Part shown: positions 1 to 64,000 of the stretch, piece by piece
How positions within the stretch are numbered: the first letter of the stretch is position 1
Layout of the letters: every line of letters starts with the position of its first letter
IMG/VR virus record: IMGVR_UViG_3300017991_000056
Span: 62,001 to 126,000 of that record
DNA from: a virus
DNA: 64,000 nt
Reading direction: 5' to 3' (one strand)
Notes under the pieces: model-generated
The model's input: the letters and a program-made list of their open reading frames with translations, nothing else
Told to the model about the DNA's origin: nothing
Database searches by the model: none
Program-made: the position numbers and the translations under genes

Positions 1-2
1 CG

Positions 3-155
3 GAGATGACGAAGATGGGGGAGCAGGCCAGGCACGACGTCGCGGGCAACTTCAACTCCTTGATAGACTACGCCAGGAAGCTGGAGGTCGCCATTGACGA
101 GTACAACGTCTTCGCGACCAGGAAGAACAGGCAGTTCAGGGAGGGCGGCCCATGA
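3..155 (+). CDS. Hypothetical protein, C-terminal part (5' end outside window)
   Basis: Reading frame 3 is open from the window edge and ends in TGA at 153-155, overlapping the ATG of the next gene (ATGA). About 50 residues are visible, starting E-M-T-K-M-G-E-Q-A and ending R-Q-F-R-E-G-G-P. They look like a charged, mostly helical tail. An in-frame ATG at position 6 could be the true start, but no upstream sequence is available to decide. No family recognised. The four-base overlap with the next gene suggests translational coupling in one operon. Confidence 0.5.
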   Translation, partial: EMTKMGEQARHDVAGNFNSLIDYARKLEVAIDEYNVFATRKNRQFREGGP

Positions 156-793
156 GTTTCCGGAAGCCGAGCGGCAGGATGGAGAGGACGATCTTCGACG
201 AGCTGGTCAGCAAGACCAACGCCTTCGGGGCCAGGTGGTTCACCGTGGCCGACCTGGCGGGCGACGTCGGGGCCGAGGGGCGGGAGGCCGCGACCTCCCT
301 CTTCAGGAAGGCGCTGGCGGAGCGCCGGGACGGCAGGGGCGGCATGGAGCTGAGGCTCCCGCTGGACGTGCACGAGAGGCTGTACGAGCCCAGGATCGCC
401 CGGAGGGTGGCGAGGAGGTTTGCTGGCGATGATGACGAGTTGTACGACGCCGTGACCGACTTCCTCTCGACCCATCCCGAACCGGATGACAAGGTCTTTC
501 ACGAATGGGCCGAGGCTCATGGCTATGACACGCACGAGGCCGAGGCCGCGGCCTACAAGCTGGCGACTAAGGCGGCCAACTTCCTCAAGGGCGGGAGGGC
601 CAGTGCGGTTGGTTTCACAAGGGAAGATGCCGATCCCGACGAGCTGGCCATGGGCATCGAGATCGAGTACGAGCACACGCCAGATAAGTCCACGGCTCAG
701 AGGATCGCTCTCGACCACCTGGCCGAGCTGGACGACTACTACACCAGGCTCAAGGCCATGGAGGCCGAGGGCGAGGATGAAGGGGACGACTGA
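152..793 (+). CDS. DUF5661-like protein
   Basis: 213 aa. The C-terminal third (about residues 165-205) has M-G-I-E-x-E-x-E-H-T, then I-A-L-D-H-L-A-E-L-x-D-Y-Y-T-R-L, which I recognise as the DUF5661 pattern seen in phage and bacterial proteins of unknown function. A central helical segment (about 95-145) precedes it. Residues about 80-92 (R-I-A-R-R-V-A-R-R-F-A-G) are a divergent copy of the arginine/alanine helical module that recurs in this region. The gene overlaps both neighbours (ATGA junctions at 152 and 793), so it is probably co-translated. No catalytic residues are evident. Function unknown. Confidence 0.7.
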   Translation: MSFRKPSGRMERTIFDELVSKTNAFGARWFTVADLAGDVGAEGREAATSLFRKALAERRDGRGGMELRLPLDVHERLYEPRIARRVARRFAGDDDELYDAVTDFLSTHPEPDDKVFHEWAEAHGYDTHEAEAAAYKLATKAANFLKGGRASAVGFTREDADPDELAMGIEIEYEHTPDKSTAQRIALDHLAELDDYYTRLKAMEAEGEDEGDD

Positions 794-1473
794 TGAACGG
801 GATCAGGCTGGCATCTGAGCTGGTGACGCTGGCGAGGGAGATCGCGGCCAAGAGGATCACGGTCCACTACGATGCCGTCGACGGCTATCACGAGAAGCGG
901 TCGTACTCGACGGTCGAGAAGGCGCGCAACTACGCCTGGAAGTGGGTTGGCAAGCATCCCGAGGTTGGTTTCGGGTATGCCGTGTCGACAGACGGCGTTG
1001 GCAAGGTCTCGGTGGACGGCATCACCATCGAGGAGTTGTTTCGCACGTCCGCCGACGAGAAGCGCCTGGAACGCGAGGAATACGAGAGCAACCTCAAGCG
1101 GGCCAAGGGGTTGTTCGCCGAGATTGCGAAGGTCGTGGCGAAGCCGGCTGTCGCGGTCTTGAAGAAGGCCGGACTGGACAATGTCAAGTCCGAGACCAGC
1201 TGGGACCGGAACGGCGGGTTCGTGACCGTTCACGGTGACCTGCCGGGGTGGACGAGGGGCAGCAACAACATGCTCCTTCAGGTTTTCGTGAACTACGAGC
1301 CGCAGGCCATCGGCAGGTTCTACGTCTTCTGGCGCGTGCTCGACAGGGAGAACACGATTTACGGCGACCTGGACTTCGATCCGAGGAGGTTGCGAGGGTT
1401 GGACAGGCTCCTGAAGGAGAAGGTCGACGAGAAGATCACAGAGAACCTAACAAAGACTCTCGGGAGAATGTGA
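793..1473 (+). CDS. Hypothetical protein with N-terminal ARE helical module
   Basis: 226 aa, start ATG overlapping the previous stop. Residues 5-18 (R-L-A-S-E-L-V-T-L-A-R-E-I-A) are a clear copy of the recurrent amphipathic module. The rest is mixed alpha/beta with a W-rich segment near residue 40 and a C-terminal basic/acidic helix. No enzyme motif is visible. It lies in a tightly packed run of small genes near virion genes. If the module is a capsid-targeting tag, the remaining 200 residues would be cargo delivered to the head, but that is inference. Confidence 0.6.
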   Translation: MNGIRLASELVTLAREIAAKRITVHYDAVDGYHEKRSYSTVEKARNYAWKWVGKHPEVGFGYAVSTDGVGKVSVDGITIEELFRTSADEKRLEREEYESNLKRAKGLFAEIAKVVAKPAVAVLKKAGLDNVKSETSWDRNGGFVTVHGDLPGWTRGSNNMLLQVFVNYEPQAIGRFYVFWRVLDRENTIYGDLDFDPRRLRGLDRLLKEKVDEKITENLTKTLGRM

Positions 1474-2132
1474 TGGATGACAGGCCAGCCATAGCGGTCG
1501 ACCTGGACGGGACGATCCTGTCCTACGACCCGCCGGCCTATCCGGGGCTGGGCGAGCCGTTGCCGGGCGTGATAGAGGCGTTGACGGCCCTTCGGGACAT
1601 CGGCTATAGGATCATCGTGCACACCTGCCGGCTGAGGGGCGCGCCGGAGGAGGTCGGGGCCGAGGCGGCGAGGATAGCGGCGCACCTGACGGAGCGTGGC
1701 GTTCCGTTCGACGAGCTTTTTCTGCCAGGGGCCGGCAAGCCGATGGCGGAGTGGTACATTGACGACAAGGCCGTCGCCTTTCGGGGCGACTGGGATGAAG
1801 TGCTGGAGGAGATTGTGGAAGCTGACATTTCGAGGATGGCGAGCAGGGTGGCCTCGGCCTTCCTGACCGAGTTCGAGAAGGACCTGAAGTCGCGCGAGAA
1901 CAAGAAGACCGCCGGGGCCCGGGTGGCGGCCGACTGGGCCGTGAGGTTCGTCGACGACGCCATCGGCTCGATCCGCGAGCTGGAGACGAGGGCGCTGCCG
2001 GCGTTCGACCCGTTTGACGCGCTCGTATACAAGGACATGCTGGTCGCGAAGAAGCGCATCGCAAGCGTCCAGAAAAGCCTGGCGGTCCTGCGCCGGCTGA
2101 TGGATCGCGCGCATTTGGGGAGCTTTCGCTAG
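1473..2132 (+). CDS. HAD-superfamily hydrolase-like protein with C-terminal extension
   Basis: 219 aa from the ATG at 1473, which overlaps the preceding TGA; a longer upstream frame exists but reads as out-of-frame sequence. Residues about 5-15 carry the HAD motif I D-L-D-G-T-I, followed by V-H-T-C-R (motif II-like) and W-Y-I-D-D-K-A (motif IV-like), so the first 110 residues should fold as a HAD phosphatase. The proteins most like this are phage or bacterial small HAD phosphatases of uncertain substrate. The C-terminal 105 residues are extra and begin with R-M-A-S-R-V-A-S-A-F-L, a divergent version of the recurrent helical module. Substrate unknown. Confidence 0.7.
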   Translation: MDDRPAIAVDLDGTILSYDPPAYPGLGEPLPGVIEALTALRDIGYRIIVHTCRLRGAPEEVGAEAARIAAHLTERGVPFDELFLPGAGKPMAEWYIDDKAVAFRGDWDEVLEEIVEADISRMASRVASAFLTEFEKDLKSRENKKTAGARVAADWAVRFVDDAIGSIRELETRALPAFDPFDALVYKDMLVAKKRIASVQKSLAVLRRLMDRAHLGSFR

Positions 2133-2183
2133 GATGGCGAGCAGGGTGGTGTTGACCTCTCTGAGGAAAGCAAGGAGACAGTC

Positions 2184-2390
2184 ATGGACGAGAGAGTGAT
2201 AGCCGACAGGGTGGCGGGGCGCGTGGCGAAGCGCGTCTTTCTGGAGCGGGACGTCGAGAGGCTCAGGCGAGAGATCGACGGGCTTCTGGGCGTCGCGGTT
2301 CAGATGGGCAACTCGGAGGAGGTCGTGAGGGCTCTTGAGAAGGCGAAGGACGCGACGTACGAGGTGGTCACGGGCGTCAAGCTGGGATGA
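2184..2390 (+). CDS. Small hypothetical protein with N-terminal helical module
   Basis: 68 aa, preceded by AAGGAGA. The first 20 residues (V-I-A-D-R-V-A-G-R-V-A-K-R-V-F) resemble the divergent R-V-A form of the recurrent module. The remainder is a predicted helical hairpin. No known family. Confidence 0.5.
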   Translation: MDERVIADRVAGRVAKRVFLERDVERLRREIDGLLGVAVQMGNSEEVVRALEKAKDATYEVVTGVKLG

Positions 2391-2430
2391 TGTCGGAACA
2401 GGGTTGTGGTGGATGACTAAGGAGATAATC

Positions 2431-3165
2431 ATGGACAGAGTAGTGATTGCGAGCAGGCTGGTTCGGCTGGCTGGCAGCATTCTCGGACCGGGAGTGCCCG
2501 ATGGAACGGGACTGATGAGCGGGACGGGCGCGTGCCCGCTTGAAGACGAGGAGTTTGTGGAGGGAGAGCCGGAGGTTGTCGGGGATGTCGATGTGGCGTC
2601 CGCCCTGACCGATCTCGCCCGGAAGCTTGTCGGCAAGAAGGGTGAGGTCCCGGAGGCCTTTAAGAAGCAGTGGAAGAACAAGGACAAGGACGGCGACGGC
2701 AAGGAGAACGAGCCCAAGCCCGATTTCGTCAAGGAGATCGAGAAGAAGAAGAAGGGCAAGAAGGCCGGCACGATTCTGGGGCCTGGCATCCCGGACGGCA
2801 CCGGCCCGATGAGAGGTACCGGCATGTGCCCGATGGACGACGACGAGGAGGAGATCATCGAGGGCGAGCCTGAGATCATCGAGGACCTCAGTGTCGCGTC
2901 CGAGCTCGTGAAGTTGGCCAAGAAGGTGGTGGCTGACTGGAACGAGGACGAGGATGCAGATGCGTTGCGTGACAAGGCGATACGTGAGTTCGCGAAGCAT
3001 ACGGGCGGCGAACGCATTCTGACTGCTATGAAGGTCAGGGGGAAGTGGACCGTGTTCACGACCGAGTTGGGGGCATATCGGATTGCTCGTGCCTACCGGA
3101 CGGCCTGGAAAGATGTGGGCGTGAGCAAGAACATCCACAGGGGTTCATGGTACGTCAACCTTTGA
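2431..3165 (+). CDS. Hypothetical protein with internal duplication and three helical modules
   Basis: 244 aa from ATG 2431, which has an AAGGAGA site six bases upstream; an in-frame upstream extension lacks a ribosome site. The protein contains a block of about 55 residues twice: L-G-P-G-[VI]-P-D-G-T-G-x-M-x-G-T-G-x-C-P, an acidic stretch E-G-E-P-E, then a helical module (V-A-S-A-L-T-D-L-A-R-K-L-V and V-A-S-E-L-V-K-L-A-K-K-V-V). A third module opens the protein (V-I-A-S-R-L-V-R-L-A). Between the copies is a Lys/Glu-rich linker. The C-terminal 70 residues look globular. The glycine-rich G-T-G-x-C-P block recalls DUF5320-type glycine/cysteine motifs, but the match is weak. Confidence 0.55.
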   Translation: MDRVVIASRLVRLAGSILGPGVPDGTGLMSGTGACPLEDEEFVEGEPEVVGDVDVASALTDLARKLVGKKGEVPEAFKKQWKNKDKDGDGKENEPKPDFVKEIEKKKKGKKAGTILGPGIPDGTGPMRGTGMCPMDDDEEEIIEGEPEIIEDLSVASELVKLAKKVVADWNEDEDADALRDKAIREFAKHTGGERILTAMKVRGKWTVFTTELGAYRIARAYRTAWKDVGVSKNIHRGSWYVNL

Positions 3166-3196
3166 CGTTTTTGACTGTTGGCCTGACGCCCATTAA

Positions 3197-3280
3197 GGTC
3201 GGCGTGGACGGCGGCAATCGGTTGCCGGACTGCGTTGAGGTATCGCTGAGAGACCTCTAAGGGCGAAAAGCGAGAGGAGA
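3197..3280 (+). repeat. Leader repeat, copy A (structured 5' leader upstream of inserted cassette)
   Basis: This intergenic block and 4580-4662 are homologous: both start GGTCGGCGTGGACG and share CGTTGA, ATCGCT, GAGACCT, CTAAG and AAAAG in order, then a ribosome site and ATG. Copy A can form GGCAA-TCGG-TTGCC and then GAGGT (3237-3241) paired with ACCTC (3253-3257). Copy B keeps the second stem with an extra pair (GAAGGT/ACCTTC). The repeats bracket an accessory gene pair (3288-4561), which fits duplication of the leader on insertion. Confidence 0.65.
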
Positions 3281-3287
3281 GTGAGAG

Positions 3288-3803
3288 ATGGCAGGATCGA
3301 CAACGGCAAGTGCAGCACGGGAACTGGCCCGGTTGGCCAGAGTGCTGCTTGCTGGTGCTTCCTACCATGGTCTGGATGATTCTATGGCGCGGCAGATTGC
3401 CGGGAACATAAACGCCATGTTGAATGGCGAACCAGGCAAGATCGAAGGCGTCATGTTGTCAGGATGGTCTGGCAATCCTCTTTGGGATGCCGTGTCGGCG
3501 GTGAATGACGACGGTATGGCTGATGGAATGTCGGGTGCGTGGGACGATTGCATGTTCCGTTCCGGTCTATTGGCAGCCGCGACAATGATCCACATCTACG
3601 ATGCTCAAATGACAGATGGCCCTGGAGATACCTTCTACGATCCAGAGGAGACGCCATACTGGCGCAAGATTTTCCGAATCATTGTTGATGGGATTAACTG
3701 GAGCTTGTTGCTTGATGCGGACGATTTGCCTCCTTTGCGCGAGTGCGAGAAGGAGCGGTTGGCCAGCATCGGAAGTCTATACTCGAAGTATTTCTCACGA
3801 TGA
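3288..3803 (+). CDS. Hypothetical protein with N-terminal ARE module (cassette 1)
   Basis: 171 aa with a GAGAGGAGA ribosome site. Residues 8-21 (A-A-R-E-L-A-R-L-A-R-V-L-L-A) are the recurrent helical module. The remainder contains a Trp/Gly-rich middle (G-W-S-G-N-P-L-W-D) and a helical C-terminus. Base composition is visibly lower in GC than the flanking genes, like the adjoining endonuclease gene, with which it overlaps by four bases. The pair lies between two copies of a leader repeat, suggesting joint acquisition. Function unknown. Confidence 0.6.
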   Translation: MAGSTTASAARELARLARVLLAGASYHGLDDSMARQIAGNINAMLNGEPGKIEGVMLSGWSGNPLWDAVSAVNDDGMADGMSGAWDDCMFRSGLLAAATMIHIYDAQMTDGPGDTFYDPEETPYWRKIFRIIVDGINWSLLLDADDLPPLRECEKERLASIGSLYSKYFSR

Positions 3804-4561
3804 CTAAGCATAGATCAAACTGGAAAGGCTACGGGGATATCTCGGGCAAATACTGGTTGCAAGTGGCGGCTGGTGCCCGACATCGTCATCTTGCCATGGC
3901 CATAACCATAGAGCATGCTTGGGACTTGTTCGGACAGCAGGGTGGGCTGTGTGCCTATAGCGGTTTGCCATTAGAGTTCGGACTGAAGGGGCGGACAGCC
4001 TCATTAGATCGGAAGGACAGCGATCTTGGCTACGTGGAAGGAAACGTCCATTGGGTTCACAAGGTTGTAAATCGGATGAAGTGGAAGTTGGCTGAGAACG
4101 ACTTCTTGCGCCTGGTCTATCTCGTGTGCAATCCTATTGACTGTGGGTTTTCTTTCGAGGTTCGTCGTCAACACGACCCGAAATGGACAGGCTGCGGCAA
4201 CTTCCCGACATGGTTGGTCGGAAGGTTCAAAGACATCGCCAAGAGGCGTGGTATACGGTTTGATGAAGATGTGAATGCAAGATACCTGTGGCACCTCTAT
4301 GCCGTCCAGCGGCAGGCGTGTGCTTTGACTGGCATTCCGATTGACTTCCCGCGTCATGCGTATGCAAGGAAGCAGGCGACAGCGTCGCTTGACAGGATAG
4401 ACAGCAGTCAGGGGTACGTCCGTGGTAATCTTCAATGGGTTCACAAGGACGTCAACAACATGAAGGGCTCCCTCTCCGATGAGGAACTGAGGGAGATGTG
4501 TCGGCGCATCTGGGGCTACAGTCCATTGTTGGCTGAATTGTCCGAGGGGCGTGCGGCTTAA
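3800..4561 (+). CDS. Homing endonuclease-like protein with tandem HNH-type repeats
   Basis: 253 aa from ATG 3800, overlapping the previous stop. Two homologous halves each carry C-A-x-[ST]-G, then a long spacer, A-S-L-D-R-x-D-S, G-Y-V-x-G-N-[VL]-x-W-V-H-K and a following V-N-x-M-K: first half around residues 50-95, second around 175-225. The S-L-D-R-I-D-S...G-N-x-Q-W-V-H-K signature is typical of phage HNH endonucleases. Two copies in one polypeptide are uncommon and could give a single-chain double-nicking enzyme. It probably cleaves a specific site at or near the duplicated leader; that is inference from position. GC is lower than the surroundings. Confidence 0.75.
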   Translation: MTKHRSNWKGYGDISGKYWLQVAAGARHRHLAMAITIEHAWDLFGQQGGLCAYSGLPLEFGLKGRTASLDRKDSDLGYVEGNVHWVHKVVNRMKWKLAENDFLRLVYLVCNPIDCGFSFEVRRQHDPKWTGCGNFPTWLVGRFKDIAKRRGIRFDEDVNARYLWHLYAVQRQACALTGIPIDFPRHAYARKQATASLDRIDSSQGYVRGNLQWVHKDVNNMKGSLSDEELREMCRRIWGYSPLLAELSEGRAA

Positions 4562-4579
4562 TTGACCCGTGGCGCAATG

Positions 4580-4662
4580 GGTCGGCGTGGACGTGCGGTG
4601 CGGACCACGTTGAAGGTTATCGCTTGTGAGACCTTCTAAGCGCAAAAGAAAAGCGAAGGAGA
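4580..4662 (+). repeat. Leader repeat, copy B (structured 5' leader)
   Basis: Homologous to 3197-3280. It includes GGTCGGCGTGGACG at 4580, a stem GAAGGT (4612-4617) / ACCTTC (4631-4636) enclosing TATCGCT, then CTAAGCGC and an AAGGAGA ribosome site before ATG 4670. It is probably the original leader of the downstream virion-region gene; copy A would have been created when the 3288-4561 cassette inserted. The extra A-T pair relative to copy A is a compensated change, supporting a real RNA stem. Confidence 0.65.
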
Positions 4663-4669
4663 CAGGACC

Positions 4670-5080
4670 ATGGCTTGGAATGGAACAGCATCGAGTTGGC
4701 AGTATGCCAGATGGGTCTGGATCATCGCCAGGAACATGAGGATCACGGAGCCGACCGGAGCCGAGCTGATCGCGGTCAGGACGTTCCTCAAGGCGATCTG
4801 GAACCCGATCACCCAGACCGGCACGCGTCCGTGGCTCGCGTCCATGTGCCAGGAGAAGGCGGTGAACCCCGGTGACGACTACGCCTGCAACCTGGACAAC
4901 GAGCCGACGCACGTCCTGGTCGAGATTCTGGGCGCCGTCGGGCGCAACCTCGACGACATCCCGATCACGGATGCCGAGGCCATCCTCGTCAACGCGTTGA
5001 TCGCAGCGACGGGCAACAGGCGATACGGGACAGGTCCGCAGTTCGGCGGAGTCGGTGGATCGAATGTCACCGTTCCGTAA
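4670..5080 (+). CDS. Hypothetical virion-region protein
   Basis: 136 aa, start ATG 4670 after AAGGAGA. It is Trp-rich at the N-terminus (W-N-G-T-A-S-S-W-Q-Y-A-R-W-V-W-I) and helical in the middle, ending in a glycine-rich tail. No helical ARE module. No family recognised. It is preceded by the structured leader repeat and followed directly by another small gene, so it may be a well-expressed minor structural protein, but nothing in the sequence proves that. Confidence 0.55.
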   Translation: MAWNGTASSWQYARWVWIIARNMRITEPTGAELIAVRTFLKAIWNPITQTGTRPWLASMCQEKAVNPGDDYACNLDNEPTHVLVEILGAVGRNLDDIPITDAEAILVNALIAATGNRRYGTGPQFGGVGGSNVTVP

Positions 5081-5090
5081 GGAGGACGAC

Positions 5091-5372
5091 ATGGGCAGGA
5101 TTGAGATCGCGAGAGAGCTCGTCCGGATGGCCAGGTCGGTGGAGTCGGCTTCCAGGTCGGCTGCCGACGTGATCCCGTTCGACGTTTCCAGGGACCTGAA
5201 GAGGGTCGGTCTCGTCGTGACGGGGGGAGAGCAGGTCGGTCCTTCCGTCTACGTGGCGGTTCGGAACCAGACGATCGGGAAGGCCCAGATGAGGGCTCTC
5301 CTGGCGATGCCCGCCTTCCAGCTGGTCGGGGCCTCTGCCGGCAGGGGCCTGGAGCTGATGTTCGACATCTAG
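5091..5372 (+). CDS. Small hypothetical protein with ARE module
   Basis: 93 aa from ATG 5091 with an ideal AAGGAGG site; an upstream in-frame ATG at 5055 lies inside the previous gene and is less likely. Residues 4-16 (I-E-I-A-R-E-L-V-R-M-A-R-S) are the recurrent module. The rest is a small alpha/beta unit. It is the last gene before a pair of very strong GC hairpins. Confidence 0.6.
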   Translation: MGRIEIARELVRMARSVESASRSAADVIPFDVSRDLKRVGLVVTGGEQVGPSVYVAVRNQTIGKAQMRALLAMPAFQLVGASAGRGLELMFDI

Positions 5373-5380
5373 TGACCCAT

Positions 5381-5437
5381 GGCGCCCGGGAGGTTCCCGG
5401 GCGCCTGCCATCCGGCCCCGGCGGGTTCCGGGGCCGG
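5381..5437 (+). other. Tandem perfect GC hairpins in intergenic DNA
   Basis: Two back-to-back inverted repeats: GGCGCCCGGGA (5381-5391) / TCCCGGGCGCC (5395-5405), an 11-bp perfect stem with a 3-nt loop, and CCGGCCCCGG (5412-5421) / CCGGGGCCGG (5428-5437), a 10-bp perfect stem with a 6-nt loop. There is no downstream U-tract, so they are not canonical rho-independent terminators. They could be a bidirectional or attenuating terminator, a transcript-stability element or a protein-binding site. Confidence 0.6.
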
Positions 5438-5468
5438 GCAATATGAGACCATATGGAGGAGTGAGACA

Positions 5469-6629
5469 ATGGCAGTCGAGAAGTTCGTACTCACGCAGAA
5501 GGAGCTGCACCTGGGGTACCTCAAGGAGACCTTCAGGCGCGGCGCGGTCATCGAGCACGACACGGCGAAGCGCAGGCTCGTCATCGACGGCAGGCGGTTC
5601 GAGGACACGCGGGACCTGGACATCCTCAAGCGCCAGGCCATGAAGAACGTCTACGCGTGCTCCGGCTGCGGGGAGCGCACGGAGTACCGGTGCGCGATCG
5701 GGGAAGCCCCGGCGGTGGTTCGCTGCCCCCGGTGCGAGGGGGATGCCCACAACACCTCCGTTCCGTTCATCCTTCCCGCCACGCAGGAGAACGTGCTGGC
5801 GATGATGGAGCTGAGCGGGGAGACCGAGGCGCACGAGGCTGAGCTCTTCCCGCTGAGGCCGAAGCCCGGGGAGAACATGCCGGTCGTCCGGTCGGACCAG
5901 GACTCGATGCAGCCGATCGACGTTCGGCACACCCAGGTCTCCAAGAGGAAGCAGGAGGCCGTGGAGAAGGCCCGGACCGCGGTCCGGGACAGGGATGTCA
6001 ACCGGGAGATGTCGGTCATCCGGGGCGACGAGTCCGTCGAGGACAGGATCGCCAGGCTGGAGTCCGAGGCGCGGGCCAGGAAGGCGGCCGGGAAGCCGAC
6101 GGACCTGTCCCTCCAGAGCCAGATCGTGGCTCTGAAGTCCAAGCACGCGTCGGCGGCTCCCATCGTCCGTGACGACAGTCTCGGCTCGGCTGGAGGGAGC
6201 GCCGCCTCGGCGCTCAACGCCGGCCAGCCGTTGCCGTCGCCCGGGACGGTGAGGCCGAAGGACGTCGACATGGCGCAGGCCAGGAAGGCCCAGGCCGAGG
6301 CGGCCAGGACCAGGATGATGGACGAGCAGGAGGTTGACGTCGACGACCTCGGCGCCGAGGTGGCGGCACTTCCGGTGAAGAAGAAGCCCGTTCAGGTCTC
6401 CATCCCGGCGGCCGCGGCTCCCGCTCCCGAGGTCGAGGGGCGCATCGGGGCCCTGGAGACCGGCATGGGCCAGATGGCGGGAATGATGGGCGACATGATG
6501 AGGATGATGCAGAACATGCAGGGCGGCGCTCCGGCGCAGCCCGCCGCGCCTGCCGCTCCCGCGGCCCGGGAGGGCGACGGCATCGTCAGGACGCCCGTGA
6601 CGAGGGTTCCCGTGACGCAGGAGGGATGA
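5469..6629 (+). CDS. Zinc-ribbon, coiled and proline/alanine-rich hypothetical protein
   Basis: 386 aa from ATG 5469, preceded by ATGGAGGAG. Residues about 63-92 contain C-S-G-C-G-E...C-P-R-C-E, a four-cysteine zinc ribbon. A long charged, probably coiled or disordered middle follows (about 150-330). The C-terminus has a methionine-rich run (M-M-G-D-M-M-R-M-M-Q-N-M) and an Ala/Pro tail, ending P-V-T-R-V-P-V-T. Possibly a head or scaffold-associated protein, but no homolog is recognised. It lies directly upstream of a second zinc-ribbon gene. Confidence 0.55.
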   Translation: MAVEKFVLTQKELHLGYLKETFRRGAVIEHDTAKRRLVIDGRRFEDTRDLDILKRQAMKNVYACSGCGERTEYRCAIGEAPAVVRCPRCEGDAHNTSVPFILPATQENVLAMMELSGETEAHEAELFPLRPKPGENMPVVRSDQDSMQPIDVRHTQVSKRKQEAVEKARTAVRDRDVNREMSVIRGDESVEDRIARLESEARARKAAGKPTDLSLQSQIVALKSKHASAAPIVRDDSLGSAGGSAASALNAGQPLPSPGTVRPKDVDMAQARKAQAEAARTRMMDEQEVDVDDLGAEVAALPVKKKPVQVSIPAAAAPAPEVEGRIGALETGMGQMAGMMGDMMRMMQNMQGGAPAQPAAPAAPAAREGDGIVRTPVTRVPVTQEG

Positions 6630-6632
6630 GCA

Positions 6633-6932
6633 GTGAGGTACGACTACAAGTGCCTGGAGTGCGACGAGCGCTTCGAGCTCTCGTTTCCCATCGGGCAGGC
6701 GCCTCGGAAGGCGCCTTGCCCGTCCTGCGGGGCGGAGTCCATGAAGCTCATCTCGTGCTCCAGCTTCGTTTTGAAGGGAAGTGGCTGGCCCGGCCGGACC
6801 GGCCGCATGAAGACGAACATGACGAAATCCAACGAGGACGCGGGCCATCGCATGAGGAAGGAGCACAAGCCGGGCATGAAGCTGGCCGCGCTCGACTACG
6901 GGAATGGCGACGTCCGGGAGGTCGGGAGCTGA
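6633..6932 (+). CDS. FmdB-type zinc ribbon protein
   Basis: 99 aa using GTG 6633. The N-terminal 50 residues follow the FmdB/CxxC zinc-ribbon pattern: Y-D-Y-K-C-L-E-C, then C-P-S-C-G-A-E, then a segment ending F-V-L-K-G-S-G-W-P. This small domain is widespread in bacteria and phages and its role is unclear. The C-terminal 45 residues are basic. It immediately follows another zinc-ribbon gene. Confidence 0.75.
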   Translation: MRYDYKCLECDERFELSFPIGQAPRKAPCPSCGAESMKLISCSSFVLKGSGWPGRTGRMKTNMTKSNEDAGHRMRKEHKPGMKLAALDYGNGDVREVGS

Positions 6933-6945
6933 CAGGAGATGCGCT

Positions 6946-7215
6946 GTGCCTGACCATACAAAAATAGGCTATTATAGGACATCTGATATTTATTTTTCGG
7001 CCTTCCTGTGCTCCCTCGACGTCCAGCTTCAGGCAGCCGAGTGGGAGAGCACGCAGCGGGACGGTCGCTCGGACCGCAAGCTGGTCTGGGTCTTCCAGGT
7101 GCCCGAGGGCGCCATCGGGAGGCTCCGGGCCTCGTACTTCAGCGGCAACGGGACGGTGAAGGCCCGGAAGTTTGCCGACAACTTGAAGTCGCTGAAGCAG
7201 ATGTGCTACGTCTAA
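6946..7215 (+). CDS. DUF5659-like protein
   Basis: 89 aa from GTG 6946, with AGGAGAT seven bases upstream; an earlier in-frame ATG (6904) lies inside the previous gene. The pattern Y-x-T-S-D-I-Y-x-x-A-F-L near the N-terminus, V-W-V-F in the middle, and Y-F-S-G-N-G-T-V-K-A-R-K-F-A-D-N-L-K-S-L-K at the C-terminus matches the DUF5659 family of small phage/bacterial proteins of unknown function. Confidence 0.65.
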   Translation: MPDHTKIGYYRTSDIYFSAFLCSLDVQLQAAEWESTQRDGRSDRKLVWVFQVPEGAIGRLRASYFSGNGTVKARKFADNLKSLKQMCYV

Positions 7216-7225
7216 GGAGGTGGGT

Positions 7226-7615
7226 ATGCAAGATGTTGCTTTCGAATTGGCGAGGATGGCGAGGGAGTTAGTCTCCTATGGGGACGAGGAGCTGGCAAAG
7301 GAGCTTGAGGCGTCGTCTGGTGCGGTGGCGTCTGCGGTTTCCAAGCTGGTGGGGTTTACGCCGTCTTTCAAGGTCAAGAACGACACGTATGGCGTGAAGT
7401 TCACGCAGGCCGGGCTTGAAGGTCGTGCCGGCGTGATAAGCTCCGCGGTCAGGTCCGTGGCCTTGGTCGTGTTTTTCAACAAGACGGTCCAACGGGACGG
7501 GAGCTTGGCGGGCGATGTGAAGTTCGAGGTGACTCCCAGGGAGGGACGGAAATCCACGGACTACGTTGTCGGGTATGCGGCTGTTAGGTTCTTTCCTGGA
7601 GGCAAGGTGAGATGA
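7226..7615 (+). CDS. Hypothetical protein with ARE module
   Basis: 129 aa from ATG 7226, five bases after GGAGG; a GTG at 7220 overlaps that ribosome site and is rejected. Residues 4-17 (V-A-F-E-L-A-R-M-A-R-E-L-V) are the recurrent module. The remainder is a beta-rich domain of about 100 residues. It overlaps the next gene by four bases. Function unknown. Confidence 0.6.
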   Translation: MQDVAFELARMARELVSYGDEELAKELEASSGAVASAVSKLVGFTPSFKVKNDTYGVKFTQAGLEGRAGVISSAVRSVALVVFFNKTVQRDGSLAGDVKFEVTPREGRKSTDYVVGYAAVRFFPGGKVR

Positions 7616-8004
7616 GGGACCTGTTGGCAAGGGAGCTGACGGGGCTCGCGAGGGCCCTGGTTGCCAAGGAGAGGCCCTCGGACCTTTTCGGCGGATCGTT
7701 CTTCGACTTCCGCGAGAAGCTCAAGAAGCTGAAGAGGGACGAGGCTGAGAGGATCAGGGCCAAGCTGGAGGCGAAGATCAACGCCGACCTGACGCAGAAG
7801 GGGGCCAGGCCCGTCGAGGGGGTGGCCGTGAAGCTGGGCAGCTATCGGGGCTCGGCTTTCATCACCTCCGCCAAGATGAAGGTCAAGGTCCAGGGTGAGA
7901 ATGCGGCCCGGGAGCTCCTGGCGTACCTGCAGAGGGCGTACAGCCCGAAGTACAAGCTCAAGGGCGTGACCGAGGACGGGATCGCCTCCTACAACATCAG
8001 GTGA
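7612..8004 (+). CDS. Hypothetical protein with ARE module
   Basis: 130 aa. Residues 4-18 (L-L-A-R-E-L-T-G-L-A-R-A-L-V-A) are the recurrent module. A charged helical segment (F-R-E-K-L-K-K-L-K-R-D-E-A-E) follows, then a beta-rich C-terminal half. It is the last gene before a strong terminator, so it closes a transcription unit. Confidence 0.6.
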   Translation: MRDLLARELTGLARALVAKERPSDLFGGSFFDFREKLKKLKRDEAERIRAKLEAKINADLTQKGARPVEGVAVKLGSYRGSAFITSAKMKVKVQGENAARELLAYLQRAYSPKYKLKGVTEDGIASYNIR

Positions 8005-8020
8005 CGGAACGGAGCTGGAA

Positions 8021-8053
8021 GGGGGCCGGGGACAACCCGGCCCCCTTTTTTTT
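8021..8053 (+). terminator. Rho-independent terminator
   Basis: GGGGGCCGGG (8021-8030) pairs perfectly with CCCGGCCCCC (8036-8045) around a GACAA loop and is followed by eight T residues (8046-8053). This is a textbook intrinsic terminator. Confidence 0.93.
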
Positions 8054-8058
8054 GCTAA

Positions 8059-8071
8059 TCGTTTTATATCC
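8059..8071 (+). promoter_or_regulatory. Putative promoter motif TCGTTTTATATCC
   Basis: This AT-rich 13-mer lies directly after the terminator and upstream of the next gene. The same 13 bases recur at 47896-47908, also in an intergenic gap ahead of a gene. Both copies are followed by TTGTG within about ten bases. In such GC-rich DNA an exact recurrence after a terminator suggests a phage promoter. No -35 element is obvious. Confidence 0.5.
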
Positions 8072-8108
8072 GTCCCTCTTGTGGGGACGCGGGCATGGAG
8101 AAGGCATC

Positions 8109-8651
8109 GTGGAGAAGCCGACGTACATGGGGCTGAGGAAGGACCTGGGGTCCTGCGCGGTGGTGTTCGAGCTGCGTGGTGTCCGGTACTCGTACGAGAT
8201 GGAATGCCGGGACGCCTACGCGGCGGACTGGCTGGCCGGGAAGTCGGTGTGGAAGGCTATGAACTATGCCAAGAAGAGGGCATGGAAGATGAGGAAGCGA
8301 GATGCGGCGAGAGAGCTGCTGGCGGTGGCCAGGGAGATCGCGGGAGCCCATGACTGGTCGGTGAGTCGGCACGTGGTCGGCAGGAAGCCGTCGAGGAGGT
8401 TCGGGGTCATCTACGAGCTGTCGTGGGTGGGCGCTCCGTACTGGACATCCGAGGAGGACAGGAAGGCGCTGGCCGACGAGATGGTCGACGACTACCGGGA
8501 GCTGATGCGGGACCACGGATGGAAGGCGAAGCTCGAGCCCATCCGGAAGCTGGGATGGGATCGCTGGCAGGGCGTGATGAGCGCGGGCTACGAAGGTGAC
8601 CAGGAGGAGGCGGAGGCGCAGCTGGCGAGGCTGGGCTTCGACTTGCGGTGA
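8109..8651 (+). CDS. Hypothetical protein with internal ARE module
   Basis: 180 aa from GTG 8109, preceded by GGAGAAGG; an ATG at 8127 is an alternative, and the frame opens further upstream through the terminator, which is unlikely to be coding. The N-terminal 55 residues form a small domain. The recurrent module (D-A-A-R-E-L-L-A-V-A-R-E-I-A-G-A) follows, then a C-terminal domain of about 100 residues. So here the module is a linker or second start rather than an N-terminal tag. Function unknown. Confidence 0.55.
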   Translation: MEKPTYMGLRKDLGSCAVVFELRGVRYSYEMECRDAYAADWLAGKSVWKAMNYAKKRAWKMRKRDAARELLAVAREIAGAHDWSVSRHVVGRKPSRRFGVIYELSWVGAPYWTSEEDRKALADEMVDDYRELMRDHGWKAKLEPIRKLGWDRWQGVMSAGYEGDQEEAEAQLARLGFDLR

Positions 8652-8661
8652 GGAGCGCGGA

Positions 8662-9465
8662 ATGGCGGTTTTCCCAGGCACAGGCATACCGATCGGCCAG
8701 GCGTCGACGGCGAGGCTCCGGAAGCTGATCGACAAGTACATGCTTCCGAGGATCATGAGCTTCCGGTCCATCTGCATGAACGACGTGCCGATGACCATGG
8801 ACTGCGACCAGGTGACCTGGCGGTCGGTCTTCGGCAACTGGCTGGAGGCTTTCGGGGTCAAGGCGAGGAAGAACGAGTGCCCGTGCCCGGCCGTGACCGA
8901 TGTCGACTGGGTCGAGGGGACCTTCCAGGCCGGGGCCATCGAGGTCGGGGCTGACAACAGGCCGCGGGACAACGTCGAGGCGACGTTCCAGTTCGACTAC
9001 TTCCCGGTGGACGTCCAGGAGGGCTTTCTCAACGCGGCCATCGAGGTGATAAACGGCGGGGCGGTCGGGCCCCCGACGGACTACAAGCTGGACGGGAGCG
9101 GGACGGAGCCGCCGAACGCCTGGGACGGCGTCCTGGTGGACCTGGCCTACGCCATGTGCATGGAGAAGCTGCTCCTGGACTTCGACCTCTGGAAGTACAG
9201 GCTCATCTACGCGATCGGGCCGAACGACGTGTACGAGGGCGGTGGCGGCGACATCGCGAGCCAGATCGAGACGCTGAAGCAGAACGCGGAGCAGCGTGCC
9301 GAGCGGGCCCTGGAAAACGAGAAGTTCAAGACGGGCAACTACCTCTCGCCTCCGACGGTGATCTACTACGACTCCATCCGGGGTTTCGGGGGCAGCAGGG
9401 GCATGGGCCAGGGCACCCCGGTCGGGGGCAGGCTGAACGGATGGAAGCCGAACAAGTGGATATGA
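8662..9465 (+). CDS. Putative virion structural protein (head-tail connector region)
   Basis: 267 aa from ATG 8662 with GAGGAGC upstream. No ARE module. Mixed sequence with a proline/glycine-rich N-terminus (V-F-P-G-T-G-I-P-I-G), a mid-region C-x-C-P and a glycine-rich C-terminus (G-F-G-G-S-R-G-M-G-Q-G). Its size, composition and place upstream of connector-like and tail genes suggest a minor structural protein. No confident family. Confidence 0.45.
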   Translation: MAVFPGTGIPIGQASTARLRKLIDKYMLPRIMSFRSICMNDVPMTMDCDQVTWRSVFGNWLEAFGVKARKNECPCPAVTDVDWVEGTFQAGAIEVGADNRPRDNVEATFQFDYFPVDVQEGFLNAAIEVINGGAVGPPTDYKLDGSGTEPPNAWDGVLVDLAYAMCMEKLLLDFDLWKYRLIYAIGPNDVYEGGGGDIASQIETLKQNAEQRAERALENEKFKTGNYLSPPTVIYYDSIRGFGGSRGMGQGTPVGGRLNGWKPNKWI

Positions 9466-9474
9466 GGAGGAGGA

Positions 9475-10137
9475 ATGGTGGTACGTCAAGGTGAAATCTA
9501 CAAGCTTGATCTTAGGAAGGCCTTGGTCGATGCGGGAGCCTGGGCTATTCCCCAGTGGCAGAAGACTGTCAGGCTGCTGTATCGTCGGAGTGATGGGTAC
9601 GTCATGGTTGAGAAGGTCCGAGGGGATGTAGCGGACGTCTACGATGCAGTAAACCCGGCTGGCAGGATGCTGGGTTCGATTCGGGTGCCCGTGTCGGCCC
9701 TCAGGGCTGCAAGCACAAGGAGTGGGGCGGTGACGAAGGAGGAGGCAGCAAGAGAGCTTGTGGCGATGGCCAGGGAGATTGTCGGGGCGAGTCCGAAGGA
9801 GGCCCTCCTGGGGTTGTATCTGTGGGCCACCACGGGAGACCGCACTGGCAACCCCTACTCGAAGACTGAGGTGAGGGAGGCGATCAAGGCGCTGGGTGAC
9901 AGTAGCGGCTTCGACATCCCGAATAAGCGTCCTTCTGGGAAGGTGCTTGGCGCCCTCTACGACCTGGCCGTGTGGGCCACGACCGGGAACAGAGCAGGGA
10001 ACCCGCATGCCGTGAATGAGGTCAAGGCGGCCAACAGGGCTCTTGGCGGCGATGGCTTCGACCTGCCGAAGGGTCTCACGTCGTCGAAGGTGGCTGCCGG
10101 CTCCAAGATGGAGCATGGTATGCTCCGAAGGGCGTGA
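9475..10137 (+). CDS. Hypothetical protein with internal ARE module and C-terminal duplication
   Basis: 220 aa, ATG 9475 after GAGGAGGA. The first 80 residues include a beta-rich unit. The module (E-A-A-R-E-L-V-A-M-A-R-E-I-V-G-A) occupies about residues 88-103. The C-terminal part is an approximate tandem duplication of about 45 residues: L-W-A-T-T-G-D-R-T-G-N-P-Y...A-I-K-A-L-G...G-F-D-I-P-N-K and V-W-A-T-T-G-N-R-A-G-N-P-H...A-N-R-A-L-G...G-F-D-L-P-K. The W-A-T-T-G-[DN]-R-x-G-N-P unit is not one I recognise. Confidence 0.55.
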   Translation: MVVRQGEIYKLDLRKALVDAGAWAIPQWQKTVRLLYRRSDGYVMVEKVRGDVADVYDAVNPAGRMLGSIRVPVSALRAASTRSGAVTKEEAARELVAMAREIVGASPKEALLGLYLWATTGDRTGNPYSKTEVREAIKALGDSSGFDIPNKRPSGKVLGALYDLAVWATTGNRAGNPHAVNEVKAANRALGGDGFDLPKGLTSSKVAAGSKMEHGMLRRA

Positions 10138-10198
10138 GGTCCTACGTTCCGAGGGGCACGAACCTGGCAGTCTAAGAGTACGAGAAAGGCATTGAGCA

Positions 10199-10573
10199 AT
10201 GGCGAACGAGCTGACGTACCAGATTCAGTCGGCCCTGAGCAACGACGGGCTGACCGACAACTTCTCGTCGGGGTCGGTGGCGGTCGACCAGACCAACCGG
10301 CGCATGGTCAAGGACGTGCAGGAGATCGCTATCGCCGCCGCCGGCGAGGCCATCGGGCTAGGCGCCCTGGTCTCGATCGGCTTCGCCGTTTTCAAGAACC
10401 TGGACGACACCAACTTCGTGGAGGTCGGGAGGTCCATCGGCGGCTCCTTCGAGGCTTTCGCCAAGCTGAAGCCCGGGGAGGTCGGCTTCCTTCGCCTGGC
10501 GGCCGGCATTGCCCCGTACGCGAGGGCCGACACGGCGGCGTGCGAGCTGATGTACACGATATACGACGACTAG
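10199..10573 (+). CDS. Putative structural protein
   Basis: 124 aa, start ATG 10199. Composition is typical of a virion protein: beta-rich, few charged runs, with G-L-G-A-L-V-S-I-G-F-A-V-F-K-N-L-D in the middle. No ARE module. The 60 bases upstream (10138-10198) hold no ORF and only a poor ribosome site. Could be a decoration or tail-associated protein. No homolog recognised. Confidence 0.45.
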   Translation: MANELTYQIQSALSNDGLTDNFSSGSVAVDQTNRRMVKDVQEIAIAAAGEAIGLGALVSIGFAVFKNLDDTNFVEVGRSIGGSFEAFAKLKPGEVGFLRLAAGIAPYARADTAACELMYTIYDD

Positions 10574-10586
10574 GAGAGTTCCCGCG

Positions 10587-10883
10587 ATGGACATGGCGGC
10601 GGAGATTAGGGACATCGGCAGGCTGATAGGGTCTGCCGCCCTGATAGACGCGGTCCGGCGCGAGGTGCGCCGGGCGGTGGGCTCCGCCGGCACGGTGGTG
10701 GACGGGGAGCACCACGAGGCCGGGTGCCAGTGCCAGGTGGTGGTCAGGTTGCCGTTCGGCGACGAGGCGGGCATGGTGGCCAGGAGGATACGCGGGGCGT
10801 TTCCCGACGTGGATGTCGAGGCCCTGGCTGACGGAGTGATAGGCGTCAGGGACAGCAGGAGGGGCAGGCATGATGGCTTGTGA
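10587..10883 (+). CDS. Small hypothetical protein
   Basis: 98 aa, ATG 10587 preceded by AGGAGAG. It has a helical N-terminus followed by H-H-E-A-G-C-Q-C-Q-V-V-V-R-L-P and a short alpha/beta tail. No family recognised. It sits between two virion-type genes. Confidence 0.45.
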   Translation: MDMAAEIRDIGRLIGSAALIDAVRREVRRAVGSAGTVVDGEHHEAGCQCQVVVRLPFGDEAGMVARRIRGAFPDVDVEALADGVIGVRDSRRGRHDGL

Positions 10884-10924
10884 CCAGCCCAATGACAACG
10901 TCTGTCTCTTGAGGAGTGCTTGAG

Positions 10925-11413
10925 ATGGCATGCGATATTAGCCCGAGCACAAATGAATCGTATTACAGTGGAGCCTGGCAGAACATCAGGGACGTGCTCC
11001 GGGTCATGGACATCGGCGAGGGCAGGCTCGCCCAGGTGACCGAGGAGATGACCAACCGCTTTCAGGAGAGGGTGGACCGTGAGATCGACGACATCCTGGC
11101 CCAGACCTACCACGTCCCGCTGATCGAGATAAACCGGTGCAGGCCGGACGGGACGACGGCCAAGGTCTTCCCCGGGTCGGTCAGGCAGCACGCCATCTAC
11201 TGGACGGCGGCCCTCCTGCTGATGACCGAGTTCCAGGGGCTCAGCCAGAACATGACCGAGCAGGCCAACACCTACATTGAGACGGCCAGGCGGGAGATGT
11301 ACGCGATCAACGGCTTCACGCACCGGCTCAGGGGGCAGGAGCTCCGGAGCAACATATCCCACACGCTTCCGCCGACGCTCCAGCCGGCGAGGCTGCCGGA
11401 AGCCAACTTCTAG
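10925..11413 (+). CDS. Putative head-tail adaptor (gp36/DUF1320-like)
   Basis: 162 aa from ATG 10925, eight bases after GAGGAG. The segment F-Q-E-R-V-D-R-E-I-D-D-I-L-A-Q-T-Y-H-V-P-L resembles the helix of Mu gp36-like/DUF1320 head-tail connectors, in which an acidic helix is followed by L-x-x-x-Y-x-x-P-L. The C-terminal helices and its place among connector and tail genes fit this role, but the match is by pattern only. Confidence 0.4.
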   Translation: MACDISPSTNESYYSGAWQNIRDVLRVMDIGEGRLAQVTEEMTNRFQERVDREIDDILAQTYHVPLIEINRCRPDGTTAKVFPGSVRQHAIYWTAALLLMTEFQGLSQNMTEQANTYIETARREMYAINGFTHRLRGQELRSNISHTLPPTLQPARLPEANF

Positions 11414-11423
11414 GAGATGTGAG

Positions 11424-11654
11424 ATGAACAGGAAGATGGTCGCGAGAGAGCTGACGAGGATGGCGAGGGAGGTGGCGGCGGTTCACTCTCCGGAGGCGCA
11501 GGAGGTCATTCAGGCCCTCAGGCCTGTCAAGGGTGCCGTCGTGAAGCTCCGCAAGGCGATTAAAGACCAAGGGGATGACCGCGAGGCCGATGGCGTCTAT
11601 CTCGATCTGACGAAGATGATCGACGAGATGGTCCGGGAACTGAAAAAGCACTGA
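11424..11654 (+). CDS. Small protein with N-terminal ARE module
   Basis: 76 aa from ATG 11424 after AGGAGAT; a longer frame starting in the previous gene is rejected. Residues 4-18 (K-M-V-A-R-E-L-T-R-M-A-R-E-V-A) are one of the clearest copies of the module. The rest is an all-helical, highly charged unit. Ends two bases before the next gene. Confidence 0.6.
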   Translation: MNRKMVARELTRMAREVAAVHSPEAQEVIQALRPVKGAVVKLRKAIKDQGDDREADGVYLDLTKMIDEMVRELKKH

Positions 11655-11656
11655 GG

Positions 11657-12217
11657 ATGGCGGGCATGGACATCGACATGGAGCTTGAGTTCGACCGTGG
11701 CGACCTGGACAGCTACGCCATGAACCGGCTGCACTCGCAGGTGCAGGTGTTGGTGGAGACGATCCGGGGCAACGAGGGGCTGGAGACGGTCGTGGTCCGG
11801 AGCGACGACGCCGCCGCCATGCGGCTCGGGATCGGGGTGTCCGACCACGAGCAGAAGCGGGCGATCCTGGAGGGGGTGGCGGACCGGGCCCAGATGTGGG
11901 AGAGGAAGCTGAAGAGGTCGATGGCGGCGTCGGAGCTGCTCGTGCTGGCCAGGGAAGTCGTGGGAGCCCGGAGGGTTGTTACGAAGGGCCGTTGGCCGAG
12001 CACGACGTTTGTGGTCGGGCCGTTCCACTACTCTGTGGACCACGAGACGGTGACGGTGACGAAGGACACGTCGTCCGGCATCGAGAGCGTGGCCGTGTAC
12101 GACTACTCCGGGAAGGGGCGCAGGGAGCGAGGCCAGAGGAGACCGACGCCGGAGGCCGACTGGGAGCATGCCGAGGAGATGGCGTGGAGGATGGCGCAGA
12201 AGCAGGCGAGAGCCTGA
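11657..12217 (+). CDS. Hypothetical protein with internal ARE module
   Basis: 186 aa; ATG 11657 is taken, with ATG 11666 as an alternative. The first 90 residues, with H-S-Q-V-Q-V-L-V-E-T-I-R, resemble small neck or tail-completion proteins. Then comes the module (M-A-A-S-E-L-L-V-L-A-R-E-V-V-G-A, about residues 93-108), then a beta-rich C-terminal domain. This looks like a structural protein with a module-plus-domain fused at its C-terminus. Confidence 0.5.
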   Translation: MAGMDIDMELEFDRGDLDSYAMNRLHSQVQVLVETIRGNEGLETVVVRSDDAAAMRLGIGVSDHEQKRAILEGVADRAQMWERKLKRSMAASELLVLAREVVGARRVVTKGRWPSTTFVVGPFHYSVDHETVTVTKDTSSGIESVAVYDYSGKGRRERGQRRPTPEADWEHAEEMAWRMAQKQARA

Positions 12218-12304
12218 TGAGGACTGGCGATGGACGAGGATGCCGGGCTGGGCTAGGGAGACGATCCGATCTACACGAATCCTTCAAATATAATAAAAAC
12301 GCTG

Positions 12305-12835
12305 GTGGCGCTGCTGGAGCGGAACGCGGTCCAGATAAACCGGTGCGTCCAGGCCTACCAGCCGTCGAACAGCCTGTGCGTCTTCGAGGGCATGAGGAAC
12401 GTGCTCCCGGTGGACGCCTATCCGTCCTTCGAGATCGAGCCGACTAACACGAACGACGAGTGGGCGACGACGAGGGCGCAGCGGCCCAGGTACAACTTCA
12501 CCTGCACGCTGACGGTGAATAACTCGAACGAGAAGTTGGGGGTCGAGTACGTGGCGACGCTGGCGACCCTGCTGGGGGCGATCATGACGAGTCCGGAGAA
12601 CCTTCAGCTCAGGGTGCTGAACGAGACGAAGTGGAGCCTGGCGGGCGGCTTGACGGACACCTACATTCTGGACAGCCTCGTCGAGGACATCTCGTACGGC
12701 GTCTTCCACGAGGGGACCATCCGCGTGGCGGAGTTCTCGTGGTTCGCGACGATCAACGAGACCTATCCGGACAGCAAGTTCCGGGTGGGCGACCACTCGG
12801 TTCCGACGATTCTGATGCCGATGATCGCGGCATAG
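12305..12835 (+). CDS. Putative tail-completion protein; start uncertain, in-frame amber upstream
   Basis: 176 aa from GTG 12305, but that codon has no ribosome site. The frame is open back to 12257 and the reading G-D-D-P-I-Y-T-N-P-S-N-I-I-K-T-L upstream of the GTG looks like authentic protein. Further up, in the same frame, ATG 12230 has a TGAGGA site, giving eight codons before a TAG at 12254-12256. The gene therefore appears to start at 12230 and be interrupted by an amber codon, unless a non-standard start is used. The body is beta-rich and virion-like, in a tail-completion position. Confidence 0.5.
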   Translation: MALLERNAVQINRCVQAYQPSNSLCVFEGMRNVLPVDAYPSFEIEPTNTNDEWATTRAQRPRYNFTCTLTVNNSNEKLGVEYVATLATLLGAIMTSPENLQLRVLNETKWSLAGGLTDTYILDSLVEDISYGVFHEGTIRVAEFSWFATINETYPDSKFRVGDHSVPTILMPMIAA

Positions 12836-12876
12836 TCATAATTCTTTGATACTTGAGCCATGTTTGAGGCGACAGC

Positions 12877-13404
12877 ATGAACGCCGAAAGCGCAGACAGG
12901 GCCGCGAAGGCCGTAGGGAAGCAGGATTTGCCGGGGCTGGCGGACGCGGTGATAGATGCCGGCGAGAAGTCGTACCAGGCGAACCTGGAGGCGATCAAGA
13001 GCCTGGTTGTTCTCGGAGACGAGGAGGGCGGAGCGAAGGCCCTCCGGGAGATGACGGATGGAATCGGCCCGTGGGCCAAGGCGTTCGAGGAGGTCGGCAA
13101 GGCGGCCGACGCTGCCGCCAAGACGATCCAGACGGCCCTTCGCGCGACTCCGGACCATGGACTCGGTCAGGAGCCTGGTGGAGGGGAACGCGATCGTCAA
13201 GAAGGCGGCGGAGGGGCTGGAGGCGGCTCGCAGGGAGCTGTTGCGACCTGGGCTGGCGGACGGGCGTCGAGAGGAGCTGCTCGAGGACATGCTGTTCTTC
13301 GCCGAGGCCGCGGGGAAGGCCGCGAAGGGCGCCGTCGGCGACGTGAGGGACCTCGGGAAGCGCGTAGAGGCTTGGATGAAGTAGGAAAACGACGATGCCT
13401 CTGA
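12877..13404 (+). CDS. Helical protein, first frame of a probable frameshifted gene
   Basis: ATG 12877 opens a charged helical protein (A-D-R-A-A-K-A-V-G-K...A-K-A-F-E-E-V-G-K-A-A-D-A-A-A-K-T-I-Q-T-A-L-R) that reads well for about 92 residues, to about 13150. Beyond that the same frame continues without a stop to 13404 but gives Gly/Arg-rich low-complexity sequence typical of an out-of-frame read. Sensible coding resumes exactly there in the +1 (equivalently -2) frame, so the two parts probably make one product of about 165 residues by frameshift, or an indel has broken the gene. Confidence 0.5.
   Translation: MNAESADRAAKAVGKQDLPGLADAVIDAGEKSYQANLEAIKSLVVLGDEEGGAKALREMTDGIGPWAKAFEEVGKAADAAAKTIQTALRATPDHGLGQEPGGGERDRQEGGGGAGGGSQGAVATWAGGRASRGAARGHAVLRRGRGEGREGRRRRREGPREARRGLDEVGKRRCL
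13157..13384 (+). CDS. Helical protein, second frame of the same probable frameshifted gene
   Basis: 75 aa if started at ATG 13157. The sequence S-V-R-S-L-V-E-G-N-A-I-V-K-K-A-A-E-G-L-E-A-A-R-R is helical and similar in style to the upstream frame. Upstream in this frame there is no ribosome site, supporting fusion to 12877 by frameshift. The preceding codons CGC GCG overlap a GCGCG string on which an alanine tRNA could re-pair after a -2 slip. It ends ten bases before the next gene. Confidence 0.45.
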   Translation: MDSVRSLVEGNAIVKKAAEGLEAARRELLRPGLADGRREELLEDMLFFAEAAGKAAKGAVGDVRDLGKRVEAWMK

Positions 13405-14201
13405 TAGACACGACAACGCTGCTGAAGATCGCCGACCGGGCGGCCGCGCAGTACAGGTACATCAATGACGCCTTCGCCCAGCTGAGCCAGGAGGGCGGGA
13501 GCTACTACTTCGACCTGGTCTCCCTGACGAACGATCCGGATGTGGAGATACCGTGCGACAGAAACTACCAGCTCGTCGATGACACGCTGGTCGACGAGGG
13601 AGCTCCCTTCGCCGCCCACCACGGGACGAGGATGGCGAACATCATCGGGTCCATGGAGGCCCATTTCAACAGGACGGACAACACCGGGACCGTGCTCCAG
13701 GCGGGTGGATGGGACGGCTACCTGACCGACCATGACGAGAGGGTGAGCTGGTGGTTCGCCGCCCTCTTCTACGCCGTCAAGTCGTACCGGATGCTGGCGA
13801 ACGACGTCTTCAGCGAGACCGACGACGTCTTCGCCACCCTGGAGATGCTGGCGGGTCCGACCCTGGACTTCACCGACGGGGTGAACTACGGGAACGGGAG
13901 CCAGCTCAATCCGGCGGACGGGAGCGACTACGCGGCGACGCAGCTCAAGGTCGTGGTTGACACCTTCGGGGCCTCCGACCTGGACATAAGGCTGGGCGTG
14001 AAGGACGTGGACGACCTTCCGACCACGATAGACGTGACGGTGCCGGGCGGCTCCGCGCCGGGAGCCGAAATCCCGGTCGGCGCGACGTCCAACAGGTTCC
14101 TGGACGTGATCGGGGCCTCCCTGATCCCGTTTGGGAGCTTCGGCACGCTCGGTGACAAGGTGACGGTCAACAACCTCAAGGAAAGACAGGTCTCCCTGTA
14201 G
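13395..14201 (+). CDS. Putative virion/tail structural protein
   Basis: 268 aa, ATG 13395 after GGAAAACGACG. Beta-rich, acidic, with W-W-F-A-A-L-F-Y-A-V-K-S-Y in the middle and a C-terminal region containing V-P-G-G-S-A-P-G-A-E-I-P-V. It resembles tail or neck structural proteins in composition. No named family. It is immediately followed by the first copy of a 27-bp leader repeat. Confidence 0.45.
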   Translation: MPLIDTTTLLKIADRAAAQYRYINDAFAQLSQEGGSYYFDLVSLTNDPDVEIPCDRNYQLVDDTLVDEGAPFAAHHGTRMANIIGSMEAHFNRTDNTGTVLQAGGWDGYLTDHDERVSWWFAALFYAVKSYRMLANDVFSETDDVFATLEMLAGPTLDFTDGVNYGNGSQLNPADGSDYAATQLKVVVDTFGASDLDIRLGVKDVDDLPTTIDVTVPGGSAPGAEIPVGATSNRFLDVIGASLIPFGSFGTLGDKVTVNNLKERQVSL

Positions 14202-14210
14202 GGGGCTGAA

Positions 14211-14237
14211 AAGGAGGATAGTGTCATGGGTATGGGT
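14211..14237 (+). repeat. 27-bp direct repeat, copy 1 (ribosome site plus ATGGGTATGGGT)
   Basis: Exact 27-base match to 15250-15276, starting AAGGAGGATAG and ending ATGGGTATGGGT. It carries a Shine-Dalgarno site and the first four codons (M-G-M-G) of the intron-split tail gene. The two copies bracket an ARE-module gene and a LAGLIDADG endonuclease gene. Confidence 0.9.
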
Positions 14238-14489
14238 CGCAAGCGCATAGCATGAGAGCTTCTCCGTGTGGTCCGCGAACTCGTAGGCAAGGACCTTGAG
14301 GTCAACAAGCTGAACAAGATAGAGACGCAGGTTCGCGTCGATGGAAAGCTCAAATACACGATCACGAAGGCCACCTACAGTCGTCCTGTGTATTACGATG
14401 TGACAGGGCTCGGCCCACGGGGAACGGTTCGGCAGTACAGTACCTACAAGGGTGCATTGAAAGCGATAGAGAAGGCTGAAGGGGTCTAG
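14226..14489 (+). pseudogene. ARE-module gene interrupted by an in-frame TGA
   Basis: From ATG 14226 (inside the repeat) the frame reads M-G-M-G-R-K-R-I-A, then TGA at 14253-14255, then E-L-L-R-V-V-R-E-L-V-G-K-D and continues open to TAG 14489. Replacing TGA by CGA restores the module R-I-A-R-E-L-L-R-V-V-R-E-L-V, so a C-to-T nonsense change is likely. Reinitiation at GTG 14268 would give a 73-aa product lacking most of the module. The C-terminal 60 residues form a small beta-rich domain. GC is lower than in neighbouring tail genes. It travels with the endonuclease gene downstream. Confidence 0.6.
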
Positions 14490-14492
14490 CGA

Positions 14493-15260
14493 GTGTTGAC
14501 CATCGGACAATTTGCTGAGCGCTCGGGTGTGCCGTATCACACCTTGAGGCGCCTTCAGGCAAGCGGCAAGCTGATGCCGTTGGTCGTTACTGATGGTGGT
14601 CATCGTCGCTATGAAGAGTGGCAGCTCGACGAGGCTGACAAGTACGTTCGACGCATGAAGTTGTTGCCGGGCGAGAGTGCGATCGGAAGTGAGCATCTGG
14701 AGCCCTTCTTCGCCTACTTGCTCGGCTTGGTTCTGGCTGACGGTACGATGTCCGACAGCGGTCAGGTTCAGATCGAGATGAAAGATGGAGCCTTCCTGCG
14801 AGAGGTCGGCAGGCATTTGAGTGCGGACGTCCATCCACGCAAGGGGCGTCCGATGTGGCAGATGACGGTGCCAGTGGCAGTCGCAAATAGGCTTTCTGAA
14901 TATAGAGTCTGCCCTCGGAAGGGAAAGACCGGCTTCGACATCCCATCGATGTCGAGAGTGTCATTCGGTCACTTCATTCGGGGGTTGTTTGACGGAGACG
15001 GAAGCGTCCATGTTGTATCGGAGTCGCGAGTGCGGCTCAGGTTTCATGGGCATTCGAGGCCGATGGGATGCTTGCAGAACACTTTCATGACAGAGTTCGG
15101 CTGGTATTTTCCATGGGTGAGAGATAAGAGAACTGCCGCAAGTGGGCAACTTGAGACGGGGAGGCATTCTGTCGTCTCCGGGCTTGGTGACCTCATGTAC
15201 TCCGCTGGCGGTGTGTGTCTGGCTCGAAAGAAGGACAAACTCATCCGAGAAGGAGGATAG
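14493..15260 (+). CDS. LAGLIDADG homing endonuclease with N-terminal MerR-like HTH
   Basis: 255 aa; the start codon lies three bases after the previous stop. Residues 1-30 (T-I-G-Q-F-A-E-R-S-G-V...L-R-R-L-Q-A-S-G-K-L) form a MerR/excisionase-type winged helix, and H-R-R-Y follows as in MerR proteins. Two LAGLIDADG helices follow: Y-L-L-G-L-V-L-A-D-G-T-M near residue 75 and F-I-R-G-L-F-D-G-D-G-S-V near residue 165, each with its acidic catalytic residue. The stop codon lies in the ribosome site of the split tail gene, immediately upstream of a group I intron. The enzyme probably cleaves at the intron-insertion site or the equivalent exon. Lower GC suggests recent arrival. Confidence 0.85.
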   Translation: MLTIGQFAERSGVPYHTLRRLQASGKLMPLVVTDGGHRRYEEWQLDEADKYVRRMKLLPGESAIGSEHLEPFFAYLLGLVLADGTMSDSGQVQIEMKDGAFLREVGRHLSADVHPRKGRPMWQMTVPVAVANRLSEYRVCPRKGKTGFDIPSMSRVSFGHFIRGLFDGDGSVHVVSESRVRLRFHGHSRPMGCLQNTFMTEFGWYFPWVRDKRTAASGQLETGRHSVVSGLGDLMYSAGGVCLARKKDKLIREGG

Positions 15261-15276
15261 TGTCATGGGTATGGGT
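15250..15276 (+). repeat. 27-bp direct repeat, copy 2 (leader and exon 1 of tail gene)
   Basis: Exact match to 14211-14237. It ends one base before the predicted 5' splice site (15277/15278), so the repeat boundary nearly coincides with the intron-insertion point. Here it functions as the true leader and first four codons of the tail gene. Confidence 0.9.
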
Positions 15277-16625
15277 TAGATTTTGACCCATCTCACCCTG
15301 TCTAATTGACTTGGAAGCCCAGAGGTGGGCGACAAGGCGGAAGCAAGGCAGTCACTAGCCTGGGCGCCGTGAACGACTGAGCGACAGGGACCATCAGACA
15401 GCGAAACGCTACCCGGCGGTTGCTGATGGTATGCGACAGTCTGGACTCCCCTATAACCGTACTGAAGGGGGAGAGGGTTGGCCGAAGAGCCGATCCCGCC
15501 ATCGAAAGATGGTTAGTAGGCGCAAGCCGAAAGTAACAGATCGATCAGGCATTTGCTCGCTTCTACAAGACTGGGCCAGCAACCGATCCGCTGCTCGTCC
15601 TCGCGACGGGTGCCGGCGTCAACCTCGTCCTGGAGCCGATCTACTCCACCTCCGTATGGGGCGCGGGCTGGTACAACGCTGCGTCGTCCGCGCATTACGC
15701 CGACAGCGCGATCCGGTTCGAGGGCAACATCGACTTCGAGCTCCAGGGCTCGGACGACATCTGGGATCTTCTCGGGAACTGGATCGTCAACGAGAGGGCC
15801 TATCCGAAGTCCATGGACATCTCGCCGGACGGCGCGAGGGTCTACGAGTACCACACGACCGGCGTCTATGGCGCCAACTTCGACCTGAACGGCATGTGGA
15901 ACACGAGCGCGGGCTTCTCCACGAGCCAGGGGTCGTTCGTGACGGTGAGCGCGGGGGCCATCGCCCTGGACAGGGACGAGGTGGACCCGGCCGGGGGCAC
16001 GGACTTCGGGGACTACTCCTACATCGACCAGAAGGAGGGCGTCGTCGCCGACGACTGCACCGAGCTGGCGGAAACGAACCCGCTGAACCCGAGCGGCAAC
16101 AATGTCGACCCCCTCCCGTTCTGGAGGACGGACGCGCAGCTGCTCACGGGCGTTTACTCGGCGCCCTTCACGGGGGGCGCCGTCCCGCAGGCCGACACGG
16201 AGACGGTGGAGTGGAGCGTGGACGTGACCCAGAACCACGTGGTTCTCTACACCTGCAACGGCAGCCGTCTCGCGACGGCGCTCCTTCAGGGGGCCATCGA
16301 CGCGACGGGCTCCGTCACGCTCTACAACGAGGATGGCGTCTTCGACCCGATTCTCGGGCCGGCGCACACGGGAAGCCTCACGGCTCCGTACCTCTACGCC
16401 GAGAACACCTGGTTCCGGGTGAGCATCCCGCGCGGAGCGGACCCGACGGTCTACATCGAGCTGCCGGCGGTCGTGGTGGAGTCTGACGACTACAGCATTC
16501 CGGGTCAGTCGGACGTCTCCTATCGGACGTTCGGGATCAAGGGCCTCGGCGGCCGCTGCAACAGCGCGGTCACGATGCCTCCGATGATCATGTCCGACAG
16601 CGCCGGCCTGTTCGTCGCTCCGTAA
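15265..16625 (+). CDS. Tail structural protein, gene split by a group I intron (exons 15265-15277 and 15544-16625)
   Basis: Exon 1 is ATG GGT ATG GGT T. Joined to exon 2 at 15544 it gives M-G-M-G-Y-Q-A-F-A-R-F, about 364 residues in total. The next gene starts M-G-I-G-Y-E-G-W-A-K-L, so the predicted splice regenerates the N-terminus of a paralogue. Without splicing, exon 2 has no good start until ATG 15813, and the obviously coding stretch from 15543 (Y-K-T-G-P-A-T-D-P-L-L-V-L) would be lost. The protein is beta-rich and acidic, with W-x-V-D-V-T-Q in the second half, like the next gene. Probably a tail tube or tail-associated protein. Confidence 0.75.
15278..15543 (+). ncRNA. Group I intron
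   Basis: About 266 nt with a recognisable core. P1: exon ATGGGTT (15271-15277) pairs with GACCCAT (15285-15291), leaving the required U.G wobble at the splice site. P3: CCCTGTC (15296-15302) with GACAGGG (15383-15389). P4 candidate: GCCCAG (15317-15322) with CTGGGC (15360-15365). P7: GACTG (15375-15379) with CAGTC (15437-15441). P8: ACCATCAG (15390-15397) with CTGATGGT (15423-15430). P9: CTCCCC (15446-15451) with GGGGAG (15468-15473). A GAAA-capped hairpin CCATC/GATGG follows. The last base is G (15543). It contains no ORF; the nearby endonuclease gene is just upstream. Confidence 0.85.
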
Positions 16626-16640
16626 CATGAGGGTGCCGGC

Positions 16641-17528
16641 ATGGGAATCGGCTACGAGGGCTGGGCGAAGCTGAAGGTCGACGCGGTCGAGGACCTGTTC
16701 CTCTGCACCGGGGCGGCCAACCCGAAGCGCCGCGTCCGTCTCGAGTCGTCGTCGGGTTACGGCGGCCAGATCAAGCTCCCCGTCGACGAGATCGGCATAG
16801 GGACTCCCAGGAACTACGACTGGGAGTCCTTCGACGGCTCCCTGGGCTTCGACGTCACCCAGGACCTGGTCACCAATCAGATCAAGCCGTGGATATTCGC
16901 CCGCCAGAAGGCGGCCCAGACCACGATGAGGACCAGGAAGGACAACGTCCAGCAGTTCGACAACTGCTACTGGAACAACATCAGCCTGACGGCTGGCGAC
17001 GGCTCCCTGGTGACGGGGTCCATAGGCTACGTGGCGATCCAGAGGGACTCCTACGTTCAGGGCGGCGACTACGTCGACGACAAGACGGGCGACGGGTACC
17101 TTTGCGATCCCGGCGTCCTGAACGTGCCGGAGCCGCTGGGGATAGACATGAACGAGTCCCCGATCCCGTTCTGGAACAGCTCGGTGGAGGTGGACGGCGA
17201 CGTCCTGGACTTCGTGACGTGGACGCTTGACTTCTCGCAGGAAGTGGTCAAGTTCTTCTCGTGCGAGGCGAGCTCGGTCCCGGCCGAGCCGAGGTTCATA
17301 GCGGTGGGTCCCATGACGGTGACGTTCACGGGGGACTACTTCTTTGCCGCGACGACGCCGACGCCGTGGGACATCCCGGACACCTTGGCGACCTTGACAG
17401 TGAACATAGCCGGGGAGACTATCGATTTGGCGAACCTTGAGCTTTCGACGGACGCCGACGACGTGAGGGGCCAGAACGACCCGACCGTCATTGCCGTCGA
17501 CTACGCCGCGTACGAGCTGGTGGCGTGA
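16641..17528 (+). CDS. Tail structural protein, paralogue of the intron-split gene
   Basis: 295 aa, ATG 16641. It starts M-G-I-G-Y-E-G-W-A-K-L and shares with the previous protein the overall plan: an N-terminal G-Y motif, a central stretch with S-x-G-F-D-V-T-Q and a C-terminal beta domain. This suggests a duplicated tail-tube or tail-ornament gene. Its N-terminus provides the key control for the intron prediction. No named family identified. Confidence 0.55.
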   Translation: MGIGYEGWAKLKVDAVEDLFLCTGAANPKRRVRLESSSGYGGQIKLPVDEIGIGTPRNYDWESFDGSLGFDVTQDLVTNQIKPWIFARQKAAQTTMRTRKDNVQQFDNCYWNNISLTAGDGSLVTGSIGYVAIQRDSYVQGGDYVDDKTGDGYLCDPGVLNVPEPLGIDMNESPIPFWNSSVEVDGDVLDFVTWTLDFSQEVVKFFSCEASSVPAEPRFIAVGPMTVTFTGDYFFAATTPTPWDIPDTLATLTVNIAGETIDLANLELSTDADDVRGQNDPTVIAVDYAAYELVA

Positions 17529-17583
17529 CCTCCGACGTCCGGGTGGGCGTCGGGAAATATGGATGATATGACATGGGCGATAG

Positions 17584-17635
17584 AGCACGGGAGCGATTCG
17601 CGCAAGGCGCGGCTGAGCACTCCTGTGCTTTTTTT
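17584..17635 (+). terminator. Branched rho-independent terminator
   Basis: AGCACGGGAG (17584-17593) pairs with CTCCTGTGCT (17620-17629), ten pairs including one G.U. Inside it CGCGC (17599-17603) pairs with GCGCG (17607-17611). Seven Ts follow (17629-17635). The gene downstream starts 16 bases later, so its ribosome site follows the terminator immediately. Confidence 0.7.
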
Positions 17636-17650
17636 GTCGGAGGATGAACG

Positions 17651-18133
17651 ATGCCGAAGGTGAGAGCCAAAGACGCGACGGAGAAGGCGGCGCAGACCAG
17701 GGTCGACGTCCAGGTGATGGAGCCCGGGAAGTACGAGGTCCCGGACGGCGCGACCTTCGACGTCAAGCTCCATCTGGCGGAGAGGGATGGAAGGTGGATC
17801 GTGATGGCCGGCCCGGGGAAGGGCGTCCAGGAGGAGACGGTCGTCTTCCGCATGTGGCGCTACCACGAGGCGGTGGAGCTCCGGAAGAAGGCGACGACCT
17901 ACGACCGGCTCCGGAGGATGCACGTGGTCGACCATGACGCCCTCAACAGGCTGAAGGTGCAGAAGTACCTGCTGTCCTGGACGCTGGACAGGGACAATCC
18001 GAGGCTGGCGCTGCACAGGGTCAACGGGGTCCTGACGGACGAGTCGTGGGACAGGTTCTCGAAGAGCCTCTATCCGGGCATCGCCACCACGGTCATAGAC
18101 GAGATGAACAAGGTGTATGAGCTTAACGGCTGA
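17651..18133 (+). CDS. Tail assembly chaperone-like protein 1
   Basis: 160 aa, ATG 17651 after GGAGGATGAACG. The C-terminal 110 residues contain F-R-M-W-R-Y-H-E-A-V-E-L, then R-L-K-V-Q-K-Y-L-L-S-W-T-L and a helical end (I-A-T-T-V-I-D-E-M-N-K-V). The L-L-S-W-T segment also occurs in the next gene and, less exactly, in the gene just before the tape measure. Position and pattern fit tail assembly chaperones of gpG/gp13 type. It overlaps the next gene by 17 bases. Confidence 0.5.
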   Translation: MPKVRAKDATEKAAQTRVDVQVMEPGKYEVPDGATFDVKLHLAERDGRWIVMAGPGKGVQEETVVFRMWRYHEAVELRKKATTYDRLRRMHVVDHDALNRLKVQKYLLSWTLDRDNPRLALHRVNGVLTDESWDRFSKSLYPGIATTVIDEMNKVYELNG

Positions 18134-18866
18134 CAACGCGGAGGCGATGGCCCGCCAGATAGAGGCGGCGACGCACTACCCGGACGAGGTGCATGTCCGG
18201 GTGGCGACGTCGTGGACGCGCGGGGTGTGCCTGCCGGACGAGTTCGGGGACGAGGAGGAGAGGGCAGTCTTCCGGACCCTGACCTACGGCGACAACTACG
18301 TCATGGAGAAGGCGTGCCGGTACGAGGTGGAGGGGCTGGAGGAGAGCGAGCCGTCCCACTACGAGGTGGACGTGAACGAGCTCCGGCGCCTGATCCTGAA
18401 AAGGAACCTGCTTTCCTGGACGATGGGCGCGGTGGAACGGGATGGCGGCTGGATGACGGACGCCTGCTACCGGAGGGTAGGGGCTCTTCCGGCCCCCTTG
18501 GTGGAGGCGTTCCTGCGGGAGTTCGAGAAGCATTCGATGGTGACGCGGGAGGAGGAGGTCACGATCAAGGTCCAGAGCGCGGCGCTGTTCTCGCCCAAGG
18601 GCCGGGGGGTCTCCGACGCGTGCGAGGCAGTGAGCCTCTTCTGCACGCTGGGGAACTACAGCGAGAAGTTCGGAATGGACAAGGGGAAGCTGTGGGACTT
18701 GCCGTATCGCGAGTTCGTCCTGCTGAAGATGATGATAGGACAGGAGGGCGAGGCTCACAGGCGCGAGGCGTCGAAGAGGAACGCCGGGTCGAAGTCCGGG
18801 ACCAGGATCGTGGCCGGCCATGGCGGCAGGGCGCGGCCTTCCCGCGGCATGGTGAAGAGCATGTGA
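18117..18866 (+). CDS. Tail assembly chaperone-like protein 2
   Basis: 249 aa, starting inside the 3' end of the previous gene. It shares F-R-T-L-T-Y-G...L-R-R-L-I-L-K-R-N-L-L-S-W-T-M with its neighbour, then extends by about 100 residues ending in a basic, serine/glycine-rich tail. The long form with a charged C-terminal extension recalls gpGT-type chaperones, but here it is a separate overlapping gene rather than an evident frameshift product. Confidence 0.5.
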   Translation: MSLTADNAEAMARQIEAATHYPDEVHVRVATSWTRGVCLPDEFGDEEERAVFRTLTYGDNYVMEKACRYEVEGLEESEPSHYEVDVNELRRLILKRNLLSWTMGAVERDGGWMTDACYRRVGALPAPLVEAFLREFEKHSMVTREEEVTIKVQSAALFSPKGRGVSDACEAVSLFCTLGNYSEKFGMDKGKLWDLPYREFVLLKMMIGQEGEAHRREASKRNAGSKSGTRIVAGHGGRARPSRGMVKSM

Positions 18867-18867
18867 C

Positions 18868-19644
18868 ATGGCGACAGATTCAGCGAGAAGATTGGGCTAT
18901 GGAGGCTCCGCCGAGATCGACGGGGTCCAGGTGCTCATCACGTCGGGCGGCTTCGGGAACGCCGAGACGCCGTCCTACCTGGAGCCTCTGTCTCTCCAGC
19001 CGTCGACGTCGACCAGGTCGAGGGTCCTGCACGCCGACGGGACGGCGGCGTACACGGGCCAGGTGGACTTCGACGTGACGGCCGAGTCGCTGGTCCTCCT
19101 GACGACGTCGAAGCTCCTCAGCCGCGGCTACACCTTCGACGTCGGCATCGACGACGGCGAGGACGGGCAGCTGATGGAGGACGTGCTGGTCACGTCGCTC
19201 TCGCTGAGCGGGGCGGCCGGGGGCCTCATCACGGCGTCGCTGTCGTTCATGGGTCCGGAAGAGGCTTCCTCCTCCGTCTTCGTGGCGAACGACTTCATAC
19301 GGGACCAGGTTCCGTACGGGTACTGGTACTCGGGTAACACGGATGTCCGGGACTGGACGTTCAACATGAACCAGGCGGTGACGCCGGTCTATGTCAACGA
19401 GGACGTGATGACGCCGAGGTACTTGAAGGTCGGCATCTTCGACTTCTCGCTGGAAGTGACCACGTACGAGCAGCTGCGTGCGCATAGCGCAATAACGATA
19501 GCGACGAGGACCTTCACCTTGAAGGGCAACACGACTTCCGAGGGCTTCAGCTTCACGGGGATGACGGACCTCGGGACCTACGCCCACTCGTTCGAGACGG
19601 CAGCTGACATCTCGGTCGGGTCGGACGACACTATTATAACGTAG
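18868..19644 (+). CDS. Tail tube-like structural protein
   Basis: 258 aa, ATG 18868 just after the previous stop. Contains R-R-L-G-Y-G-G-S-A-E-I-D-G near the N-terminus, S-L-S-L-S-G-A-A-G-G-L-I-T-A-S-L-S-F near the middle, and a beta-rich body with repeated D-V-T/D-V-L strands. This resembles phage tail-tube or minor tail proteins, and weakly the two M-G-x-G-Y proteins upstream. It lies between chaperone-like genes upstream of the tape measure, which suits a tube protein. Confidence 0.5.
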   Translation: MATDSARRLGYGGSAEIDGVQVLITSGGFGNAETPSYLEPLSLQPSTSTRSRVLHADGTAAYTGQVDFDVTAESLVLLTTSKLLSRGYTFDVGIDDGEDGQLMEDVLVTSLSLSGAAGGLITASLSFMGPEEASSSVFVANDFIRDQVPYGYWYSGNTDVRDWTFNMNQAVTPVYVNEDVMTPRYLKVGIFDFSLEVTTYEQLRAHSAITIATRTFTLKGNTTSEGFSFTGMTDLGTYAHSFETAADISVGSDDTIIT

Positions 19645-19656
19645 GAGGACGGGACG

Positions 19657-20337
19657 ATGGACGGAACGCAGGCACCGCAGACGCAGCAGGAGGCCTTCGT
19701 GGGGGCCCGGGGACCGCAGCAGCCGGCAAGCGTGGAGGCAGGGGCGCCCGAGGAGCCGAAGGCCCAGGAAGGGCCGCAGGGGCCTTCCAGGGAGGACCTG
19801 CAGAGGGGTGGCGACACGCTGGCGGCGCAGAACGCCGAGGGCATCGCGATAGCCGAGGCCCAGGGTGACGAGAGGGGAAAGCCTCCCATCCCGATGTACT
19901 TCATGGAGGCGGAGGACCGCCATCGGGTGGAGATCGACATCCTGATCGAGGCCCGGGGCATAGTGAAGAGCGTCTCGCGAGTGGGCCTCGGGATCGATTT
20001 CTCGGAATTCGACCACCACCACCACCTGGTCGAGTGGATGGAGTTCTCGCTTCCGGGGTACGAGGAGATTTCGAACTACCGCCAGAGGAGCGCGATCTAC
20101 CGATCCGACGCCGGCGGGATGGTGATAGACAAGACGCAGTTCAGGAACTTCCTGCTGGTCTGGCACCTGAAGGACTGGAGTATTCGGGGCCGAGACGGCG
20201 AGAAGGTCGAGCTGGAGTTCGAGGATGCTGGCCGTCTGACGAAGGAGACGATCGAGAAGGTGTACGCGATCCACGCGCTCATCATCGACGTCGCCATGAC
20301 CGCCTTCGAGAGAGACGCGCTTCTGATGCGCACGTGA
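19657..20337 (+). CDS. Tail assembly chaperone-like protein 3
   Basis: 226 aa, ATG 19657 after AGGAGGACGGGACG. The first 70 residues are Pro/Gln/Glu-rich and probably disordered. The remainder contains a D-H-H-H-H-L-V-E-W run, then F-R-N-F-L-L-V-W-H-L, resembling the L-L-S-W-T-L helix of the two upstream chaperone-like proteins. The end is helical. It is directly upstream of the tape measure gene, the usual place for its assembly chaperones. Confidence 0.5.
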   Translation: MDGTQAPQTQQEAFVGARGPQQPASVEAGAPEEPKAQEGPQGPSREDLQRGGDTLAAQNAEGIAIAEAQGDERGKPPIPMYFMEAEDRHRVEIDILIEARGIVKSVSRVGLGIDFSEFDHHHHLVEWMEFSLPGYEEISNYRQRSAIYRSDAGGMVIDKTQFRNFLLVWHLKDWSIRGRDGEKVELEFEDAGRLTKETIEKVYAIHALIIDVAMTAFERDALLMRT

Positions 20338-20345
20338 GGTGACCC

Positions 20346-23300
20346 ATGCCGAGAGAGTTCACTGACTTCACCAGGGACGTGGCCGGCGGCGCCGAGGAGA
20401 TTCGGAAGAGCCTGGACAGGGTGTCGACGTCCGCGAAGGGCGCCGACGTGTCGAGCGCGGGCCTCTCGGACACCCAGAAGGCGGCCAGGGACATCGCCCG
20501 GAAGTACGACAAGGCGATGAGCTCCGTCAGCACCACGCAGGAGACCGTCGGAAAGTCGGCCTCCAAGGCGGCCAGGGGGTTGTCCAAGCTGAACGCGGCG
20601 GCCGGCTCGGCCATGGCGACGGTCGGCGGGGTCGGGCCCGCCTACGGCGGCATAGCGGCGGCCATAGCGACCTTCCAGAGCAGTCTGTCCGGGCTGGCTG
20701 GCTCCGTGGCGGCGTCCAGCGGCGTCCTGGGGGGGTTGCTGAAGACGCAGGAGGAGATTGCCGAGAAGGAGGTCAAGAAGTTTCCGTGGATCGAGTCCTA
20801 CAAGGACGAGCTAAGCTCCATCGAGGTGGACCTCTTCAAGATGGAGAAGGGGCTCCTGAAGATGTCCAAGCAGGAGTTCGTCGATGCCAGCGTGGCGGCG
20901 GCCGGGAGAAGGGCGTTCGTGGAGTTCTCCGAGGCCCTGGACGAGGCTGAGAGGTCGACTCTCCAGATGGAGGTGGCGGGGATGGACCTGGACGAGGCGG
21001 TCAAGCACCTCGCCGCGTCCAACAAGAGGTTCGAGGCGAGCTTGCTCGACGCGGCTCAGGCGACCGAGGATTCCGCGAAGGCGTCGGGGACGTACCGGGG
21101 CGAGGTTGACAAGGCCTCGAACGCGGTTGATCTGCTGAAGGACAAGCTGAACGAGGGCAAGAATGAGGCCGAGGGTTTCGCCAAGGGGCTCGGGATAACC
21201 AACGGGGCGCTGATCGGCGGTGGCGTGGCGGCCTTCCTGCTTCTCCAGAAGCTGGGCGACCTCGTGGACAAGTTCGGGGACGCGGCGGTCGAGGTGCGAG
21301 GCTTCAACGTGGAGCTGGCGACGCTGGAGAGGTCGACCGGCTTCGCGAAGACGATCCCGGGCGGCCTGGAGGCGGTGCGGGACGAGCTCTCTCTGACGAG
21401 GGACCAGGCCAAGGGCTTCTTCGAGGTGCTCCGGGACGGTGCGAACACGGGGGTTGTGAGCGTCAACGAGCTTGTCGAGGCCGGGGCGGCCCTGCGGGAG
21501 ACGTTCGGCGGCGACGCGACCGAGAGGCTGAGGGAGTACGTCGACCTGCTGGAGAAGATACCGACGATCAAGACGGACCTGGCCATCTCGGCGAGCCTCG
21601 ACGACAAGGCGTCGGCGTTGTTCGCGCTGGCCGCGGAGGGAAAGATCGAGACGGTGATCGATCTTCAGGCGGCGGGGCTCGCCGGAGGCATAACGGTGGA
21701 GGCGGTCTCCCCCGAGGACGTGGCGATGCTGAACGCGGCCCAGGACACGGAGAAGACGACGGAGGACATCCATGACTTCCTGGTCTCCAAGCTGTTCCCC
21801 GCGGTGGGTCCTAAGATCGGAATGATCGCCAAGTTCACGTTCGGGACCATGGCTGCCATCGGCGGGGTCGCGGCGGCGATAGGGGGCGTGGGGGTGCTCC
21901 TGGGGACGCAGGTGGCGGCCCAGAACGCGACCACCGCGGCGGTCTACCTGAGCAGCAGGACCGAATCAGGCGTGAAGGCGGCTGCCGAGATCGCCGGAGG
22001 TTCTGGAACCGTGGGCGGTCTGATGGTCGGCCTCAAGAGGGGGTTCGCCGGGATCGTGCCGATGGTGAAGACGGCGGTCACGGGCGTCGCCGGCATGCTG
22101 GGCGTAGCGGCGATTGCCTTCGTCGCGGCCGGGTTGGCCGCGGACAAGCTGGAGGAGAAGTTCGAGGAGGCCGGGGACGAGACGGGGGCCTTCGCGGCCA
22201 GGGTGACTGGGGACCTCTCCAAGGTCGGGGCCGGGATCGCGGCGGGTGCGGCCATAGGGTCGGTCGTTCCGATCATCGGGACGGCCATCGGGGCGGTGGC
22301 CGGGGGCCTCGTGGCCCTCTCCTTGCAGGTTTTCGACACCGAGAGCGAGATAGGCAAGTGGCTCGTGGCCGGCAACAGCCTGGAGGCCAACATGTCGATG
22401 TTGGCCCCGGGACTGCGGATGGCGGTGAGGGGGACCGAGAGCTTCGGGAAGGCCTTCGCGGCCGAGCAGAAGAGGCAGCTCGGGGCCGGGCTCGCCCTTC
22501 AGCGGCAGATGAAGGCGACCGAGGCGGAGTTCAGCTCCATGAAGTTCCAGCTCGTCGATTTGCGGAAGGAGATGGCGATGTCCGAGCTCGGGCTCCTCGG
22601 GGACATCGGGGGCACGGCCAGGGAGTTCTCCGACGCGGTCGGGAAGGCGTCGTCGGCGGTCAAGGGCAAGTTCGGCGAGATCACCGAGACGCTGGCGAAG
22701 CGCCGGGCGAAGATCATCAGCGACGGCAGCCTGGACGCGACGTCGCGACGTCTCGCCCTGGACAAGCTGAACAAGTTAGAGCTGGACGCCACGAGGGAGT
22801 TCGTGGACGCTATGGACCAGATCGTCTCTCAGATGTTCAAGACTCCGGGGATCATCGCGGCGGGTCTCCGCCAGCAGATCGAGAAGCAGCGCCTTGGCGC
22901 CGGGCTCGAGATGGGCGGGGTCGGGGCCGAGGAGCTGGGGAGGTCGCTTGACAAGATGACGAAGGCGGCCGCGTCCGGGGCCGAGGAGGCCAGGAAGGCC
23001 ATGGAGGCCGCGAAGAAGGAGGCCAGGGAGGCCAGGAGGCAGTTGGAGGCCAGGGGCGCGGTGGCTGCCAGGGAGCTCGGTGTCGACGTCAATGCCAAGG
23101 GCGCGGCGGCCGCGGCGCAGAAGGCGGCCAGGGACGTCGATAAGTTCCAGGCCGAGATGGACGCCCTGACCGAGAAGCTGGATGCCGTTCCGTTCGTCTC
23201 GCTGGTGGACGGGGCGATTAGGTCCAAGCAGCAGATCGACATGCTGAACGGGAAGATCACCGAGGCGGTGGAGGACGGTGAGGACACCAGCGATCTGACG

Positions 23301-25070
23301 AGCCAGAGGGCGAAGCAGATGGAGGTTCAGGCGGACGCCCTGGCGAAGCTGGCCGACACCATGAAGGAGGCGGGGGCGAACGCCTATGAGATAAGGCAGG
23401 CCACGGACAGGCTCAAGAGCTCCCAGGTGGAGAGCACCAAGGCGGCGCTCGCCCTTTTGAGCAGCATCGACATCAGGCAGGGCGTCTATCTCAAGGTTGC
23501 CATGAAGGAGAGGGAGGCCGTCAAGCTCCTGGAGAAGCGCGGGCCGATCGAGGCGCAGCTGGACGCTGCCGTCAAGAGGAAGGCTCTGAACGAGGCGGTT
23601 CTCGGATCGCAGAACGCGGCCAACATCGAGCTGAAGGGGATCGCCGAGTCCGAGAGGGAGTACCTGGACAGGACGAACGACGTCCGGGACGTCATCAAGG
23701 CCATCGGCGACGTGACCAAGACCGAGGTTCTCATGGACCTCCGGAGGGAGGCCGAGCTGCTGGACGTGCAGCTCGAATACGCCAAGCTCGTCGGCGACCC
23801 GATCAGGGCGACGGTGGCCGTTCAGGAGAACATCAACAAGCAGTACGACGAGATGGTCAAGCGCGTCAAGGAGGGCAGGGACAGGCTCGCCGAGCAGGAG
23901 AAGGTGCAGAGGGCGAAGCTGGCCGGGGCCACGACGGAGGTGGAGAGGGCGGACGCCCAGGCCAACCTGAAGCAGATCGACGAGGAGCGCAAGGACCTGG
24001 AGATGGACATGCTCCAGATTGCCAAGAGGAGGGTCGACCTGGCCGACCAGGAGCTGGACGCGAGGGTGGCGGAGGTCGATCTCAGGGAGGGGCTGATAGA
24101 GGCGGAGACGGACTTCCTGGAGGCGACGGGCGCTCACTTCTCGAGGGTCCTGGAGCTCCAGCGCGAGGGGGTCGACCTGGAGCGGGAGCGCCTGGCGCTG
24201 ATGAGGGATCGCTACAACAAGATGTCGGAGGCCGAGAAGCAGGGCCTCAAGGGCAGGCAGATGGCTGCCGACATCGTGAAGCAGGAGTATAACATCCGCA
24301 AGCAGGAGATGGGCGTCCAGAAGGACATCTTCGAGAAGATACTCGGCAAGGCGTTCGGGGAGCTGAGGAGCGACGTGGGGGCGAGGAGGCAGAGGTTCAC
24401 GGACCAGGCCGTGATGGGCAGGGCCGCGACCAGGAGGGTGAACCAGGCCGGCTTCTTCGCGCCGTCCGCGCCTGGCGACATAAAGACCCTCGACGAGCGG
24501 TCGGCGGAACGCGTCGCCGGCGGCGGCGGCATGTTCGGGGGTTTCGGGCCGACCAGGATCGAGCCGGAGGAGGAGCTCGCCGAGAAGATGAGCGAGAACG
24601 AGAAGAACACCAGGAAGACGGCGGAAAGCGTCGCCAACGGGAACAGCCCGGGCTCCTTCTACACGGCGGACGTGGTCGCCCACGGCCTCCTGGCGCAGAT
24701 CAGGGATGGCATCGGGGTCGTCTCGTCGGCTTTCGCCGCCAGCGAGCCGGCGGCCCTGAACAAGGCGGTGGTCCCGGACGAGACGGTGCAGGCGAGCCAG
24801 CGCGACATAGAGAGGGCGAACTCTGACATGTCCGACGAGGCCGCTGCCGGCGTGGAGACGGCTCCGGGATTCGCGGGGGTCGCCGGAGCCGCGGGAGGAG
24901 GCGAGGCGGCGGGCGACGCAGGCGTTCCGGCCTTGAAGTTCGTCGGAGAGCTGACTGTCAAGTTCAACACCAGGATGTTCCGGTCCGAGGTGATCCAGAT
25001 CATGGGCAACGCCATCAACACCGGAGAGGTCCGGAAGGCCCTTGAGAAGTCGGGAGTCCTGTTCCGATGA
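20346..25070 (+). CDS. Tail tape measure protein
   Basis: 1574 aa. Long alanine/glutamate-rich coiled coils (about 880-1400) surround a central block of glycine/alanine-rich hydrophobic segments (about 500-660: A-A-I-G-G-V-A-A-A-I-G-G-V-G-V-L-L-G and G-A-A-I-G-S-V-V-P-I-I-G-T-A-I-G), the usual tape measure arrangement. By the common 1.5 angstrom per residue rule the tail would be roughly 230 nm; that figure is inference. No lytic transglycosylase or peptidase motif was seen. It follows the chaperone-like genes and overlaps the hub-like gene by four bases. Confidence 0.9.
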   Translation: MPREFTDFTRDVAGGAEEIRKSLDRVSTSAKGADVSSAGLSDTQKAARDIARKYDKAMSSVSTTQETVGKSASKAARGLSKLNAAAGSAMATVGGVGPAYGGIAAAIATFQSSLSGLAGSVAASSGVLGGLLKTQEEIAEKEVKKFPWIESYKDELSSIEVDLFKMEKGLLKMSKQEFVDASVAAAGRRAFVEFSEALDEAERSTLQMEVAGMDLDEAVKHLAASNKRFEASLLDAAQATEDSAKASGTYRGEVDKASNAVDLLKDKLNEGKNEAEGFAKGLGITNGALIGGGVAAFLLLQKLGDLVDKFGDAAVEVRGFNVELATLERSTGFAKTIPGGLEAVRDELSLTRDQAKGFFEVLRDGANTGVVSVNELVEAGAALRETFGGDATERLREYVDLLEKIPTIKTDLAISASLDDKASALFALAAEGKIETVIDLQAAGLAGGITVEAVSPEDVAMLNAAQDTEKTTEDIHDFLVSKLFPAVGPKIGMIAKFTFGTMAAIGGVAAAIGGVGVLLGTQVAAQNATTAAVYLSSRTESGVKAAAEIAGGSGTVGGLMVGLKRGFAGIVPMVKTAVTGVAGMLGVAAIAFVAAGLAADKLEEKFEEAGDETGAFAARVTGDLSKVGAGIAAGAAIGSVVPIIGTAIGAVAGGLVALSLQVFDTESEIGKWLVAGNSLEANMSMLAPGLRMAVRGTESFGKAFAAEQKRQLGAGLALQRQMKATEAEFSSMKFQLVDLRKEMAMSELGLLGDIGGTAREFSDAVGKASSAVKGKFGEITETLAKRRAKIISDGSLDATSRRLALDKLNKLELDATREFVDAMDQIVSQMFKTPGIIAAGLRQQIEKQRLGAGLEMGGVGAEELGRSLDKMTKAAASGAEEARKAMEAAKKEAREARRQLEARGAVAARELGVDVNAKGAAAAAQKAARDVDKFQAEMDALTEKLDAVPFVSLVDGAIRSKQQIDMLNGKITEAVEDGEDTSDLTSQRAKQMEVQADALAKLADTMKEAGANAYEIRQATDRLKSSQVESTKAALALLSSIDIRQGVYLKVAMKEREAVKLLEKRGPIEAQLDAAVKRKALNEAVLGSQNAANIELKGIAESEREYLDRTNDVRDVIKAIGDVTKTEVLMDLRREAELLDVQLEYAKLVGDPIRATVAVQENINKQYDEMVKRVKEGRDRLAEQEKVQRAKLAGATTEVERADAQANLKQIDEERKDLEMDMLQIAKRRVDLADQELDARVAEVDLREGLIEAETDFLEATGAHFSRVLELQREGVDLERERLALMRDRYNKMSEAEKQGLKGRQMAADIVKQEYNIRKQEMGVQKDIFEKILGKAFGELRSDVGARRQRFTDQAVMGRAATRRVNQAGFFAPSAPGDIKTLDERSAERVAGGGGMFGGFGPTRIEPEEELAEKMSENEKNTRKTAESVANGNSPGSFYTADVVAHGLLAQIRDGIGVVSSAFAASEPAALNKAVVPDETVQASQRDIERANSDMSDEAAAGVETAPGFAGVAGAAGGGEAAGDAGVPALKFVGELTVKFNTRMFRSEVIQIMGNAINTGEVRKALEKSGVLFR

Positions 25071-27553
25071 GCAATCCGACGGTCACGATAGCCAACACGG
25101 TGCCGGAGCCGACCGATCCGAATGTCGAGCGGGACACCTATTCCCGCATCGTCTACGACCAGCAGAAGTTCTTCCTCTACGGGGAGGGCGAGTTCGATCC
25201 GGCCTACGCCTCGTACGACCCGACCGACCAGGGCCAGGCGTTCTTCATCCTCGTCCCGCTGGATGACGCCCTGGCGACGGTCAAGCCGGATTTCGTGGCC
25301 CAGGACGTGTGGGACGAGACGCTGTTCAAGGCGCCGTCCGGCTTCGTGGCGGCGACCAACTCGGTCATGCCCAAGATATTCGTGCCGTCGGACATCCTGG
25401 TGGACAACGGGCTGAACGCGACCGGCGACAAGATGAAGGCCTTCAATCCGGACGACCTGACCGAGGACCTGTTCAACTGGACCGTCGTGGGCGTCAGTCT
25501 CGATTCAATCTTCGAGTACGCCCAGATCGGGCCGTCGCCAGGGTCGCAGTACGTGAGCGTCAAGTACAAGGACGACGATGCCGCGTCCTCTACCGTGACG
25601 CTGAGGCTGGAGAGCCCGGCCAGCCCTCCGACGGGCAACTGGGAGACGTCCGACGAGCTGGTGGTGACGGGGGCGTTCTGCCTCATGCTGAACGTGGTTC
25701 AGAACCAGCCGGGGACGGCGGACCCGGCGGAGACCAAGAACAATCCGTGGACCATAGGGATCGCCTTCGGGGCCGTTGAGATGACGATCAACGACGGCGG
25801 CTCCATGGAGGTTAAGTTGACGGGTGGCGACGCGGACAACACCCAGACGGTGAACCTGGCGGAGGGGAAGTCGAAGGGCGGCCCTTCCCAGCAGAAGCAC
25901 GTCACCGAGGGGACGTCCTATGTCATCCTTGTCTATCCGACATGGAACGGCCTGGTGGTCGCGAGCGGGATTCAGGACTCCCCCTCGGTGGTCTTCACCA
26001 GCAGCACCTTCGTGTACTACCGGAAGACGGCCTCGATCCTGAACGCTCCGTACTCGACCGGCTTCGACCCGACGGCACCGGCGGAGGTGCTGGTCGACGT
26101 GGGCGCGGGGGTGACGTCGGTGCTTCCGTCGTTCGGGACGCAGATGGACGTGACGGTGAAGAACTGCCGTCTGGACCTGGCCTATCTCCCCTGCTTCTTC
26201 TCGGCCCAGTGCTGGTTCGACGAGTGGTTCGCGGCGTCGGACGACACGCCCGACACCGAATACGAGTACACGATGTACCCGATATGGACCAAGAACGGGA
26301 CCGCGACGACGCTCGACGCCCCGACCGTCAACGACACGACGTATCCCGGTCCGGTGGCCGACACGTCGTACCGCTACGTCAAGTGGAGGATGAGGCAGGC
26401 TCTCCCGAACAGGCACGGGGGCCAGCTCTTCGGGGAGATACTGAGGGTCAACGAGGACCGGGATTTTCCGGTCAAGAACGGGAACGGCAACTTCGTGCTG
26501 ACCTGGGCGGGAGGCACGCCGGCCGACCCGTCGCCGGCGGCCGACTGGTGGAACTACATCACGCAGCTCTCCGTCTCCGTCGGCATCGACGACTCCAGCG
26601 GCAGCATCTCGGTGGACAAGTTCGGAGTCGCGGGCCAGGATGCCGAGCCTGTTCAGAGCATTGGCGGCATCACTATCGACGCGACCGGCGGCTTCGGGAC
26701 GGTGGCGGGGCGCATCTTCACGGGCCTCGCCATGGGGGTCTCCGACAACGACTCGGTCGACGGGGCCACCTGGACGATCCCGCTGGTGGGGCTGGAGAAG
26801 AAGCTGGACGACATAGCCCTGGTCTTCGCCCCGTTCTTCGACGGGGACAGCCTGTCCAAGGCGTTCACCTTCCTGGCCAAGTACGCCGGCATCATTCCCG
26901 ACTTCTCGTTCGCGCCGTCCGCGGTCTTCCAGGACCTCTCGGTCTCGGACGACATCAACGTGGCGCGGTTCGACTGGAAGACCGGCACGAGCGTCAGGTC
27001 GGCCCTTGACGAGATCATGCAGGACACGAACTACAACTACGTGGTCCGGGACGGCCGCATCTACCTCTACGAGCTCGGGGGCCTGACGGGGCTCCCGGTC
27101 ATTCTGGGGCCCGACAGGTCCGCGGGCTACGACGACACGGTCATCGTCAGCTATGACACGACGCCGGACTTCGAGGACCTGAGGAACCAGATCGTGGTGG
27201 TTGGCCTGCAGAAGGTTCCGGACGGCCAGAACACGAGCCTGGAGGAGCTGCCGATCTTTCCGAGGATCGAGCTGCGGAGCAACTCGACGGTTCCGGACGT
27301 GCCGTGGGCCAAGGCCATCGTGAAGCCGATCTCGGGCTTCATGTCGAGCTCGGAGTATGGCGACATAGCCGACAACATCCAGTCGGCGACCAAGGTCTAC
27401 CAGCTGGTCGGAAGGACGACGATAGCTGGAAACGCGGACATCAAGCCGTATGACATGTGGGGGTCGGACCTGGTCATCTACAGCGTGACCCACAACATGG
27501 ACTTCCAGGCGAAGACCTGGACGACCGATCTTGAGTTTATGAGGACGACATGA
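25067..27553 (+). CDS. Baseplate/tail hub-like protein
   Basis: 828 aa, starting in the tape measure stop (ATGA). The first 500 residues are beta-rich repeats with no recognised domain. The C-terminal 330 contain S-I-S-V-D-K-F-G-V-A-G-Q-D-A, then S-V-R-S-A-L-D-E-I-M-Q-D-T-N-Y-N-Y-V-V-R-D-G-R-I-Y-L, which resembles the helix-strand layout of phage tail hub (gpD/gp27-like) proteins. Its position immediately after the tape measure supports a hub or distal-tail role. No cell-wall hydrolase motif identified. Confidence 0.6.
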   Translation: MSNPTVTIANTVPEPTDPNVERDTYSRIVYDQQKFFLYGEGEFDPAYASYDPTDQGQAFFILVPLDDALATVKPDFVAQDVWDETLFKAPSGFVAATNSVMPKIFVPSDILVDNGLNATGDKMKAFNPDDLTEDLFNWTVVGVSLDSIFEYAQIGPSPGSQYVSVKYKDDDAASSTVTLRLESPASPPTGNWETSDELVVTGAFCLMLNVVQNQPGTADPAETKNNPWTIGIAFGAVEMTINDGGSMEVKLTGGDADNTQTVNLAEGKSKGGPSQQKHVTEGTSYVILVYPTWNGLVVASGIQDSPSVVFTSSTFVYYRKTASILNAPYSTGFDPTAPAEVLVDVGAGVTSVLPSFGTQMDVTVKNCRLDLAYLPCFFSAQCWFDEWFAASDDTPDTEYEYTMYPIWTKNGTATTLDAPTVNDTTYPGPVADTSYRYVKWRMRQALPNRHGGQLFGEILRVNEDRDFPVKNGNGNFVLTWAGGTPADPSPAADWWNYITQLSVSVGIDDSSGSISVDKFGVAGQDAEPVQSIGGITIDATGGFGTVAGRIFTGLAMGVSDNDSVDGATWTIPLVGLEKKLDDIALVFAPFFDGDSLSKAFTFLAKYAGIIPDFSFAPSAVFQDLSVSDDINVARFDWKTGTSVRSALDEIMQDTNYNYVVRDGRIYLYELGGLTGLPVILGPDRSAGYDDTVIVSYDTTPDFEDLRNQIVVVGLQKVPDGQNTSLEELPIFPRIELRSNSTVPDVPWAKAIVKPISGFMSSSEYGDIADNIQSATKVYQLVGRTTIAGNADIKPYDMWGSDLVIYSVTHNMDFQAKTWTTDLEFMRTT

Positions 27554-27744
27554 GAGCTTCCAGAAACTGGTTCAACACGAGGTTCGGGCAGAACACCTAC
27601 GCGGAAGTGTCGGCGCTGCCGACCATCGCCAGGTCGGGGTCGCATGGCGCTCCGCCTCCGGAGGTCAAGAAGGTCAACTCGAAAGGCGAGAAGATCTTCA
27701 TCGTCGGCGAGACCGGGATTGGCGGAGAGGAGGTCGTGGGATGA
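27550..27744 (+). CDS. Small hypothetical tail-region protein
   Basis: 64 aa, overlapping both neighbours by four bases. The N-terminus is Arg/Asn-rich (R-A-S-R-N-W-F-N-T-R-F-G-Q-N-T) and the C-terminus ends I-F-I-V-G-E-T-G-I-G-G-E-E. The tight coupling suggests a small baseplate component. No family recognised. Confidence 0.5.
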   Translation: MRASRNWFNTRFGQNTYAEVSALPTIARSGSHGAPPPEVKKVNSKGEKIFIVGETGIGGEEVVG

Positions 27745-28649
27745 AAGGAAAGGGATACAATAGGCGCACGAGACACCTGGGGCTGCCGGTGTTGTGGTAC
27801 GGGGACAGGATCATCCCGGAGCAGGAGCTCAAGAAGTGGAACGTCGTCGAGAACATGCTGCTTGGCGGCATGGGCGGCGTGCGGTCGTGCGTCTTTGACG
27901 ACGGGAGCTACCGCCTGGAGCCGGAGCCGGGGGGTTCCTTCCGCGTGACCGTGTCGGCGACGGGGGCGTCCCCGGGGGCCGAGGGGGTCCACGACGGCGT
28001 CTACTTCAAGACCGAGATGGTTAGCTGGGAGGGCTTGAAGGCCGGCCATTCGTATCATCTCTACCTGACGCTGTCGGCCAGGACATACGAGGACTGCTCG
28101 GCCGTGAGGGCGGCGTCCCTGACCTATCCGAGGGATGGCGTCGGGCTTCTCATGGCCGTCGTAGACCTGACTTCGGAGCCGGGGTCCGTGAACGCGGACC
28201 CGGACGGCAAGCTGTACTCGTCGGACCTGTCGAGGCACGTGGGCGATTCCGAGAACCCGCACGGCAGGAAGCTGAGGCAGGACGAGGTGGTGGTCTCGAA
28301 GGTCCTGGAGCTGGGGCCAGAGTCGGTGGTGAGGATCGGCGAGGACGAGTTTCCCGCGTCCATGTTCCCGGCCGCGGTCGCGGAGGTCGGCGGCAGGAGG
28401 GTGGAGCGGGTGGACCTTGACAGCCCGGGGCCGTCGGGCACCGTGGTGAAGGTGAATGGCGCCCGCGAGGTATGGGCGGTCGTCTCGGTCCATGTGAGGG
28501 CGAGCCGCGGCCTGCCTTCCGGCGACGTCGGGGAGATCGGGATAGGCTATCACGGCGAGGACCCGGAGGCGGACGACAAGGACGAGTTCGTCGTCTACAA
28601 CGGGGGCGACCCCGGCCTGCCTCTCAGGGCCGTGGTGATTTGCGTCTGA
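27741..28649 (+). CDS. Putative baseplate/tail fibre-associated protein
   Basis: 302 aa, overlapping the previous stop. Beta-rich throughout with F-R-V-T-V-S-A-T-G-A near residue 75 and a regular strand pattern. The C-terminal 90 residues (V-V-K-V-N-G-A-R-E-V-W-A-V-V-S-V-H-V-R) resemble a small beta-sandwich. Placed between the hub and the collagen-like fibre, it may be a fibre connector. No named family. Confidence 0.45.
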   Translation: MKGKGYNRRTRHLGLPVLWYGDRIIPEQELKKWNVVENMLLGGMGGVRSCVFDDGSYRLEPEPGGSFRVTVSATGASPGAEGVHDGVYFKTEMVSWEGLKAGHSYHLYLTLSARTYEDCSAVRAASLTYPRDGVGLLMAVVDLTSEPGSVNADPDGKLYSSDLSRHVGDSENPHGRKLRQDEVVVSKVLELGPESVVRIGEDEFPASMFPAAVAEVGGRRVERVDLDSPGPSGTVVKVNGAREVWAVVSVHVRASRGLPSGDVGEIGIGYHGEDPEADDKDEFVVYNGGDPGLPLRAVVICV

Positions 28650-28658
28650 GGAGACGGC

Positions 28659-30071
28659 ATGGCTGATTTCGTCAATGAGAGACCGGAGGAGTTCTTCCAT
28701 ATCTCGCGTAACGCCGAGCTGGTGGTCGCGCAGGATAGGGACGTTGTTGCCTTCATTCCGGAGATGAGCTACTTCGATGCGAGCTCCGGGATGAAGATAT
28801 ACCGGGACGGGTTGCAGACGAGCACGCTCTACGAGTCGTCGCCGCAGGAGACCATTGACAAGGCGCGACGCGTCCTGCTTTGGGGGCGCCTGGCAGGCAA
28901 CGAGCTCGTGAGCGGCATGAGGTGGGTGCCCTACACCGAGAACTTCTACCAGGCGACCACGGCCATCAAGCCGCTGATAGAGGTCTTCGCTCCGCGGGTG
29001 GTCTTCGACAGGACGTCCAACATGCTCCACCTGTGGTTCTGGACGAACGTGAAGGCGGCCTACACGGACGCCGACTACAGCGCGTCGGAGATCGTGCCGA
29101 TAGGCGACAAGTCGCACGACTTCCAGGACCTGGCCGAGGACCAGAGCGCGAAGAGGGTGTTGTGCTACACCACCGGCCGCTTCATCCGGGCGTACGTAGA
29201 AGGGGGGTTCCTGACGTATCCGACCCTTTCCGGCACGGGCTTCGCCGACAAGACCTTCGACCTGGTCCCGATCTTCACGCTGCCGAAGATTCTGAACGTG
29301 GCGATGGCGGGCGGCAACGGTCCCGGCATCGTCGTTGACGGGTGGTACGCCATCACGGGTCCGCAGGGTCCGCAGGGTCCGCAGGGGGTCGGGGGGGACG
29401 GCGGCTCCCAGGGTTCTCAGGGTTCCCAGGGTCTCCAGGGCTGGCAGGGCAATCAGGGCTGGCAGGGCAATCGGGGCTGGCAGGGCAATCAGGGCTGGCA
29501 GGGCAATCAGGGCGTCCAGGGCTGGCAGGGCAATCAGGGCAATCAGGGCTGGCAGGGCAACCAGGGCGTCCAGGGCGTTCAGGGCAATCAGGGCAATCAG
29601 GGCGTCCAGGGCGTCCAGGGCTGGCAGGGCTGGCAGGGAAACCAGGGCTGGCAGGGTCCGCAGGGTCCGCAGGGCCCATGTGGCGCCAAGGAGGCCATCG
29701 TCCCGACCGACGACGGCTACCGAGCGCTCTATTGCATGGAGTCGCCCGAGGTGCTCTTCTTCGACGTGATGGAGGTGCGTCTGGACGGCGCCACGACCAG
29801 GTTCGCGGCCGATCCGATGTTCGTGGGCGTCTGCGAGCCGGGCACGGTCAGGGTGTTGTCGGTCGTCGTCGACGCCGACTTGCCGGTCGGGGCCAGGAGG
29901 GAGGCGGATGGCGCCTTCACCCTCTTCGGGCAGTCGCTGGCCGCGTCCGTGGCGACGGTCACCCTCTGCGGGGTCCGGAAAGGCTGTGCAAACAGGCGGT
30001 TCGAGAAGCGGACCGAGGCGCAGCATGATAGCAACAACAGGTTCTGGGGGAGCGCCAAGGGAGGCGTATAG
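28659..30071 (+). CDS. Tail fibre protein with collagen-like G-X-Q repeats
   Basis: 470 aa. Residues 1-233 form a globular beta-rich head, probably the attachment domain. Residues 234-344 are 37 uninterrupted G-x-x triplets, mostly G-W-Q, G-N-Q, G-V-Q and G-P-Q. The last 125 residues form a compact domain ending in a basic tail. Collagen-like stalks are common in phage fibres, where they trimerise. Unusually, the Y position is nearly always Gln and Trp occupies X nine times. A glycosyltransferase gene follows immediately. Confidence 0.85.
29358..29690 (+). repeat. Collagen-like coding repeat (37 G-x-x triplets)
   Basis: In-frame 9-bp-multiple repeat of CAGGGC-type units encoding 37 G-x-x triplets. 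Units built from GGCAATCAG, GGCTGGCAG and GGCGTCCAG alternate irregularly. The near-identity of units at DNA level suggests recent expansion by slippage or unequal recombination, so copy number may vary between isolates. Confidence 0.9.
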
Positions 30072-30077
30072 TATGGC

Positions 30078-31748
30078 ATGGGCATATCGGTAGCCATCAT
30101 TGCGAAGAATGAGGAGGAGGTCATAGGGCGTTGCCTGGAGTGCGCCCTCCAGTTCTCCGACGAGGTGGTTCTCGTGGACACGGGCTCCACGGACAGAACG
30201 GTCGAGGTCGCGTCCGGCTTCGGGCCGGTGCGTGTCCAGTCGTCCGAGCTGTTCGACAAGGACACCGATATTTCCGACTTCGAGTTCGGGGTGGCCAAGA
30301 ACGAGGCCATCAGGAAGTGCACGGAGGACTGGGTCGTGTGGCTGGACGCCGACGACTTCGTGGACGAGGAGAACGCCAGGAGGATAAAGTCCCTGGGGGC
30401 CACTCCGGGGGACCGGCTGATGGAGTTCACGGTGGCCTACGGGAACCTCAGGTTCACTCACACCAGGATGCTGCCGAATGGGAAGGGGGTGCTCTTTGAC
30501 GAGACTCACGCCTGCCACGAGTTCCTGCTGACCAACGGGCTTCCGGTCGAGAGGGTGGACGTGACCGTTCAGCATCTCCCGGGCAAGAGGCACGTCCTGT
30601 CGCTGGTCCGCAACCTGGCGATCCTGGAGAAGGACTACAACGAGCGAGGAAGGCGCGACACGAGGACGGTATTTTATCTCGCAAACACCTACCGGGAGTG
30701 CGGTCGCCGGGAGGAGGCTGTGGCCAAGTACGACGAGTACCTGTTGAGGTCCGAGTGGCCGGAGGAGCGCTTTTTCGCCCGCTACTACAAGGCGCAGGCG
30801 CTCGACAGGCTGGATCGTCGCGCGGAGGCCAGGAAGGAGCTGTTTCTGGCGATGGCCGAGGACATGCGGTTCGCCGAGCCGCTGTGCATGCTCGGGGACA
30901 TGGCCATGGGCGACGGGGAGAGTGGCAGGGCGGAGCTCTGGTTCCGGATGGCCACGCTCACGCCGTTTCCCGTCGGGTCCCGGCTGTTCGTGGCGGAGGG
31001 GATGTACGGCGACTATCCCAGGAGGAGGCTTCGGGACGTGGAGAGGCTGAGGGTGAAGGAGGAGGTTCCGGAGAAGGCCGATGAGCCTGCTCCAAAGGCG
31101 CCAGATGCCCCGAGGAGGCGGAAGACCTACGCGCTTCCGCGGGACCGCTCCATGGCGTTTCTGGCCGTGGCGGCGCTGGCGTCGTGTTCGAGGGGTGACG
31201 ACTGTTCGGTTTTCGAGGTGGTGCCGGCGGACGCGTGGCAGGCCGAGCTGGTGAGGGCGGTTTCCGGGATTGGCGAGGGAGAGGGTGGCGCCAGGCCGCT
31301 GTCGGTGCCGGAGGATCGTCATGGAAGGCACGTGGTGGAGTGGTTCTGCCGGTCGGCCGGATACGTGGGGGTCCCGTGGGGTCCTCCGGAGATGGTCGCG
31401 GAGAAACAGCCCGGAGCAGGCGTCGTGGCGTTCTGCTTCGACGGGTGGGGCTCGGGCGAGTGGGACAGGCTCATAGAGTTGTCGGGGCGCAAGATCAACA
31501 TGGTTCGCAGCTGCGAGTCGGTCCGCGCCGCCGTGGAGCTCGTCTCCAGGGCCGACGAGGTCCTGTGCGGGTCCGGGTGGCTCCAGCATCTCGCGGCGGC
31601 CCTGGGGGTTCCCGCGACCGTGGTGTGGACCAACGGGGCTGTTCCGGCCGAGGAGGGGTGGGGGGCCGCGCAGATGGCCGTGGCTGGCGACACGTCCCCG
31701 GAGGCGGTGGCCGCGGTGTTGAACAGGAGGGCGCGAGATGCCGGTTGA
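30078..31748 (+). CDS. Glycosyltransferase fusion (GT2 N-domain, TPR-like middle, GT9-like C-domain)
   Basis: 556 aa, ATG 30078. Residues 1-120 carry the GT2 signature: V-A-I-I-A-K-N-E-E, D-T-G-S-T-D-R-T and W-L-D-A-D-D-F (DxD). Residues about 190-320 look like TPR-type helices (A-N-T-Y-R-E-C-G-R-R-E-E-A-V-A-K-Y-D-E-Y). The C-terminal 190 contain A-D-E-V-L-C-G-S-G-W-L-Q-H-L-A-A-A-L-G-V-P and V-V-W-T-N-G, resembling the acceptor end of GT9 (ADP-heptose) transferases. It begins seven bases after the collagen-like fibre stop, so it may glycosylate the fibre; that is inference. Confidence 0.75.
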   Translation: MGISVAIIAKNEEEVIGRCLECALQFSDEVVLVDTGSTDRTVEVASGFGPVRVQSSELFDKDTDISDFEFGVAKNEAIRKCTEDWVVWLDADDFVDEENARRIKSLGATPGDRLMEFTVAYGNLRFTHTRMLPNGKGVLFDETHACHEFLLTNGLPVERVDVTVQHLPGKRHVLSLVRNLAILEKDYNERGRRDTRTVFYLANTYRECGRREEAVAKYDEYLLRSEWPEERFFARYYKAQALDRLDRRAEARKELFLAMAEDMRFAEPLCMLGDMAMGDGESGRAELWFRMATLTPFPVGSRLFVAEGMYGDYPRRRLRDVERLRVKEEVPEKADEPAPKAPDAPRRRKTYALPRDRSMAFLAVAALASCSRGDDCSVFEVVPADAWQAELVRAVSGIGEGEGGARPLSVPEDRHGRHVVEWFCRSAGYVGVPWGPPEMVAEKQPGAGVVAFCFDGWGSGEWDRLIELSGRKINMVRSCESVRAAVELVSRADEVLCGSGWLQHLAAALGVPATVVWTNGAVPAEEGWGAAQMAVAGDTSPEAVAAVLNRRARDAG

Positions 31749-32205
31749 AGTGTTTTACAAGGCAAGCGAGCTGCACCCGTGCGACCTGCTGGGGATACTG
31801 GTCGCAGAGACCAGATTGTGCGGGATCGTCAACAACTATCCCATGAGGAGAAGAGCAGTGCCGTACGTTAGCTTCGAACTCTATGCTGGCAGCAATCGGC
31901 GCCTTCGCGTCTTCATCAAGGACTCGGAGCTCAAGGTTGTCGACCTCACGGGCGCGACGTGCGTGTTCACGATGCGCCAAACCAAGAGCGACCCGGTGGT
32001 CGTGCAGAAGAGCACGGCGGTTGCCGGGGAGGGCCAGATCGGGGCTGCGGACGAGGGGGAGTGCTTCTTCTACCTGGTCCCGGCCGACACGGGCACCCTC
32101 GACATCTGCCAGTACGTCTATGACGTGAGCGTGACGCTGGCGAGCGGCGAGGTCTACTTGTCCACGGTCGAAGGCGTGATAAATCTCCTCCAGCCCGTCA
32201 CGTGA
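31738..32205 (+). CDS. BppU-like baseplate/fibre N-terminal domain protein
   Basis: 155 aa, ATG 31738 overlapping the previous gene by eleven bases; a later start within the frame is possible. The core V-V-D-L-T-G-A-T-C-V-F-T-M-R, the following V-V-V-Q-K and D-T-G-T-L-D-I-C-Q-Y-V-Y-D-V-S-V-T-L-A-S-G-E-V match the pattern of BppU/DUF2479-type phage baseplate domains. The first 45 residues read poorly and could be non-coding. Confidence 0.6.
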   Translation: MPVEVFYKASELHPCDLLGILVAETRLCGIVNNYPMRRRAVPYVSFELYAGSNRRLRVFIKDSELKVVDLTGATCVFTMRQTKSDPVVVQKSTAVAGEGQIGAADEGECFFYLVPADTGTLDICQYVYDVSVTLASGEVYLSTVEGVINLLQPVT

Positions 32206-32229
32206 CCCGGACAAGGGCGTCCGGTCGCG

Positions 32230-32235
32230 TATAAT
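32230..32235 (+). promoter_or_regulatory. Putative -10 element in GCGTATAAT motif
   Basis: TATAAT in the context GGTCGCGTATAATGG, 20 bases before the helicase start, at the switch from structural to replication genes. One of a set of GCGTATA(A/G)T-type sites that also includes 35587, 40538, 42716, 49613 and 50595. No clear -35. A very short 5' leader is implied. Confidence 0.55.
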
Positions 32236-32254
32236 GGATTAGAGGAGTACCGGC

Positions 32255-34048
32255 ATGCCTTGGGTCACGATAGATGAAGATGGCAGGATGGCCGTTCGTT
32301 GCGAGAAGGACGACAGCGCCGTCGTCAAGGACATCGGGGGGACCTGGGACAGCTTCAACAAGGTCTGGCAGGTCACCTTCACCATATCCAACCTCAACTA
32401 CCTCGTCGACGAGATGCCGGGGATAGTCGTCTCTCCGCAGGTCGAGAGCAGGATCAGGGGGCAGTCTGAGAAGGAGAGGAGGCTGAGGCAGCTCCGCCAC
32501 CTGTCCAGGGAGGACATCCCCGTGCGCCTCAGGGTGCCCGGCCTCAAGCTGCCGCTCCGAAACTACCAGAAGCTCGGCGTTCAGTTCTGCATGACCAACG
32601 GTGAAGGGGTTCTCGTCGCCGATGAAATGGGCCTTGGCAAGACGGTGCAGGCCATAGCGACGGCGCTTTTCCTGAAGGATTCCGAGGGGATCGAGAAGGC
32701 GCTGATCGTCACGCCGGCCTCCCTCAAGTACAACTGGCCGATCGAGCTGGAGAAGTTCTGCGACGAGCCGTATGTCGTGATAGACGGGACGCCCGAGCAG
32801 AGGATGGCCCAGTGGCTTCGCGACGACGCCTTCTTCTACGTGACGAACTTCGAGCTGGTGACCGAGGACCTCTTCGGTGGCCGGGAGAAGAAGACAAGGA
32901 AGGGGGAGACGGACGCCCAGAAGGCGAAGCGCCTGGAGTATGAGGCCAAGATGAGGAGGCGCATGCGGCTGCTGAGCGGTCCGAGGACTCGGAAGTGGGG
33001 CCTCGTAGCGGTCGACGAATGCCACGCCCTCAAGATCCATGCCTCCCGGAGGTCCCGGAACGTCAAGAGGCTGCGGGCCAAGTTCCGGATGGGGCTCACC
33101 GGCACGCCGCTCGACGGGCGCCTGGAGGAGCTTCACAGCGTCATGGGCTTCATCTGTCCCGGGCTGCTGGAGTCCAAGACCAGGTTCATGCAGAAGCACG
33201 CCATCTGCGATCCGTACGGCAAGGTCAAGGGGTACAAGCGCATTGCCGAGGTGCGTGAGAGGATCGGGCCCTATTTCATCCGGCGTCTGAAGAAGCATGT
33301 CCTGAAGGAGTTGCCGGACAAGATTTACCAGAACAGGGTGGTCGTCATGTCGGCGAGGGAGAAGAAGGTGTATGACGAGCTGGCCTCTCACGGGCATGAG
33401 GCCACTATGGACGCACAGGCCATGGTCGCGATTATCCGGTGCAAGCAGTGGTGTGACCATTCGGAGCTGATTGACCATGTTGCCATTTCCAAGGATTCTG
33501 CTGCCAAGCGCCTGATGCCGCGCGGGATCAGGTCGTCGAAGATGGAGGCCCTCAAGGAGGTGCTTCAGGAGGCGGTGGTCGAGAATGGCCACAAGGTCCT
33601 GGTTTTCACCCAGTACGCCAAGATGGCCGAATTGCTGCTGCCCGAGTTCGATCGGCTGGGCCTCAAGTATCTCTATCTGTGGGGAGAGACCCCGAAGAGG
33701 GAACGCGCGGCCATGCAGGAGAGATTCAACGAGGACAAGACGTTGGACCTGATGGTGGGGACGGAGGCGATGAGTGCCGGGCTCAACTTCACGGCTGCCG
33801 ACGTGGTCGTCAACTACGACGACAACTGGGCTCCGGCCATCATGCAGCAGAGGGCCGACAGGGCTCACAGGATAGGGCAGAGGAACGTGGTCACCGTGGT
33901 GAATTTTATATGCCAAGCGACGATTGAGGAGCGTATCAGGAAGGTGCTCTTCTCAAAGGGGAAGTTGTCGGCGCAGGCGCTCGGGGACGATGTCGACATG
34001 GCCGTCTTGAAGCGCCTCGGGCCGATGGACGTGGCGAGGATGTTGTAG
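32255..34048 (+). CDS. SNF2-family helicase (HARP/SMARCAL1-like)
   Basis: 597 aa, ATG 32255 after AGAGGAG. The first 55 residues (G-T-W-D-S-F-N-K-V-W-Q-V-T-F) resemble a HARP-type module. The helicase core has motif I D-E-M-G-L-G-K-T near residue 125, motif Ia T-P-A-S-L-K-Y-N-W, motif II D-E-C-H, motif III G-L-T-G-T-P, and C-terminal motifs G-T-E-A-M-S-A-G-L-N and Q-Q-R-A-D-R-A-H-R-I-G-Q. SNF2 enzymes with HARP domains anneal or remodel DNA at forks. In a phage this probably serves replication-fork repair or recombination. Confidence 0.9.
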   Translation: MPWVTIDEDGRMAVRCEKDDSAVVKDIGGTWDSFNKVWQVTFTISNLNYLVDEMPGIVVSPQVESRIRGQSEKERRLRQLRHLSREDIPVRLRVPGLKLPLRNYQKLGVQFCMTNGEGVLVADEMGLGKTVQAIATALFLKDSEGIEKALIVTPASLKYNWPIELEKFCDEPYVVIDGTPEQRMAQWLRDDAFFYVTNFELVTEDLFGGREKKTRKGETDAQKAKRLEYEAKMRRRMRLLSGPRTRKWGLVAVDECHALKIHASRRSRNVKRLRAKFRMGLTGTPLDGRLEELHSVMGFICPGLLESKTRFMQKHAICDPYGKVKGYKRIAEVRERIGPYFIRRLKKHVLKELPDKIYQNRVVVMSAREKKVYDELASHGHEATMDAQAMVAIIRCKQWCDHSELIDHVAISKDSAAKRLMPRGIRSSKMEALKEVLQEAVVENGHKVLVFTQYAKMAELLLPEFDRLGLKYLYLWGETPKRERAAMQERFNEDKTLDLMVGTEAMSAGLNFTAADVVVNYDDNWAPAIMQQRADRAHRIGQRNVVTVVNFICQATIEERIRKVLFSKGKLSAQALGDDVDMAVLKRLGPMDVARML

Positions 34049-34050
34049 GG

Positions 34051-35634
34051 ATGGCGGGATTCAACGACACGACAGACCTGGAGAGGTCCTACCTTTCCTC
34101 GGTGACGGCCAGCGTCGTCATGGCGCGGCTCTACGTCCGCAGAGCCACGGAGGGCCTGTTCTCCAGTCCGGAGCGCAAGTTCATCTACTCCAGGGCCAGG
34201 GAGGCCATGACCGCCTCCAAGGCGAGGCTCACCAGGAAGCTCTTCGAATACGAGCTGGAGCGCCTGGTCGACAAGAAGGAGCATCCGCACTACCTGGCCG
34301 AGTGGGAGCTGGTCGCGGCGAATAAGTCGACCGACAGCCCGGACGCCATCATCAAGCTGCTGGACGAGGCGAGGATCGGCCGTCTCATCATGGACGAGGC
34401 GGAGAGGGTGGTCGAGACTCTTGAGGCCGGCAGGATAGTCGACGCCGCGGCGCTCTGGAAGAGGGCGGCCGTCAGCATGTCCGTCGAGCGCGACGCGAGT
34501 CCGGTGGTGGAGATCACCGACTACGAGGACAGGAAGAAGACCATTCGGGACAAGCAGGCCCACCCCGAGAAGTACCTCGGGATCAAGACGGGCTTTCCGA
34601 GGTTCGACGGGATGACTGGCGGCCTCTTCCCGAAGGAGCTGACGCTGGTCGCGGGCCTGACTGGAAGCGGCAAGTCGACGTTCGTCAGGGCGATCCAGAG
34701 GGGCATCATCCTCAACAACGAGGACAAGAACGTCCTGCATATTGCCAACGAGGAGAGCCTGGAGCAGGTCCAGCACAAGTTCGACGCGTCCCTGACCAAT
34801 ATCCCCTACAACGACTTCAAGCGGGCCACCATCACCGATGCCGGCATCCAGGAGTGGACCGACTTCATGGATGTGGACATGCGGAAGCCCGGTATCGGGC
34901 GCATCTTCGTCCGGGAGGTTCCGGCCTTCACTGACGTGACGCTGGTGGAGGAGGCCATCCGCGAGTTGGAGGCCAAGGGGATCAAGATTCACGTCGTCGT
35001 GATTGACCATCTTCCTCATGTGAAGCCGATACAGCAGGCGTGGGGGGAGAACGACGAGAAGGCGAAGGCGGCGGCGGACTGCAAGGAGATAGCCAGGTGG
35101 TGCGACTGCGCGGTGGTGGTGCCGACGCAGGCCGCGACGGAGGTGGACGCGAAGCAGGAGAAGGGCAAGAGGGCTGGCAACTTGGACGTTTACGGGTCCA
35201 AGGCCCAGATACATGTCTCGAACACATTCATCATCATCACGATTAAGGGCAAGGACGAGACGCAGGACGACCGGGAGGAGTGGGAGCAGGACGTCTTCTG
35301 GATGGCGGATGTCAAGAAGAACCGCGACGGGCCGAAGTTCTGGTTCAGGGTGCGCCACCAGGTCCTGGTCGGACGGGTGATCGAGGAGATCGACGCCCAG
35401 GCGGACGCCGCGGATGCCGCGACGCAGCCCGATCCTCCCGATCCTCAGCAGGCGTCTCCGGCCAGGAAGGCTCCGCCGACGTCGGCGCCTCAAGATCCTC
35501 CGGCCCGGGAAGCTCCCAAGGGGGTCCTGGAGAAGTTGAGGGAGAGGAAAAAGGCGAATGGTTCCGGAGAATCGGATGGTGCGGCGTATAATGCGGAAAG
35601 CCAGTGGGCAATAAACCATGGCAGCAGGAGGTAG
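34051..35634 (+). CDS. DnaB-like replicative helicase
   Basis: 527 aa, ATG 34051. The core near residues 175-430 contains L-G-I-K-T-G-F-P-R-F-D, G-L-T-G-S-G-K-S-T (Walker A), H-V-V-V-I-D-H-L-P (Walker B-like) and V-V-V-P-T-Q-A-A, typical of DnaB/RecA-fold helicases. The N-terminal 170 residues are helical, as in primase-binding domains. The C-terminal 80 are Pro/Ala/Asp-rich and disordered. It is followed by a primase gene two genes on. The -10-like hexamer at 35587 lies in its 3' end. Confidence 0.8.
   Translation: MAGFNDTTDLERSYLSSVTASVVMARLYVRRATEGLFSSPERKFIYSRAREAMTASKARLTRKLFEYELERLVDKKEHPHYLAEWELVAANKSTDSPDAIIKLLDEARIGRLIMDEAERVVETLEAGRIVDAAALWKRAAVSMSVERDASPVVEITDYEDRKKTIRDKQAHPEKYLGIKTGFPRFDGMTGGLFPKELTLVAGLTGSGKSTFVRAIQRGIILNNEDKNVLHIANEESLEQVQHKFDASLTNIPYNDFKRATITDAGIQEWTDFMDVDMRKPGIGRIFVREVPAFTDVTLVEEAIRELEAKGIKIHVVVIDHLPHVKPIQQAWGENDEKAKAAADCKEIARWCDCAVVVPTQAATEVDAKQEKGKRAGNLDVYGSKAQIHVSNTFIIITIKGKDETQDDREEWEQDVFWMADVKKNRDGPKFWFRVRHQVLVGRVIEEIDAQADAADAATQPDPPDPQQASPARKAPPTSAPQDPPAREAPKGVLEKLRERKKANGSGESDGAAYNAESQWAINHGSRR
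35587..35592 (+). promoter_or_regulatory. Putative -10 element in GCGTATAAT motif
   Basis: TATAAT in GTGCGGCGTATAATGCGG, within the 3' end of the helicase gene and about 47 bases before the next start. Member of the repeated GCGTATA(A/G)T set. Confidence 0.5.
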
Positions 35635-35638
35635 CGAC

Positions 35639-36625
35639 ATGAGTGGCAACGGGTCAAGCGGGCATGCGATGATCGCCCACCAGGAGATCGGGGACCAGTT
35701 TTCGGGGCTTTACTACGTCGAGCAGTCGGCCATCAAGCTGACCGCGGGCGGCAAGGACTACACCGACATGCTTCTTCGGGACCGGTCGGGGAGCCGTCCG
35801 GTCAAGTTCTGGGGCAAGGTGGACGGGGTGGAGCGTGGCGGCTGGGTGTTTGCCGCGATCTTCGTCGAGGAGTACCATGGGAGGCCGTCCATGGTCGCGC
35901 GGAACCTGGAGCCGGAAAGCCCTCCGCAGGACATGGTGGACCATGTCCCTGTTTACGACCAGGAAGATGTTGGCGAGCTTGCCGACCGCTTCGACGTGGT
36001 GAAGGAGGCCATCGTCGGCTACGAGGGCGACGACAAGACGTGCTCCAGGATGGTGGAGGCGACCTACGACGGTTCGTTCTTTTCCCGTTTCGTCGAGGCT
36101 CCGGGTGGCGTGAGGCCGTATTACGGCTGCGTCGGCGGTCTTCTGGCGAGCGTGGTGCGGGTGGCTGAGACGGCGAGGGCCATGGCGGCCCTCTATCCGA
36201 TGGGCGACCGGGAGATGGCGGTGCTCCTGTCGGCGGCGCTGCTTCACCGGGCCGGGGCGCCGGACGCCTACGGCTTCATTGACTGCATCCCGGCCCAGAC
36301 CGCCAGGGGCGTCCTGATCGGCGTCAAGGGGTTGACCTTGTGCCGTCTGACCATGGCGATGCGGAAGGCGATGGCTCCGAGGGAGAGCGACAAGGTGCCG
36401 GTCGCGTTCGCGGCAACGGCCATGAGGGTGCTGCACGCGATAATGTCCCATGACGCGGTCGGCGTGCTTCCGGCGACTCCGGAGGCGCTCGTGATGAACG
36501 CGGCGTGGAAGGCCGACGCCGAATGCGTTGAGGCCATGGACTTCATCGCCAACGACCAGAACGTGGATGACGAGTTCACGGCCTGGGACCCGAGCATGAG
36601 GCGGCGCTACTACAGGGGCGGCTGA
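35639..36625 (+). CDS. YhaM-like OB-fold plus degenerate HD-domain protein
   Basis: 328 aa from ATG 35639, six bases after AGGAGGT; an in-frame ATG at 35618 is less well placed. The first 90 residues resemble an OB fold: Y-Y-V-E-Q-S-A-I-K-L-T-A-G-G-K-D-Y-T-D-M-L-L-R-D-R-S-G. The second part aligns with YhaM-type 3'-5' exoribonucleases, but G-G-L-L-x-H-T is G-G-L-L-A-S-V and the H-D pair in L-L-H-D-x-G is L-L-H-R-A-G, so the metal-binding HD residues are lost. It may have become a structural or regulatory partner of the neighbouring helicase and primase. Confidence 0.55.
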   Translation: MSGNGSSGHAMIAHQEIGDQFSGLYYVEQSAIKLTAGGKDYTDMLLRDRSGSRPVKFWGKVDGVERGGWVFAAIFVEEYHGRPSMVARNLEPESPPQDMVDHVPVYDQEDVGELADRFDVVKEAIVGYEGDDKTCSRMVEATYDGSFFSRFVEAPGGVRPYYGCVGGLLASVVRVAETARAMAALYPMGDREMAVLLSAALLHRAGAPDAYGFIDCIPAQTARGVLIGVKGLTLCRLTMAMRKAMAPRESDKVPVAFAATAMRVLHAIMSHDAVGVLPATPEALVMNAAWKADAECVEAMDFIANDQNVDDEFTAWDPSMRRRYYRGG

Positions 36626-36629
36626 GGAC

Positions 36630-37712
36630 ATGGACGGCCCCAGTGTCAGGGAAAGGCTCAGATACAAGAACATCTCGTGGCTCATGCCGAGCGTGGACGT
36701 TCCGACGGTGCTGGACAAGCTCGGGATCGAGCACGAGGGGGTGAGGGGAGGTGAGATCAGGGGCTTTTGCCCCGACCACCACCTCTATACTGGCCGGCAG
36801 CCGTCGCATCCGTACTGGACGGTCAACATCGAGACCGGTGAGACTTTCTGCTTCACGGAGGGCCGTGGAAGCAATCTCGTGTGGATCGTCAGGCGGCTTC
36901 TGGAGTGCCGGAGGGCTGACGACGCGGCCAAGTTCCTCGCGGGGTCGACAAGTGCCGCCATGGGCGACCTGGAGCTGGCGGGGCTCAGGAACCGTCTCCG
37001 GAAGATGAGGAGGCAGAAGGTCGACGAGGAAGGGCGCGAGGTCTCGGGCCTTGGGGAGATCGGGGCGGACCTGGCGGCCAGGCCGACGTCCGACAGGCTC
37101 TATGAGTTCTTCGTCAATCCGCCGGGAAGCAAGGGACCGACCAACATATCAAGGGAGACGGTCGACCGCTTCGAGGTGTTCGAGAGGAGCTGGGGCTACT
37201 ACTGCGACAGGGCGATCATCCCCTTCCGGCATGACGGCCAGCTGGTCGGCTTCTGCGCCGTCGACCTTCTCGGCGAGAGCGGGTGGACGGCGAAGCACCC
37301 CGCTGGAGGGGACTACCGGAAGACGCTCTACCCTCTCGGTTTCGGGGCGTCCGACTGCCTCTATGGATACGACGACTGCCGGCAGGGCGACAGGGTGATG
37401 CTGGTGGAGGACGCAAGGTCCAGGATGAAGCTGTGGCAGGAGGGATGGCCGTCCTGCTGCGCCCTCTTGGGGTCCTCGATCCACGGCCCTCAGATAAGGC
37501 TCCTGGCGACGTTGGCGCCGGAGGAGGTCCTGCTCTTGATGGACGGTGACAGCGCCGGCAGGGAGGCCACCGACAAGATCGCTGCGAAGCTTGTTCGGAA
37601 CTTCAAGGTCAGGCCGTGCTACGTGCCGGTCGGGAAGGACCCTAAGAACCTAGACTCCAGCGAGATACAGAAAGTTGTAAAAAAATCTCGTCGACTGGTG
37701 GCGAAAGCCTGA
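36630..37712 (+). CDS. DnaG-like primase
   Basis: 360 aa, ATG 36630. An N-terminal zinc-finger-like region (G-F-C-P-D-H-H, later T-F-C-F-T-E) resembles a CHC2 domain. The C-terminal Toprim fold shows V-M-L-V-E-D-A-R-S-R-M-K-L and L-L-L-M-D-G-D-S-A-G-R-E, the DxD Toprim acidic pair. The glycine of the usual V-E-G is replaced by Asp, but the catalytic Glu is kept. Forms a replication pair with the DnaB-like helicase upstream. Synthesises RNA primers for lagging-strand synthesis. Confidence 0.85.
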   Translation: MDGPSVRERLRYKNISWLMPSVDVPTVLDKLGIEHEGVRGGEIRGFCPDHHLYTGRQPSHPYWTVNIETGETFCFTEGRGSNLVWIVRRLLECRRADDAAKFLAGSTSAAMGDLELAGLRNRLRKMRRQKVDEEGREVSGLGEIGADLAARPTSDRLYEFFVNPPGSKGPTNISRETVDRFEVFERSWGYYCDRAIIPFRHDGQLVGFCAVDLLGESGWTAKHPAGGDYRKTLYPLGFGASDCLYGYDDCRQGDRVMLVEDARSRMKLWQEGWPSCCALLGSSIHGPQIRLLATLAPEEVLLLMDGDSAGREATDKIAAKLVRNFKVRPCYVPVGKDPKNLDSSEIQKVVKKSRRLVAKA

Positions 37713-37798
37713 CGGTGGTTGTAGATTGCATCATAGGCATTTTTTTATAAGCACAAGCAAGGCAAGCCGGGCAATCGGCATCGTGTGGAGGGTTTCTT

Positions 37799-38554
37799 AT
37801 GTCTGCGTCTGTCTGTCCAGACCGCATCGAGACCATCGAGATGGCACCCACCTTCAGGCGTTCCGGGAGTCCTTCGGCCGGGGCTCTGGTCGGGATGCCG
37901 GCTGAGCGGTCTCCGGTGATTGAGCGTATTCCGGTTACCCAGAAGTATCTTGCCGCTGTCATCAGCACCGGCTTCGAGGTTGACCATCCTGGTTGGGCTC
38001 GGGCGAGGCCGTATTTCGAGGAGAGCCTCCGCGACAGCGTGGCGGCGCTTGTTCATACCTTCGCTTCCAAGTATGCGACCTCTTGCGACGATGAGATTGA
38101 AGACTTGGAGCAGGAGTGCTTCCGGCGCATATTCATGAAGCTCCACCTCTACAAGCCCTTGAAGGGGGCGTTCACCACTTGGACCTCCCGCGTCTGTCAT
38201 AGCGTGTTGAATGGGAAGTATCGGAAGAGCAAGAGGTGGAAGGGGCGAGTCGTGTTGTCCGAGCCGGCTATCATCGAGAGGGTTGTTGATGCGAGCGAGG
38301 AAGGGGACCGATGCGACAGGTTCGACATGCGTGAGGCGCTGAGGGAGCTCTTCGGTCTCCATCCGGAGTTTCGGGGCTTCTTGACGGCTCTGTTCGACGG
38401 CGATCCCGAGGAGGACGACTACGAGCCGCCAGGGAAGATTAGTGTGATGGGGGCGTGCAGGATTTCCGGCGCGCCGTACGAGAGGGCGTACCCGTTCTAC
38501 CTGAAGGTGGTGCGACCGTTTTTCAGGGAGCGTTTTGCTGGAGATGAGAGATGA
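37799..38554 (+). CDS. Sigma-70 family RNA polymerase sigma factor (ECF-like)
   Basis: 251 aa, ATG 37799 after GGAGGG. Residues about 73-148 follow sigma region 2: a helix with S-V-A-A-L-V-H-T-F-A-S-K-Y, then D-D-E-I-E-D-L-E-Q-E-C-F-R-R-I-F, then the DNA-melting helix G-A-F-T-T-W-T-S-R-V-C-H-S-V-L-N. The second half has a possible region 4 (A-C-R-I-S-G-A-P-Y-E-R-A) that is degenerate. The 86-bp gap upstream is AT-rich with a T-run and TATAAG (37745-37750), a possible promoter. It may drive the GCGTATA(A/G)T sites in the replication half. Confidence 0.75.
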   Translation: MSASVCPDRIETIEMAPTFRRSGSPSAGALVGMPAERSPVIERIPVTQKYLAAVISTGFEVDHPGWARARPYFEESLRDSVAALVHTFASKYATSCDDEIEDLEQECFRRIFMKLHLYKPLKGAFTTWTSRVCHSVLNGKYRKSKRWKGRVVLSEPAIIERVVDASEEGDRCDRFDMREALRELFGLHPEFRGFLTALFDGDPEEDDYEPPGKISVMGACRISGAPYERAYPFYLKVVRPFFRERFAGDER

Positions 38555-38982
38555 CAGCTGCCGATGTGATGATGGAGAAGAGGAAGGCGATAGGGGAGCT
38601 TTTGCCGAGTTCGTGTTTCGGCCACTACCTGGAAACCTCCAAGGCATGTTCGAACTGCCAGATCGCCAAGCACTGCGTCAAGACGACGGAAAGGGTCAGG
38701 AGCGGCAGCCCGCCGCCGGCCCCGGGGCATCCCGAGCCGAAGACGGTTCCGGCGCCCGACGCCAAGGAGTACCTGCTGACGACCCTCAGGGGCAAGTTTG
38801 ACATGTCGGCCTCCAGGGAGGGCGACGTCCAGACTTGGAAGTTCCACAAGGATGGCAAGCCGGCCTTTTGGGTGATGGAGAAGGGTGGCAGGCTGGGCCT
38901 TCAGACGCGCAAGGGCAGGGAGGTGTTGGAGCTGCCGTCCTCGGTCGTCGAGGTCGAGGCGGCCTTGGAGAGGCTCCTGTGA
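38551..38982 (+). CDS. Small protein with C-x10-C-x2-C-x5-C zinc module
   Basis: 143 aa, overlapping the sigma gene stop. Near residues 22-41 it has C-F-G-H-Y-L-E-T-S-K-A-C-S-N-C-Q-I-A-K-H-C, a four-cysteine module with the same spacing and C-F-G start as the C-terminus of the SSB gene at 43436. The C-terminal half is a small alpha/beta domain. Position between a sigma factor and a helicase suggests a transcription or DNA-metabolism accessory, but function is unknown. Confidence 0.6.
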   Translation: MTAADVMMEKRKAIGELLPSSCFGHYLETSKACSNCQIAKHCVKTTERVRSGSPPPAPGHPEPKTVPAPDAKEYLLTTLRGKFDMSASREGDVQTWKFHKDGKPAFWVMEKGGRLGLQTRKGREVLELPSSVVEVEAALERLL

Positions 38983-39890
38983 GGACGACGGAGTACCCCT
39001 GGTACCTTCCGCCCTTCCCTGAGTTCAATGAGGCCCAGGCAGCGGCCGTTCCGTTCCTGGACGAGGACGTGAACATGGTCGTGGCCTTTCCCACCGCGAC
39101 GGGCAAGTCGGTGCTGGCCGAGTGCGCCTTTGCCTATCACCTGTCAGTGGACGAGAAGGCCAGGGTGGCCTATGTCTGTCCATACAGGAGCCTGGGCGCC
39201 CGGATGTATGCCGAGTGGGTCTCCAACGGGGCCTTCGTCGGCCACGGGGTGATGCTGAGCTCGGGGGACACGGTGCCGACGGCGCGGGAGTGGGAGAGGT
39301 GCAGGATGGCGGTCCTGACGGTCGAGTCGTTCGACTCCAAGGTCAGGTCGGCGTCGTACTCCGAGTGGGTGGAGAGCCTCGCATGCGTGGTTTTCGACGA
39401 GGCCCACCTTCTGGGCGAGAAGGTGAGAGGGGCGGCGCTTGAGGCTTCCCTCATGAGGTTCACCGCGGCCAACCAGTCGGCGCGCGTCGTCATGCTCTCC
39501 GCGACCATGGCCAACGCGCTGGAGGTGGCCAGGTGGGTCAAGAGTCTCAACGGGAAGCCGACGAAGTGCGTTCGGAGCTCGTGGAGGCCGACGGGCATCG
39601 ACATGAGGTTCCACGAGGCGGAGCGGGGGTCCGAGGCCGAGAGGGCCGTTGAGGTGGCCAGGGCCATGCGGGGAAAGACGATCGTGTTCGTCCACTCGAA
39701 GAGGGTGGGCAGGGAGGTGGCTGCGGGTCTAGTCGAGAGCGGGGTGCGCTGTGCCTTCCACAACGCGTCGGTGCCGAAGGGCCGGAGGGCCGCGATGGAG
39801 AAGGCTTTCGATGATCCCGCGTCCGGTCTCGACGTTCTGGTGTCGACGTCGACCCTGGGTGCGGGGGTGAATATAGGCAGCAGCGGTTGA
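38979..39890 (+). CDS. Ski2/Hel308-like SF2 helicase, N-terminal part (motifs I-V)
   Basis: 303 aa from GTG 38979, overlapping the previous gene. Motif I is A-F-P-T-A-T-G-K-S, motif II V-F-D-E-A-H, motif III M-L-S-A-T, motif IV I-V-F-V-H-S-K and motif V L-V-S-T-S-T-L-G-A-G-V-N, after which the frame ends I-G-S-S-G-stop. Motif VI and the C-terminal domains are encoded at 40666-41673. The break lies exactly between motifs V and VI, with a uracil-DNA glycosylase gene in between. Either the two polypeptides assemble, or RNA-level splicing joins them. Confidence 0.85.
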   Translation: MRTTEYPWYLPPFPEFNEAQAAAVPFLDEDVNMVVAFPTATGKSVLAECAFAYHLSVDEKARVAYVCPYRSLGARMYAEWVSNGAFVGHGVMLSSGDTVPTAREWERCRMAVLTVESFDSKVRSASYSEWVESLACVVFDEAHLLGEKVRGAALEASLMRFTAANQSARVVMLSATMANALEVARWVKSLNGKPTKCVRSSWRPTGIDMRFHEAERGSEAERAVEVARAMRGKTIVFVHSKRVGREVAAGLVESGVRCAFHNASVPKGRRAAMEKAFDDPASGLDVLVSTSTLGAGVNIGSSG

Positions 39891-39924
39891 TTTGTAATTG
39901 TCTACTGAACGGGGAGTGCATCGG

Positions 39925-40509
39925 ATGAGAAGCGAGCAGGAGAGGCTGGACATCCTCAGATCGGCATGCCTGGAATGTCGGATGTGCAAGTCCATCGGTG
40001 GGGTTGTGATCGACGGTTGCGTGTCCAACGTGTTTTCCAGCGGGGGCGTCCGTTGCGCTCTGGCGGTCGTCGGGCAGAACCCAGGCCGTGACGAGGTGGC
40101 CGCGGGCATGCCGTTTGTCGGGGCCTCGGGGAGGTTCTTCGACGAGGCTCTGGCCGAGTGGGTTGGTCTGTCGAGGGATCAGGTCTACGCGACCAACGTG
40201 GTGCATTGCTACACGCCGGGCAACCGGGCTCCGACGTTGGAGGAGCTGGACAACTGCCGCCCCTTCCTGGAGGAGGAGATCGAGATCGTGCGGCCGAAAG
40301 TGGTGCTCGCCCTTGGGGCTTTCGCCTTCAAGATGCTGACCGGGATGAGCGGGATCATGAAGCACTGCGGGGACGTGGTCCATTCGATCCGGTACGGGGT
40401 CCAGGTGGTCGGCTGCCTGCATCCCAGCCCGTACAACACGAGCGACCCGGAGAAGCGGGAGATGTTCGCGCAGGCGATGAGGAGGCTCAGGGAGGTGCTC
40501 GATGCGTGA
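39925..40509 (+). CDS. Family 4-type uracil-DNA glycosylase
   Basis: 194 aa from ATG 39925 after GGGGAG; a TTG at 39898 is a weaker alternative. Iron-sulfur ligands look intact: C-L-E-C near residue 15 and later V-V-H-C...N-C-R with 15 residues between the cysteines, as in family 4 UDGs. Motif A is V-G-Q-N-P-G-R-D-E-V, followed by G-M-P-F-V-G-A-S-G, and the H-P-S-P-Y-N motif is present. It excises uracil from DNA. It interrupts the helicase gene between its motif V and motif VI coding parts. Its GC resembles its neighbours, so it may be an old insertion. Confidence 0.85.
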   Translation: MRSEQERLDILRSACLECRMCKSIGGVVIDGCVSNVFSSGGVRCALAVVGQNPGRDEVAAGMPFVGASGRFFDEALAEWVGLSRDQVYATNVVHCYTPGNRAPTLEELDNCRPFLEEEIEIVRPKVVLALGAFAFKMLTGMSGIMKHCGDVVHSIRYGVQVVGCLHPSPYNTSDPEKREMFAQAMRRLREVLDA

Positions 40510-40665
40510 CTGGTGGCTCAGAGGTTTCCGGGCGGCGTATAGTTTGCAGATGAGAGCGTCTGGTGCTGGTTCGTAGCTTGGCTTGCCAGGTTTGTGGAGC
40601 GGGAGGCATGAAGGCGGGGCCTTGTGGCAACATGACTAGCGACGAGTACGATAGGTGGTTCGGGG
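40510..40665 (+). other. Intergenic region between glycosylase and helicase C-part
   Basis: No long ORF. It holds a GCGTATAGT promoter-like site (40538) and a possible 21-codon ORF from ATG 40608 (ribosome site GGGAGG) ending at 40673, which overlaps the helicase start. The frame of the helicase C-part is open back to 40636 and reads A-T-S-T-I-G-G-S-G just before ATG 40666, echoing the I-G-S-S-G end of the N-part. No group I or II intron core was found here. Confidence 0.5.
40538..40543 (+). promoter_or_regulatory. Putative -10 element in GCGTATAGT motif
   Basis: TATAGT in TTTCCGGGCGGCGTATAGTTTGC, in the gap after the glycosylase gene. It could allow separate transcription of the helicase C-part. 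Member of the GCGTATA(A/G)T set. Confidence 0.5.
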
Positions 40666-41673
40666 ATGGCTGACAACGTGGTCATAGTGGGAGTGAGACG
40701 GGGGCCGTCCCTGGTTCCGGTCGGCGAGCTGCGTCAGATGGCGGGGCGTGCCGGGCGCGTCCAGGGAGGCGCCGACGCCCGCATCGAGGTGGTGGTGTCC
40801 CCCGAGGACGCCGACTACGCCGGAGAGGCGCTGTCTCCAGGAGGGGACCCGGTCGTGGGGTCGGCCATGGGGGACGAGGACGTCATGGCTTTCCACTTGC
40901 TCCCCGAGATATGCGCTGGAAGGGTCCGTGGGGGTCGCACGGCGGCCTTGTGGCACTCGCGCGGCTTCCATGCGGCGCTGGGGTTGCCGTCGCCGGTCGA
41001 CGGCGCAATGGGGCTTCTGAGGGACTGTGGGGCGATCGAGGAGTCGACGGGGAGGGTCGTGGCTACGTCGCTTGGAAGAGTGGCGTCGCTGATGTACTTC
41101 CATCCGGTGGACGTGGCGGCGTGGGCGTCCAACTTCGACGAGGTGTTCAGGCTCGGGGCCGAGGACGACGACCTGGCTGCGGCGTGGGCTCTCGGGAGCG
41201 TCCCGTCTTCGAGGAGGTCGGGCGATCTGTCCGGGAGGTTCTGGGTGGCCGGGAAGTTCAAGGACGAGCTTCCGTCAGGTCTGGAGCCAGTGGCCGGGTC
41301 GATCGTGAACTGCGTCCTGTGGTGGTCTCTGGTAGGGGGGCCGTCCGTCGGCCCGCTGAGGGGGCTGTCCCTCCAGCTCCGCGAAGACAGGCAGAGGGTG
41401 TTCGGCGCGCTGAGGAGGCTTGACAGGGAGGTGGGCCGGTGGGGCAGGTCGGACTACTTCGACCGTCTGGAGTTCCAGGTGGAGAAGTCGATCCCGGTTG
41501 AGCTCGTGCCCCTATGCCGGCTGCCCGGCGTCGGGAAGGGCATGGCCATCAGGTTGTACGAGATGGGGGTCGAGGGTCCGGAGGCGGTTCTGGCGGAGGC
41601 CGGCGTGGAGGGTCCGAGGAGCGACGAGGAGACGGGCATGATTGCCAGGGGGCTGGCTGATGGTCTCTGCTGA
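40666..41673 (+). CDS. Ski2/Hel308-like helicase, C-terminal part (motif VI, winged helix, HhH)
   Basis: 335 aa, ATG 40666. It begins A-D-N-V-V-I-V-G and quickly reaches motif VI Q-M-A-G-R-A-G-R, so it continues the helicase ended at 39890. The following 200 residues resemble a winged helix and ratchet domain, and the end has a helix-hairpin-helix: C-R-L-P-G-V-G-K-G-M-A-I-R-L. It cannot hydrolyse ATP alone because motifs I-V are missing. Overlaps the next gene by 14 bases. Confidence 0.85.
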   Translation: MADNVVIVGVRRGPSLVPVGELRQMAGRAGRVQGGADARIEVVVSPEDADYAGEALSPGGDPVVGSAMGDEDVMAFHLLPEICAGRVRGGRTAALWHSRGFHAALGLPSPVDGAMGLLRDCGAIEESTGRVVATSLGRVASLMYFHPVDVAAWASNFDEVFRLGAEDDDLAAAWALGSVPSSRRSGDLSGRFWVAGKFKDELPSGLEPVAGSIVNCVLWWSLVGGPSVGPLRGLSLQLREDRQRVFGALRRLDREVGRWGRSDYFDRLEFQVEKSIPVELVPLCRLPGVGKGMAIRLYEMGVEGPEAVLAEAGVEGPRSDEETGMIARGLADGLC

Positions 41674-42115
41674 CAGGGCGGTCAAGGCTTTGAGCCGATG
41701 CTTCCGGAGCGGGAGCACGAACCGGATCATGGTTGAGAGGCTGCTTCGGGTGAGGGGCGGCGTGGACGTCTCTAGCCTGGAGGGGTTCGTTGGCGGCGAC
41801 AACTCGGCGTGGGTCAGGGCGGACGCGTCGAGGGTGGTGGCGTCCAAGGGGCGTTCGGAAGTGGTGGTGGATGCGGCCAGGGAGGAGTTGGAGCCCAGCG
41901 TGCTTCGGGAGATGTTGGGGGCGCTGGGCGCCCGTGGAGAGGGGCCTCTGGAGGAGCTGGCGTTCTTGCTGTGCGACGAGGAGAGGCCGGGCGTGAAGCA
42001 GATGGCGATAAGGATGTTCAAGGAGGCTGGAAGGAGCGACTGCATGATGCCGCTCCTGCTTTCCAGTTCCAAGGATGAGGTGGCGATGGCCAAGCGGTGC
42101 ATCAATGGACGATGA
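41660..42115 (+). CDS. HEAT-repeat-like hypothetical protein
   Basis: 151 aa from ATG 41660 inside the helicase 3' end. All-helical, with repeated patterns such as L-E-E-L-A-F-L-L-C-D-E and V-K-Q-M-A-I-R-M-F-K-E-A that resemble HEAT repeats. Overlaps the next gene by eleven bases. Perhaps an accessory to the recombination proteins nearby. Function unknown. Confidence 0.5.
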   Translation: MVSADRAVKALSRCFRSGSTNRIMVERLLRVRGGVDVSSLEGFVGGDNSAWVRADASRVVASKGRSEVVVDAAREELEPSVLREMLGALGARGEGPLEELAFLLCDEERPGVKQMAIRMFKEAGRSDCMMPLLLSSSKDEVAMAKRCINGR

Positions 42116-42779
42116 GATCAAGAGGACGCCCATACCCGAGAGCAGCGTCGAGCGGTTCATGGTGATAGTTTTCTCGATGGTGGAGGATTTCGGCATCGAC
42201 GAGCTGCCGGAGGTCTACAGGCAGGTTGAGATGCTGGGGGAGGCGGTCGACCGCCATATCTGGGAGCAGCGCCACAAGGTCTCGCCCCAGAGGCGCGTCC
42301 ACAATGACAGGAAGCGGTTCATCTCGATCTTCAAGGCGCGGTACCTCCAGCTCATGGACCTGGAGTACAGGCGCAAGATAACGCCGGTCGACTCCAAGTT
42401 GATGAACCAGGCCAACAGGACGCTTCGGGACGAGGGGCACGACGCGGAGTCGTACCTCCGCTGGCTGTTCGAGGAGTACCTGGTTGACAATCCGAAGTTC
42501 TGCCCTCCGTCGCTCAAGCAGGTGTGCAGCAATTTCTTCTTGCACAAATTCATCTTCGAGAGCCGTCAGATGGGGTCCGTGCAGGCCGAGCAGGACGCAC
42601 AGGAGAAGGAGGCGCACGACGTTGTTTCCAGGGGGCGCGTGCTGCTTCGGTCGGGAATAGGAAAAGAGGACAGCGAAAAGGTCCGGAAGGCTCTCAAGGA
42701 CTACTCCGAAGGACGTATAATATTGCATGAGCTGAGAAGGCTCGTGGAGGCAGTCGGAGAGACGAACTTGGCAGATTGA
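42105..42779 (+). CDS. Hypothetical helical protein in recombination cluster
   Basis: 224 aa from ATG 42105; the frame extends upstream into the previous gene without a ribosome site. Helical and charged, with Y-R-Q-V-E-M-L-G-E-A-V-D-R and a conserved-looking core S-L-K-Q-V-C-S-N-F-F-L-H-K-F-I. Resembles no family I can name. A promoter-like TATAAT sits near its 3' end. Confidence 0.5.
   Translation: MDDEIKRTPIPESSVERFMVIVFSMVEDFGIDELPEVYRQVEMLGEAVDRHIWEQRHKVSPQRRVHNDRKRFISIFKARYLQLMDLEYRRKITPVDSKLMNQANRTLRDEGHDAESYLRWLFEEYLVDNPKFCPPSLKQVCSNFFLHKFIFESRQMGSVQAEQDAQEKEAHDVVSRGRVLLRSGIGKEDSEKVRKALKDYSEGRIILHELRRLVEAVGETNLAD
42716..42721 (+). promoter_or_regulatory. Putative -10 element in ACGTATAAT motif
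   Basis: TATAAT in CTCCGAAGGACGTATAATATTGC, 75 bases before the start at 42796. A slightly divergent member of the GCGTATA(A/G)T set. Confidence 0.45.
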
Positions 42780-42795
42780 GGTAGGAGGATCGGAA

Positions 42796-43410
42796 ATGGG
42801 CGTGGTGGAGAACATCATAGCGACGTGCGAGAACCTTGGTTCGATAGAGCTGAACGGCATCAGGCTGGATACGGCGGACCCTCGTCTCCTGGATGTTACC
42901 GAGATGGACCTGGACCGGCACGTGGCGATGCAGCCGGCGGCGATAGCCTACTTCGGGACGCTCCGGAAGGACGCCGCGAGGGCCGTGGCCAACTGCAAGA
43001 AGGCCTATGACCGCTGGAGGAGGCCGAGGTACGTCGTCGCGAGGGCGGTGGTCGACTCCAGGTCGTCCGCCAAGTCGACGGTGAAGGTCGAGGAGGTCAA
43101 GGCCCAGCTGGAGATCGACAACGAGGCGGAGGTCGTGAAGTGGGAGGAGCGCCTGGACAGGCTCCAGCGTGAGATGGACACCCTCGACAACTGGTATGAG
43201 GCTTGGAGGCAGAAGTCGTTCACGATCCGCGAGCACGCTCAGATTGAGGAGGACGGCCTGTACAATTCGAATCCCAGCATGGGGAGTGGATACGACAAGG
43301 GTGCCGGCAGGTCCAGGGTCTCGACGCCGCAGGCGCCGGTCTCCAGGGCCGAGCGGGTGCGTGAGATGATAGGCAAGAGGCGGCAGGGTGCCGCCGAAAC
43401 GGGCCAGTAA
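42796..43410 (+). CDS. Putative recombination accessory protein (UvsY-like position)
   Basis: 204 aa, ATG 42796 after AGGAGG. Helical, with K-K-A-Y-D-R-W-R-R-P-R-Y and later W-E-E-R-L-D-R-L-Q-R-E-M-D-T-L-D-N-W-Y-E-A-W-R-Q-K-S-F-T-I-R, a pattern I associate with phage proteins coded beside SSB and RecA. That neighbourhood suggests a mediator loading recombinase onto SSB-coated DNA; the assignment rests on context and pattern, not on proven homology. Confidence 0.5.
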   Translation: MGVVENIIATCENLGSIELNGIRLDTADPRLLDVTEMDLDRHVAMQPAAIAYFGTLRKDAARAVANCKKAYDRWRRPRYVVARAVVDSRSSAKSTVKVEEVKAQLEIDNEAEVVKWEERLDRLQREMDTLDNWYEAWRQKSFTIREHAQIEEDGLYNSNPSMGSGYDKGAGRSRVSTPQAPVSRAERVREMIGKRRQGAAETGQ

Positions 43411-43435
43411 AGGCAGAAAGGCAAAGGAGGCGGTG

Positions 43436-44638
43436 ATGAGCGTTCTGGACAAAATCAGGAAGTTGAATGAGCGGCGGGCCCGGGAGGGCCGGGGTGGCGG
43501 TCGGGTCAACGGGATTTTTCACAACTGGAAGGATGGCCCGAATGTCATCAGGCTCGTCAGCGGCGGGTTCCTGGAGGTGAAGACTCACTTCGTGGCGCCG
43601 TCGACGAGCAGGGGCGACCGGGGGCTCTGCCAGCCGGATGCCTTCAAGGGCGACCGGGACCATCGCATCTCCAAGGTGGTGAACTGTCTGAACTGGAACC
43701 TTGATTCCGAAGAGGCGGCGGAGGTCCAGACGTGCCCCGTCTGCGAGCTCCATGCCATCGCGAGGATGGCTCTCCAGGAGAGTCCGACGCCCGAGGAGAA
43801 GAAGTTCTTCGAGGAGCTTCTGTCGGCGACGCGGCCGCGCGACTCCTTGAAGTGGAACGTGATCGACCGTGACGACCCGTATGTCATCCAGCTTGGCGAG
43901 GATGGCTCCGAGAGCAAGATTCTCGGGTTTAAGATTGCCACCATCGGGATGGAGGCGTGGAACGACATCCAGGGCATCTTCGAGCAGTGCCAGTTTGACA
44001 TCTCGGACGACGACGAGGGCATCGACATTTGCGTGACGCGCGGCAAGAACGCGATGCGCACGGTTTACTCCGCGCAGGCCGTGCTGGAAGGCAAGGGCCT
44101 GAAGGTGACTCCGCTCACTGACGAGGAGAGGGCGCTTCCGAGGCAGGACCTGAAGGCGAGGTGCGGCAAGATGACCAAGCGTGAGGACATCATGGACGCG
44201 CTCCATGGCGACCTTCGCGAGTTGCTGGACCTGAATGCGGATGACGCGCCGGTGGCGCCTCCGGCTCGCCAGGCTCCCGCGGCTGCGCCGGCGGCCCAGA
44301 GACAGGCTCCGGCCGCGCCCCGAAGGCAGGCTCCGGCGGCCGCGCCGGTGGCGGATGACACCAACGACGCGTTTGCCGAGCCTCCGGCTGCTGTCCAGGC
44401 TGCTGCTCCGGCTGCTGCCCCGGCTGCTGCCCCGGCTGCGACCCCGGCTGCTGCTCCGGCTGCGGCCCAGGCTGCGGCGGCAGTGGCAGCCGCTGCTGTC
44501 GAGACTGCTCCGGCGGCTGACTTTTCGGAAATCGACCCGAGCACCTGGCAGTGCTTCGGGACGGCTGACGAGAACGAGACTGAGTGCAAGGGATGTCCCT
44601 TCCTGAAGGCCTGCGTTGCCAAGCGCGACCAGGGTTGA
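43436..44638 (+). CDS. gp32-like single-stranded DNA-binding protein with added C-terminal zinc module
   Basis: 400 aa from ATG 43436 after AAAGGAGG; upstream in-frame ATG 43388 overlaps the previous gene and is less likely. The first 250 residues resemble T4 gp32-type SSB: V-I-R-L-V-S-G-G-F-L-E-V-K-T-H-F, then C-P-V-C-E-L-H. Then an Ala/Pro/Gln-rich linker of about 110 residues. The C-terminus is not the usual acidic tail but C-F-G-T-A-D-E-N-E-T-E-C-K-G-C-P-F-L-K-A-C, a zinc module also found at 38551. Likely coats ssDNA for the adjacent RecA and polymerase. Confidence 0.7.
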   Translation: MSVLDKIRKLNERRAREGRGGGRVNGIFHNWKDGPNVIRLVSGGFLEVKTHFVAPSTSRGDRGLCQPDAFKGDRDHRISKVVNCLNWNLDSEEAAEVQTCPVCELHAIARMALQESPTPEEKKFFEELLSATRPRDSLKWNVIDRDDPYVIQLGEDGSESKILGFKIATIGMEAWNDIQGIFEQCQFDISDDDEGIDICVTRGKNAMRTVYSAQAVLEGKGLKVTPLTDEERALPRQDLKARCGKMTKREDIMDALHGDLRELLDLNADDAPVAPPARQAPAAAPAAQRQAPAAPRRQAPAAAPVADDTNDAFAEPPAAVQAAAPAAAPAAAPAATPAAAPAAAQAAAAVAAAAVETAPAADFSEIDPSTWQCFGTADENETECKGCPFLKACVAKRDQG

Positions 44639-44654
44639 CGACGAGAACCATGAC

Positions 44655-44681
44655 GGATGGGAGCCTTTTGGCTCCCGTCCG
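44655..44681 (+). terminator. Hairpin between SSB and RecA genes
   Basis: CGGATGGGAGCC pairs with GGCTCCCGTCCG around a TTTT loop, one G.U pair. The downstream sequence is only moderately T-rich (CTTCTTTAG), so it may terminate weakly, or attenuate or protect the transcript. Confidence 0.55.
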
Positions 44682-44702
44682 CTTCTTTAGGGAGGCGAGG
44701 AC

Positions 44703-45827
44703 ATGGCGAAGGCCGACAGGAAGGCGCCGAAGACGCGGGAGCAGCAGATAACGGCGATTTGCAAGGCGATCAACAGTGGTGATTTCGGAGGTGAGAACAA
44801 GGACGCGGTGATGTGGCTCGGGTCGAGGGACAGGATCGTCCTTCCCCGGTTCTCGTCGGGATGTATGGACCTGGACGACGCCATGGGCGGAGGCTATCCG
44901 GAAGGGCGCTTCATCGAGGTGTTCGGTCCGGAGAGCAGCGGCAAGACGACGATTCTCCTTCATGCGATCGCGGAGTACCAGAAGGCGCATCCGGAGCGGG
45001 ATGTGGCGATGATAGACACCGAGTTCGCCTTCGACGAGGAGTACGCCGAGAACATTGGTGTCAACACGAAATGGCTGATCGTGAGCCAGCCGGACGACGG
45101 CGAGCAGGCCCTCAACGTGGCCCAGCAGATGATGCAGCTCGGCGTTGGCTTCATCGGTGTTGACTCCGTGGCGGCGTTGACGACGAGGGCGGAGATCGAG
45201 GGGGCCATGGGGGACGTCCACGTCGCCGAGCAGGCACGGCTCATGAGCCAGTCGCTCCGCAAGCTGGCCGCGGAAGTCAAGCGGCGTCGGGCGACGATGC
45301 TCTGGACGAACCAGATGAGGGACAAGATCGGGGCGTCGTGGGGAGAGCAGACCACCCAGCCTGGCGGTCGGGCTCTCCGGCACTGGGCGTCCATCCGGAT
45401 CAGCATGGCGAGGATCTCCTCCGTGAAGGAGGGGCCGAAGGAGAACAGGGTCGTGGTCTGCACGAAGCATCGGGCGGAGGTCAAGAAGAACAAGTGTGCC
45501 GCACCCTTCCGGAAGGCCGACTTCTATATCACGTTCGGCCACGGCATAGACGTGGTGGCGGCCATCCTGGACGCGGCCATCTCCAAGGGGGTCGTGGACA
45601 AGAGGGGGTCCTGGTTCTCGTTCAAGGGGGAGCAGCTGGGGCAGGGTCGAGTCCAGGTCTTGGAGATTCTCAGGACCGACAAGGAATACTGCCGGAAGAT
45701 CGAGGACGCCACGCACCTGGAGCATCCGCCGGCGCCGGAGCCGGAGGAGGGTCCTGACGGCGTGGAGCGGGTGCCGGTCACGAGAGGGGCGATAGACGTG
45801 GAAGCGACGGTGGTAAATGATGTCTGA
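44703..45827 (+). CDS. recA: RecA recombinase
   Basis: 374 aa, ATG 44703 after GGGAGGCGAGG. Walker A is G-P-E-S-S-G-K-T-T near residue 75, Walker B-like F-I-G-V-D-S-V-A-A-L, and L2/central features W-T-N-Q-M-R-D and Q-P-G-G-R-A-L-R-H follow, all diagnostic of bacterial-type RecA rather than UvsX. The C-terminal 60 residues are acidic/proline-rich. It forms a cluster with the SSB and the exonuclease gene, which it overlaps. Confidence 0.9.
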   Translation: MAKADRKAPKTREQQITAICKAINSGDFGGENKDAVMWLGSRDRIVLPRFSSGCMDLDDAMGGGYPEGRFIEVFGPESSGKTTILLHAIAEYQKAHPERDVAMIDTEFAFDEEYAENIGVNTKWLIVSQPDDGEQALNVAQQMMQLGVGFIGVDSVAALTTRAEIEGAMGDVHVAEQARLMSQSLRKLAAEVKRRRATMLWTNQMRDKIGASWGEQTTQPGGRALRHWASIRISMARISSVKEGPKENRVVVCTKHRAEVKKNKCAAPFRKADFYITFGHGIDVVAAILDAAISKGVVDKRGSWFSFKGEQLGQGRVQVLEILRTDKEYCRKIEDATHLEHPPAPEPEEGPDGVERVPVTRGAIDVEATVVNDV

Positions 45828-46734
45828 GGGACCAAAGCTGCTGCTGATCGACGGGAACAACATGGCCCATCGCGTCTTCTGGGCGAACCAGAAGAAGAAC
45901 CTCGCTTACAATGGCAGCTCGACGGGGCTCGTCTACGGCTTCGTCAGGCAGCTCGTGAGTCTCCACAAGAAGTGGCCGCACCATTTCCGGATTGTCGCCT
46001 GGGACACCGAGGGGGGCAGCGCGAGGCGCGTGGCCGAGTCGAAGGTGGGTGTCGAGGCCGGCGTCGTGCCGGAATACTACAAGCAGTCCAGGAGGGAGAA
46101 GGAGAAGCCTCCCGAGATCGAGGACATGTACGAGCAGATGGACGTTCTTCGGGACGGCCTGGCCGTGACCAACACCCTCCAGGTCGCGATGCCCGAGGTG
46201 GAGGCGGACGATATTCTCTACACTTACGCAAGATGGGCGGCCCGCTGGGCCGGGTCGGCGGTGATCGTGTCGTCTGACCAGGACTTCTACCAGGCCATCG
46301 GGGATGGCGTGATCGTCTACGACGCCATGCGGAAGGAGACGTGGAGCGAGGAGCGGTTCGAGATGGAGTTCGGCTTCGCGCCGCGGCTTTGGGTCGAGGC
46401 CGGGGCGATCATGGGCGAGGTGGGGCCGTCGAAGGACAACATCTACGGAGTCGACGGGTGGGGGCCCAAGACCACCTACAAGTACGTCAAGGAGCATGGG
46501 GGCATCTCGGGCATACGGGCTGCGATCCTGGCGAAGAGCAAGGTCGGCAAGAAGGAGCAGGTCTTTCTCGACAGCGGGGAGAGGCTCAGGCTGGCCGAAT
46601 CGCTCAAGAGGATGGACGTGGTGCCCGTGCCGAGGGCGAGGATGACCAGGAAAGTGGACCCGAAGAAGGTTGAGGCCTTCTTCCTGAAGTTTGGTTTCGC
46701 CAGCCTGCTCAAGGAGGCCTGGAGGCTCTCATGA
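45817..46734 (+). CDS. 5'-3' exonuclease (FEN/T4 RNase H-like)
   Basis: 305 aa, ATG 45817 or 45820. Contains L-L-L-I-D-G-N-N near the start, V-A-W-D-T-E-G, E-V-E-A-D-D-I-L (the acidic metal cluster), V-S-S-D-Q-D-F-Y-Q and a helix-hairpin-helix segment S-K-D-N-I-Y-G-V-D-G-W-G-P-K-T, all expected in Pol I-type/FEN exonucleases. Removes primers or resects ends, fitting a phage that lacks a Pol I in this window. Confidence 0.88.
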   Translation: MMSEGPKLLLIDGNNMAHRVFWANQKKNLAYNGSSTGLVYGFVRQLVSLHKKWPHHFRIVAWDTEGGSARRVAESKVGVEAGVVPEYYKQSRREKEKPPEIEDMYEQMDVLRDGLAVTNTLQVAMPEVEADDILYTYARWAARWAGSAVIVSSDQDFYQAIGDGVIVYDAMRKETWSEERFEMEFGFAPRLWVEAGAIMGEVGPSKDNIYGVDGWGPKTTYKYVKEHGGISGIRAAILAKSKVGKKEQVFLDSGERLRLAESLKRMDVVPVPRARMTRKVDPKKVEAFFLKFGFASLLKEAWRLS

Positions 46735-47333
46735 CGGGGGCCGTCACGGCTTACAGGAGGTTGAGGACGCGTGCCACCGTCGTCAGGGACGAGGGTGGCT
46801 ACGAGCTCGGGGCGGGCCATGCCAACCCGGTGCTCTTCGAGGAGTTCCTCGGGGAGATGCTTGAGGCGGGTTTCCCGGCGGTGGTGTGGGAGCCGTTCTC
46901 GGTCCCGGACGGGACGCCGGCGTCCTTCGAGCTGTGCGACGACATCGGCGTGGAGCTGGTGTCCCACAGCGTCAGGTCGGGGGTCCCGAGGGTGGTGGAG
47001 GCAGACTCCACGGTGATGGGGCCCGGAAGGGAGATAGGGGGCATGTTCGTCCATCCGCCGTATTTCGGGTGCAACCCGTTCTCGCAGGTGGAGGGCGAGC
47101 TCTCCATGGCGGCGGACGAGGCGTCTTACCGGGCCGCTCTGTCGAGGACGTTCTCCCTGGGGCTGGCGGCGATGGAGAGGGGAGGCCTGGCGTGCGTCGT
47201 GGGACGCCGCTACAGGAGGGTGGTCGAGGTGAAGCTGGACGAGTGGATGGCTGAGGACCTGGAGGACGTTGGGTTCTCTCTCTGCGCGGTCATGATGAGC
47301 GATCCGGACGTGGCGATATTGGCGAGGACATGA
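46731..47333 (+). CDS. DNA methyltransferase-like protein
   Basis: 200 aa, overlapping the exonuclease stop. The key motif is F-V-H-P-P-Y-F-G near residue 104, the [DN/H]-P-P-Y catalytic loop of N4-cytosine/N6-adenine methyltransferases, followed by M-E-R-G-G-L-A-C-V-V-G-R-R-Y-R resembling a later strand. The SAM-binding F-x-G-x-G motif is not obvious, so it may be a reduced or partner-dependent enzyme. Target unknown. Probably protects phage DNA from restriction. Confidence 0.65.
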   Translation: MTGAVTAYRRLRTRATVVRDEGGYELGAGHANPVLFEEFLGEMLEAGFPAVVWEPFSVPDGTPASFELCDDIGVELVSHSVRSGVPRVVEADSTVMGPGREIGGMFVHPPYFGCNPFSQVEGELSMAADEASYRAALSRTFSLGLAAMERGGLACVVGRRYRRVVEVKLDEWMAEDLEDVGFSLCAVMMSDPDVAILART

Positions 47334-47334
47334 C

Positions 47335-47892
47335 ATGAGCTACAGGATAGGTTTGGTTGGCGCGGGGGGAACCGGGAAGTCGACGCTGGCGAGGATGCTG
47401 GCGGAAAAGCTCGGGCTGCCGCTGCTGGCGTCGAAGTGCGTTACCCAGGAGATACTGGACCGGGACGGCTACGATTATGGCTCGGGCATCCAGATAGAGA
47501 GGTTCCTGGCGAACAGCCACAGGCAGATCGAGCTGGTCAAGAGGACCTTTCAGGCCTACGAGGGTATCGAGTTCTTCGTGACGGACAGGACGGCGATAGA
47601 CCTGGCGGCCTACGCCCTCTGCGAGCTGAACGACTCCGCCCCCGAGACCCTGAAGAAGGTGTTCGAGTTCTGCAGGGACAGCGTTGGGTCCTACACGCAT
47701 CTCTTCCTCTGTCCGCGGGGGAGCCTTCCGATGGAGAGCAACAGGAGGAGGACGCTGAACCCCTGGTACCAGTTCCTGATCCACACCATCGAGCGGGGCA
47801 TCGCCGAGGACTGGAAGGTTGGCCTGACCGAGCTGAAGAAGGAAAGCGTCGAGGAGAGGGTGGCGGAGGTCAGGTCCTGGTTGAAGGCGTAA
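47335..47892 (+). CDS. P-loop kinase/ATPase
   Basis: 185 aa, two bases after the previous stop. Walker A G-A-G-G-T-G-K-S-T at residues 9-17, and a central V-T-D-R-T-A-I-D-L-A-A-Y, as in small nucleotide or NadR-like kinases (AAA_28 type). Possibly a nucleotide or nicotinamide-riboside kinase; substrate cannot be read from the sequence. Confidence 0.65.
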   Translation: MSYRIGLVGAGGTGKSTLARMLAEKLGLPLLASKCVTQEILDRDGYDYGSGIQIERFLANSHRQIELVKRTFQAYEGIEFFVTDRTAIDLAAYALCELNDSAPETLKKVFEFCRDSVGSYTHLFLCPRGSLPMESNRRRTLNPWYQFLIHTIERGIAEDWKVGLTELKKESVEERVAEVRSWLKA

Positions 47893-47895
47893 TAT

Positions 47896-47908
47896 TCGTT
47901 TTATATCC
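47896..47908 (+). promoter_or_regulatory. Putative promoter motif TCGTTTTATATCC (second copy)
   Basis: Exact repeat of 8059-8071 in the gap upstream of the FtsZ-like gene. It suggests that this GTPase is expressed from the same promoter class as a transcription unit in the structural region. Confidence 0.5.
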
Positions 47909-48077
47909 TGACAGTTGTGTAGAGCGGTGCCACGCCGAGATGGAGGAAGCCATGAGCGGTAAGGGAGAGGTGCTTCACGGTTCGCGGTTCGTCCGTGACG
48001 GACTTGCGGGGGCCGAGGGGGGAGGACATGCCGAGAGGCGCAGGGTTGTCATATCGCGAGACAGCGAGGAGAGCGCA

Positions 48078-49259
48078 ATGAGCGACGACATCGTCAATGA
48101 TGATTTCCTGGTTGACGTTCCGGACATCCCGATGCCCGAGGAGGGCGTCGCGGAGGGCGAGGTGGTCAAGGACGAGTTCGAGGGCGCGTTCGACTACGCC
48201 TTCGTTGGGGCCGGGCAGGCGGGCAGCCGCATCGTCGAGAGCTTCTGGAAGCTCGGCTATCGGCGCGTGTGCTGCGTTAACACGAATAGCCAGGACCTGG
48301 CCGGGATCGACATTCCGGAGTCGAACAAGCTCGTCATGGATATTGGCTCTGGCGGCGCGGGCAAGGACCCGGCAAAGGGCGCCAAGGCAATTCAGAGCTA
48401 CTACGAGGACGTCTACGACCTGATGCGGCGCAGTTTCGGACGCAAGTTCGACCGTGTCTTCGTCTCCGTCGGAGCCGGAGGCGGCACGGGAAGCGGCTGC
48501 GCGAAGGCCCTCGTCGACATCGCTCACGACATCGCCAGGTCGTTTAAGGTCGAGGAGGAGGGTGGCAAGCCGGCGGTCGGCGCCATTGCGGCGCTGCCCA
48601 AGACGACCGAGGGGGCCAAGGTGAACTTCAACGCCCACGGCGTTCTGGACGATCTGTTCTCGATGGTTGGGAGCGACGCGGGGAAGCTGGCCGGCAGGAG
48701 CCTGAGTCCCCTGATCGTTATTGACAACGACAGGATTAACCGGCTCTATCCCAATCTGCCAGTGGCGAAGTTCTGGGATGTGGCGAACCGGAACGTCTCC
48801 AGCTTGTTCCATTTGTTCAACACCATCGCGATCAGGGATTCCGACTTCACGACTTTTGACAGGGCGGACCTCAAGGACATCCTTGAGTCCGGCACGGTGA
48901 CGTTCGGGGCATGCCCGATGAAGAAGTGGGGCGCCGCGGACGACATCAGCTACGCCATCCGGGACAACCTCCGGAGGAACGTCCTGGTCGGCGGCTTCGA
49001 CTTGAAGCAGGCCAAGGCGGCCGGCTGCGTCTTCATCGCCCACGGCGACGTGTTGGAGAAGGTTCCCCAGGCGTATCTGGAGCACGGCTTCGAGATGCTG
49101 TCCAGGATCATGGGCGCCGGTTCTGTCGTGCATCGCGGCATCTACCGGGGCGGCAAGCCAGGGCTCGTGGTCTACACGATCCTGGGAGAGCTCGGGCGTC
49201 CCGACGAGCGCATGGAGGAGATCGCGCGCGTCGGCGGGGCCACGTTGAGGAAGGAATAG
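48078..49259 (+). CDS. FtsZ/tubulin-like GTPase
   Basis: 393 aa from ATG 48078 with GAGGAGA five bases upstream. In-frame ATGs at 47940 and 47952 (GGAGG-linked) would add 42-46 residues. Residues about 38-70 begin the GTPase fold (Y-A-F-V-G-A-G-Q-A-G-S-R-I-V), and the T4 loop is G-A-G-G-G-T-G-S-G. The T7 region reads D-F-T-T-F-D-R-A-D-L-K-D-I-L, with the catalytic D-x-x-D of FtsZ-like proteins. Phage tubulins (PhuZ, TubZ) centre or move phage DNA or replication compartments. This one keeps an FtsZ-like signature. No phage-nucleus shell gene is recognised here. Confidence 0.85.
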   Translation: MSDDIVNDDFLVDVPDIPMPEEGVAEGEVVKDEFEGAFDYAFVGAGQAGSRIVESFWKLGYRRVCCVNTNSQDLAGIDIPESNKLVMDIGSGGAGKDPAKGAKAIQSYYEDVYDLMRRSFGRKFDRVFVSVGAGGGTGSGCAKALVDIAHDIARSFKVEEEGGKPAVGAIAALPKTTEGAKVNFNAHGVLDDLFSMVGSDAGKLAGRSLSPLIVIDNDRINRLYPNLPVAKFWDVANRNVSSLFHLFNTIAIRDSDFTTFDRADLKDILESGTVTFGACPMKKWGAADDISYAIRDNLRRNVLVGGFDLKQAKAAGCVFIAHGDVLEKVPQAYLEHGFEMLSRIMGAGSVVHRGIYRGGKPGLVVYTILGELGRPDERMEEIARVGGATLRKE

Positions 49260-49263
49260 AGAC

Positions 49264-49527
49264 ATGGCTTATCGAGCGAACGTGACCGACAAGCAGCAGA
49301 GCGACATCGAGAACGCGGCGAACGACAGCGCCGACAGGCTTCTCTGGTTCGACGGGAAGCAGGAGCAGGCGGCTGCCACGAGGTTCATCCGGGCCCTCGA
49401 CCTGTCGGCCCAGGGCAGCGGGGTCTCGGCGACCATGAGCGCGCAGAGGCAGTTCGGCAGCTCCGGGCACGCCGTCGGCAGCCATAATGACAAGCCCGCG
49501 ACGTTCGCGAGGCCGGGCAAGGTCTAA
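49264..49527 (+). CDS. Small hypothetical protein after the FtsZ-like gene
   Basis: 87 aa, ATG 49264, four bases after the GTPase stop. Polar, Gln/Ala/Ser-rich, with a helical first half and a disordered glycine/serine-rich tail. The close spacing suggests a partner or regulator of the FtsZ-like GTPase, but no motif supports that. Confidence 0.5.
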   Translation: MAYRANVTDKQQSDIENAANDSADRLLWFDGKQEQAAATRFIRALDLSAQGSGVSATMSAQRQFGSSGHAVGSHNDKPATFARPGKV

Positions 49528-49563
49528 CCCCGGGCGGGGTCCTCCCCTCCCCGCCCACCTCCC

Positions 49564-49597
49564 AGAGGGCCGCGTGAAAGCGCGGCCCTCTCTTTTT
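49564..49597 (+). terminator. Rho-independent terminator
   Basis: AGAGGGCCGCG (49564-49574) pairs with CGCGGCCCTCT (49581-49591), 11 perfect pairs with a TGAAAG loop, followed by CTTTTT. It closes the unit that contains the FtsZ-like gene. Confidence 0.92.
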
Positions 49598-49612
49598 GCC
49601 CTCCTCGCGGCG

Positions 49613-49618
49613 TATAGT
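49613..49618 (+). promoter_or_regulatory. Putative -10 element in GCGTATAGT motif
   Basis: TATAGT in CGCGGCGTATAGTGTCGC, 16 bases after a strong terminator and 20 bases before the next start codon. The terminator-to-start position makes it the best supported member of the GCGTATA(A/G)T set. A very short 5' leader is implied. Confidence 0.65.
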
Positions 49619-49637
49619 GTCGCAAAGGAGGACGACC

Positions 49638-50558
49638 ATGACCAGGTTGCTGTTCTACACCGACCTTCAGCTGAGCGGCAAGACGCCGAGGCACAGGGTC
49701 GACGACTACCCGTCCGCGCTGGTGGAGAAGGTGGCTGAGATATACGAGCGCGCGACCGCCGAGAGATGCGAGTTCGTGGTCTTCGGAGGCGACTTCTTCA
49801 ACAACCACAAGATATTCAGCTACGATGTCATCAACAGGGTGATGGAGCCGATCTGCTCGTCGGACCTGACGACGTACGTGGTGCTCGGGCAGCACGACGT
49901 CCACGGCTACAACCCGAAGACCTACGAGACCTCGACCATGGCCTTCATGGCGAGGCACTGCGAGAAGCTCGAGGTGATGTGGGGGCCGACGGAGGTCGGC
50001 GAGGTTGAGCTGTGGCCGTGCCATGTCTGGGAGAAGCTGGAGGATGCGAAGGGGAAGATGATGCCGCCTGGCAGGGTCAACGTGCTCGTGGCTCATCAGT
50101 CGATCACCAACAAGAAGAAGTTCTTCGACGTGGAGTCGACGGCCGACTTCGGGGTTGGGTGCCCCTACGACCTGGTCCTGTCCGGGCACATGCACGACGG
50201 CTACGACACGCATGTGGTCGACGGGACGACCTTTTGCAACCCGGGGGCCGTCTCCAGGGGCGCCATGGATGAGATCGACCGTGTTCCGATGGTCGCGGTG
50301 ATAGAGGTCGGGGCGGGGAGGCCGCCGGCCGTGAGGCTGCTCCCCATCGAGTGCGTGAAGCCAGGATCGGACGTTTTCGGGCAGGATGTGGCGGAGATCG
50401 TCAGGGACATGAGCGAGTTCGACGCCAACGCCTTCGTGCGGGGCATGGACGAGCTGGAGGCCGAGTCGGTCGACGTTTACGACCTGGTTCAGAAGGCGGG
50501 AAAGGAAGAGGGCATCCCGAAGCCCGTCCTGGCCTATATCGACTCGAAGAGGAAATAA
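49638..50558 (+). CDS. Metallophosphoesterase, SbcD/Mre11-like
   Basis: 306 aa, ATG 49638 after AAAGGAGG. The calcineurin-type motifs appear in order: Y-T-D-L-Q-L, V-V-F-G-G-D-F-F, V-V-L-G-Q-H-D, V-L-V-A-H-Q and L-S-G-H-M-H-D-G. The C-terminal 80 residues are helical. T4 gp47-like nucleases of this type work with an SbcC/gp46 ATPase, which is not seen in this window. Confidence 0.8.
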   Translation: MTRLLFYTDLQLSGKTPRHRVDDYPSALVEKVAEIYERATAERCEFVVFGGDFFNNHKIFSYDVINRVMEPICSSDLTTYVVLGQHDVHGYNPKTYETSTMAFMARHCEKLEVMWGPTEVGEVELWPCHVWEKLEDAKGKMMPPGRVNVLVAHQSITNKKKFFDVESTADFGVGCPYDLVLSGHMHDGYDTHVVDGTTFCNPGAVSRGAMDEIDRVPMVAVIEVGAGRPPAVRLLPIECVKPGSDVFGQDVAEIVRDMSEFDANAFVRGMDELEAESVDVYDLVQKAGKEEGIPKPVLAYIDSKRK

Positions 50559-50594
50559 TCGCTCGGATTTTTCAGAATTGTTGCTGGCGACGTG

Positions 50595-50600
50595 TATAAT
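50595..50600 (+). promoter_or_regulatory. Putative -10 element in CGTGTATAAT motif
   Basis: TATAAT in GGCGACGTGTATAATAGGG, 56 bases before ATG 50656. Divergent member of the GCGTATA(A/G)T set; the TG before TATAAT is extended -10-like. Confidence 0.5.
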
Positions 50601-50655
50601 AGGGCGGACGAGAGTGTGGCTGGTGATTTTACGACGGCAAGAAGGAGAAAACGAG

Positions 50656-52074
50656 ATGGATGGCAAGAAGGACGACAATGATCTGTTTGGCAGTGACTTC
50701 TTCGGGGATGACGGCGATGACTTCTTCAACCAGGGAGGGGATGGCGGCAAGCCGGAGGAGACGGATGGCGCAGCGGAGATGGAGGCGATTCCGCCAGAGG
50801 CCGTGAGTGAAGGCGGCGAGGCCAAGGCCAGGGCCAAGATCAAGGATGAGAAGAAGCCCAAGAGGAAGGCTCCACCGCGCCAGGCTCCACCGCGCCAGGC
50901 TCCCCCGACCAGTGCGGGGGTCGAGCCTGTGACCGGTCCGTCGCTGGGCGAGGATGGCGAGCAGGAAATTGCAACGGAGTCCAAGGCCGACACGAAGGCG
51001 GAGACCCCGGACGCCCAGGAGACCATGTCGGTCGGATGGAACGCGATGCCGCCACCGCCGAAGAAGCGGGCGCGGAAGCCGATGACGCCGGCCCAGAAGA
51101 TGGTCAGCTACATGTTGAACAAGGCTGGCAAGCTGGAGGAGGCGCTTCCGCTCTCGGACATCATGAAGGGTCACCTGGGAGACGCTGTTCCCATCGAGGA
51201 CGTGGCCATCTTCAGCGAGGAGCCCGAGGATGACGGCCTCAAGGATGTGTACGCGGCGTGTCCGCTTCAGAATCACGTTAACCTGAGCTCGCGCATCGAG
51301 GCGACGCAGGTCAGGAGGATCGGCTTCGAGGTGCTCCGGGATGGCCGGATGTTCACGCCCATTCAGGTGGCGAGAGTCGGGAATGCGCTGGAGTGCACGA
51401 GCGGGCGTCACCGCCTGGTCTTCCTGGCTATGGTGTACGGGGCCAAGACGGTGGTGCCGATGATCGTGGCCGACATGAGCCTCAACGAGGCCAGGAAGGC
51501 GGTTATCGCGGCCAACGAGACCAGGTCGATCAAGGCCATGGAGAAGGCCGAGTACGCCGTCCTGACGGCCGTCGGTGGCGACGTGAAGGCGAATCAGGAC
51601 GACATGTACGGCCGAGCCGCCGTCAACAAGGGCGGCGCCAAGAAGTACGCCATCTACTCCATCGTGGAGCGCGGCTATCCGAGGGAGCTGGAGTTCGACA
51701 TCTCGGCCCGCGGGGACGGCGCGATCACGACGATCAGCAACGTCGAGGCCTTCCTGGGATACTCGATCGATTGGCACAAGGGGATGACGGCGACCGACTT
51801 CGACCGCAAGCTGGAGTCGTCCATCAACTTCCTGAACACCTACGTCGAGAAGCTCCAGGCGGAGGACGCGTTCGATCCGAAGCAGCAGCTCGCCAACAAG
51901 CCGCTGAAGGCGGTCGGCAAGTACGTCCGGGAGTACGAGGCCGTCACTGGCGGCGACGCCCTGACCATCGTTGACAAGATCGTCGAGTGCATGATCGCGC
52001 TCGGCGATGTCGCGAGCCATCCTCCGCTGGAGACGCACGCGACGCTAGCCGAGGCGATGAAGCAGGATGGCTGA
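50656..52074 (+). CDS. ParB/sulfiredoxin-like domain protein with disordered N-terminus
   Basis: 472 aa from ATG 50656 after AAGGAGA. Residues 1-160 are acidic then Pro/Lys/Ala-rich (including a tandem P-P-R-Q-A-P) and probably disordered. A ParB-like fold follows: F-T-P-I-Q-V-A-R-V...C-T-S-G-R-H-R-L-V-F-L-A-M-V-Y-G. The following helices could bind DNA. It may bind phage DNA, perhaps as a segregation or regulatory factor, but centromere-like repeats were not found nearby. Confidence 0.6.
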   Translation: MDGKKDDNDLFGSDFFGDDGDDFFNQGGDGGKPEETDGAAEMEAIPPEAVSEGGEAKARAKIKDEKKPKRKAPPRQAPPRQAPPTSAGVEPVTGPSLGEDGEQEIATESKADTKAETPDAQETMSVGWNAMPPPPKKRARKPMTPAQKMVSYMLNKAGKLEEALPLSDIMKGHLGDAVPIEDVAIFSEEPEDDGLKDVYAACPLQNHVNLSSRIEATQVRRIGFEVLRDGRMFTPIQVARVGNALECTSGRHRLVFLAMVYGAKTVVPMIVADMSLNEARKAVIAANETRSIKAMEKAEYAVLTAVGGDVKANQDDMYGRAAVNKGGAKKYAIYSIVERGYPRELEFDISARGDGAITTISNVEAFLGYSIDWHKGMTATDFDRKLESSINFLNTYVEKLQAEDAFDPKQQLANKPLKAVGKYVREYEAVTGGDALTIVDKIVECMIALGDVASHPPLETHATLAEAMKQDG

Positions 52075-53143
52075 CGTGCTTGGGCATGACGAGAAGGGCG
52101 GTCACCTTTTCCGGTGGGACGGCGAGTTCCACTACGACGGGAGGGTGGCTGCTCCCTTTTGCCCGATTGTCCCTGACAGCCGCGCGAGGGCCAGGGTGGC
52201 AGGTGCGACCTTCCTCTCCGGCGTCGGGGGGCTGTCTGTCTGTCTGGACGTGAGCGGTCTTGAGATAACCTTGTGGTTTGTCTCGTGGGGAGTGCTGGGC
52301 TTCGCCGCCCGCCGGATCGACGAGCTGTCCGTGTTGTCCATCCCGACGGCCATGCCGGTGGTGGTTTGCGGGGATGTCTGCTTGGACCCGGACCGCATGC
52401 GGAGGGTGTGCCGCGCCTATCCTGCCCATTGGCTGAAGGCGTGCCCGCTCGTTGACGGGCTTGAGGCCTTCGGGGCCCTTGTCGAGCATGTGGCGGCGGA
52501 AAAGGCCGAGCGGCCCAGGGCGCTGTCGCTCATGGAGCCGGCGGAGGGCGATCTCCAGGGCGAGTTCCAGGAGTTCGACCAGGAGCTTGGGTCGGACGGC
52601 CTGGGGCGCATGGCGCACCTGGTTGCGAAAGGTCGTCCGGTCTTGAACCAGATGATGGCCGGTCCGTGCATTCGGAGGTTCAACGGGTCGGTGGTGGCCC
52701 GGTCCGGGGACGGGGTTTGGCTGACGACGTCGCGGGAGGCTCAGAGGATGTTCCCGATGGAGCCGGTGTCGCTCAAGGCCCACGCGGCCCGTCAGGTCCC
52801 GGTGATGGTGGAGCCGACTGCCGAGTTCCGGGAGGCGACGGGGTTCGACGGGGACCAGGTGGCGATCCTGGTGGCGTCCGACTCGATGCCGGGTTCGGAG
52901 GTCTTTCTGAGGATGTATTTCCCGTACTCCGGGAGGAAGTCGGTATGCCTTCTTGACCCAAAATCCCCCGAGGCTCCGCGAAACGCTCCCGTTTTTCGAT
53001 ATAATAAGGGTTGGAGACTGGACGAGGCGCGATACAGAGAGGTGGTCGATGGTGGACCTTCAGACTTTCTACGACGGGTGCGGGACGCCGGAGGGGCAGC
53101 GGCTGGGGAGCTGGAAGGCTGTGCTGCTGGTGGTGCCTCTTGA
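52067..53143 (+). CDS. Hypothetical protein upstream of the polymerase
   Basis: 358 aa, ATG 52067 overlapping the previous stop. Mixed alpha/beta, with an acidic helical stretch in the middle (G-D-L-Q-G-E-F-Q-E-F-D-Q-E) and later S-M-P-G-S-E-V-F-L-R-M-Y-F-P-Y. No known family. Its frame overlaps the start of the polymerase gene by 95 bases, and its last 30 residues are Gly/Ala/Arg-rich. Confidence 0.55.
   Translation: MADVLGHDEKGGHLFRWDGEFHYDGRVAAPFCPIVPDSRARARVAGATFLSGVGGLSVCLDVSGLEITLWFVSWGVLGFAARRIDELSVLSIPTAMPVVVCGDVCLDPDRMRRVCRAYPAHWLKACPLVDGLEAFGALVEHVAAEKAERPRALSLMEPAEGDLQGEFQEFDQELGSDGLGRMAHLVAKGRPVLNQMMAGPCIRRFNGSVVARSGDGVWLTTSREAQRMFPMEPVSLKAHAARQVPVMVEPTAEFREATGFDGDQVAILVASDSMPGSEVFLRMYFPYSGRKSVCLLDPKSPEAPRNAPVFRYNKGWRLDEARYREVVDGGPSDFLRRVRDAGGAAAGELEGCAAGGAS
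53000..53005 (+). promoter_or_regulatory. Putative -10 element upstream of the polymerase gene
   Basis: TATAAT in TTTTTCGATATAATAAGGG, 44 bases before the polymerase start, inside the upstream gene. The context differs from the GCGTATA(A/G)T set, so assignment is weak. Confidence 0.35.
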
Positions 53144-56100
53144 GGACTTCTGCGTGGACGACTACGTGGCGCAGCTCGGCTTGGACAGGGCCGAGGTCGC
53201 GGTGACCTGGGAGAAGGACGGTGTCGACATCGTCCAGGAGATGATGCTCGCCAAGGCCGCTGTCGTCGTCCAGTGCTCTGCTCGCTTCTCTCGCAAGTTC
53301 CCCCATGTCGCCAACCCTTGGGCCATCGACGACGCCCTGAGGGAACGAGTGCATGCCGCGCTTCCTGACGCCTACGTTAGCCTGCACCACCATGACGAGT
53401 TCAGCATCAGGGACGGCCTGGGGCGCGTCGAGGACCTTGTGAAGCTCCTGAAGGCCCAGGGGCGGTCCTTCTGCTGCGTGACCAACCACGGCTCCGTGGG
53501 GGGCTGGATACGGCAGTACAAGGCGTGCAGGGAGGCCGGGATCAAGGCCATCTTCGGTTGCCTGACGCCTGGACAGCCGATATTTGCTAAGAATGGGGTG
53601 AAAAAGATTGAGGATGTTCGTGTCGGGGATGAGGTTCTTACTCATAATGGGCGTTTTCAAAGGGTGGTCGGATGCTCTAAGAGGAATTATTCAGGAACAG
53701 TGTACAGAATAGAATGCTGGGGGGAGAGTGGCTTGGAGGTTACTGGGGAACATCCCGTTATGGTGTACGGGAAGACATCTCACAAGTGGGAATTTGGTTT
53801 TTCCTGGGAGAAGCCGGAAGATATTAAATTTGGACGGGCGAATATGAGGTGTTCTGCGGCTCGGAGTGGCTCTAAAGTCCGTGGATTGTGGAGGAGTTAT
53901 GCAGTTCTTCCAAGAATTCCAGATACAGAGGAGTCAATGATAAAAGTCTTGGATTGGGTTGTGGGGTATGAGAATAGAGAGGGGAAGGCATATCGGACTC
54001 GCAATGGGCCGAATGATACGGTGTCAAATAGGAATTTTCCAGTAGAGATCGCACTGACTGGTGATTGGATGAGGATGTTTGGGCTGTATGTGGCGGAGGG
54101 AAGTCAGCAGCATGGGACAGTGAGGTGGACATTTAACAACTTATCGGATGTGCGGGCAATTGATTTTCTGAGGACATTTCTAAAGTCCGAGTTGGGCCTT
54201 GAATTGGTATGTGCTGGAGAGGTCTCTTTTACGGATAAAAATGGAAATGAAAGGGTGTCGCAGGCATCGGATTATTATGTTTGCTCGGTGATTCTTCAAA
54301 AGATGATGTTGGCCATGTTTGGTGCGGGGGCGAAAGAGAAGAAGTTTCCGATTTCGTTCCTTGGATTGAATAAAAGCCTTTTGGCTGCTTTTATTTGGGG
54401 TCTTTGGGAGGGAGATGCAAACAAGCGTGGTGATGTGCTGACTACGAGTTCATGGGAGTTGGCTCATTTGAGTCGTTTGGCCGTAGCAAAAGTGAAGGGT
54501 GCAGCCTATCAGGTGTCATGCGTGAAGAATGGAGAATTTGACAGGTATGATGTTCGATGGGGTAGGACAGCCAATACTGATGAGGTGTATACGGATAGTG
54601 ATGATTCTTTTGTCTATCTTCCGATAAGGAACGTGGATCGTAGGTGGTATGATGGTCCGGTATACAATCTTCATGTTGAAGAGGATAACAGTTATGTGTC
54701 TGGTGTGGCCGTTCATAATTGCGAAATGTACGTCAACGACTACCGGGGCGACGATCCCGAGCTGAAGAAGGCGAGCCGGAGGAGCAGCCATCTGATCTTG
54801 ACGGCCAGGACCGAGGAGGGCCTCTACAACCTCATCCGGATACACAACGACGCCCAGCTGGACGGTTTCTACTACATGCCGAGGATGAACCACGAGGCGG
54901 CGAGGAGGTGGGGGAAGGGAATCGTGGCGACGTCGGCCTGTTTGTCGGGCGAGGTGCCGCGGCTGCTGATGGCCGAGCCGCCGCCCCAGCGAACGCCCGA
55001 GACGGACGTGGAGTACGAGCAGCGCTGCGAGGTGGCCAAGGCCGTGGCGAAGAAGGCCAAGACGGACTACGAGCCGCCGGAACGCGACACGGGCGAGACG
55101 GACGCCGAGTACTTGGCGGCCTGCGCTGTCTTCGTGAAGGCCGCGAGGGAGGAGGCCGAGCGCATCTACCGGCTCTACGAGGAGGCCTTCGACGAGTTTT
55201 ACGTCGAGCTCCAGATCATCGAGTACGAGGAGCAGCGGGAGGTCAACCGGCGCTTGATCGAGTTCGGTCGCGAGGTCGGGGCCAAGTTCATGCTGGCATC
55301 AGACTCCCACTACCTGGACGCGACTCACGCGAACACCCACGACCTGCTTCTCATGATGCGCCAGGGCAAGACCGTGCTGGACAAGAGGGAGAGCGAGGAG
55401 GAGGTCTGGAATTTCCAGGTGGCGAACCTCTACTACCGGGACGCCGCGGCCATGCGGGACGTCTTTGAGAACGGCTTCGTCGATAAGAAGGGCGGCAGGC
55501 ACGGGCCGTTCCGGGACGACGTCTTCACCGAGGAGGTGTTCGTCGAGGCCATGGCGAACACCAGGAGGGTGGCGGTCGCGGCCGACCCCATCAGGTTCGA
55601 TCCGACGATTCAGCTTCCGAAGCTCTACGACAACGGCGCGGAGATGCTGCGCCGGAAGGTGAACGCCGGCTTCGGCGAGCGCGGGATCGGCAGGAGGGTG
55701 GACGTCCAGGACTACCTGGACAGGGTCAGGCACGAGTTCGCGGTCATCACCAAGCTCGGGTGGGCCGACTACTTCCTGATCATGGACAGGATCGTGGCTG
55801 ACGCCAAGGAGAAGTTCGGCGAGTGGGCCGTCGGGTATGGGAGAGGGAGCGCCGCTGGGAGCCTGGTCTCCTATTGCCTCGGACTGACGGACTGTGACCC
55901 GCTGGAGCACGGCCTCCTTTTCGAGAGGTTCCTGGATGAGGGGCGCCGGGATGCTCCGGACATCGACACCGACTTCGACCCGCGGGTGAGGGAGTGGGTG
56001 AAGGGCCATATTGTCAAGGTCTTCGGGGAGGACAACGTCTGCTCCATCGGGACCTACTCGACCTACAAGACCAGGGCTGTCATACTCGGCGTCGCCAGGG

Positions 56101-57992
56101 TTCTGGCCCTGGACGTCCACGAGGCCAACGCGGTGACGAAGAAGCTGGAGCCGCTGAAGTCGTTCGAGGTCGGGGACGAGGGCGACGAGGAGATCGTCGA
56201 CAAGATGGACCTGGACGACGTCTGCGCCCACTACCCGGAGCTGGCCGACTACCTGGACCGCAACCCGGAGGTCCGCTTCCATGCCGAGATCATCCGGAAC
56301 CAGGTCAGCAACATGGGCAAGCACGCGGGTGGCGTCATCATATCGGGGAGTAGCCTGAAGGGGCGCATCCCGGTCCTGAGGGACTCCAAGGGCGGCATCC
56401 TGTCCGCCTGGGCCGAGTCCGGCACTGTGCAGGAGCTCAGCGAGCTCGGCCTGGTGAAGTACGACATCCTGGGGCTCAACAACCTCCCGGTGATAGCCGA
56501 TTGCATCAGCTTCATCGAGGACAGGCATGGGGTCAGGCCGATTCGGGACGAGATTCCTATTGACGACCGGAACTCCATCCGGCAGGAGGCCAGGAGGGAC
56601 CTGGTTGGCATCTTCCAGTTCGAGAACCCGGCCACGATGCCGATAGTGGCCGAGGTGGGCATGGAGTCGCTGAACGACGTGGCCGCGATCACGTCCCTCA
56701 TCCGGCCTGGTCCGAAGGACATGGGCATGGACATGGAGTACGCCAGGAGGAAGCACGGGCAGCCGTACGAGGTGCTCGACTGCATCCGGGAGATACTGGC
56801 GCCGACCTACGGGATCATCGTCTACCAGGAGCAGATGATGCAGATAAGCCAGGCCCTCTGCGGTTTCGACGGGCCCAAGGCTAACAGGCTTCGGCGCGCG
56901 TGCGGGAAGAAGAACGTGGAGCTGATGAGGAGCGTCAAGGAGGACTTTGTCAACGGGGCGCAGCCGAGGATCGACTCCGGTGAGGTGACGACGAGGCAGG
57001 TGGAGGACCTGTGGGAGTTGGTCGTGAAATTCGCAAAATACGGGTTCAACAAATCACACGCGATCACCTACAGCGCGATCACGACGGTGGAGCTGTGGCT
57101 GAAGCACAACTACCTGGTGGAGTACATGGCGGCGCTGCTCAACAACACGAAGCAGGGCAAGAAGAAGCACGGCTCCTCGAACATCCTGGTCCGGTACGTC
57201 AACTACGCCAGGCGCCGGGGGATCGACATGCTGCCCCCGGACGTCTCCAGGAGCGGCGTGGGGTTCAGGCTGGAGGGGCCGTCCATCCGGTTCTCGCTGG
57301 GGCACGTCAAGAACGTGGCGACGTCGGCGACGGAGATCGAGGCGGCGCAGCCGTTCACGGGCATCGAGGATTTCAACGCTCGGGTGATGGCGACCGTCAA
57401 CCGGAAGCAGAAGGACGGGACCTACAAGGCGACGAAGCAGAAGCTCAACAAGAGGGTCTTTGAGAGCTTGCTGTATGCTGGGGCTTTTGACTCTTTCGGT
57501 GCCCGGAACGAGGTGGCGGCCAAGTTCGCCGAGCTGCGAAAGCAGAAGACGCCCCCCGTCGAGCTGTCGGACGACGAGTGGCTGGAGAAGGAGCGCGAGA
57601 TGTGCGGGCTCGTGATGTCGGTCGACCCGCTGGTGAAGAGGTGCGGGGCCCTGATATCGGAGGCCAAGGCCCAGACCATAGGGGAGGAGGCGATCCGGGA
57701 CAGGGTGCGCCTCTTCGGCCGGATAGACTCGATTGTCAACCACACGTCCAGGAACGGGAACCCGATGTGGAAGGTGTTTCTGGACGACGGGATAGACTCG
57801 ATCATGTTCTACGTGTTCGAGGGTGGAAAGCAGAGGTTCAAGGACGAGTTCGAGACTGGCGACGTGGCGCTGGTCCCGATGAAGAGGTTCGAGGATGGCG
57901 GCCAACGCTTCTTCGACGACGATGGTGATTGCGTGGTGTTCACAAAGGAGGACGTTGATGATGCTGAAGCCGGGAGACTGTCTCAGGGTTAA
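53049..57992 (+). CDS. dnaE: DNA polymerase III alpha subunit (C family), with intein
   Basis: 1647 aa including a 387-residue intein; about 1260 after splicing. Start ATG 53049 after GAGAGGTGG. An N-terminal PHP domain has S-L-H-H-H-D-E-F-S and T-N-H-G-S, then C-E-M-Y-V after the intein. The palm shows Y-G-R-G-S-A-A-G-S-L and the catalytic P-D-I-D-T-D-F, followed by H-A-G-G-V-I-I, I-F-Q-F-E-N and H-A-I-T-Y-S-A-I. A C-terminal OB fold (R-L-F-G-R-I-D-S-I-V) is present. It is the phage replicase; no clamp or clamp loader is recognised in the window. Confidence 0.95.
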   Translation: MVDLQTFYDGCGTPEGQRLGSWKAVLLVVPLEDFCVDDYVAQLGLDRAEVAVTWEKDGVDIVQEMMLAKAAVVVQCSARFSRKFPHVANPWAIDDALRERVHAALPDAYVSLHHHDEFSIRDGLGRVEDLVKLLKAQGRSFCCVTNHGSVGGWIRQYKACREAGIKAIFGCLTPGQPIFAKNGVKKIEDVRVGDEVLTHNGRFQRVVGCSKRNYSGTVYRIECWGESGLEVTGEHPVMVYGKTSHKWEFGFSWEKPEDIKFGRANMRCSAARSGSKVRGLWRSYAVLPRIPDTEESMIKVLDWVVGYENREGKAYRTRNGPNDTVSNRNFPVEIALTGDWMRMFGLYVAEGSQQHGTVRWTFNNLSDVRAIDFLRTFLKSELGLELVCAGEVSFTDKNGNERVSQASDYYVCSVILQKMMLAMFGAGAKEKKFPISFLGLNKSLLAAFIWGLWEGDANKRGDVLTTSSWELAHLSRLAVAKVKGAAYQVSCVKNGEFDRYDVRWGRTANTDEVYTDSDDSFVYLPIRNVDRRWYDGPVYNLHVEEDNSYVSGVAVHNCEMYVNDYRGDDPELKKASRRSSHLILTARTEEGLYNLIRIHNDAQLDGFYYMPRMNHEAARRWGKGIVATSACLSGEVPRLLMAEPPPQRTPETDVEYEQRCEVAKAVAKKAKTDYEPPERDTGETDAEYLAACAVFVKAAREEAERIYRLYEEAFDEFYVELQIIEYEEQREVNRRLIEFGREVGAKFMLASDSHYLDATHANTHDLLLMMRQGKTVLDKRESEEEVWNFQVANLYYRDAAAMRDVFENGFVDKKGGRHGPFRDDVFTEEVFVEAMANTRRVAVAADPIRFDPTIQLPKLYDNGAEMLRRKVNAGFGERGIGRRVDVQDYLDRVRHEFAVITKLGWADYFLIMDRIVADAKEKFGEWAVGYGRGSAAGSLVSYCLGLTDCDPLEHGLLFERFLDEGRRDAPDIDTDFDPRVREWVKGHIVKVFGEDNVCSIGTYSTYKTRAVILGVARVLALDVHEANAVTKKLEPLKSFEVGDEGDEEIVDKMDLDDVCAHYPELADYLDRNPEVRFHAEIIRNQVSNMGKHAGGVIISGSSLKGRIPVLRDSKGGILSAWAESGTVQELSELGLVKYDILGLNNLPVIADCISFIEDRHGVRPIRDEIPIDDRNSIRQEARRDLVGIFQFENPATMPIVAEVGMESLNDVAAITSLIRPGPKDMGMDMEYARRKHGQPYEVLDCIREILAPTYGIIVYQEQMMQISQALCGFDGPKANRLRRACGKKNVELMRSVKEDFVNGAQPRIDSGEVTTRQVEDLWELVVKFAKYGFNKSHAITYSAITTVELWLKHNYLVEYMAALLNNTKQGKKKHGSSNILVRYVNYARRRGIDMLPPDVSRSGVGFRLEGPSIRFSLGHVKNVATSATEIEAAQPFTGIEDFNARVMATVNRKQKDGTYKATKQKLNKRVFESLLYAGAFDSFGARNEVAAKFAELRKQKTPPVELSDDEWLEKEREMCGLVMSVDPLVKRCGALISEAKAQTIGEEAIRDRVRLFGRIDSIVNHTSRNGNPMWKVFLDDGIDSIMFYVFEGGKQRFKDEFETGDVALVPMKRFEDGGQRFFDDDGDCVVFTKEDVDDAEAGRLSQG
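53559..54719 (+). mobile_element. Intein with LAGLIDADG homing endonuclease in the polymerase PHP domain
   Basis: 387 residues inserted between A-I-F-G and C-E-M-Y-V. First residue Cys (block A, C-L-T-P-G), block B with T-G-E-H, block F-like P-V-Y-N-L-H-V-E-E-D-N and final V-A-V-H-N followed by the extein Cys. Two LAGLIDADG-type helices are intact: M-F-G-L-Y-V-A-E-G-S and F-I-W-G-L-W-E-G-D-A. The segment is strikingly AT-richer than the polymerase, a sign of recent horizontal entry. Confidence 0.93.
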
Positions 57993-58305
57993 GACGAAGA
58001 CGCGGGACGACGTGTTCGGGGTCTGTGTCTACAAGGTGCTGGAGGTGGGGATACTGCCTCCGGAGAAGGAGAGGCGCGAGGCTGGAGCCATGGACGGCGT
58101 CAAGTGCGTTATGCTCGGCGGCACCGGGCCGGCCGCGAGGCCGGGCATGACCATCATGGACTCCACCAAGGCCATCTCGCGCGACGTGAAGGCGGGGACG
58201 ACCGAGATCATCAAGGAGGCCGAGGCCGAGCGGGTCGCGGTGCAGTACGCCAAGTCCAAGGACAAGGAGGCTCCGTCGACCGGGGTCACGGAAGTCGATT
58301 GGTGA
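57958..58305 (+). CDS. Hypothetical protein overlapping the polymerase end
   Basis: 115 aa from ATG 57958 (or 57961), overlapping the polymerase by 35 bases. A small N-terminal beta domain (L-K-P-G-D-C-L-R-V-K-T-K-T) and a charged helical C-terminus. No known family. Overlaps the next gene by four bases. Confidence 0.5.
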   Translation: MMLKPGDCLRVKTKTRDDVFGVCVYKVLEVGILPPEKERREAGAMDGVKCVMLGGTGPAARPGMTIMDSTKAISRDVKAGTTEIIKEAEAERVAVQYAKSKDKEAPSTGVTEVDW

Positions 58306-59198
58306 GCGCGGTCACGATAGTCTGCTGCTACCGGACCGGCACGCTTCGCATGATGGAGGCGTGCGCCAGGGCCGTCGTCCGCCACACCAAGATGGACTAC
58401 GAGTTCCTGATCGTGACCCGGGACGCCGAGCCAGGAGAGCTGGACGGCGTCCTGGGGGCCTTCTGTCCCTCCACGGCCATGGTGCTGAGGGTCGACGTGC
58501 TGGACGGGCCAGGGGTCCACGGGAGGATGCTGGACGAGGCCCTGGCGTCAGGCGTGGCGCGCCATGGGGCTCCGTTCGTCCTGACTCTCGACTCCGACTG
58601 CCTGCCGGTGGCCGACGGGTGGCTGGCTGGGCTCCATGCCGGCGTGGTCCGTGCCGGCGTCGGAGCGGCGGGCATCCTGCATCCGTGGGCGCCCCCTCCG
58701 GCCGACATGGGTCGGGACACGATCGAGTGGAGAGTCAGGAGCCAGCACTGCTGGGAGTCGACGCACGTGGCGTGCCAGCTTGTCCCGAGGGAGTTCGCGA
58801 CCCATTTCGGGGTCGGCTTCGCGGACGGGGACGACACGGGCCTGGAGGTGGTCAAGCTGATAAAGACCATGGGGCTCCGGTGCGAGGGTTTCATGCCGAG
58901 CCGGTGCCCGCTCTCCATGACCGACTTCGATCCGGAGCTGAACAGGCAGGTCGGGGTGGTCTACGGGGACATGGTCTACCATCACGGGGGCCACACCAGG
59001 GTGTCGGCGTGCGGCGGCGACGCGGCTCTGAGGAGGAGCTTCGGATGGGCCCTGGACCGGGTCCTGGAGGAGGGCGGGGCGGAGTGGCTGCTGGACGACG
59101 CGGTCTCCCACCGGTACGCCCTGGACCGGGAGGAGGAGGTGGCGGCCGAGAAGATGAAGAGGCTGTTCGGGTTCGACTCGTGGAGGGTTGAGGGATGA
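58302..59198 (+). CDS. Glycosyltransferase-like protein (GT-A fold)
   Basis: 298 aa from GTG 58302, which overlaps the previous stop. Near the N-terminus V-T-I-V-C-C-Y-R-T, then L-T-L-D-S-D-C-L-P (DxD) and later W-E-S-T-H-V-A-C-Q-L match GT2-type GT-A enzymes. The C-terminal helices are unusual. First gene of the sugar-modification cluster. Confidence 0.6.
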   Translation: MSAVTIVCCYRTGTLRMMEACARAVVRHTKMDYEFLIVTRDAEPGELDGVLGAFCPSTAMVLRVDVLDGPGVHGRMLDEALASGVARHGAPFVLTLDSDCLPVADGWLAGLHAGVVRAGVGAAGILHPWAPPPADMGRDTIEWRVRSQHCWESTHVACQLVPREFATHFGVGFADGDDTGLEVVKLIKTMGLRCEGFMPSRCPLSMTDFDPELNRQVGVVYGDMVYHHGGHTRVSACGGDAALRRSFGWALDRVLEEGGAEWLLDDAVSHRYALDREEEVAAEKMKRLFGFDSWRVEG

Positions 59199-59401
59199 GG
59201 ATAGAGAAGCTGGACAGGCATCATTCCGAGTTGCCGACGACCGACGAGGATCGGGAGTTGGGGGCTGAGTTGGCGGGTGAGATTGGCGACACGCTGATCG
59301 ACTTCAAGTCGATGTGGCCGGTTGCGCAGTGGACGGTCGTCGCCAAGGCGTTGAGGATTCACGGGCTCAAGGTGGCAGAACGACGAAAGGGAAAGACATG
59401 A
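59195..59401 (+). CDS. Small hypothetical protein in the sugar cluster
   Basis: 68 aa, overlapping both neighbours by four bases (ATGA junctions). Acidic helical first half and a basic end. No family recognised. Confidence 0.5.
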   Translation: MRIEKLDRHHSELPTTDEDRELGAELAGEIGDTLIDFKSMWPVAQWTVVAKALRIHGLKVAERRKGKT

Positions 59402-60123
59402 AGGGCGTTATACTGGCGGGTGGCAAGGGAACGAGGTTGATGCCGGCGACTAAAGTGACCAACAAGCATCTTTTGCCGGTCGGGGTGAAGCCGATGCTCC
59501 AGCACTGCGTCGAGAAGATGGTGGAGGCCGGGATCGAGGACATCATGGTCGTGACCGGCGGCGAGCACGTGGGCCACATGGCCGAGTTCCTCGGGAGCGG
59601 GGCCGAGTACGGCTGCCAGACCACGTACAGGGTCCAGGACCAGGCTGGCGGGATCGCCGAGGCTCTCGGGCTGGCGCGCGGCTTCGTTCGGGAGGGGGAC
59701 TCCATGTGCGTCCTTCTCGGGGACAACATCTTCAAGGACCCGTTGGGGCCGTTCGTCCAGGCGTTCCTGGAGTACAGGGACGTGGACTACGGGGCGATGG
59801 TGGTGCTCAAGAAGGTGTCCGACCCGTGGCGGTTCGGGGTGGCCGAGGTGAACGCCGAGCTGAGGGAGATCGTCGGCATCGAGGAGAAGCCGGAGAAGCC
59901 GAAGTCGAACATGGCCGTGACTGGAATCTACTTCTATGACAGCTCCGTCTTCGAGATCGTGGACGGCCTGGGGCCGAGTGAGCGGGGAGAGCTGGAGATC
60001 ACGGACGTGAATAACGCGTACCTTATTAGGGGCGAGTTGTCGTTCTCGACCATGAAAGGATGGTGGACCGATGCAGGGACCGAGGAGAGCTACGCCAGGG
60101 CGAACGACCTCGTCCGAGGTTGA
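59398..60123 (+). CDS. RmlA-type glucose-1-phosphate thymidylyltransferase-like protein
   Basis: 241 aa from ATG 59398. The signature V-I-L-A-G-G-K-G-T-R-L at the start, N-K-H-L-L-P-V, later L-L-G-D-N-I-F and a mid-region E-E-K-P-E-K-P-K are typical of the nucleotide-sugar pyrophosphorylases of RmlA/RfbA type (short, bacterial form). It would make an activated sugar from NTP and a sugar-1-phosphate. No dehydratase, epimerase or reductase partner is visible here. Confidence 0.88.
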   Translation: MKGVILAGGKGTRLMPATKVTNKHLLPVGVKPMLQHCVEKMVEAGIEDIMVVTGGEHVGHMAEFLGSGAEYGCQTTYRVQDQAGGIAEALGLARGFVREGDSMCVLLGDNIFKDPLGPFVQAFLEYRDVDYGAMVVLKKVSDPWRFGVAEVNAELREIVGIEEKPEKPKSNMAVTGIYFYDSSVFEIVDGLGPSERGELEITDVNNAYLIRGELSFSTMKGWWTDAGTEESYARANDLVRG

Positions 60124-60373
60124 TGCGACATACGCCTTGACCGTCGACGACGTGGCGATGGCCATGTCGAGGGCGGAAGGGACAAGGGGGCCGGTTGACG
60201 CGGTGGTGGTCTCGGACCACCTGTACGAGAGATTGAGCGCCCAGGCCGTGAAGGTCGGGCCTTTGCCGCACCTGGACCCGGTCCAGACGGGCAGAACTAC
60301 CTTGTTCGGGATGAGGTTGAGGACGGGACCGGAGCCGGGAGAGGTGATAGTCGGAGAGGACGAGGTCCGATGA
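60071..60373 (+). CDS. Small hypothetical protein, start uncertain
   Basis: 100 aa if started at ATG 60071, which lies 53 bases inside the nucleotidyltransferase gene and has no good ribosome site. Later ATG/GTG codons near 60149 would give a shorter product. The visible core (T-V-D-D-V-A-M-A-M-S...G-R-T-T-L-F-G-M-R-L) looks like a small DNA-binding or structural unit. No family recognised. Confidence 0.4.
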   Translation: MQGPRRATPGRTTSSEVDATYALTVDDVAMAMSRAEGTRGPVDAVVVSDHLYERLSAQAVKVGPLPHLDPVQTGRTTLFGMRLRTGPEPGEVIVGEDEVR

Positions 60374-61209
60374 GTGAGTGGATGACACTTGAGGCTGCTA
60401 AACAGCATGCCTTGGAGAAGTTTCACTCGTGTCTGACGGGCGAGGTTTGCGCGGCAGAGCACGGGATGCTGGCTGACTGGCTCGGCGAGCTTCAGAGGCG
60501 CCGGGACCTGGGGGGAATCTCGATCTGCATTCTGACCTGGAACGTGCTTCCCTACACGAAGGTGGCCATCTCCCAGATCAGGAAGCTGACGAGGATGGTC
60601 GACTACGAGATTCTGATCTACGACAACGGGTCCACCGACGGGACGCCGGAGTGGCTGTCGGATCAGGACGATGTGATTCTTCTCAAGGGGGCCAATAACT
60701 CCATGCGGCACGGGGAAGCCTTGGACCGCCTCGTCCGGCACGCCTCGAAGAACATCGCCTGCACCCTCTGCTCAGACGCCTTCCCGGTGAGCCCGGCCTG
60801 GACGACGCCGGCCCTGTTCCTGGACGAGGACACGGTTCTGGCCGGGATTGACAGGGGCTGGGGCCGGAAGCTGAAGAGCTACGTCTGCCCGTCCTACCTG
60901 TTCGGCTGGACGAGATGGGTTCGGGACCATACCTTCATGGACCATTGGCCGGAGACGGACACTGGCGAGCAGATGGCCATCGACTGCGAGGCCGAGGGCA
61001 AGAGGATGAAGATGTGGAAGTATGAGCTGGTGTCGTTCGGGGAGGGCTACAAGCCGAACCCGTGCGACTACGCAGGCTGGGTCTGGCACACGTGGTGGGG
61101 CGGCAGGTCGCAGAGCGTCCCCGGGCTGGCCGGCAAGGAGTTCGAGCCCACTTACCATGCCAGGGCGATAGAGGTCATTGGAGAAAGGTTCGGAATAGAA
61201 GTGAGGTGA
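60370..61209 (+). CDS. GT2-type glycosyltransferase
   Basis: 279 aa, overlapping the previous stop. The core I-S-I-C-I-L-T-W-N-V-L-P-Y, I-L-I-Y-D-N-G-S-T-D-G-T-P and C-T-L-C-S-D-A-F-P match GT2 enzymes; the DxD is replaced by S-D-A. An additional N-terminal helix of 45 residues is present. Acceptor unknown. Confidence 0.75.
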   Translation: MSEWMTLEAAKQHALEKFHSCLTGEVCAAEHGMLADWLGELQRRRDLGGISICILTWNVLPYTKVAISQIRKLTRMVDYEILIYDNGSTDGTPEWLSDQDDVILLKGANNSMRHGEALDRLVRHASKNIACTLCSDAFPVSPAWTTPALFLDEDTVLAGIDRGWGRKLKSYVCPSYLFGWTRWVRDHTFMDHWPETDTGEQMAIDCEAEGKRMKMWKYELVSFGEGYKPNPCDYAGWVWHTWWGGRSQSVPGLAGKEFEPTYHARAIEVIGERFGIEVR

Positions 61210-61212
61210 AAG

Positions 61213-62109
61213 ATGAAGACCCCGACGTTCCCGTTCACGCACGAGTCGGTCCAGGAGGAGCTGTGCGACAGGAGGCTGACGCTGGCGCGCAACATAAAGG
61301 GGAACTCGTACTACCGAAGGATGGGCAGCCTGACGCTGACGCACCCGGGGGACTGGGATGTCGACGGGGGCGCTCTCCTGGTCCTGGACCAGAAGGACCG
61401 GGTGCTGCACCGCCTCGACGGCCTGGAGGCGGGGTACGGCGGCTGCCGGATCGTCGGGGAGGACGTGACGAGCGCAAGCTCGAAAGGTTTCGCCCGGGTC
61501 GCCATCTGGCCGTACGAGCCTCTCGGGACCGACTTCTCGGTGGCGGTGTCGAGCCATGTCGACTATCACGAGCAGACGATGCCGCGGCTGCTGAAGTCGC
61601 TGGCCAGGGCCGGGGTGGAGTCCGGAGACGTCGAGGTTGTCGTCTGCGGGGCCAGGAAGGACCCGAGGGAGGAGGAGCGTGACGGTGTCAGGTTCGTCTT
61701 CGTCCCGTGGGACATGCAGGGCTTCGCGGGGCTGGCGGCAGAGGGGAAAGGGAACAAGTACGTCCTTCTGCTGCACGACACGTGCTCGGTCGACGAGGGC
61801 TTCGCCGAGAGGGTGATGGCGGTGGACGTGGGCGTCCCGCATGACATCATCCTGGCGTCGAACGACAACGAGATTGGACTCTACTCGTCGTGGCTGACCG
61901 GCCAGCTGTCGCTGGAGGACGCGAAGCCGAAGGGTTTCATGAAGCGGCTCAGGCAGATCGCGAGGTCGTGGTCCGTCATGGAGGGGGCGAGACGGAGCCT
62001 CGGGGAGAAGGATGTCTACGGGGGCGGCGTGAAGAGGGAGGTGGTGGCGTACGACGGGCTCGGCGTGAGGAAGTTCTTCGGCGTCTCGGAGTCGGGGGGA
62101 AGGCCGTGA
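61213..62109 (+). CDS. Hypothetical protein in the sugar cluster
   Basis: 298 aa, ATG 61213. N-terminal half unclear. The second half reads S-V-A-V-S-S-H-V-D-Y-H-E-Q-T-M-P-R-L-L-K-S-L, then Y-V-L-L-L-H-D-T-C, which loosely resembles GT2-type folds with a D-T-C in place of DxD. Could be a glycosyltransferase or a carbohydrate-modifying enzyme; low certainty. Confidence 0.45.
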   Translation: MKTPTFPFTHESVQEELCDRRLTLARNIKGNSYYRRMGSLTLTHPGDWDVDGGALLVLDQKDRVLHRLDGLEAGYGGCRIVGEDVTSASSKGFARVAIWPYEPLGTDFSVAVSSHVDYHEQTMPRLLKSLARAGVESGDVEVVVCGARKDPREEERDGVRFVFVPWDMQGFAGLAAEGKGNKYVLLLHDTCSVDEGFAERVMAVDVGVPHDIILASNDNEIGLYSSWLTGQLSLEDAKPKGFMKRLRQIARSWSVMEGARRSLGEKDVYGGGVKREVVAYDGLGVRKFFGVSESGGRP

Positions 62110-62158
62110 GCGTGGCTGCCGTCAGCGGTCGGGTGTGGCCAAGAACAAGAGGTGGGGA

Positions 62159-64000
62159 ATGAGAGAGACGAGCAAGGCGTACAGAAGACGCGTCAAGGAC
62201 CCGTTCTGGGACGAGGTCTTCGTCGGGCGCGGGCTTGACATAGGCTCCGGGGACGATCCGTTCCTGAGCGAGTGGTGGGAGGGCGTGGTCTCGGTGGAGA
62301 CGTTCGACCGCCAGGACGGTAACGCCGAGGAGATACTCCGGTTCCCGAAGGGTCGCAAGGGCGCCTACGACTTCGTGCACTCGTCGAACTGCCTGGAGCA
62401 CATGTCCAGGCCGAGGGACGCCCTCCTCCAGTGGCTCGCGCTGCTGAGGCCGGGAGGCCACCTGGTCCTGACGGTCCCCGACGAGGACCTCTACGAGCAG
62501 GGCGTCTGGCCGTCCAGGTGGAACAGGGATCACAAGTACACCTTCACGATATGGAAGGCCGAGTCGTGGAGCGAGATGTCGGTCAACGTGGCCGAGATGC
62601 TCGCGGGCCTGGATGGCTATCACGTTCGCAGGTTGCAGGTCGTCGACACGGGGTACGACCGTTCCAAGAGGGGCGTCGACCAGACCAGGAGGAGCGACGG
62701 GGCCGAGGCGTTCCTGGAGGTGGTGATACGCCGGGCGCAGGTGGTTCCCGGAAGGGGCGTGTTCAAGCACTCCGGCGCCCGGGGCGACATCATCTACTCG
62801 CTCCCGGCCATGGAGGCTCTCGGCGGGGGCGTCCTGGCGGTGGCGATCGATCCGGAGAGGTACGTCGGCAGGCCGATGAGCGAAAAGGACCTGGCGCAGC
62901 TGGCCGAGCTTCTGAGGAGGCAGCCGTACGTCGAGGACGTGGTAAGGTGGGACGGCTCGGAGCCGGATTGGGACCTGGACCTGTTCAGGGACCTCCCGAC
63001 CGAGGGCGAGCATCTGGCCAGGCAGCACCTCGACAGGTTCGGGGTGGAGCGCGACCTGGCCATGCCGTGGATCGACCCGGGGACGGTTGAGCCTCTGCAC
63101 GAGGCGGATATCGTCGTGGCCAGGAGCTCCAGGTACCACGGGCCCATGGACTGGGCGGTCCTGAAGCCGCACGAGTCCAGATGCGTCTTCGTCGGCTTCG
63201 AGGACGAGCACGAGGCGTTCGTCAAGGAGACCGGGGTCAACGTGGGAATGGCGGGTCCGCTGTCGGTTCTGGAGCTGGCCTCGGTCATCAGGGGGTCAAA
63301 GCTGTTCGTGGGCAATCAGAGCTTCCCGTACGCCATTGCCGAGGCCATGAAGGTGCCGAGGGCCCTGGAGGTCTGCCCGAGCTGCCCGAACTGCATGCCG
63401 AGGGGGCCGGACGGCCATGTCGGGATCACGGCGCGGCTGGTCGACGACCATCTCGGCGACGAGATCGTGCTGGGGCTGCCTGGGGGTGATCCGGTCGAGC
63501 ACAGGCCGTGGAGGGTGGCGACGCCGACGACGAGGTCGGAGCAGCCGAGGAGATGGAAGCCGGTCCCGGGGCGTCCGATGTTCAGCGTGGTCGCGGTCCA
63601 TGACGGGGATGACGTCGATGGCGCCGTCGAGAGGGTCCGAGAGCTTCATGTGAATGACGCCATCGAGGTGCTGATGCTCATTCGCGGCTCGGTGGATCAG
63701 GCGGCGCTGGCCAGGGAGGCCGTGGCGCGGGCCCTCGGGGGTGATGCCGTGTCGGTCGCGTGGACGCCGACCAGGACGTGGGGCGCGGCCATGAACGACG
63801 GCGTGAGCCGGACGTCCGGCGATTTCATCTGCGTCGCGCGTGACGACTTCGAGCCGTGGAAGGGGTGGGTCCGGCATCTGGTCGACCTGTTCAGGGACGA
63901 GCGGGCGGGCCTTGTTGGGACGACGATGGTGACGGACCATGGTTTTCCGCATGTCGACGGGGCTTGCCTGGTCCTGTCCAGGAGGGCATATGAGGAGGTC
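62159..64000 (+). CDS. Methyltransferase-glycosyltransferase fusion (runs off the window)
   Basis: At least 614 codons from ATG 62159 (ribosome site GGTGGGG), continuing past the end. Domain 1 (about 1-190) is a SAM methyltransferase: G-L-D-I-G-S-G-D-D-P, then V-H-S-S-N-C-L-E-H-M, L-R-P-G-G-H-L-V-L-T-V-P. Domain 2 (about 195-450) resembles GT9 enzymes (S-G-A-R-G-D-I-I-Y-S-L-P-A-M; later S-K-L-F-V-G-N-Q-S-F-P-Y-A-I-A-E-A). Domain 3 from about 465 (M-F-S-V-V-A-V-H-D) starts like a GT2. A three-domain sugar-modifying enzyme of this kind would fit addition of methylated glycans to virion or DNA. Confidence 0.75.
   Translation, partial: MRETSKAYRRRVKDPFWDEVFVGRGLDIGSGDDPFLSEWWEGVVSVETFDRQDGNAEEILRFPKGRKGAYDFVHSSNCLEHMSRPRDALLQWLALLRPGGHLVLTVPDEDLYEQGVWPSRWNRDHKYTFTIWKAESWSEMSVNVAEMLAGLDGYHVRRLQVVDTGYDRSKRGVDQTRRSDGAEAFLEVVIRRAQVVPGRGVFKHSGARGDIIYSLPAMEALGGGVLAVAIDPERYVGRPMSEKDLAQLAELLRRQPYVEDVVRWDGSEPDWDLDLFRDLPTEGEHLARQHLDRFGVERDLAMPWIDPGTVEPLHEADIVVARSSRYHGPMDWAVLKPHESRCVFVGFEDEHEAFVKETGVNVGMAGPLSVLELASVIRGSKLFVGNQSFPYAIAEAMKVPRALEVCPSCPNCMPRGPDGHVGITARLVDDHLGDEIVLGLPGGDPVEHRPWRVATPTTRSEQPRRWKPVPGRPMFSVVAVHDGDDVDGAVERVRELHVNDAIEVLMLIRGSVDQAALAREAVARALGGDAVSVAWTPTRTWGAAMNDGVSRTSGDFICVARDDFEPWKGWVRHLVDLFRDERAGLVGTTMVTDHGFPHVDGACLVLSRRAYEEV

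Follow-up and report, generated by a model that had tools for sequence, protein, structure and literature searches.

A LAGLIDADG endonuclease gene and a predicted ORF-less group I intron at the duplicated start of a phage tail gene

RESULTS

The stretch of DNA analysed, referred to here as the window, comprises 64,000 nt of a viral record (IMGVR_UViG_3300017991_000056, positions 62,001–126,000), and coordinates without a prefix are positions in the window. A structural gene (13395–14201, from the ORF list; plus strand, as are the leaders, open frames, intron and tail gene exons that follow it), which is conserved in relatives, forms the left flank of the insertion and precedes the leader in uninserted relatives too. 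The 27-nt sequence AAGGAGGATAGTGTCATGGGTATGGGT is present as an exact direct repeat at 14211–14237 (copy 1) and 15250–15276 (copy 2), with a spacing of 1039 bp; extended 3 nt leftward, the repeat retains 29/30 identity. A 23-nt probe, with up to three mismatches allowed, found it at these two places only in the 133-kb record, the reversed control giving 0 matches, and a chance match is excluded for an exact 27-bp repeat at this spacing. Each copy consists of AAGGAGG, an 8-nt spacer and ATGGGTATGGGT, the first 12 nt of the tail gene, which confirms the claim of a preliminary description of this locus that two exact 27-bp repeats carry the ribosome site and the tail gene start. Copy 1 lies directly after the structural gene, where uninserted relatives have their single leader, and stops after nt 12 of the tail gene, adjoining the intron site after nt 13; copy 2 is the start of the tail gene. 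The GC content is 0.55–0.57 in the ARE-type ORF, nuclease gene and intron described below (0.55–0.56 for the cassette), compared with 0.64–0.66 in the flanking genes.

Continuing from copy 1, as judged from the sequence, the ORF list and a comparison of modules, is an ARE-type frame (14226–14489) that is open from a GTG at 14268, giving a 73-aa ORF (14268–14489) between the repeat copies. The frame is in register with the ATGGGTATGGGT of copy 1 and reads MGMGRKRIA-stop-ELLRVVRELVG..., matching six other ARE-type modules of the phage. Because the TGA at 14253–14255 (codon 10) interrupts the module, the ORF has either decayed or begun at the downstream GTG, and it is not clearly an intact gene. 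The preliminary description had placed both an ARE-module gene and a MerR-HTH/LAGLIDADG gene between the repeats; the nuclease gene stands, but the ARE-type frame cannot be retained as an intact gene. No relatives of the ARE-type ORF were found in viral contigs. The module itself, (K/R)xxAxELxxxAREL/V, occurs in seven otherwise different ORFs of the phage (window positions 793, 7220, 8289, 9730, 11424, 11909 and 14232), mostly near the N-terminus of the ORF.

The remainder of the interval is occupied by a free-standing homing endonuclease gene (14493–15260) whose stop codon falls inside the Shine–Dalgarno region of copy 2. Its 255-aa product matches Pfam MerR (E 1.8e-9), representing a MerR-type helix–turn–helix (HTH) domain, and LAGLIDADG_3 (PF14528; E 8.2e-8), as well as PDB entry 2dch (E 0.0012), and it has a homologue with 54% identity at locus L015, described below. 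The LAGLIDADG motifs are LLGLVLADGT and IRGLFDGDGS, and the acidic residues D83 and D169 are conserved with the L015 enzyme. An AlphaFold model built from two sequences (mean pLDDT 52) has an order of elements that is no more than compatible with the two-domain alpha/beta LAGLIDADG fold and is too poor for a fold search. Genome contigs contained no relatives of the nuclease, and GenBank phages a single endonuclease, 29% identical to it. The MerR-like HTH also occurs in IS607-type proteins. A transposon with target-site duplication was considered and rejected, as no inverted repeats were found at the ends of the cassette and a transposase domain is lacking. Outside the window, an 832-aa open frame contains a further LAGLIDADG_3 match (G000:C1:48577–48774; 30.2 bits), which is possibly an intein.

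Between copy 2 and the main body of the tail gene lies a 266-nt element (15278–15543) within which there is no endonuclease ORF. Its guide, GACCCAT (15285–15291), pairs with exon ATGGGTT, with U.G at the 5' splice site, and the element ends in a G at 15543. The intron borders derived here place the splice after 15277, one base beyond the end of copy 2, in agreement with the preliminary description. The 5' exon is thus a 13-nt exon 1 (15265–15277; MGMG plus T), made up of ATGGGTATGGGT and a T, and exon 2 runs from 15544 to 16625; predicted splicing would give MGMGYQAFARF, restoring the Tyr-Gln conserved in relatives. As had been proposed, the downstream gene should therefore stay translatable, copy 2 providing the start and the predicted splice restoring the frame. 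Exon 2 is tail-tube-like, although its Pfam match, to Phage_tube_2 (E 2.5e-4), scores 21.2 bits and falls short of the curated cut-off of 27. No relatives of the tail gene were found in genome contigs or GenBank phages. The product of the next gene (16641–17528) begins with MGIGYEGW, which is similar to the tail gene start MGMGYQGF, and the gene is possibly a paralogue of the tail gene.

The 266-nt element was aligned with members of its family from viral contigs (16 family members in the alignment). The alignment supports helices P3, P4, P5, P6, P7, P8 and P9, of which P3 and P7 cross, together with further 3' helices; 93.7% of cells are paired and double changes occur in 29 of 49 pairs. Compensatory cells number 126, compared with 38.8 in shuffled alignments (0 of 500 shuffles reach the observed value) and at most 44 in slid controls, and the covariation score is 0.474, as against 0.172 or less for slid versions. 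A guide base also changes together with the third base of codon 4 (GGT/A in the window, GGA/U in L015 and GGG/C in L005). A search of Rfam with the window and the intron gave no match up to E = 10, which is taken as insensitivity of the models, given the structure, splice-site pairing and covariation; on this comparative evidence the element is assigned as a group I intron despite the lack of an Rfam match. The sequence CCGCCATYGAAARATGGTYA is common to a widespread phage group I intron family (L020–L065, 46 viral contigs), six scanned loci of which, like the window, had no Rfam match. In one member, L031, the intron core TCTCTGATTGACTTGGAA (or its last 15 nt) recurs at distances of approximately 1195 and 1577 bp on the upstream side, which suggests that the region holds several introns of the family. 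A pattern scan with exon 1 and the guide returned 45 new contigs, none with an intron.

A tail-protein search yielded 16 related loci, to which the window was added in the counts of nuclease genes and introns. Twelve of the 16 (11 distinct) are without insert, the upstream gene being followed by a gap of 16–148 nt with one leader and then by MGMGYQG or MAMGYMG; these are uninserted relatives of the kind the preliminary description had proposed to look for, in which a single leader runs straight into the tail gene. A duplicated leader without the cassette, which it had named as evidence against its model, was seen in none of the 16, and two leaders are present in the window only, among the loci compared. 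The remaining four loci (L005, L007, L012 and L015) have an intron at the tail gene start. Two of these, L005 and L007, have no nuclease gene. In L015, the MerR–LAGLIDADG enzyme gene follows the upstream gene and precedes the only leader, with the intron at the same site as in the window, and in L012 the enzyme encoded at this place belongs to a different Pfam family, LAGLIDADG_2 (E 2.5e-12). A nuclease gene just 5' of the leader is therefore found at three of the five intron loci, window included, and at none of the 11 intronless loci (Fisher p = 0.018). The introns of the window, L005 and L015 group in one clade (support 95), with insertion after nt 13; those of the window and L015 both adjoin MerR enzymes. 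The L007 and L012 introns pair with each other (support 72–74), and their insertion site is after nt 12. Exact repeats of at least 13 nt of the 5' exon region were sought within 3 kb upstream of 24 other introns of the family and none was found at an exon, so that the family as such is not characterized by the duplication. The leaders of most other relatives differ from the window copies at no fewer than 4 of the 15 positions preceding the ATG; identical 15-nt leaders (15/15) do occur in different phages, namely in L006 and L007 and in L002 and L018. No donor genome for the window's block was found among the loci retrieved.

L012 and L015 are 99–100% identical over most of the upstream gene and, in exon 2, beyond roughly its first 75 nt. 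The block between these parts, which begins about 120 nt ahead of the upstream gene's stop, is where they differ, and the nuclease gene, leader and intron in it are all different. Exchange of these three as one block, together with some 75 nt of exon 2, is what collaborative homing predicts and what a break repaired at the intron site would leave, and it indicates that nuclease gene, leader and intron change together by co-conversion. This block inheritance is shown specifically for the L012/L015 pair. In near-identical phages, two LAGLIDADG families thus occupy one spot (L012:5038–5718 and L015:4956–5771). Only the first 11 codons of the L012 enzyme gene are those of the L015-type gene, a trace of the replacement of one nuclease by another. 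At its 3' end the L015 nuclease frame (L015:5712–5771) lacks a stop codon ahead of the leader and continues across the leader and exon 1 into the intron. A dip in GC3 at the start of exon 2 in the window was dropped as evidence of co-conversion, since 3 of 48 other genes and the uninserted loci L010 and L018 show the same.

DISCUSSION

The preliminary description had proposed a homing-type cassette at an intron site, mobilized by collaborative homing of nuclease and intron. The nuclease gene (14493–15260) is indeed located beside the intron (15278–15543), and the empty sites, the distribution of nuclease genes over intron and intronless loci and the block exchange between L012 and L015 lend the model further support from sequence comparison. 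The description also took the repeat for the target duplicated during repair; as an obligatory duplication this could not be upheld: L015 has both nuclease gene and intron with one leader, so the cassette neither needs the repeat nor always makes it.

From the repeat, the cassette, the intron structure, the splice frame, the empty sites and the exchange of nuclease gene, leader and intron as a block in relatives, all of them observed, we infer a target for the enzyme, a repair route and splicing in vivo. Our working hypothesis, which is the simplest account and which we consider reasonably probable, is that one-sided break repair copied the intron, leader, nuclease gene and ARE-type ORF from a donor and that these were joined to the leader and 12 nt retained by the recipient. 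The enzyme is predicted to cut the intronless allele (ATGGGNATGGGNTAYCARGG) at or beside the intron site, repair from a donor would bring in nuclease gene, leader and intron, and the inserted intron would split the target and protect the allele from cutting. In the event proposed for the window, the right break end would have paired with donor exon 2, with synthesis proceeding leftward through the intron, exon 1, leader, nuclease gene and ARE-type ORF, and the new end would have been attached, either non-homologously or through microhomology, to the recipient's own left end, on which its leader and 12 nt of the gene were retained. Copy 1 is thus probably the recipient's original leader and copy 2 probably derived from the donor, and the start in copy 2 together with intron splicing would keep the gene working. 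Because the ARE-type frame runs on from copy 1 in the manner of the six other modules, its sequence suggests that the repair join fell at the start of the ARE gene.

Points that weigh against this hypothesis are that the duplication is seen at one locus only and that no donor genome was found among the loci retrieved, and other origins of the repeat must be considered. The identical 27 nt could have come from copying within one genome, if the nuclease cut beside the intron site, the ARE–nuclease cassette arrived from elsewhere and the leader was copied twice from the recipient during repair of the break. The perfect match of the copies (27/27), when most other relatives' leaders differ by at least 4 of 15 nt, and the end of copy 2 one base from the intron site would both fit; however, L015 represents a ready-made donor arrangement of nuclease gene, single leader and intron, and since different phages (L006/L007 and L002/L018) share identical leaders, identity of the copies needs no copying within a genome. 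We regard this origin as unlikely. It is also quite unlikely, in our view, that the cassette carries an extra 5' end of the gene (a ribosome site with four codons) as functional design and not as a scar, although if it did, insertion exactly at its own cut site would leave the tail gene expressed before or without the intron, and the locus would represent an intermediate stage on the way to a collaborative homing module.

Independent events, in which the nuclease gene and ARE-type ORF arrived by ordinary recombination, the intron separately and the leader became duplicated incidentally, would be in keeping with the two of five intron loci that have no nuclease gene and with the frequent location of free-standing nucleases near, and not at, their own cut sites (PMC10448857). 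We find this decidedly unlikely, as it accounts neither for the confinement of nuclease genes to intron loci (p = 0.018) nor for the joint exchange of nuclease and intron between L012 and L015, nor again for the end of copy 1 within 1 nt of the intron site. A composite intron, with copy 1 as a distal 5' splice site, splicing that removes a 1.3-kb block and a duplication kept for two modes of expression, has in its favour the stronger pairing of copy 1 with the guide (-12.5 compared with -10.9 kcal/mol) and a distal splice that is in frame (MGMGHQAF); yet copy 1 has C-G at the splice site instead of the group I U.G pair, P1 must close over about 1 kb and His replaces the conserved Tyr, which makes this explanation very unlikely. 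Finally, two strain variants might have been joined artificially, as the sequence comes from a metagenomic contig and assembly is vulnerable at a 27-bp repeat, but a graph assembler needs the junction of ATGGGTATGGGT with CGCAAG to be present in reads, GC shifts at the repeat and, copy 1 and the ARE-type ORF aside, this gene order recurs in a relative; an assembly artefact is highly unlikely.

The locus is close to known systems of collaborative homing, namely F-CphI and the psbA intron of cyanophage S-PM2 (PMC6083498) and the similar arrangement at the ICP1 terminase (PMC10448857). As in these, there is a free-standing nuclease gene beside an exon and a group I intron in the target gene, the intron being proposed to block self-cleavage. 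The presence of an adjacent free-standing nuclease gene, an ORF-less intron and, in relatives, inheritance as a unit suggests that the module works in the same way, with cleavage predicted. The nucleases of those systems, however, are of the Endo VII type or T5orf172, whereas that of the window is a LAGLIDADG enzyme with a MerR-type HTH; the target here is the start of a tail gene, and the nuclease gene stands between two copies of the leader and the gene's first 12 nt.

Duplicated gene ends are also known from fungal mitochondrial mobile ORFs that carry a duplicated C-terminus (Allomyces atp6; Glomus atp6, atp9, cox2 and nad3; PMC3630166). In both cases an endonuclease gene inserted in a protein gene is accompanied by a replacement copy of one gene end and the host gene survives, but here the 5' end is involved (ribosome site and only four codons), in a phage and beside a group I intron at the same site, and by this comparison the fungal hybrids appear as an analogue of the window locus and not as the same class. 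Trans homing by T4 MobE, which acts on the nrdB intron with its defunct I-TevIII (PMC2988022), likewise involves a free-standing enzyme that mobilizes a neighbouring intron, although the T4 intron keeps its defunct nuclease ORF and a leader duplication is not described there. One-sided illegitimate repair at microhomologies has been documented for phage T4 introns (1999 work, as described in PMC2988022). Homology in one exon with an illegitimate junction on the other side is the route proposed here; the T4 junctions arose in an experimental system, whereas that in the window is natural and its origin is deduced.

It is not clear by what path free-standing nucleases and introns acquire a common target (PMC10448857). 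In the phages compared here, one tail gene start is found empty, with an intron only, with intron and nuclease gene, with the nuclease gene swapped for one of another family, and with intron, nuclease gene and a duplicated gene start; given this range of states, the order in which events occurred and the route of repair can be tested. The collaborative homing arrangement would also be extended to LAGLIDADG enzymes, one of them with a MerR-type DNA-binding domain, neither domain being present in the collaborative homing cases compared (F-CphI/psbA and the ICP1 terminase).

Follow-up and report, generated by a model that had tools for sequence, protein, structure and literature searches.

The gene for a sigma factor next to the primase gene of a large phage, amid repeats of GCGTATA(A/G)T, poses the question of whether these repeats are promoters and which polymerase reads them. 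The window that we analyzed is a stretch of 64,000 nucleotides, positions 62001-126000 of a 133,403-bp virus record, G000 (G-numbers are handles for viral records). The phage has the gene content of a tailed phage, as it encodes terminase, portal and tail proteins, primase, DnaB helicase, UvsX and a DnaE-type polymerase, and all of its convincing genes lie on the + strand. A near-identity search of named phages with G000 gave no match; the closest terminases are those of an uncultured 485-kb phage (33%) and Tunturiibacter phage Tunturi_5 (29%). Relatives were retrieved with the DnaE polymerase, single-protein searches with the sigma factor and UvsX being too shallow. In these viral records the polymerase is 47-67% identical, GC content ranges from 36 to 64% and gene order is strongly conserved, and proteins are only about 50% identical. 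Together with G000 they form a clade of large, uncultured phages that had not been described. G001 and G002 are the same phage, as are G005 and G012, and these were not counted as independent; the eight lineages are G000, G001, G004, G005, G008, G010, G013 and G014. Two outgroup records, G003 and G011, lack the sigma factor; they are only distantly related and unlike the clade in many other ways.

The genome also carries a tmRNA (17319-17713 of L009, genome 57319-57713; tag AKNILSFPGRPRLAIAA; ARAGORN, and Rfam RF00023 at 107 bits) followed by tRNA-Arg. Two adjoining genes of unknown function (11482-12888 of L009, genome 51482-52888) are 60-94% identical to their relatives, while nearly all else is at 30-65%. 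Stretches that match intein/Hint families occur in the DNA polymerase gene (window 52953-57992; shared phrog hits) and in gene 036 (L009 7203-9464; Hom_end_hint, E=1e-7). Long repetitive genes at 1-240, 490-6579 and 34622-39883 of G000 are similar to a collagen-like tail-fibre gene with CAGGG repeats (window 28659), and these long genes dominate the over-represented k-mers of G000.

A -10-like element before replication genes

The first-pass annotation had described GCGTATA(A/G)T sites in the replication half of the window and read them as a temporal class of promoters. The sites are real, and only their coordinates needed correction, having pointed at the TATA part, so that each 9-mer starts three bases earlier. 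Five exact copies lie in the window, all on the + strand, against 0.05 expected from shuffles, and two near forms with one mismatch each (42713 and 50592) lie on the same strand (Table 1). The scan of the whole genome that had been proposed as a check found six exact matches forward, none in reverse and none for the backwards control (133,403 bp). The core GTATA(A/G)T occurs 10 times forward and never in reverse in the whole record, where 200 order-2 Markov simulations of G000 averaged 0.47 copies and never exceeded 3, and 7 of the 10 copies are noncoding (0.8 expected, p=1.4e-6). TATAAT that lacks the preceding G is not enriched in G000 (two forward, three in reverse). As had been claimed, the site at 30064 shares bases with the stop codon of the preceding gene, the site at 49610 comes after a strong terminator, and the structural half of the window (1-30 kb) has none. 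Three copies of GTATA(A/G)T lie outside the window (genome coordinates), at 53211 (GCGTATAAT) and at 17173 and 56594 (both GTGTATAAT), and the one at 17173 precedes an HNH-endonuclease gene just upstream of the terminase region.

Table 1. Promoter-like elements and features of the sigma locus in the window (window coordinates)
Feature	Sequence or form	Position	Strand	Context
Class B	TTTTATAT	8062..8069	+	
Class B	TTTGATA (CATAATTCTTTGATACTT)	12845..12851	+	
Class A	GCGTATAGT	30064..30072	+	before glycosyltransferase gene 30078-31748; same place before ortholog in G014
Class A	GCGTATAAT	32227..32235	+	before helicase gene 32255-34048
Class A	GCGTATAAT	35584..35592	+	before gene 35639-36625; operon runs on into primase and sigma
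Weak class B-like	TTTTATA	37743..37749	+	upstream of sigma
Leader hairpin	GCCGGGCAATCGGC	37766..37779	+	20-33 nt upstream of sigma start
ECF-like sigma factor	region 2 at residues 81-145; helical C-terminal domain	37799..38554	+	
Conserved Cys-motif protein	CFGHY..C..C..C	38551..38982	+	adjoins sigma
Class A	GCGTATAGT	40535..40543	+	before gene 40666-41673
Class A	ACGTATAAT	42713..42721	+	within end of upstream gene, before gene 42796-43410; orthologous in G001, G005, G008
Class B	TTTTATAT	47899..47906	+	before tubulin-family gene 47952-49259
Intrinsic terminator	28-nt hairpin and CTTTTT	49564..49597	+	just before 49610 element; read from sequence
Class A	GCGTATAGT	49610..49618	+	before SbcD-like phosphoesterase gene 49638-50558; also at ortholog in G013, G014
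Class A	GTGTATAAT	50592..50600	+	before gene 50656-52074; orthologous in G001, G004

The element, which we call class A, is conserved across the clade in its strand, its surroundings and its place. Across the clade GTATAAT favors the sense strand, for example in G001 (34 forward, 5 reverse), G005 (26 and 4), G004 (16 and 4) and G008 (7 and 1), and it is not enriched in the outgroups G003 and G011; an unbiased k-mer count in G001 returned GGTATAAT 24 times forward and never in reverse. Noncoding enrichment holds in most genomes. The genome-wide excess is weak in G010 and G013 (nine in G013 against 7.1 expected), and the footprinted sites are still present there. The motif stands before the helicase gene in 8/8 lineages, at about -20 to -42, and before the ortholog of gene 35639 again in 8/8, including G013 and G014, two records retrieved only once the motif had been fixed. 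Since only 4-7% of genes, depending on the genome, have a class A motif within 70 bases, its presence in 6/6 lineages by chance is remote. Other shared places are before genes 42796 (four lineages), 50656 and 49638 (three each) and 30078 (two), and at the ortholog of gene 49638 the element comes directly after a terminator in both G000 and G014. Noncoding class A sites with orthologs stand before replication genes 17 times versus twice before virion-module genes, a label that is partly positional because several such genes lack annotation, and genes preceded by a gap are about equally frequent on the two sides (73 and 64, respectively). The proposed replication-side class is thus supported by sense-only, noncoding sites at orthologous places in eight lineages and by depletion at virion genes. 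GCGTATA(A/G)T is very probably a real, conserved start signal for replication genes. More broadly, judged by its sense-strand bias, orthologous placement and replication-gene bias, the element with consensus GnGTATA(A/G)T is a genuine promoter-like class marking replication and other non-virion genes.

What kind of promoter class A resembles depends on the bases around its core. TATAAT is the housekeeping -10, and class A carries it; class A also supplies the best-scoring bipartite sigma70 sites of G000, G004 and G005. A G at -13, which was part of the searched pattern, is found without exception at the 16 footprinted sites upstream of the two core genes, and a G at -15 in about two thirds of noncoding class A sites. 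The first-pass annotation had found no evident -35 element, and this is true of most relatives but incomplete for two phages, as class A sites of G000 have a weak T at -36 (8/10 sites, p=2.5e-4 over positions) and those of G005 a TTGCAA/TTTCAC-like box at -36 to -31. By the standard of sigma70, a -35 at class A sites is significant only in G005 (17-18 bp), marginal in G000 and G004 and absent in G001, G008 and G010. The extended -10 form TGnTATAAT is absent in G000, and the class A logos contain no AAC-type -35 box of the ECF kind. Nor is there a separate enriched TTGACA/TAnnnT class, as a source of candidate early promoters, in G000, or a clear excess of one in these genomes. A plain host promoter accounts for neither the invariant G at -13 nor the lack of a sigma70-type -35 in most relatives, and we know of no housekeeping sigma factor that reads position -13.

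An ECF-like sigma factor and its leader

The protein encoded at 37799, annotated from the start as having a sigma-70 region 2, does match that domain (Pfam PF04542, E=1.4e-7), which places it in the sigma-70 family; the domain was matched in 7/7 homologs. Each of the five genomes searched has one region-2 protein above the cut-off, and none of the five encodes a recognizable RNAP beta subunit. The homolog lies next to primase in every record that covers the locus, and in most lineages it is followed by the Cys-motif protein. The best solved-structure relatives of its region 2 are the ECF sigmas SigW and SigE, with SigW the best match. In an AlphaFold model of moderate quality (pLDDT 63, pTM 0.39), region 2 resembles that of E. 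coli sigmaE, with no Foldseek match reaching E 0.001. ECF (group IV) sigmas consist of regions 2 and 4 only and lack regions 1.1 and 3. In the phage protein Pfam finds region 2 alone, and the C-terminal helices (residues 175-246) are well modelled. Compared with bacterial ECF sigmas, then, region 2 agrees best with SigW/SigE by sequence and with sigmaE in structure, whereas the phage protein has an N-terminal extension and no Pfam region 4, and the promoters here lack an AAC-type -35. The tryptophan dyad of housekeeping region 2.3 is not conserved in it. Searches of named phages by tblastn with the sigma factor and with its G001 homolog returned nothing, and hhalign gave no sign of homology to phiEco32 gp36 (probability 0.3%).

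The leaders of the sigma genes share a palindrome, GCCGA-N3/4-TCGGC, which occurs once per genome in G001, G004, G005, G008 and G014 (as GTCGA..TCGAC in G005) and always just upstream of the sigma start; G000 has a shorter form. It is possibly an operator or an RNA hairpin that controls the sigma factor.

Two further promoter-like classes

An unbiased motif search of the gaps of G000 ranked first not class A but AATTC-TTT(T/G)ATAT, part of a newly noticed element, class B, with the consensus AATT(C/T)TTT(T/G)ATATT, which is found mainly at virion genes. Its core TTT(T/G)ATA occurs in G000 12 times forward, never in reverse, and 10 copies are noncoding; no -35 is evident. Class B stands before the orthologous genes 032, 038, 055 and 085 in several lineages, and before gene 014 in G000 and G012; in G000 and G014 it also follows gene 114. 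Sites with orthologs fall at six virion-module versus two replication genes. It is thus a -35-less box at virion genes, as are phage late promoters of the T4 or kayvirus type. Class B is not clear in G001 or G008, both of which carry the sigma factor; the forms used by these phages may have diverged, and only a small part of the virion module is present in G008. The class B site at 47899 is the one that follows gene 114 and recurs at that place in G014; the gene behind it encodes a tubulin/FtsZ-family GTPase (Pfam Tubulin E=4e-12, TubZ-like_C), whose ortholog was seen only in G004.

A third class of promoter-like elements, class C, is longer and very well conserved and lies near small genes of the relatives, as TTTGGATTTT-N11/12-GGTAATA(C/G)ATAGATGTAAG in G001 (L023-L032) and as TTCCTTATTCTGA-N-TTTCGGTAATGTATGGGTGTAAG in G005/G012. 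Its core in G005/G012, GGTAATGTAT, resembles the phiEco32 sigma promoter tAATGTAtA, and class C was attractive as a target because the phiEco32 sigma reads that sequence; we rejected it since it is not enriched in the sigma carriers G004, G008 and G010. GG(C/A)AATATGA of G000 was not accepted as class C, because one such match in a relative is a Shine-Dalgarno sequence plus ATG.

Assigning polymerases to promoter classes

With one sigma factor and at least two promoter classes in hand, the simplest assignment would pair class A with the host holoenzyme, for early and replication genes, and class B with the phage sigma, for virion genes. We tentatively favor this scheme, in which host RNA polymerase carrying the host's TATAAT-reading sigma would read class A early and the phage sigma would read class B late. 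Class A would then be a -10-type core from which the replication module and other non-virion genes are transcribed, among them the operon with the primase and sigma genes. The host polymerase may need help there, as most sites are without a -35. The ECF-like sigma made from that operon would redirect the host core enzyme to the -35-less class B, most of whose conserved sites are at virion-module genes. Class B also looks more like what phage sigmas usually read late than class A does, as it is not housekeeping-like (TTT(T/G)ATATT with no -35) and lies mostly at virion-module genes.

A strong competing reading, to which we give somewhat less weight, is that the phage sigma reads class A itself (as xGTATA(A/G)T with at most a slight -35), which would make class A a middle class to which the sigma's own operon belongs, and that some other phage factor reads class B. 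The invariance of G-13 and the missing -35 keep this reading a candidate. The class A heptamer is tight, and the element is found in every sigma-carrying lineage and is not enriched in the outgroups without the sigma factor, which are distant and different in many other respects. In G005 the -35 box, and in G000 the T at -36, stand 16 nt before nGTA, which is the spacing of ECF promoters such as those of SigW, the best match of the phage sigma. Against this, the class A -10 is exactly the housekeeping TATAAT, class B and the early promoters would be left without a reader, and the phage sigma, whose gene lies in an operon behind class A, would need its own promoter in order to be made. In a specific and rather unlikely form of this idea, an ECF-like sigma without the tryptophan dyad would read a full TATAAT with no -35 and another factor would run class B; if true, the phage would have a private variant of the host -10 for its replication genes.

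We consider it improbable that class A resembles T4 middle promoters, with host sigma at the -10 and a phage activator or co-activator, such as the Cys-motif protein, replacing the -35 contacts. A good TATAAT without a -35 in most lineages and a small conserved protein adjoining the sigma factor would suit such a mechanism, but neither G001 nor the pooled alignment has a conserved activator box upstream of class A. That the repeats are some other sense-strand element (a leader, processing or packaging signal) or chance is very hard to believe: the evidence on them is all of sequence, yet their counts far exceed shuffles and simulations, and they are -10-like, stand 20-120 nt upstream of starts, directly follow a terminator at 49610 and are conserved at orthologous genes.

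T4 late (gp55) and middle (MotA) promoters are -35-less phage promoters that separate replication from virion genes. The T4 late promoter, TATAAATA, differs in sequence from the classes described here. Late promoters of the Staphylococcus kayvirus vB_SauM-515A1 consist of a single long -10 box, TGTTATATTA, with no -35 at structural genes, and are attributed to a phage sigma (PMC7698491). Class B (TTTTATATT) is much like this box, likewise lacks a -35 and lies in a genome that encodes a phage sigma, whereas the early kayvirus promoters are strong bipartite sigma70 promoters and class A mostly lacks a -35. In phiEco32 and phage 7-11, the phage sigma (gp36 and gp47, respectively) drives middle and late promoters, which in phiEco32 are the single element tAATGTAtA without a -35, and in 7-11 a hairpin precedes the sigma gene, as it does here (PMC4331800, PMC8948821). 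The phiEco32 element is like class C of G005/G012 (GGTAATGTATGG) and unlike GCGTATA(A/G)T, and gp36 has no detectable profile similarity to the sigma factor described here.

Taken as a whole, the analysis provides a testable promoter map for a previously undescribed clade in which each genome has one conserved sigma factor. The map gives coordinates and conservation for two or three promoter classes, and with a GC content of 36-64% the clade lends itself to testing promoter choice by a minimal phage sigma. Orthologous footprinting can find promoter classes in metagenomic phages without RNA data.

What the first reader, a model, noticed from the sequence alone, without database searches (positions are those of the whole stretch)
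38979..41673. Helicase split between motifs V and VI by a uracil-DNA glycosylase gene
The N-part ends G-A-G-V-N-I-G-S-S-G-stop and the C-part, after an open stretch reading I-G-G-S-G, resumes A-D-N-V-V-I and motif VI. The break is exactly within the conserved core and the flanks show a short imperfect echo (I-G-S-S-G versus I-G-G-S-G). If spliced after GGT and before ATG 40666, an uninterrupted Ski2-like helicase is restored, but no intron core was found. So it is either a split helicase that assembles from two chains, or an unusual intron carrying a repair gene.
Basis: partly seen in the sequence, partly recalled or inferred. Interest (0 to 1): 0.75.

Follow-up and report, generated by a model that had tools for sequence, protein, structure and literature searches.

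The report
Two-piece phage helicase flanking a uracil-DNA glycosylase
A family of large phages encodes a Hel308-like DNA helicase as two separate proteins, cut through the middle of one motor domain, and most of these phages have a DNA-repair gene lodged in the cut; the cut is old, conserved and not removed by splicing, so the two proteins most likely assemble into one enzyme.

Summary
In detail: helicase motifs I-V lie in one ORF (38979-39890), motif VI onward in another (40666-41673), with a family-4-like uracil-DNA glycosylase (UDG) between. The window belongs to a 133-kb phage contig.

Eleven distinct phage lineages carry the same split at the same residue: the C-part's start codon takes the place of P in the motif-V run GxNLPA. 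In nine the UDG sits between. In two (L020/L051 and L052) the halves are direct neighbours, 1 and 14 nt apart, with no UDG. The tree gives one origin of the split, with these two as the sister branch, so the split most simply predates the UDG. In L048 and L050 the UDG overlaps both halves and no noncoding base remains, so an intron is impossible there. No intron core or intein remnant was found.

Both halves are under purifying selection, motif VI is invariant, and no second copy exists in any record. The best explanation is a two-subunit helicase with RecA2 completed across the chains. Assembly itself is inferred. Phage precedents exist for other enzymes (Aeh1 NrdA, phage 25 gp43). I know of no such helicase and found none in limited literature searches.

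The parts
38979..39890 (+). Helicase N-part: RecA1 (motifs I-III) plus the first part of RecA2 (motifs IV and V), 303 aa, GTG start overlapping the previous gene's stop (GTGA)
   Evidence: Pfam DEAD 1.7e-23 and truncated Helicase_C 2.3e-6; AlphaFold model pLDDT 89, nearest structures Hel308 and Brr2
39925..40509 (+). Uracil-DNA glycosylase, family-4-like, 194 aa
   Evidence: Pfam UDG 2.4e-32; TIGR00758 123.9 bits against a cut-off of 125.3; Cys positions and the GQNPG and HPSP motifs shared by all nine interposed copies, bar GQSPG in L046
40608..40673 (+). 22-codon ORF (MKAGPCGNMTSDEYDRWFGDG*) whose stop overlaps the C-part start (ATGGCTGA); probable remnant of 'ORF-X', which lies at this place in L010 (119 aa) and L009 (141 aa)
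   Evidence: 11-residue match MTSDEYDRWFG / MTSEEFEHWYG to L010 ORF-X in the same position and with the same ATGGCTGA overlap; 0 of 2000 shuffles score as high. The match to L009 ORF-X was not above shuffles
40666..41673 (+). Helicase C-part: the rest of RecA2 (strand VVIVGV, motif VI QMAGRAGR), winged helix, helical domain and helix-hairpin-helix, 335 aa
   Evidence: 27% identity over 95% of its length to the intact homologue; AlphaFold model pLDDT 87, residues 69-335 match Hel308 residues about 410-683

Best explanation
This is a Hel308/Ski2-like DNA helicase made of two separately translated subunits. The first subunit carries the ATP-binding RecA1 domain and the first part of RecA2. The second carries the last strands of RecA2 with the motif VI arginine residues, the winged helix, the helical (ratchet-like) domain and the HhH. 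Neither chain has a complete ATPase site, so the two most likely bind each other and complete RecA2 across the chains. SHOWN: the same split in 11 lineages, a single origin, purifying selection on both halves, invariant catalytic residues in both, no second copy, overlapping genes with no room for an intron, and the split present without UDG. INFERRED: physical assembly and helicase activity; that a point or indel event created the stop and restart before UDG, and later ORF-X, ORF-Y or a Vsr-like nuclease gene, settled in the junction; and that overlapping stop/start codons give roughly equal, co-localised synthesis, with UDG perhaps working with the helicase in repair next to the phage RecA and DnaB-like genes.
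For: Intact relatives join exactly across the break. L020 is syntenic with the window (HD/OB-like gene, Toprim primase, Cys-rich gene, N, C, HEAT-like gene, RecA), with N ending GVNL-TAA, one base, then the C-part ATG and no UDG. L052 also lacks it. UDG overlaps both halves in L048 and L050. The split clade has support 100 and the UDG-less pair is sister to the rest, 94. dN/dS is 0.05-0.2 for both halves where dS is not saturated. Motif VI Q24, G27, R28, R31 is invariant in 26 C-parts, split and intact; motifs I, II and III residues are invariant in 26 N-parts. There is one helicase copy per record. N and C identity matrices correlate, r = 0.95.
Against: No biochemical or proteomic evidence. 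The C-part diverges faster than the N-part (mean 36% against 50% identity; intact pairs of like N identity average 43%), which could mean some relaxation. AlphaFold models were made for single chains only, so the interface was not tested. All records are metagenomic contigs of unknown completeness, so an unseen second helicase cannot be excluded.
Confidence: 0.87

Rival explanations
1. A self-splicing intron carrying the UDG gene: the transcript is spliced to restore a single helicase.
For: The break lies in a highly conserved motif, where introns and inteins like to sit. The window's junctions are lower in G+C than the genes: 46% over 37 nt and 60% over 156 nt.
Against: No Rfam match in the window or relatives, even at E up to 10 locally. 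In L048 and L050 the UDG overlaps both halves, and in L043 N, UDG, ORF-X and C overlap throughout, so no noncoding base is left. In L020 the halves are 1 nt apart. The window's 156-nt stretch holds a probable remnant of ORF-X.
Confidence: 0.02
2. The halves are a decaying pseudogene: the helicase was broken and is being lost.
For: The C-part evolves faster than the N-part, and the window's ORF-X is already broken.
Against: dN/dS is 0.05-0.2 where measurable on both sides, all catalytic residues are invariant, open frames are kept in 11 lineages over deep divergence, and both halves give confident Hel308-like models.
Confidence: 0.04
3. The halves are rejoined at protein level by trans-splicing split inteins, the 'fractured gene' arrangement.
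For: A relative (L034) carries a Hint/LAGLIDADG intein three residues before the split point, and L053 has a Vsr-like nuclease gene in the gap, the nuclease type reported for fractured genes (Dassa 2009 as cited in PMC12350094).
Against: N-parts stop 0-4 residues after GVNx (13-14 in L053) and C-parts start 1-2 residues before the conserved strand; there is no intein sequence or Cys/Ser/Thr +1 pattern on either side.
Confidence: 0.02
4. The two chains act separately: the N-part as a minimal ATPase, the C-part as a DNA-binding protein, with no shared active site.
For: The C-part's winged helix, helical domain and HhH could bind DNA alone.
Against: Motif VI (QMxGRxGR) has no known use without the RecA1 ATP site, yet it is invariant in the C-part. 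The N-part alone lacks the arginine finger.
Confidence: 0.05

Closest known systems
Hel308/Hjm and Brr2/Ski2-like SF2 helicases (2P6R, 2ZJ5, 2VA8, Brr2, PolQ helicase domain)
   Same: Sequence profile, motifs I-VI, RecA1, RecA2, winged helix, helical domain and terminal HhH; nearest structures for both halves
   Different: Those are single chains; here the chain is cut between motifs V and VI inside RecA2
Phage 'genes in pieces': Aeh1 nrdA-a/nrdA-b, Aeromonas phage 25 gp43A/43B, T4 topoisomerase gene 60/39 (review PMC2988022)
   Same: A conserved phage DNA-metabolism gene split in a critical region into two polypeptides, with another gene in the gap; for gene 43 the split may predate the inserted gene, as here
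   Different: Those gaps hold homing endonucleases or untranslated sequence, here mostly a UDG; the enzyme is a helicase; the split is conserved across a whole clade; activity is not yet shown
'Fractured genes' with split inteins and Vsr-like (EDxHD) endonucleases (Dassa 2009, cited in PMC12350094)
   Same: Split at an intein-prone motif; a Vsr-like nuclease gene in the gap of L053
   Different: No intein halves, so no protein trans-splicing
E. coli Lhr, a helicase that is also a uracil-DNA glycosylase (PMC10953399)
   Same: Links an SF2 DNA helicase with uracil removal
   Different: Lhr is one protein with an AlkZ-like domain; here a separate family-4-like UDG is only a gene neighbour

Membership tests
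Hel308/Ski2-like SF2 helicase (both chains taken together) | Motifs I, II, III in RecA1 and V, VI in RecA2 | tested here: met
   Motif residues invariant in 26 N-parts and 26 C-parts
Hel308/Ski2-like SF2 helicase (both chains taken together) | Winged helix, helical ratchet domain and C-terminal HhH after RecA2 | tested here: met
   C-part model residues 69-335 align with Hel308 about 410-683, Z 12-14.5 over 251-258 residues; weak HhH matches in L020
Hel308/Ski2-like SF2 helicase (both chains taken together) | Single polypeptide | tested here: not met
   Two ORFs in 11 lineages; so filed as a split variant of the superfamily, not as an ordinary Hel308
Archaeal Hel308 proper (NF040935) | Score above the curated cut-off | tested here: not met
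   N-part 90.1 and C-part 23.6 bits against a cut-off of 1200 for the full-length model
Phage genes-in-pieces enzymes | Intact homologue in relatives, the same gene in two ORFs here | tested here: met
Phage genes-in-pieces enzymes | The two polypeptides assemble into active enzyme | not testable with these tools
   Needs co-expression and assay
Group I/II intron | Catalytic core in the intervening sequence | tested here: not met
   no noncoding space in L048, L050, L043
Split-intein fractured gene | Intein halves at the inner ends of both ORFs | tested here: not met
Family 4 UDG | Fe-S cysteines and glycosylase motifs | tested here: met
   CxxC plus two further Cys, GQNPG (GQSPG in L046) and HPSP in nine copies; TIGR00758 1.4 bits under the cut-off, so 'family-4-like'

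The most novel reading that the evidence does not exclude
The interposed UDG is not a passenger: helicase N-part, UDG and C-part are made in turn from one message and assemble into a single helicase-glycosylase complex, a split-motor machine that scans phage DNA for uracil, similar in purpose to Lhr but built from three chains.
Probability: 0.2. Interest if true: 0.75.

Novelty: new variant of a known kind. Interest (0 to 1): 0.56.

Why it matters
Splitting a RecA-fold motor domain between motifs V and VI means that the ATP site must be completed by another protein. That a whole clade of phages has kept this suggests that an SF2 helicase core tolerates, or profits from, being two subunits; it offers a natural split helicase that could be controlled or engineered. 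The series intact, intein-bearing, split without insert, split with UDG, split with UDG plus further genes also shows stages by which a conserved motif becomes a landing site for genes.

Tried and rejected
Intron: Rfam at gathering threshold and at E up to 10, in the window and relatives, no match. I looked by eye for U/G splice sites and an internal guide sequence; nothing convincing. Ribosomal bypass between GGT codons or frameshift: the gap holds whole genes, and frame and spacing differ in each relative, so rejected by inspection. Echo IGSSG/IGGSG: not conserved, chance. First searches with single proteins in viral contigs found nothing; the alignment searches did. Genome contigs: no relatives with the N-part alignment, so no cellular or prophage version seen. 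The 5' end of the window's ORF-X remnant (40502, MRDWW...) was not above shuffles, so only the 3' end is claimed. ORF-X and ORF-Y had no PHROG or Pfam match. PDB sequence search with the profile built on the joined protein gave Brr2, ASCC3 and Hel308.

Full report
What is there. In the window, a GTG-initiated ORF at 38979-39890 (303 aa) carries RecA1 and the start of RecA2 of an SF2 helicase and stops four residues after the motif-V run GVNI. A UDG gene follows (39925-40509). An ORF at 40666-41673 (335 aa) then starts with the strand after motif V and goes on through motif VI (QMAGRAGR) to a helix-hairpin-helix end. The window lies in a virus record of 133,403 bases, next to genes for a DnaB-like helicase, a Toprim primase, a sigma-70 region 2 protein, a HEAT-like protein, RecA and a tubulin/FtsZ-like protein.

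Intact relatives. The 595-kb phage LR756511 has one 675-aa ORF that aligns with both parts end to end...TSTLAWGLNL-P-ARRVVILG..., with only P left uncovered by the window's two parts. A profile of the joined protein found 33 viral loci, most with an intact gene. Two of them contain inteins: L034 at motif V (AWG/CNLPARR; Hint and LAGLIDADG domains) and L022 at Walker A (the L022 intein is judged from its reading frame only).

Split relatives. Further scans brought the split members to eleven lineages: window, L043 (=L009), L044, L046, L047 (=L010/L011), L048, L049, L050, L053, L051 (=L020) and L052. Every C-part begins with ATG or GTG in the column of the P of GxNLPA, followed by [AS]-[DN] in ten of the eleven (Q-N in L052). 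In L051 the halves are separated by one base (TAA-A-ATG) and in L052 by 14 bases, with no UDG; L051's 202-kb record has no UDG anywhere. In the other nine the UDG is between the halves, once per record. In L048 and L050 it overlaps both halves (ATGA at the left, 8 and 11 bases at the right). L043 has N, UDG, ORF-X and C overlapping throughout; L047 adds ORF-Y; L053 has a zinc-finger plus DUF559/Vsr-like nuclease gene between N and UDG. The window's 156-bp stretch before the C-part holds the probable 3' end of a broken ORF-X, with the same ATGGCTGA overlap as L047.

Why no intron. There is no room for a ribozyme in L048, L050, L043 or L051, and no Rfam match in any record examined or in the window. 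The open reading 'IGGSG' before 40666 is untranslated sequence in front of the start codon.

Order of events. The tree of 39 helicases puts the 11 split ones on one side of a branch (support 100), with the UDG-less pair sister to the nine with UDG (94; quick method, midpoint root; one artificial column filled the P position). The split thus most simply came first and the UDG second; loss of UDG in the pair's ancestor is not excluded. Identities of N, UDG and C across the nine vary together (N-C r 0.95, N-UDG r 0.69), as expected if they have been inherited together.

Function is kept. dN/dS of both halves is 0.05-0.2 where synonymous change is not saturated. Walker A, DEAH, SAT and motif V residues are invariant in N-parts, and Q, G, R, R of motif VI in C-parts, in split and intact proteins alike. 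There is no second copy in any of the eleven records. Single-chain AlphaFold models are confident (pLDDT 89 and 87) and their best structural relatives are Hel308, Brr2 and PolQ. The least confident part of the C-part model is residues 30-70 (block means 56-76), the RecA2 remainder, as expected if it needs the N-part; this is suggestive only.

Mechanism. Because motif VI contributes the arginines that contact ATP held by RecA1 (established knowledge of SF2 helicases), a C-part with invariant motif VI but no Walker motifs makes sense only beside the N-part. I therefore conclude, by inference, a two-subunit helicase. Phage precedent exists: the two NrdA pieces of Aeh1 are fully active, and gp43A/43B of phage 25 co-purify and polymerise DNA; for gene 43 the inserted gene may have entered an already split gene (PMC2988022). 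I found no report of an SF2 helicase so split, but the held library lacks most subscription journals. The role of the UDG is open: passenger in a tolerant junction, or a working partner, as the Lhr helicase-UDG suggests (PMC10953399).

Noticed in passing
L034:6922-8235: Hint plus LAGLIDADG intein inserted in motif V (AWG/CNLPARR) of an intact relative, three residues from the split point of the window's clade.
   Followed up: partly
L022:4969-6008: In-frame insertion of about 1 kb at Walker A (SSGK/T) of another relative, with intein-like ends (..THN/T); no profile search done.
   Followed up: no
L053:4583-5428: Zinc-finger plus DUF559/Vsr-like nuclease gene between the helicase N-part and UDG; the N-part there has a hydrophobic tail IGVLFLTFCAALLL.
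   Followed up: partly
L009:7458-7883, L010:7767-8126, L010:7486-7764: ORF-X and ORF-Y: small families without any Pfam or PHROG match, seen here only inside the helicase split.
   Followed up: partly
window 47436-49259: Tubulin/FtsZ-like protein (Pfam Tubulin 9e-12, weak TubZ C-terminal match) in a phage with RecA; possible phage cytoskeleton gene.
   Followed up: no
window 37799-38554: Sigma-70 region 2 protein two genes upstream of the helicase.
   Followed up: no
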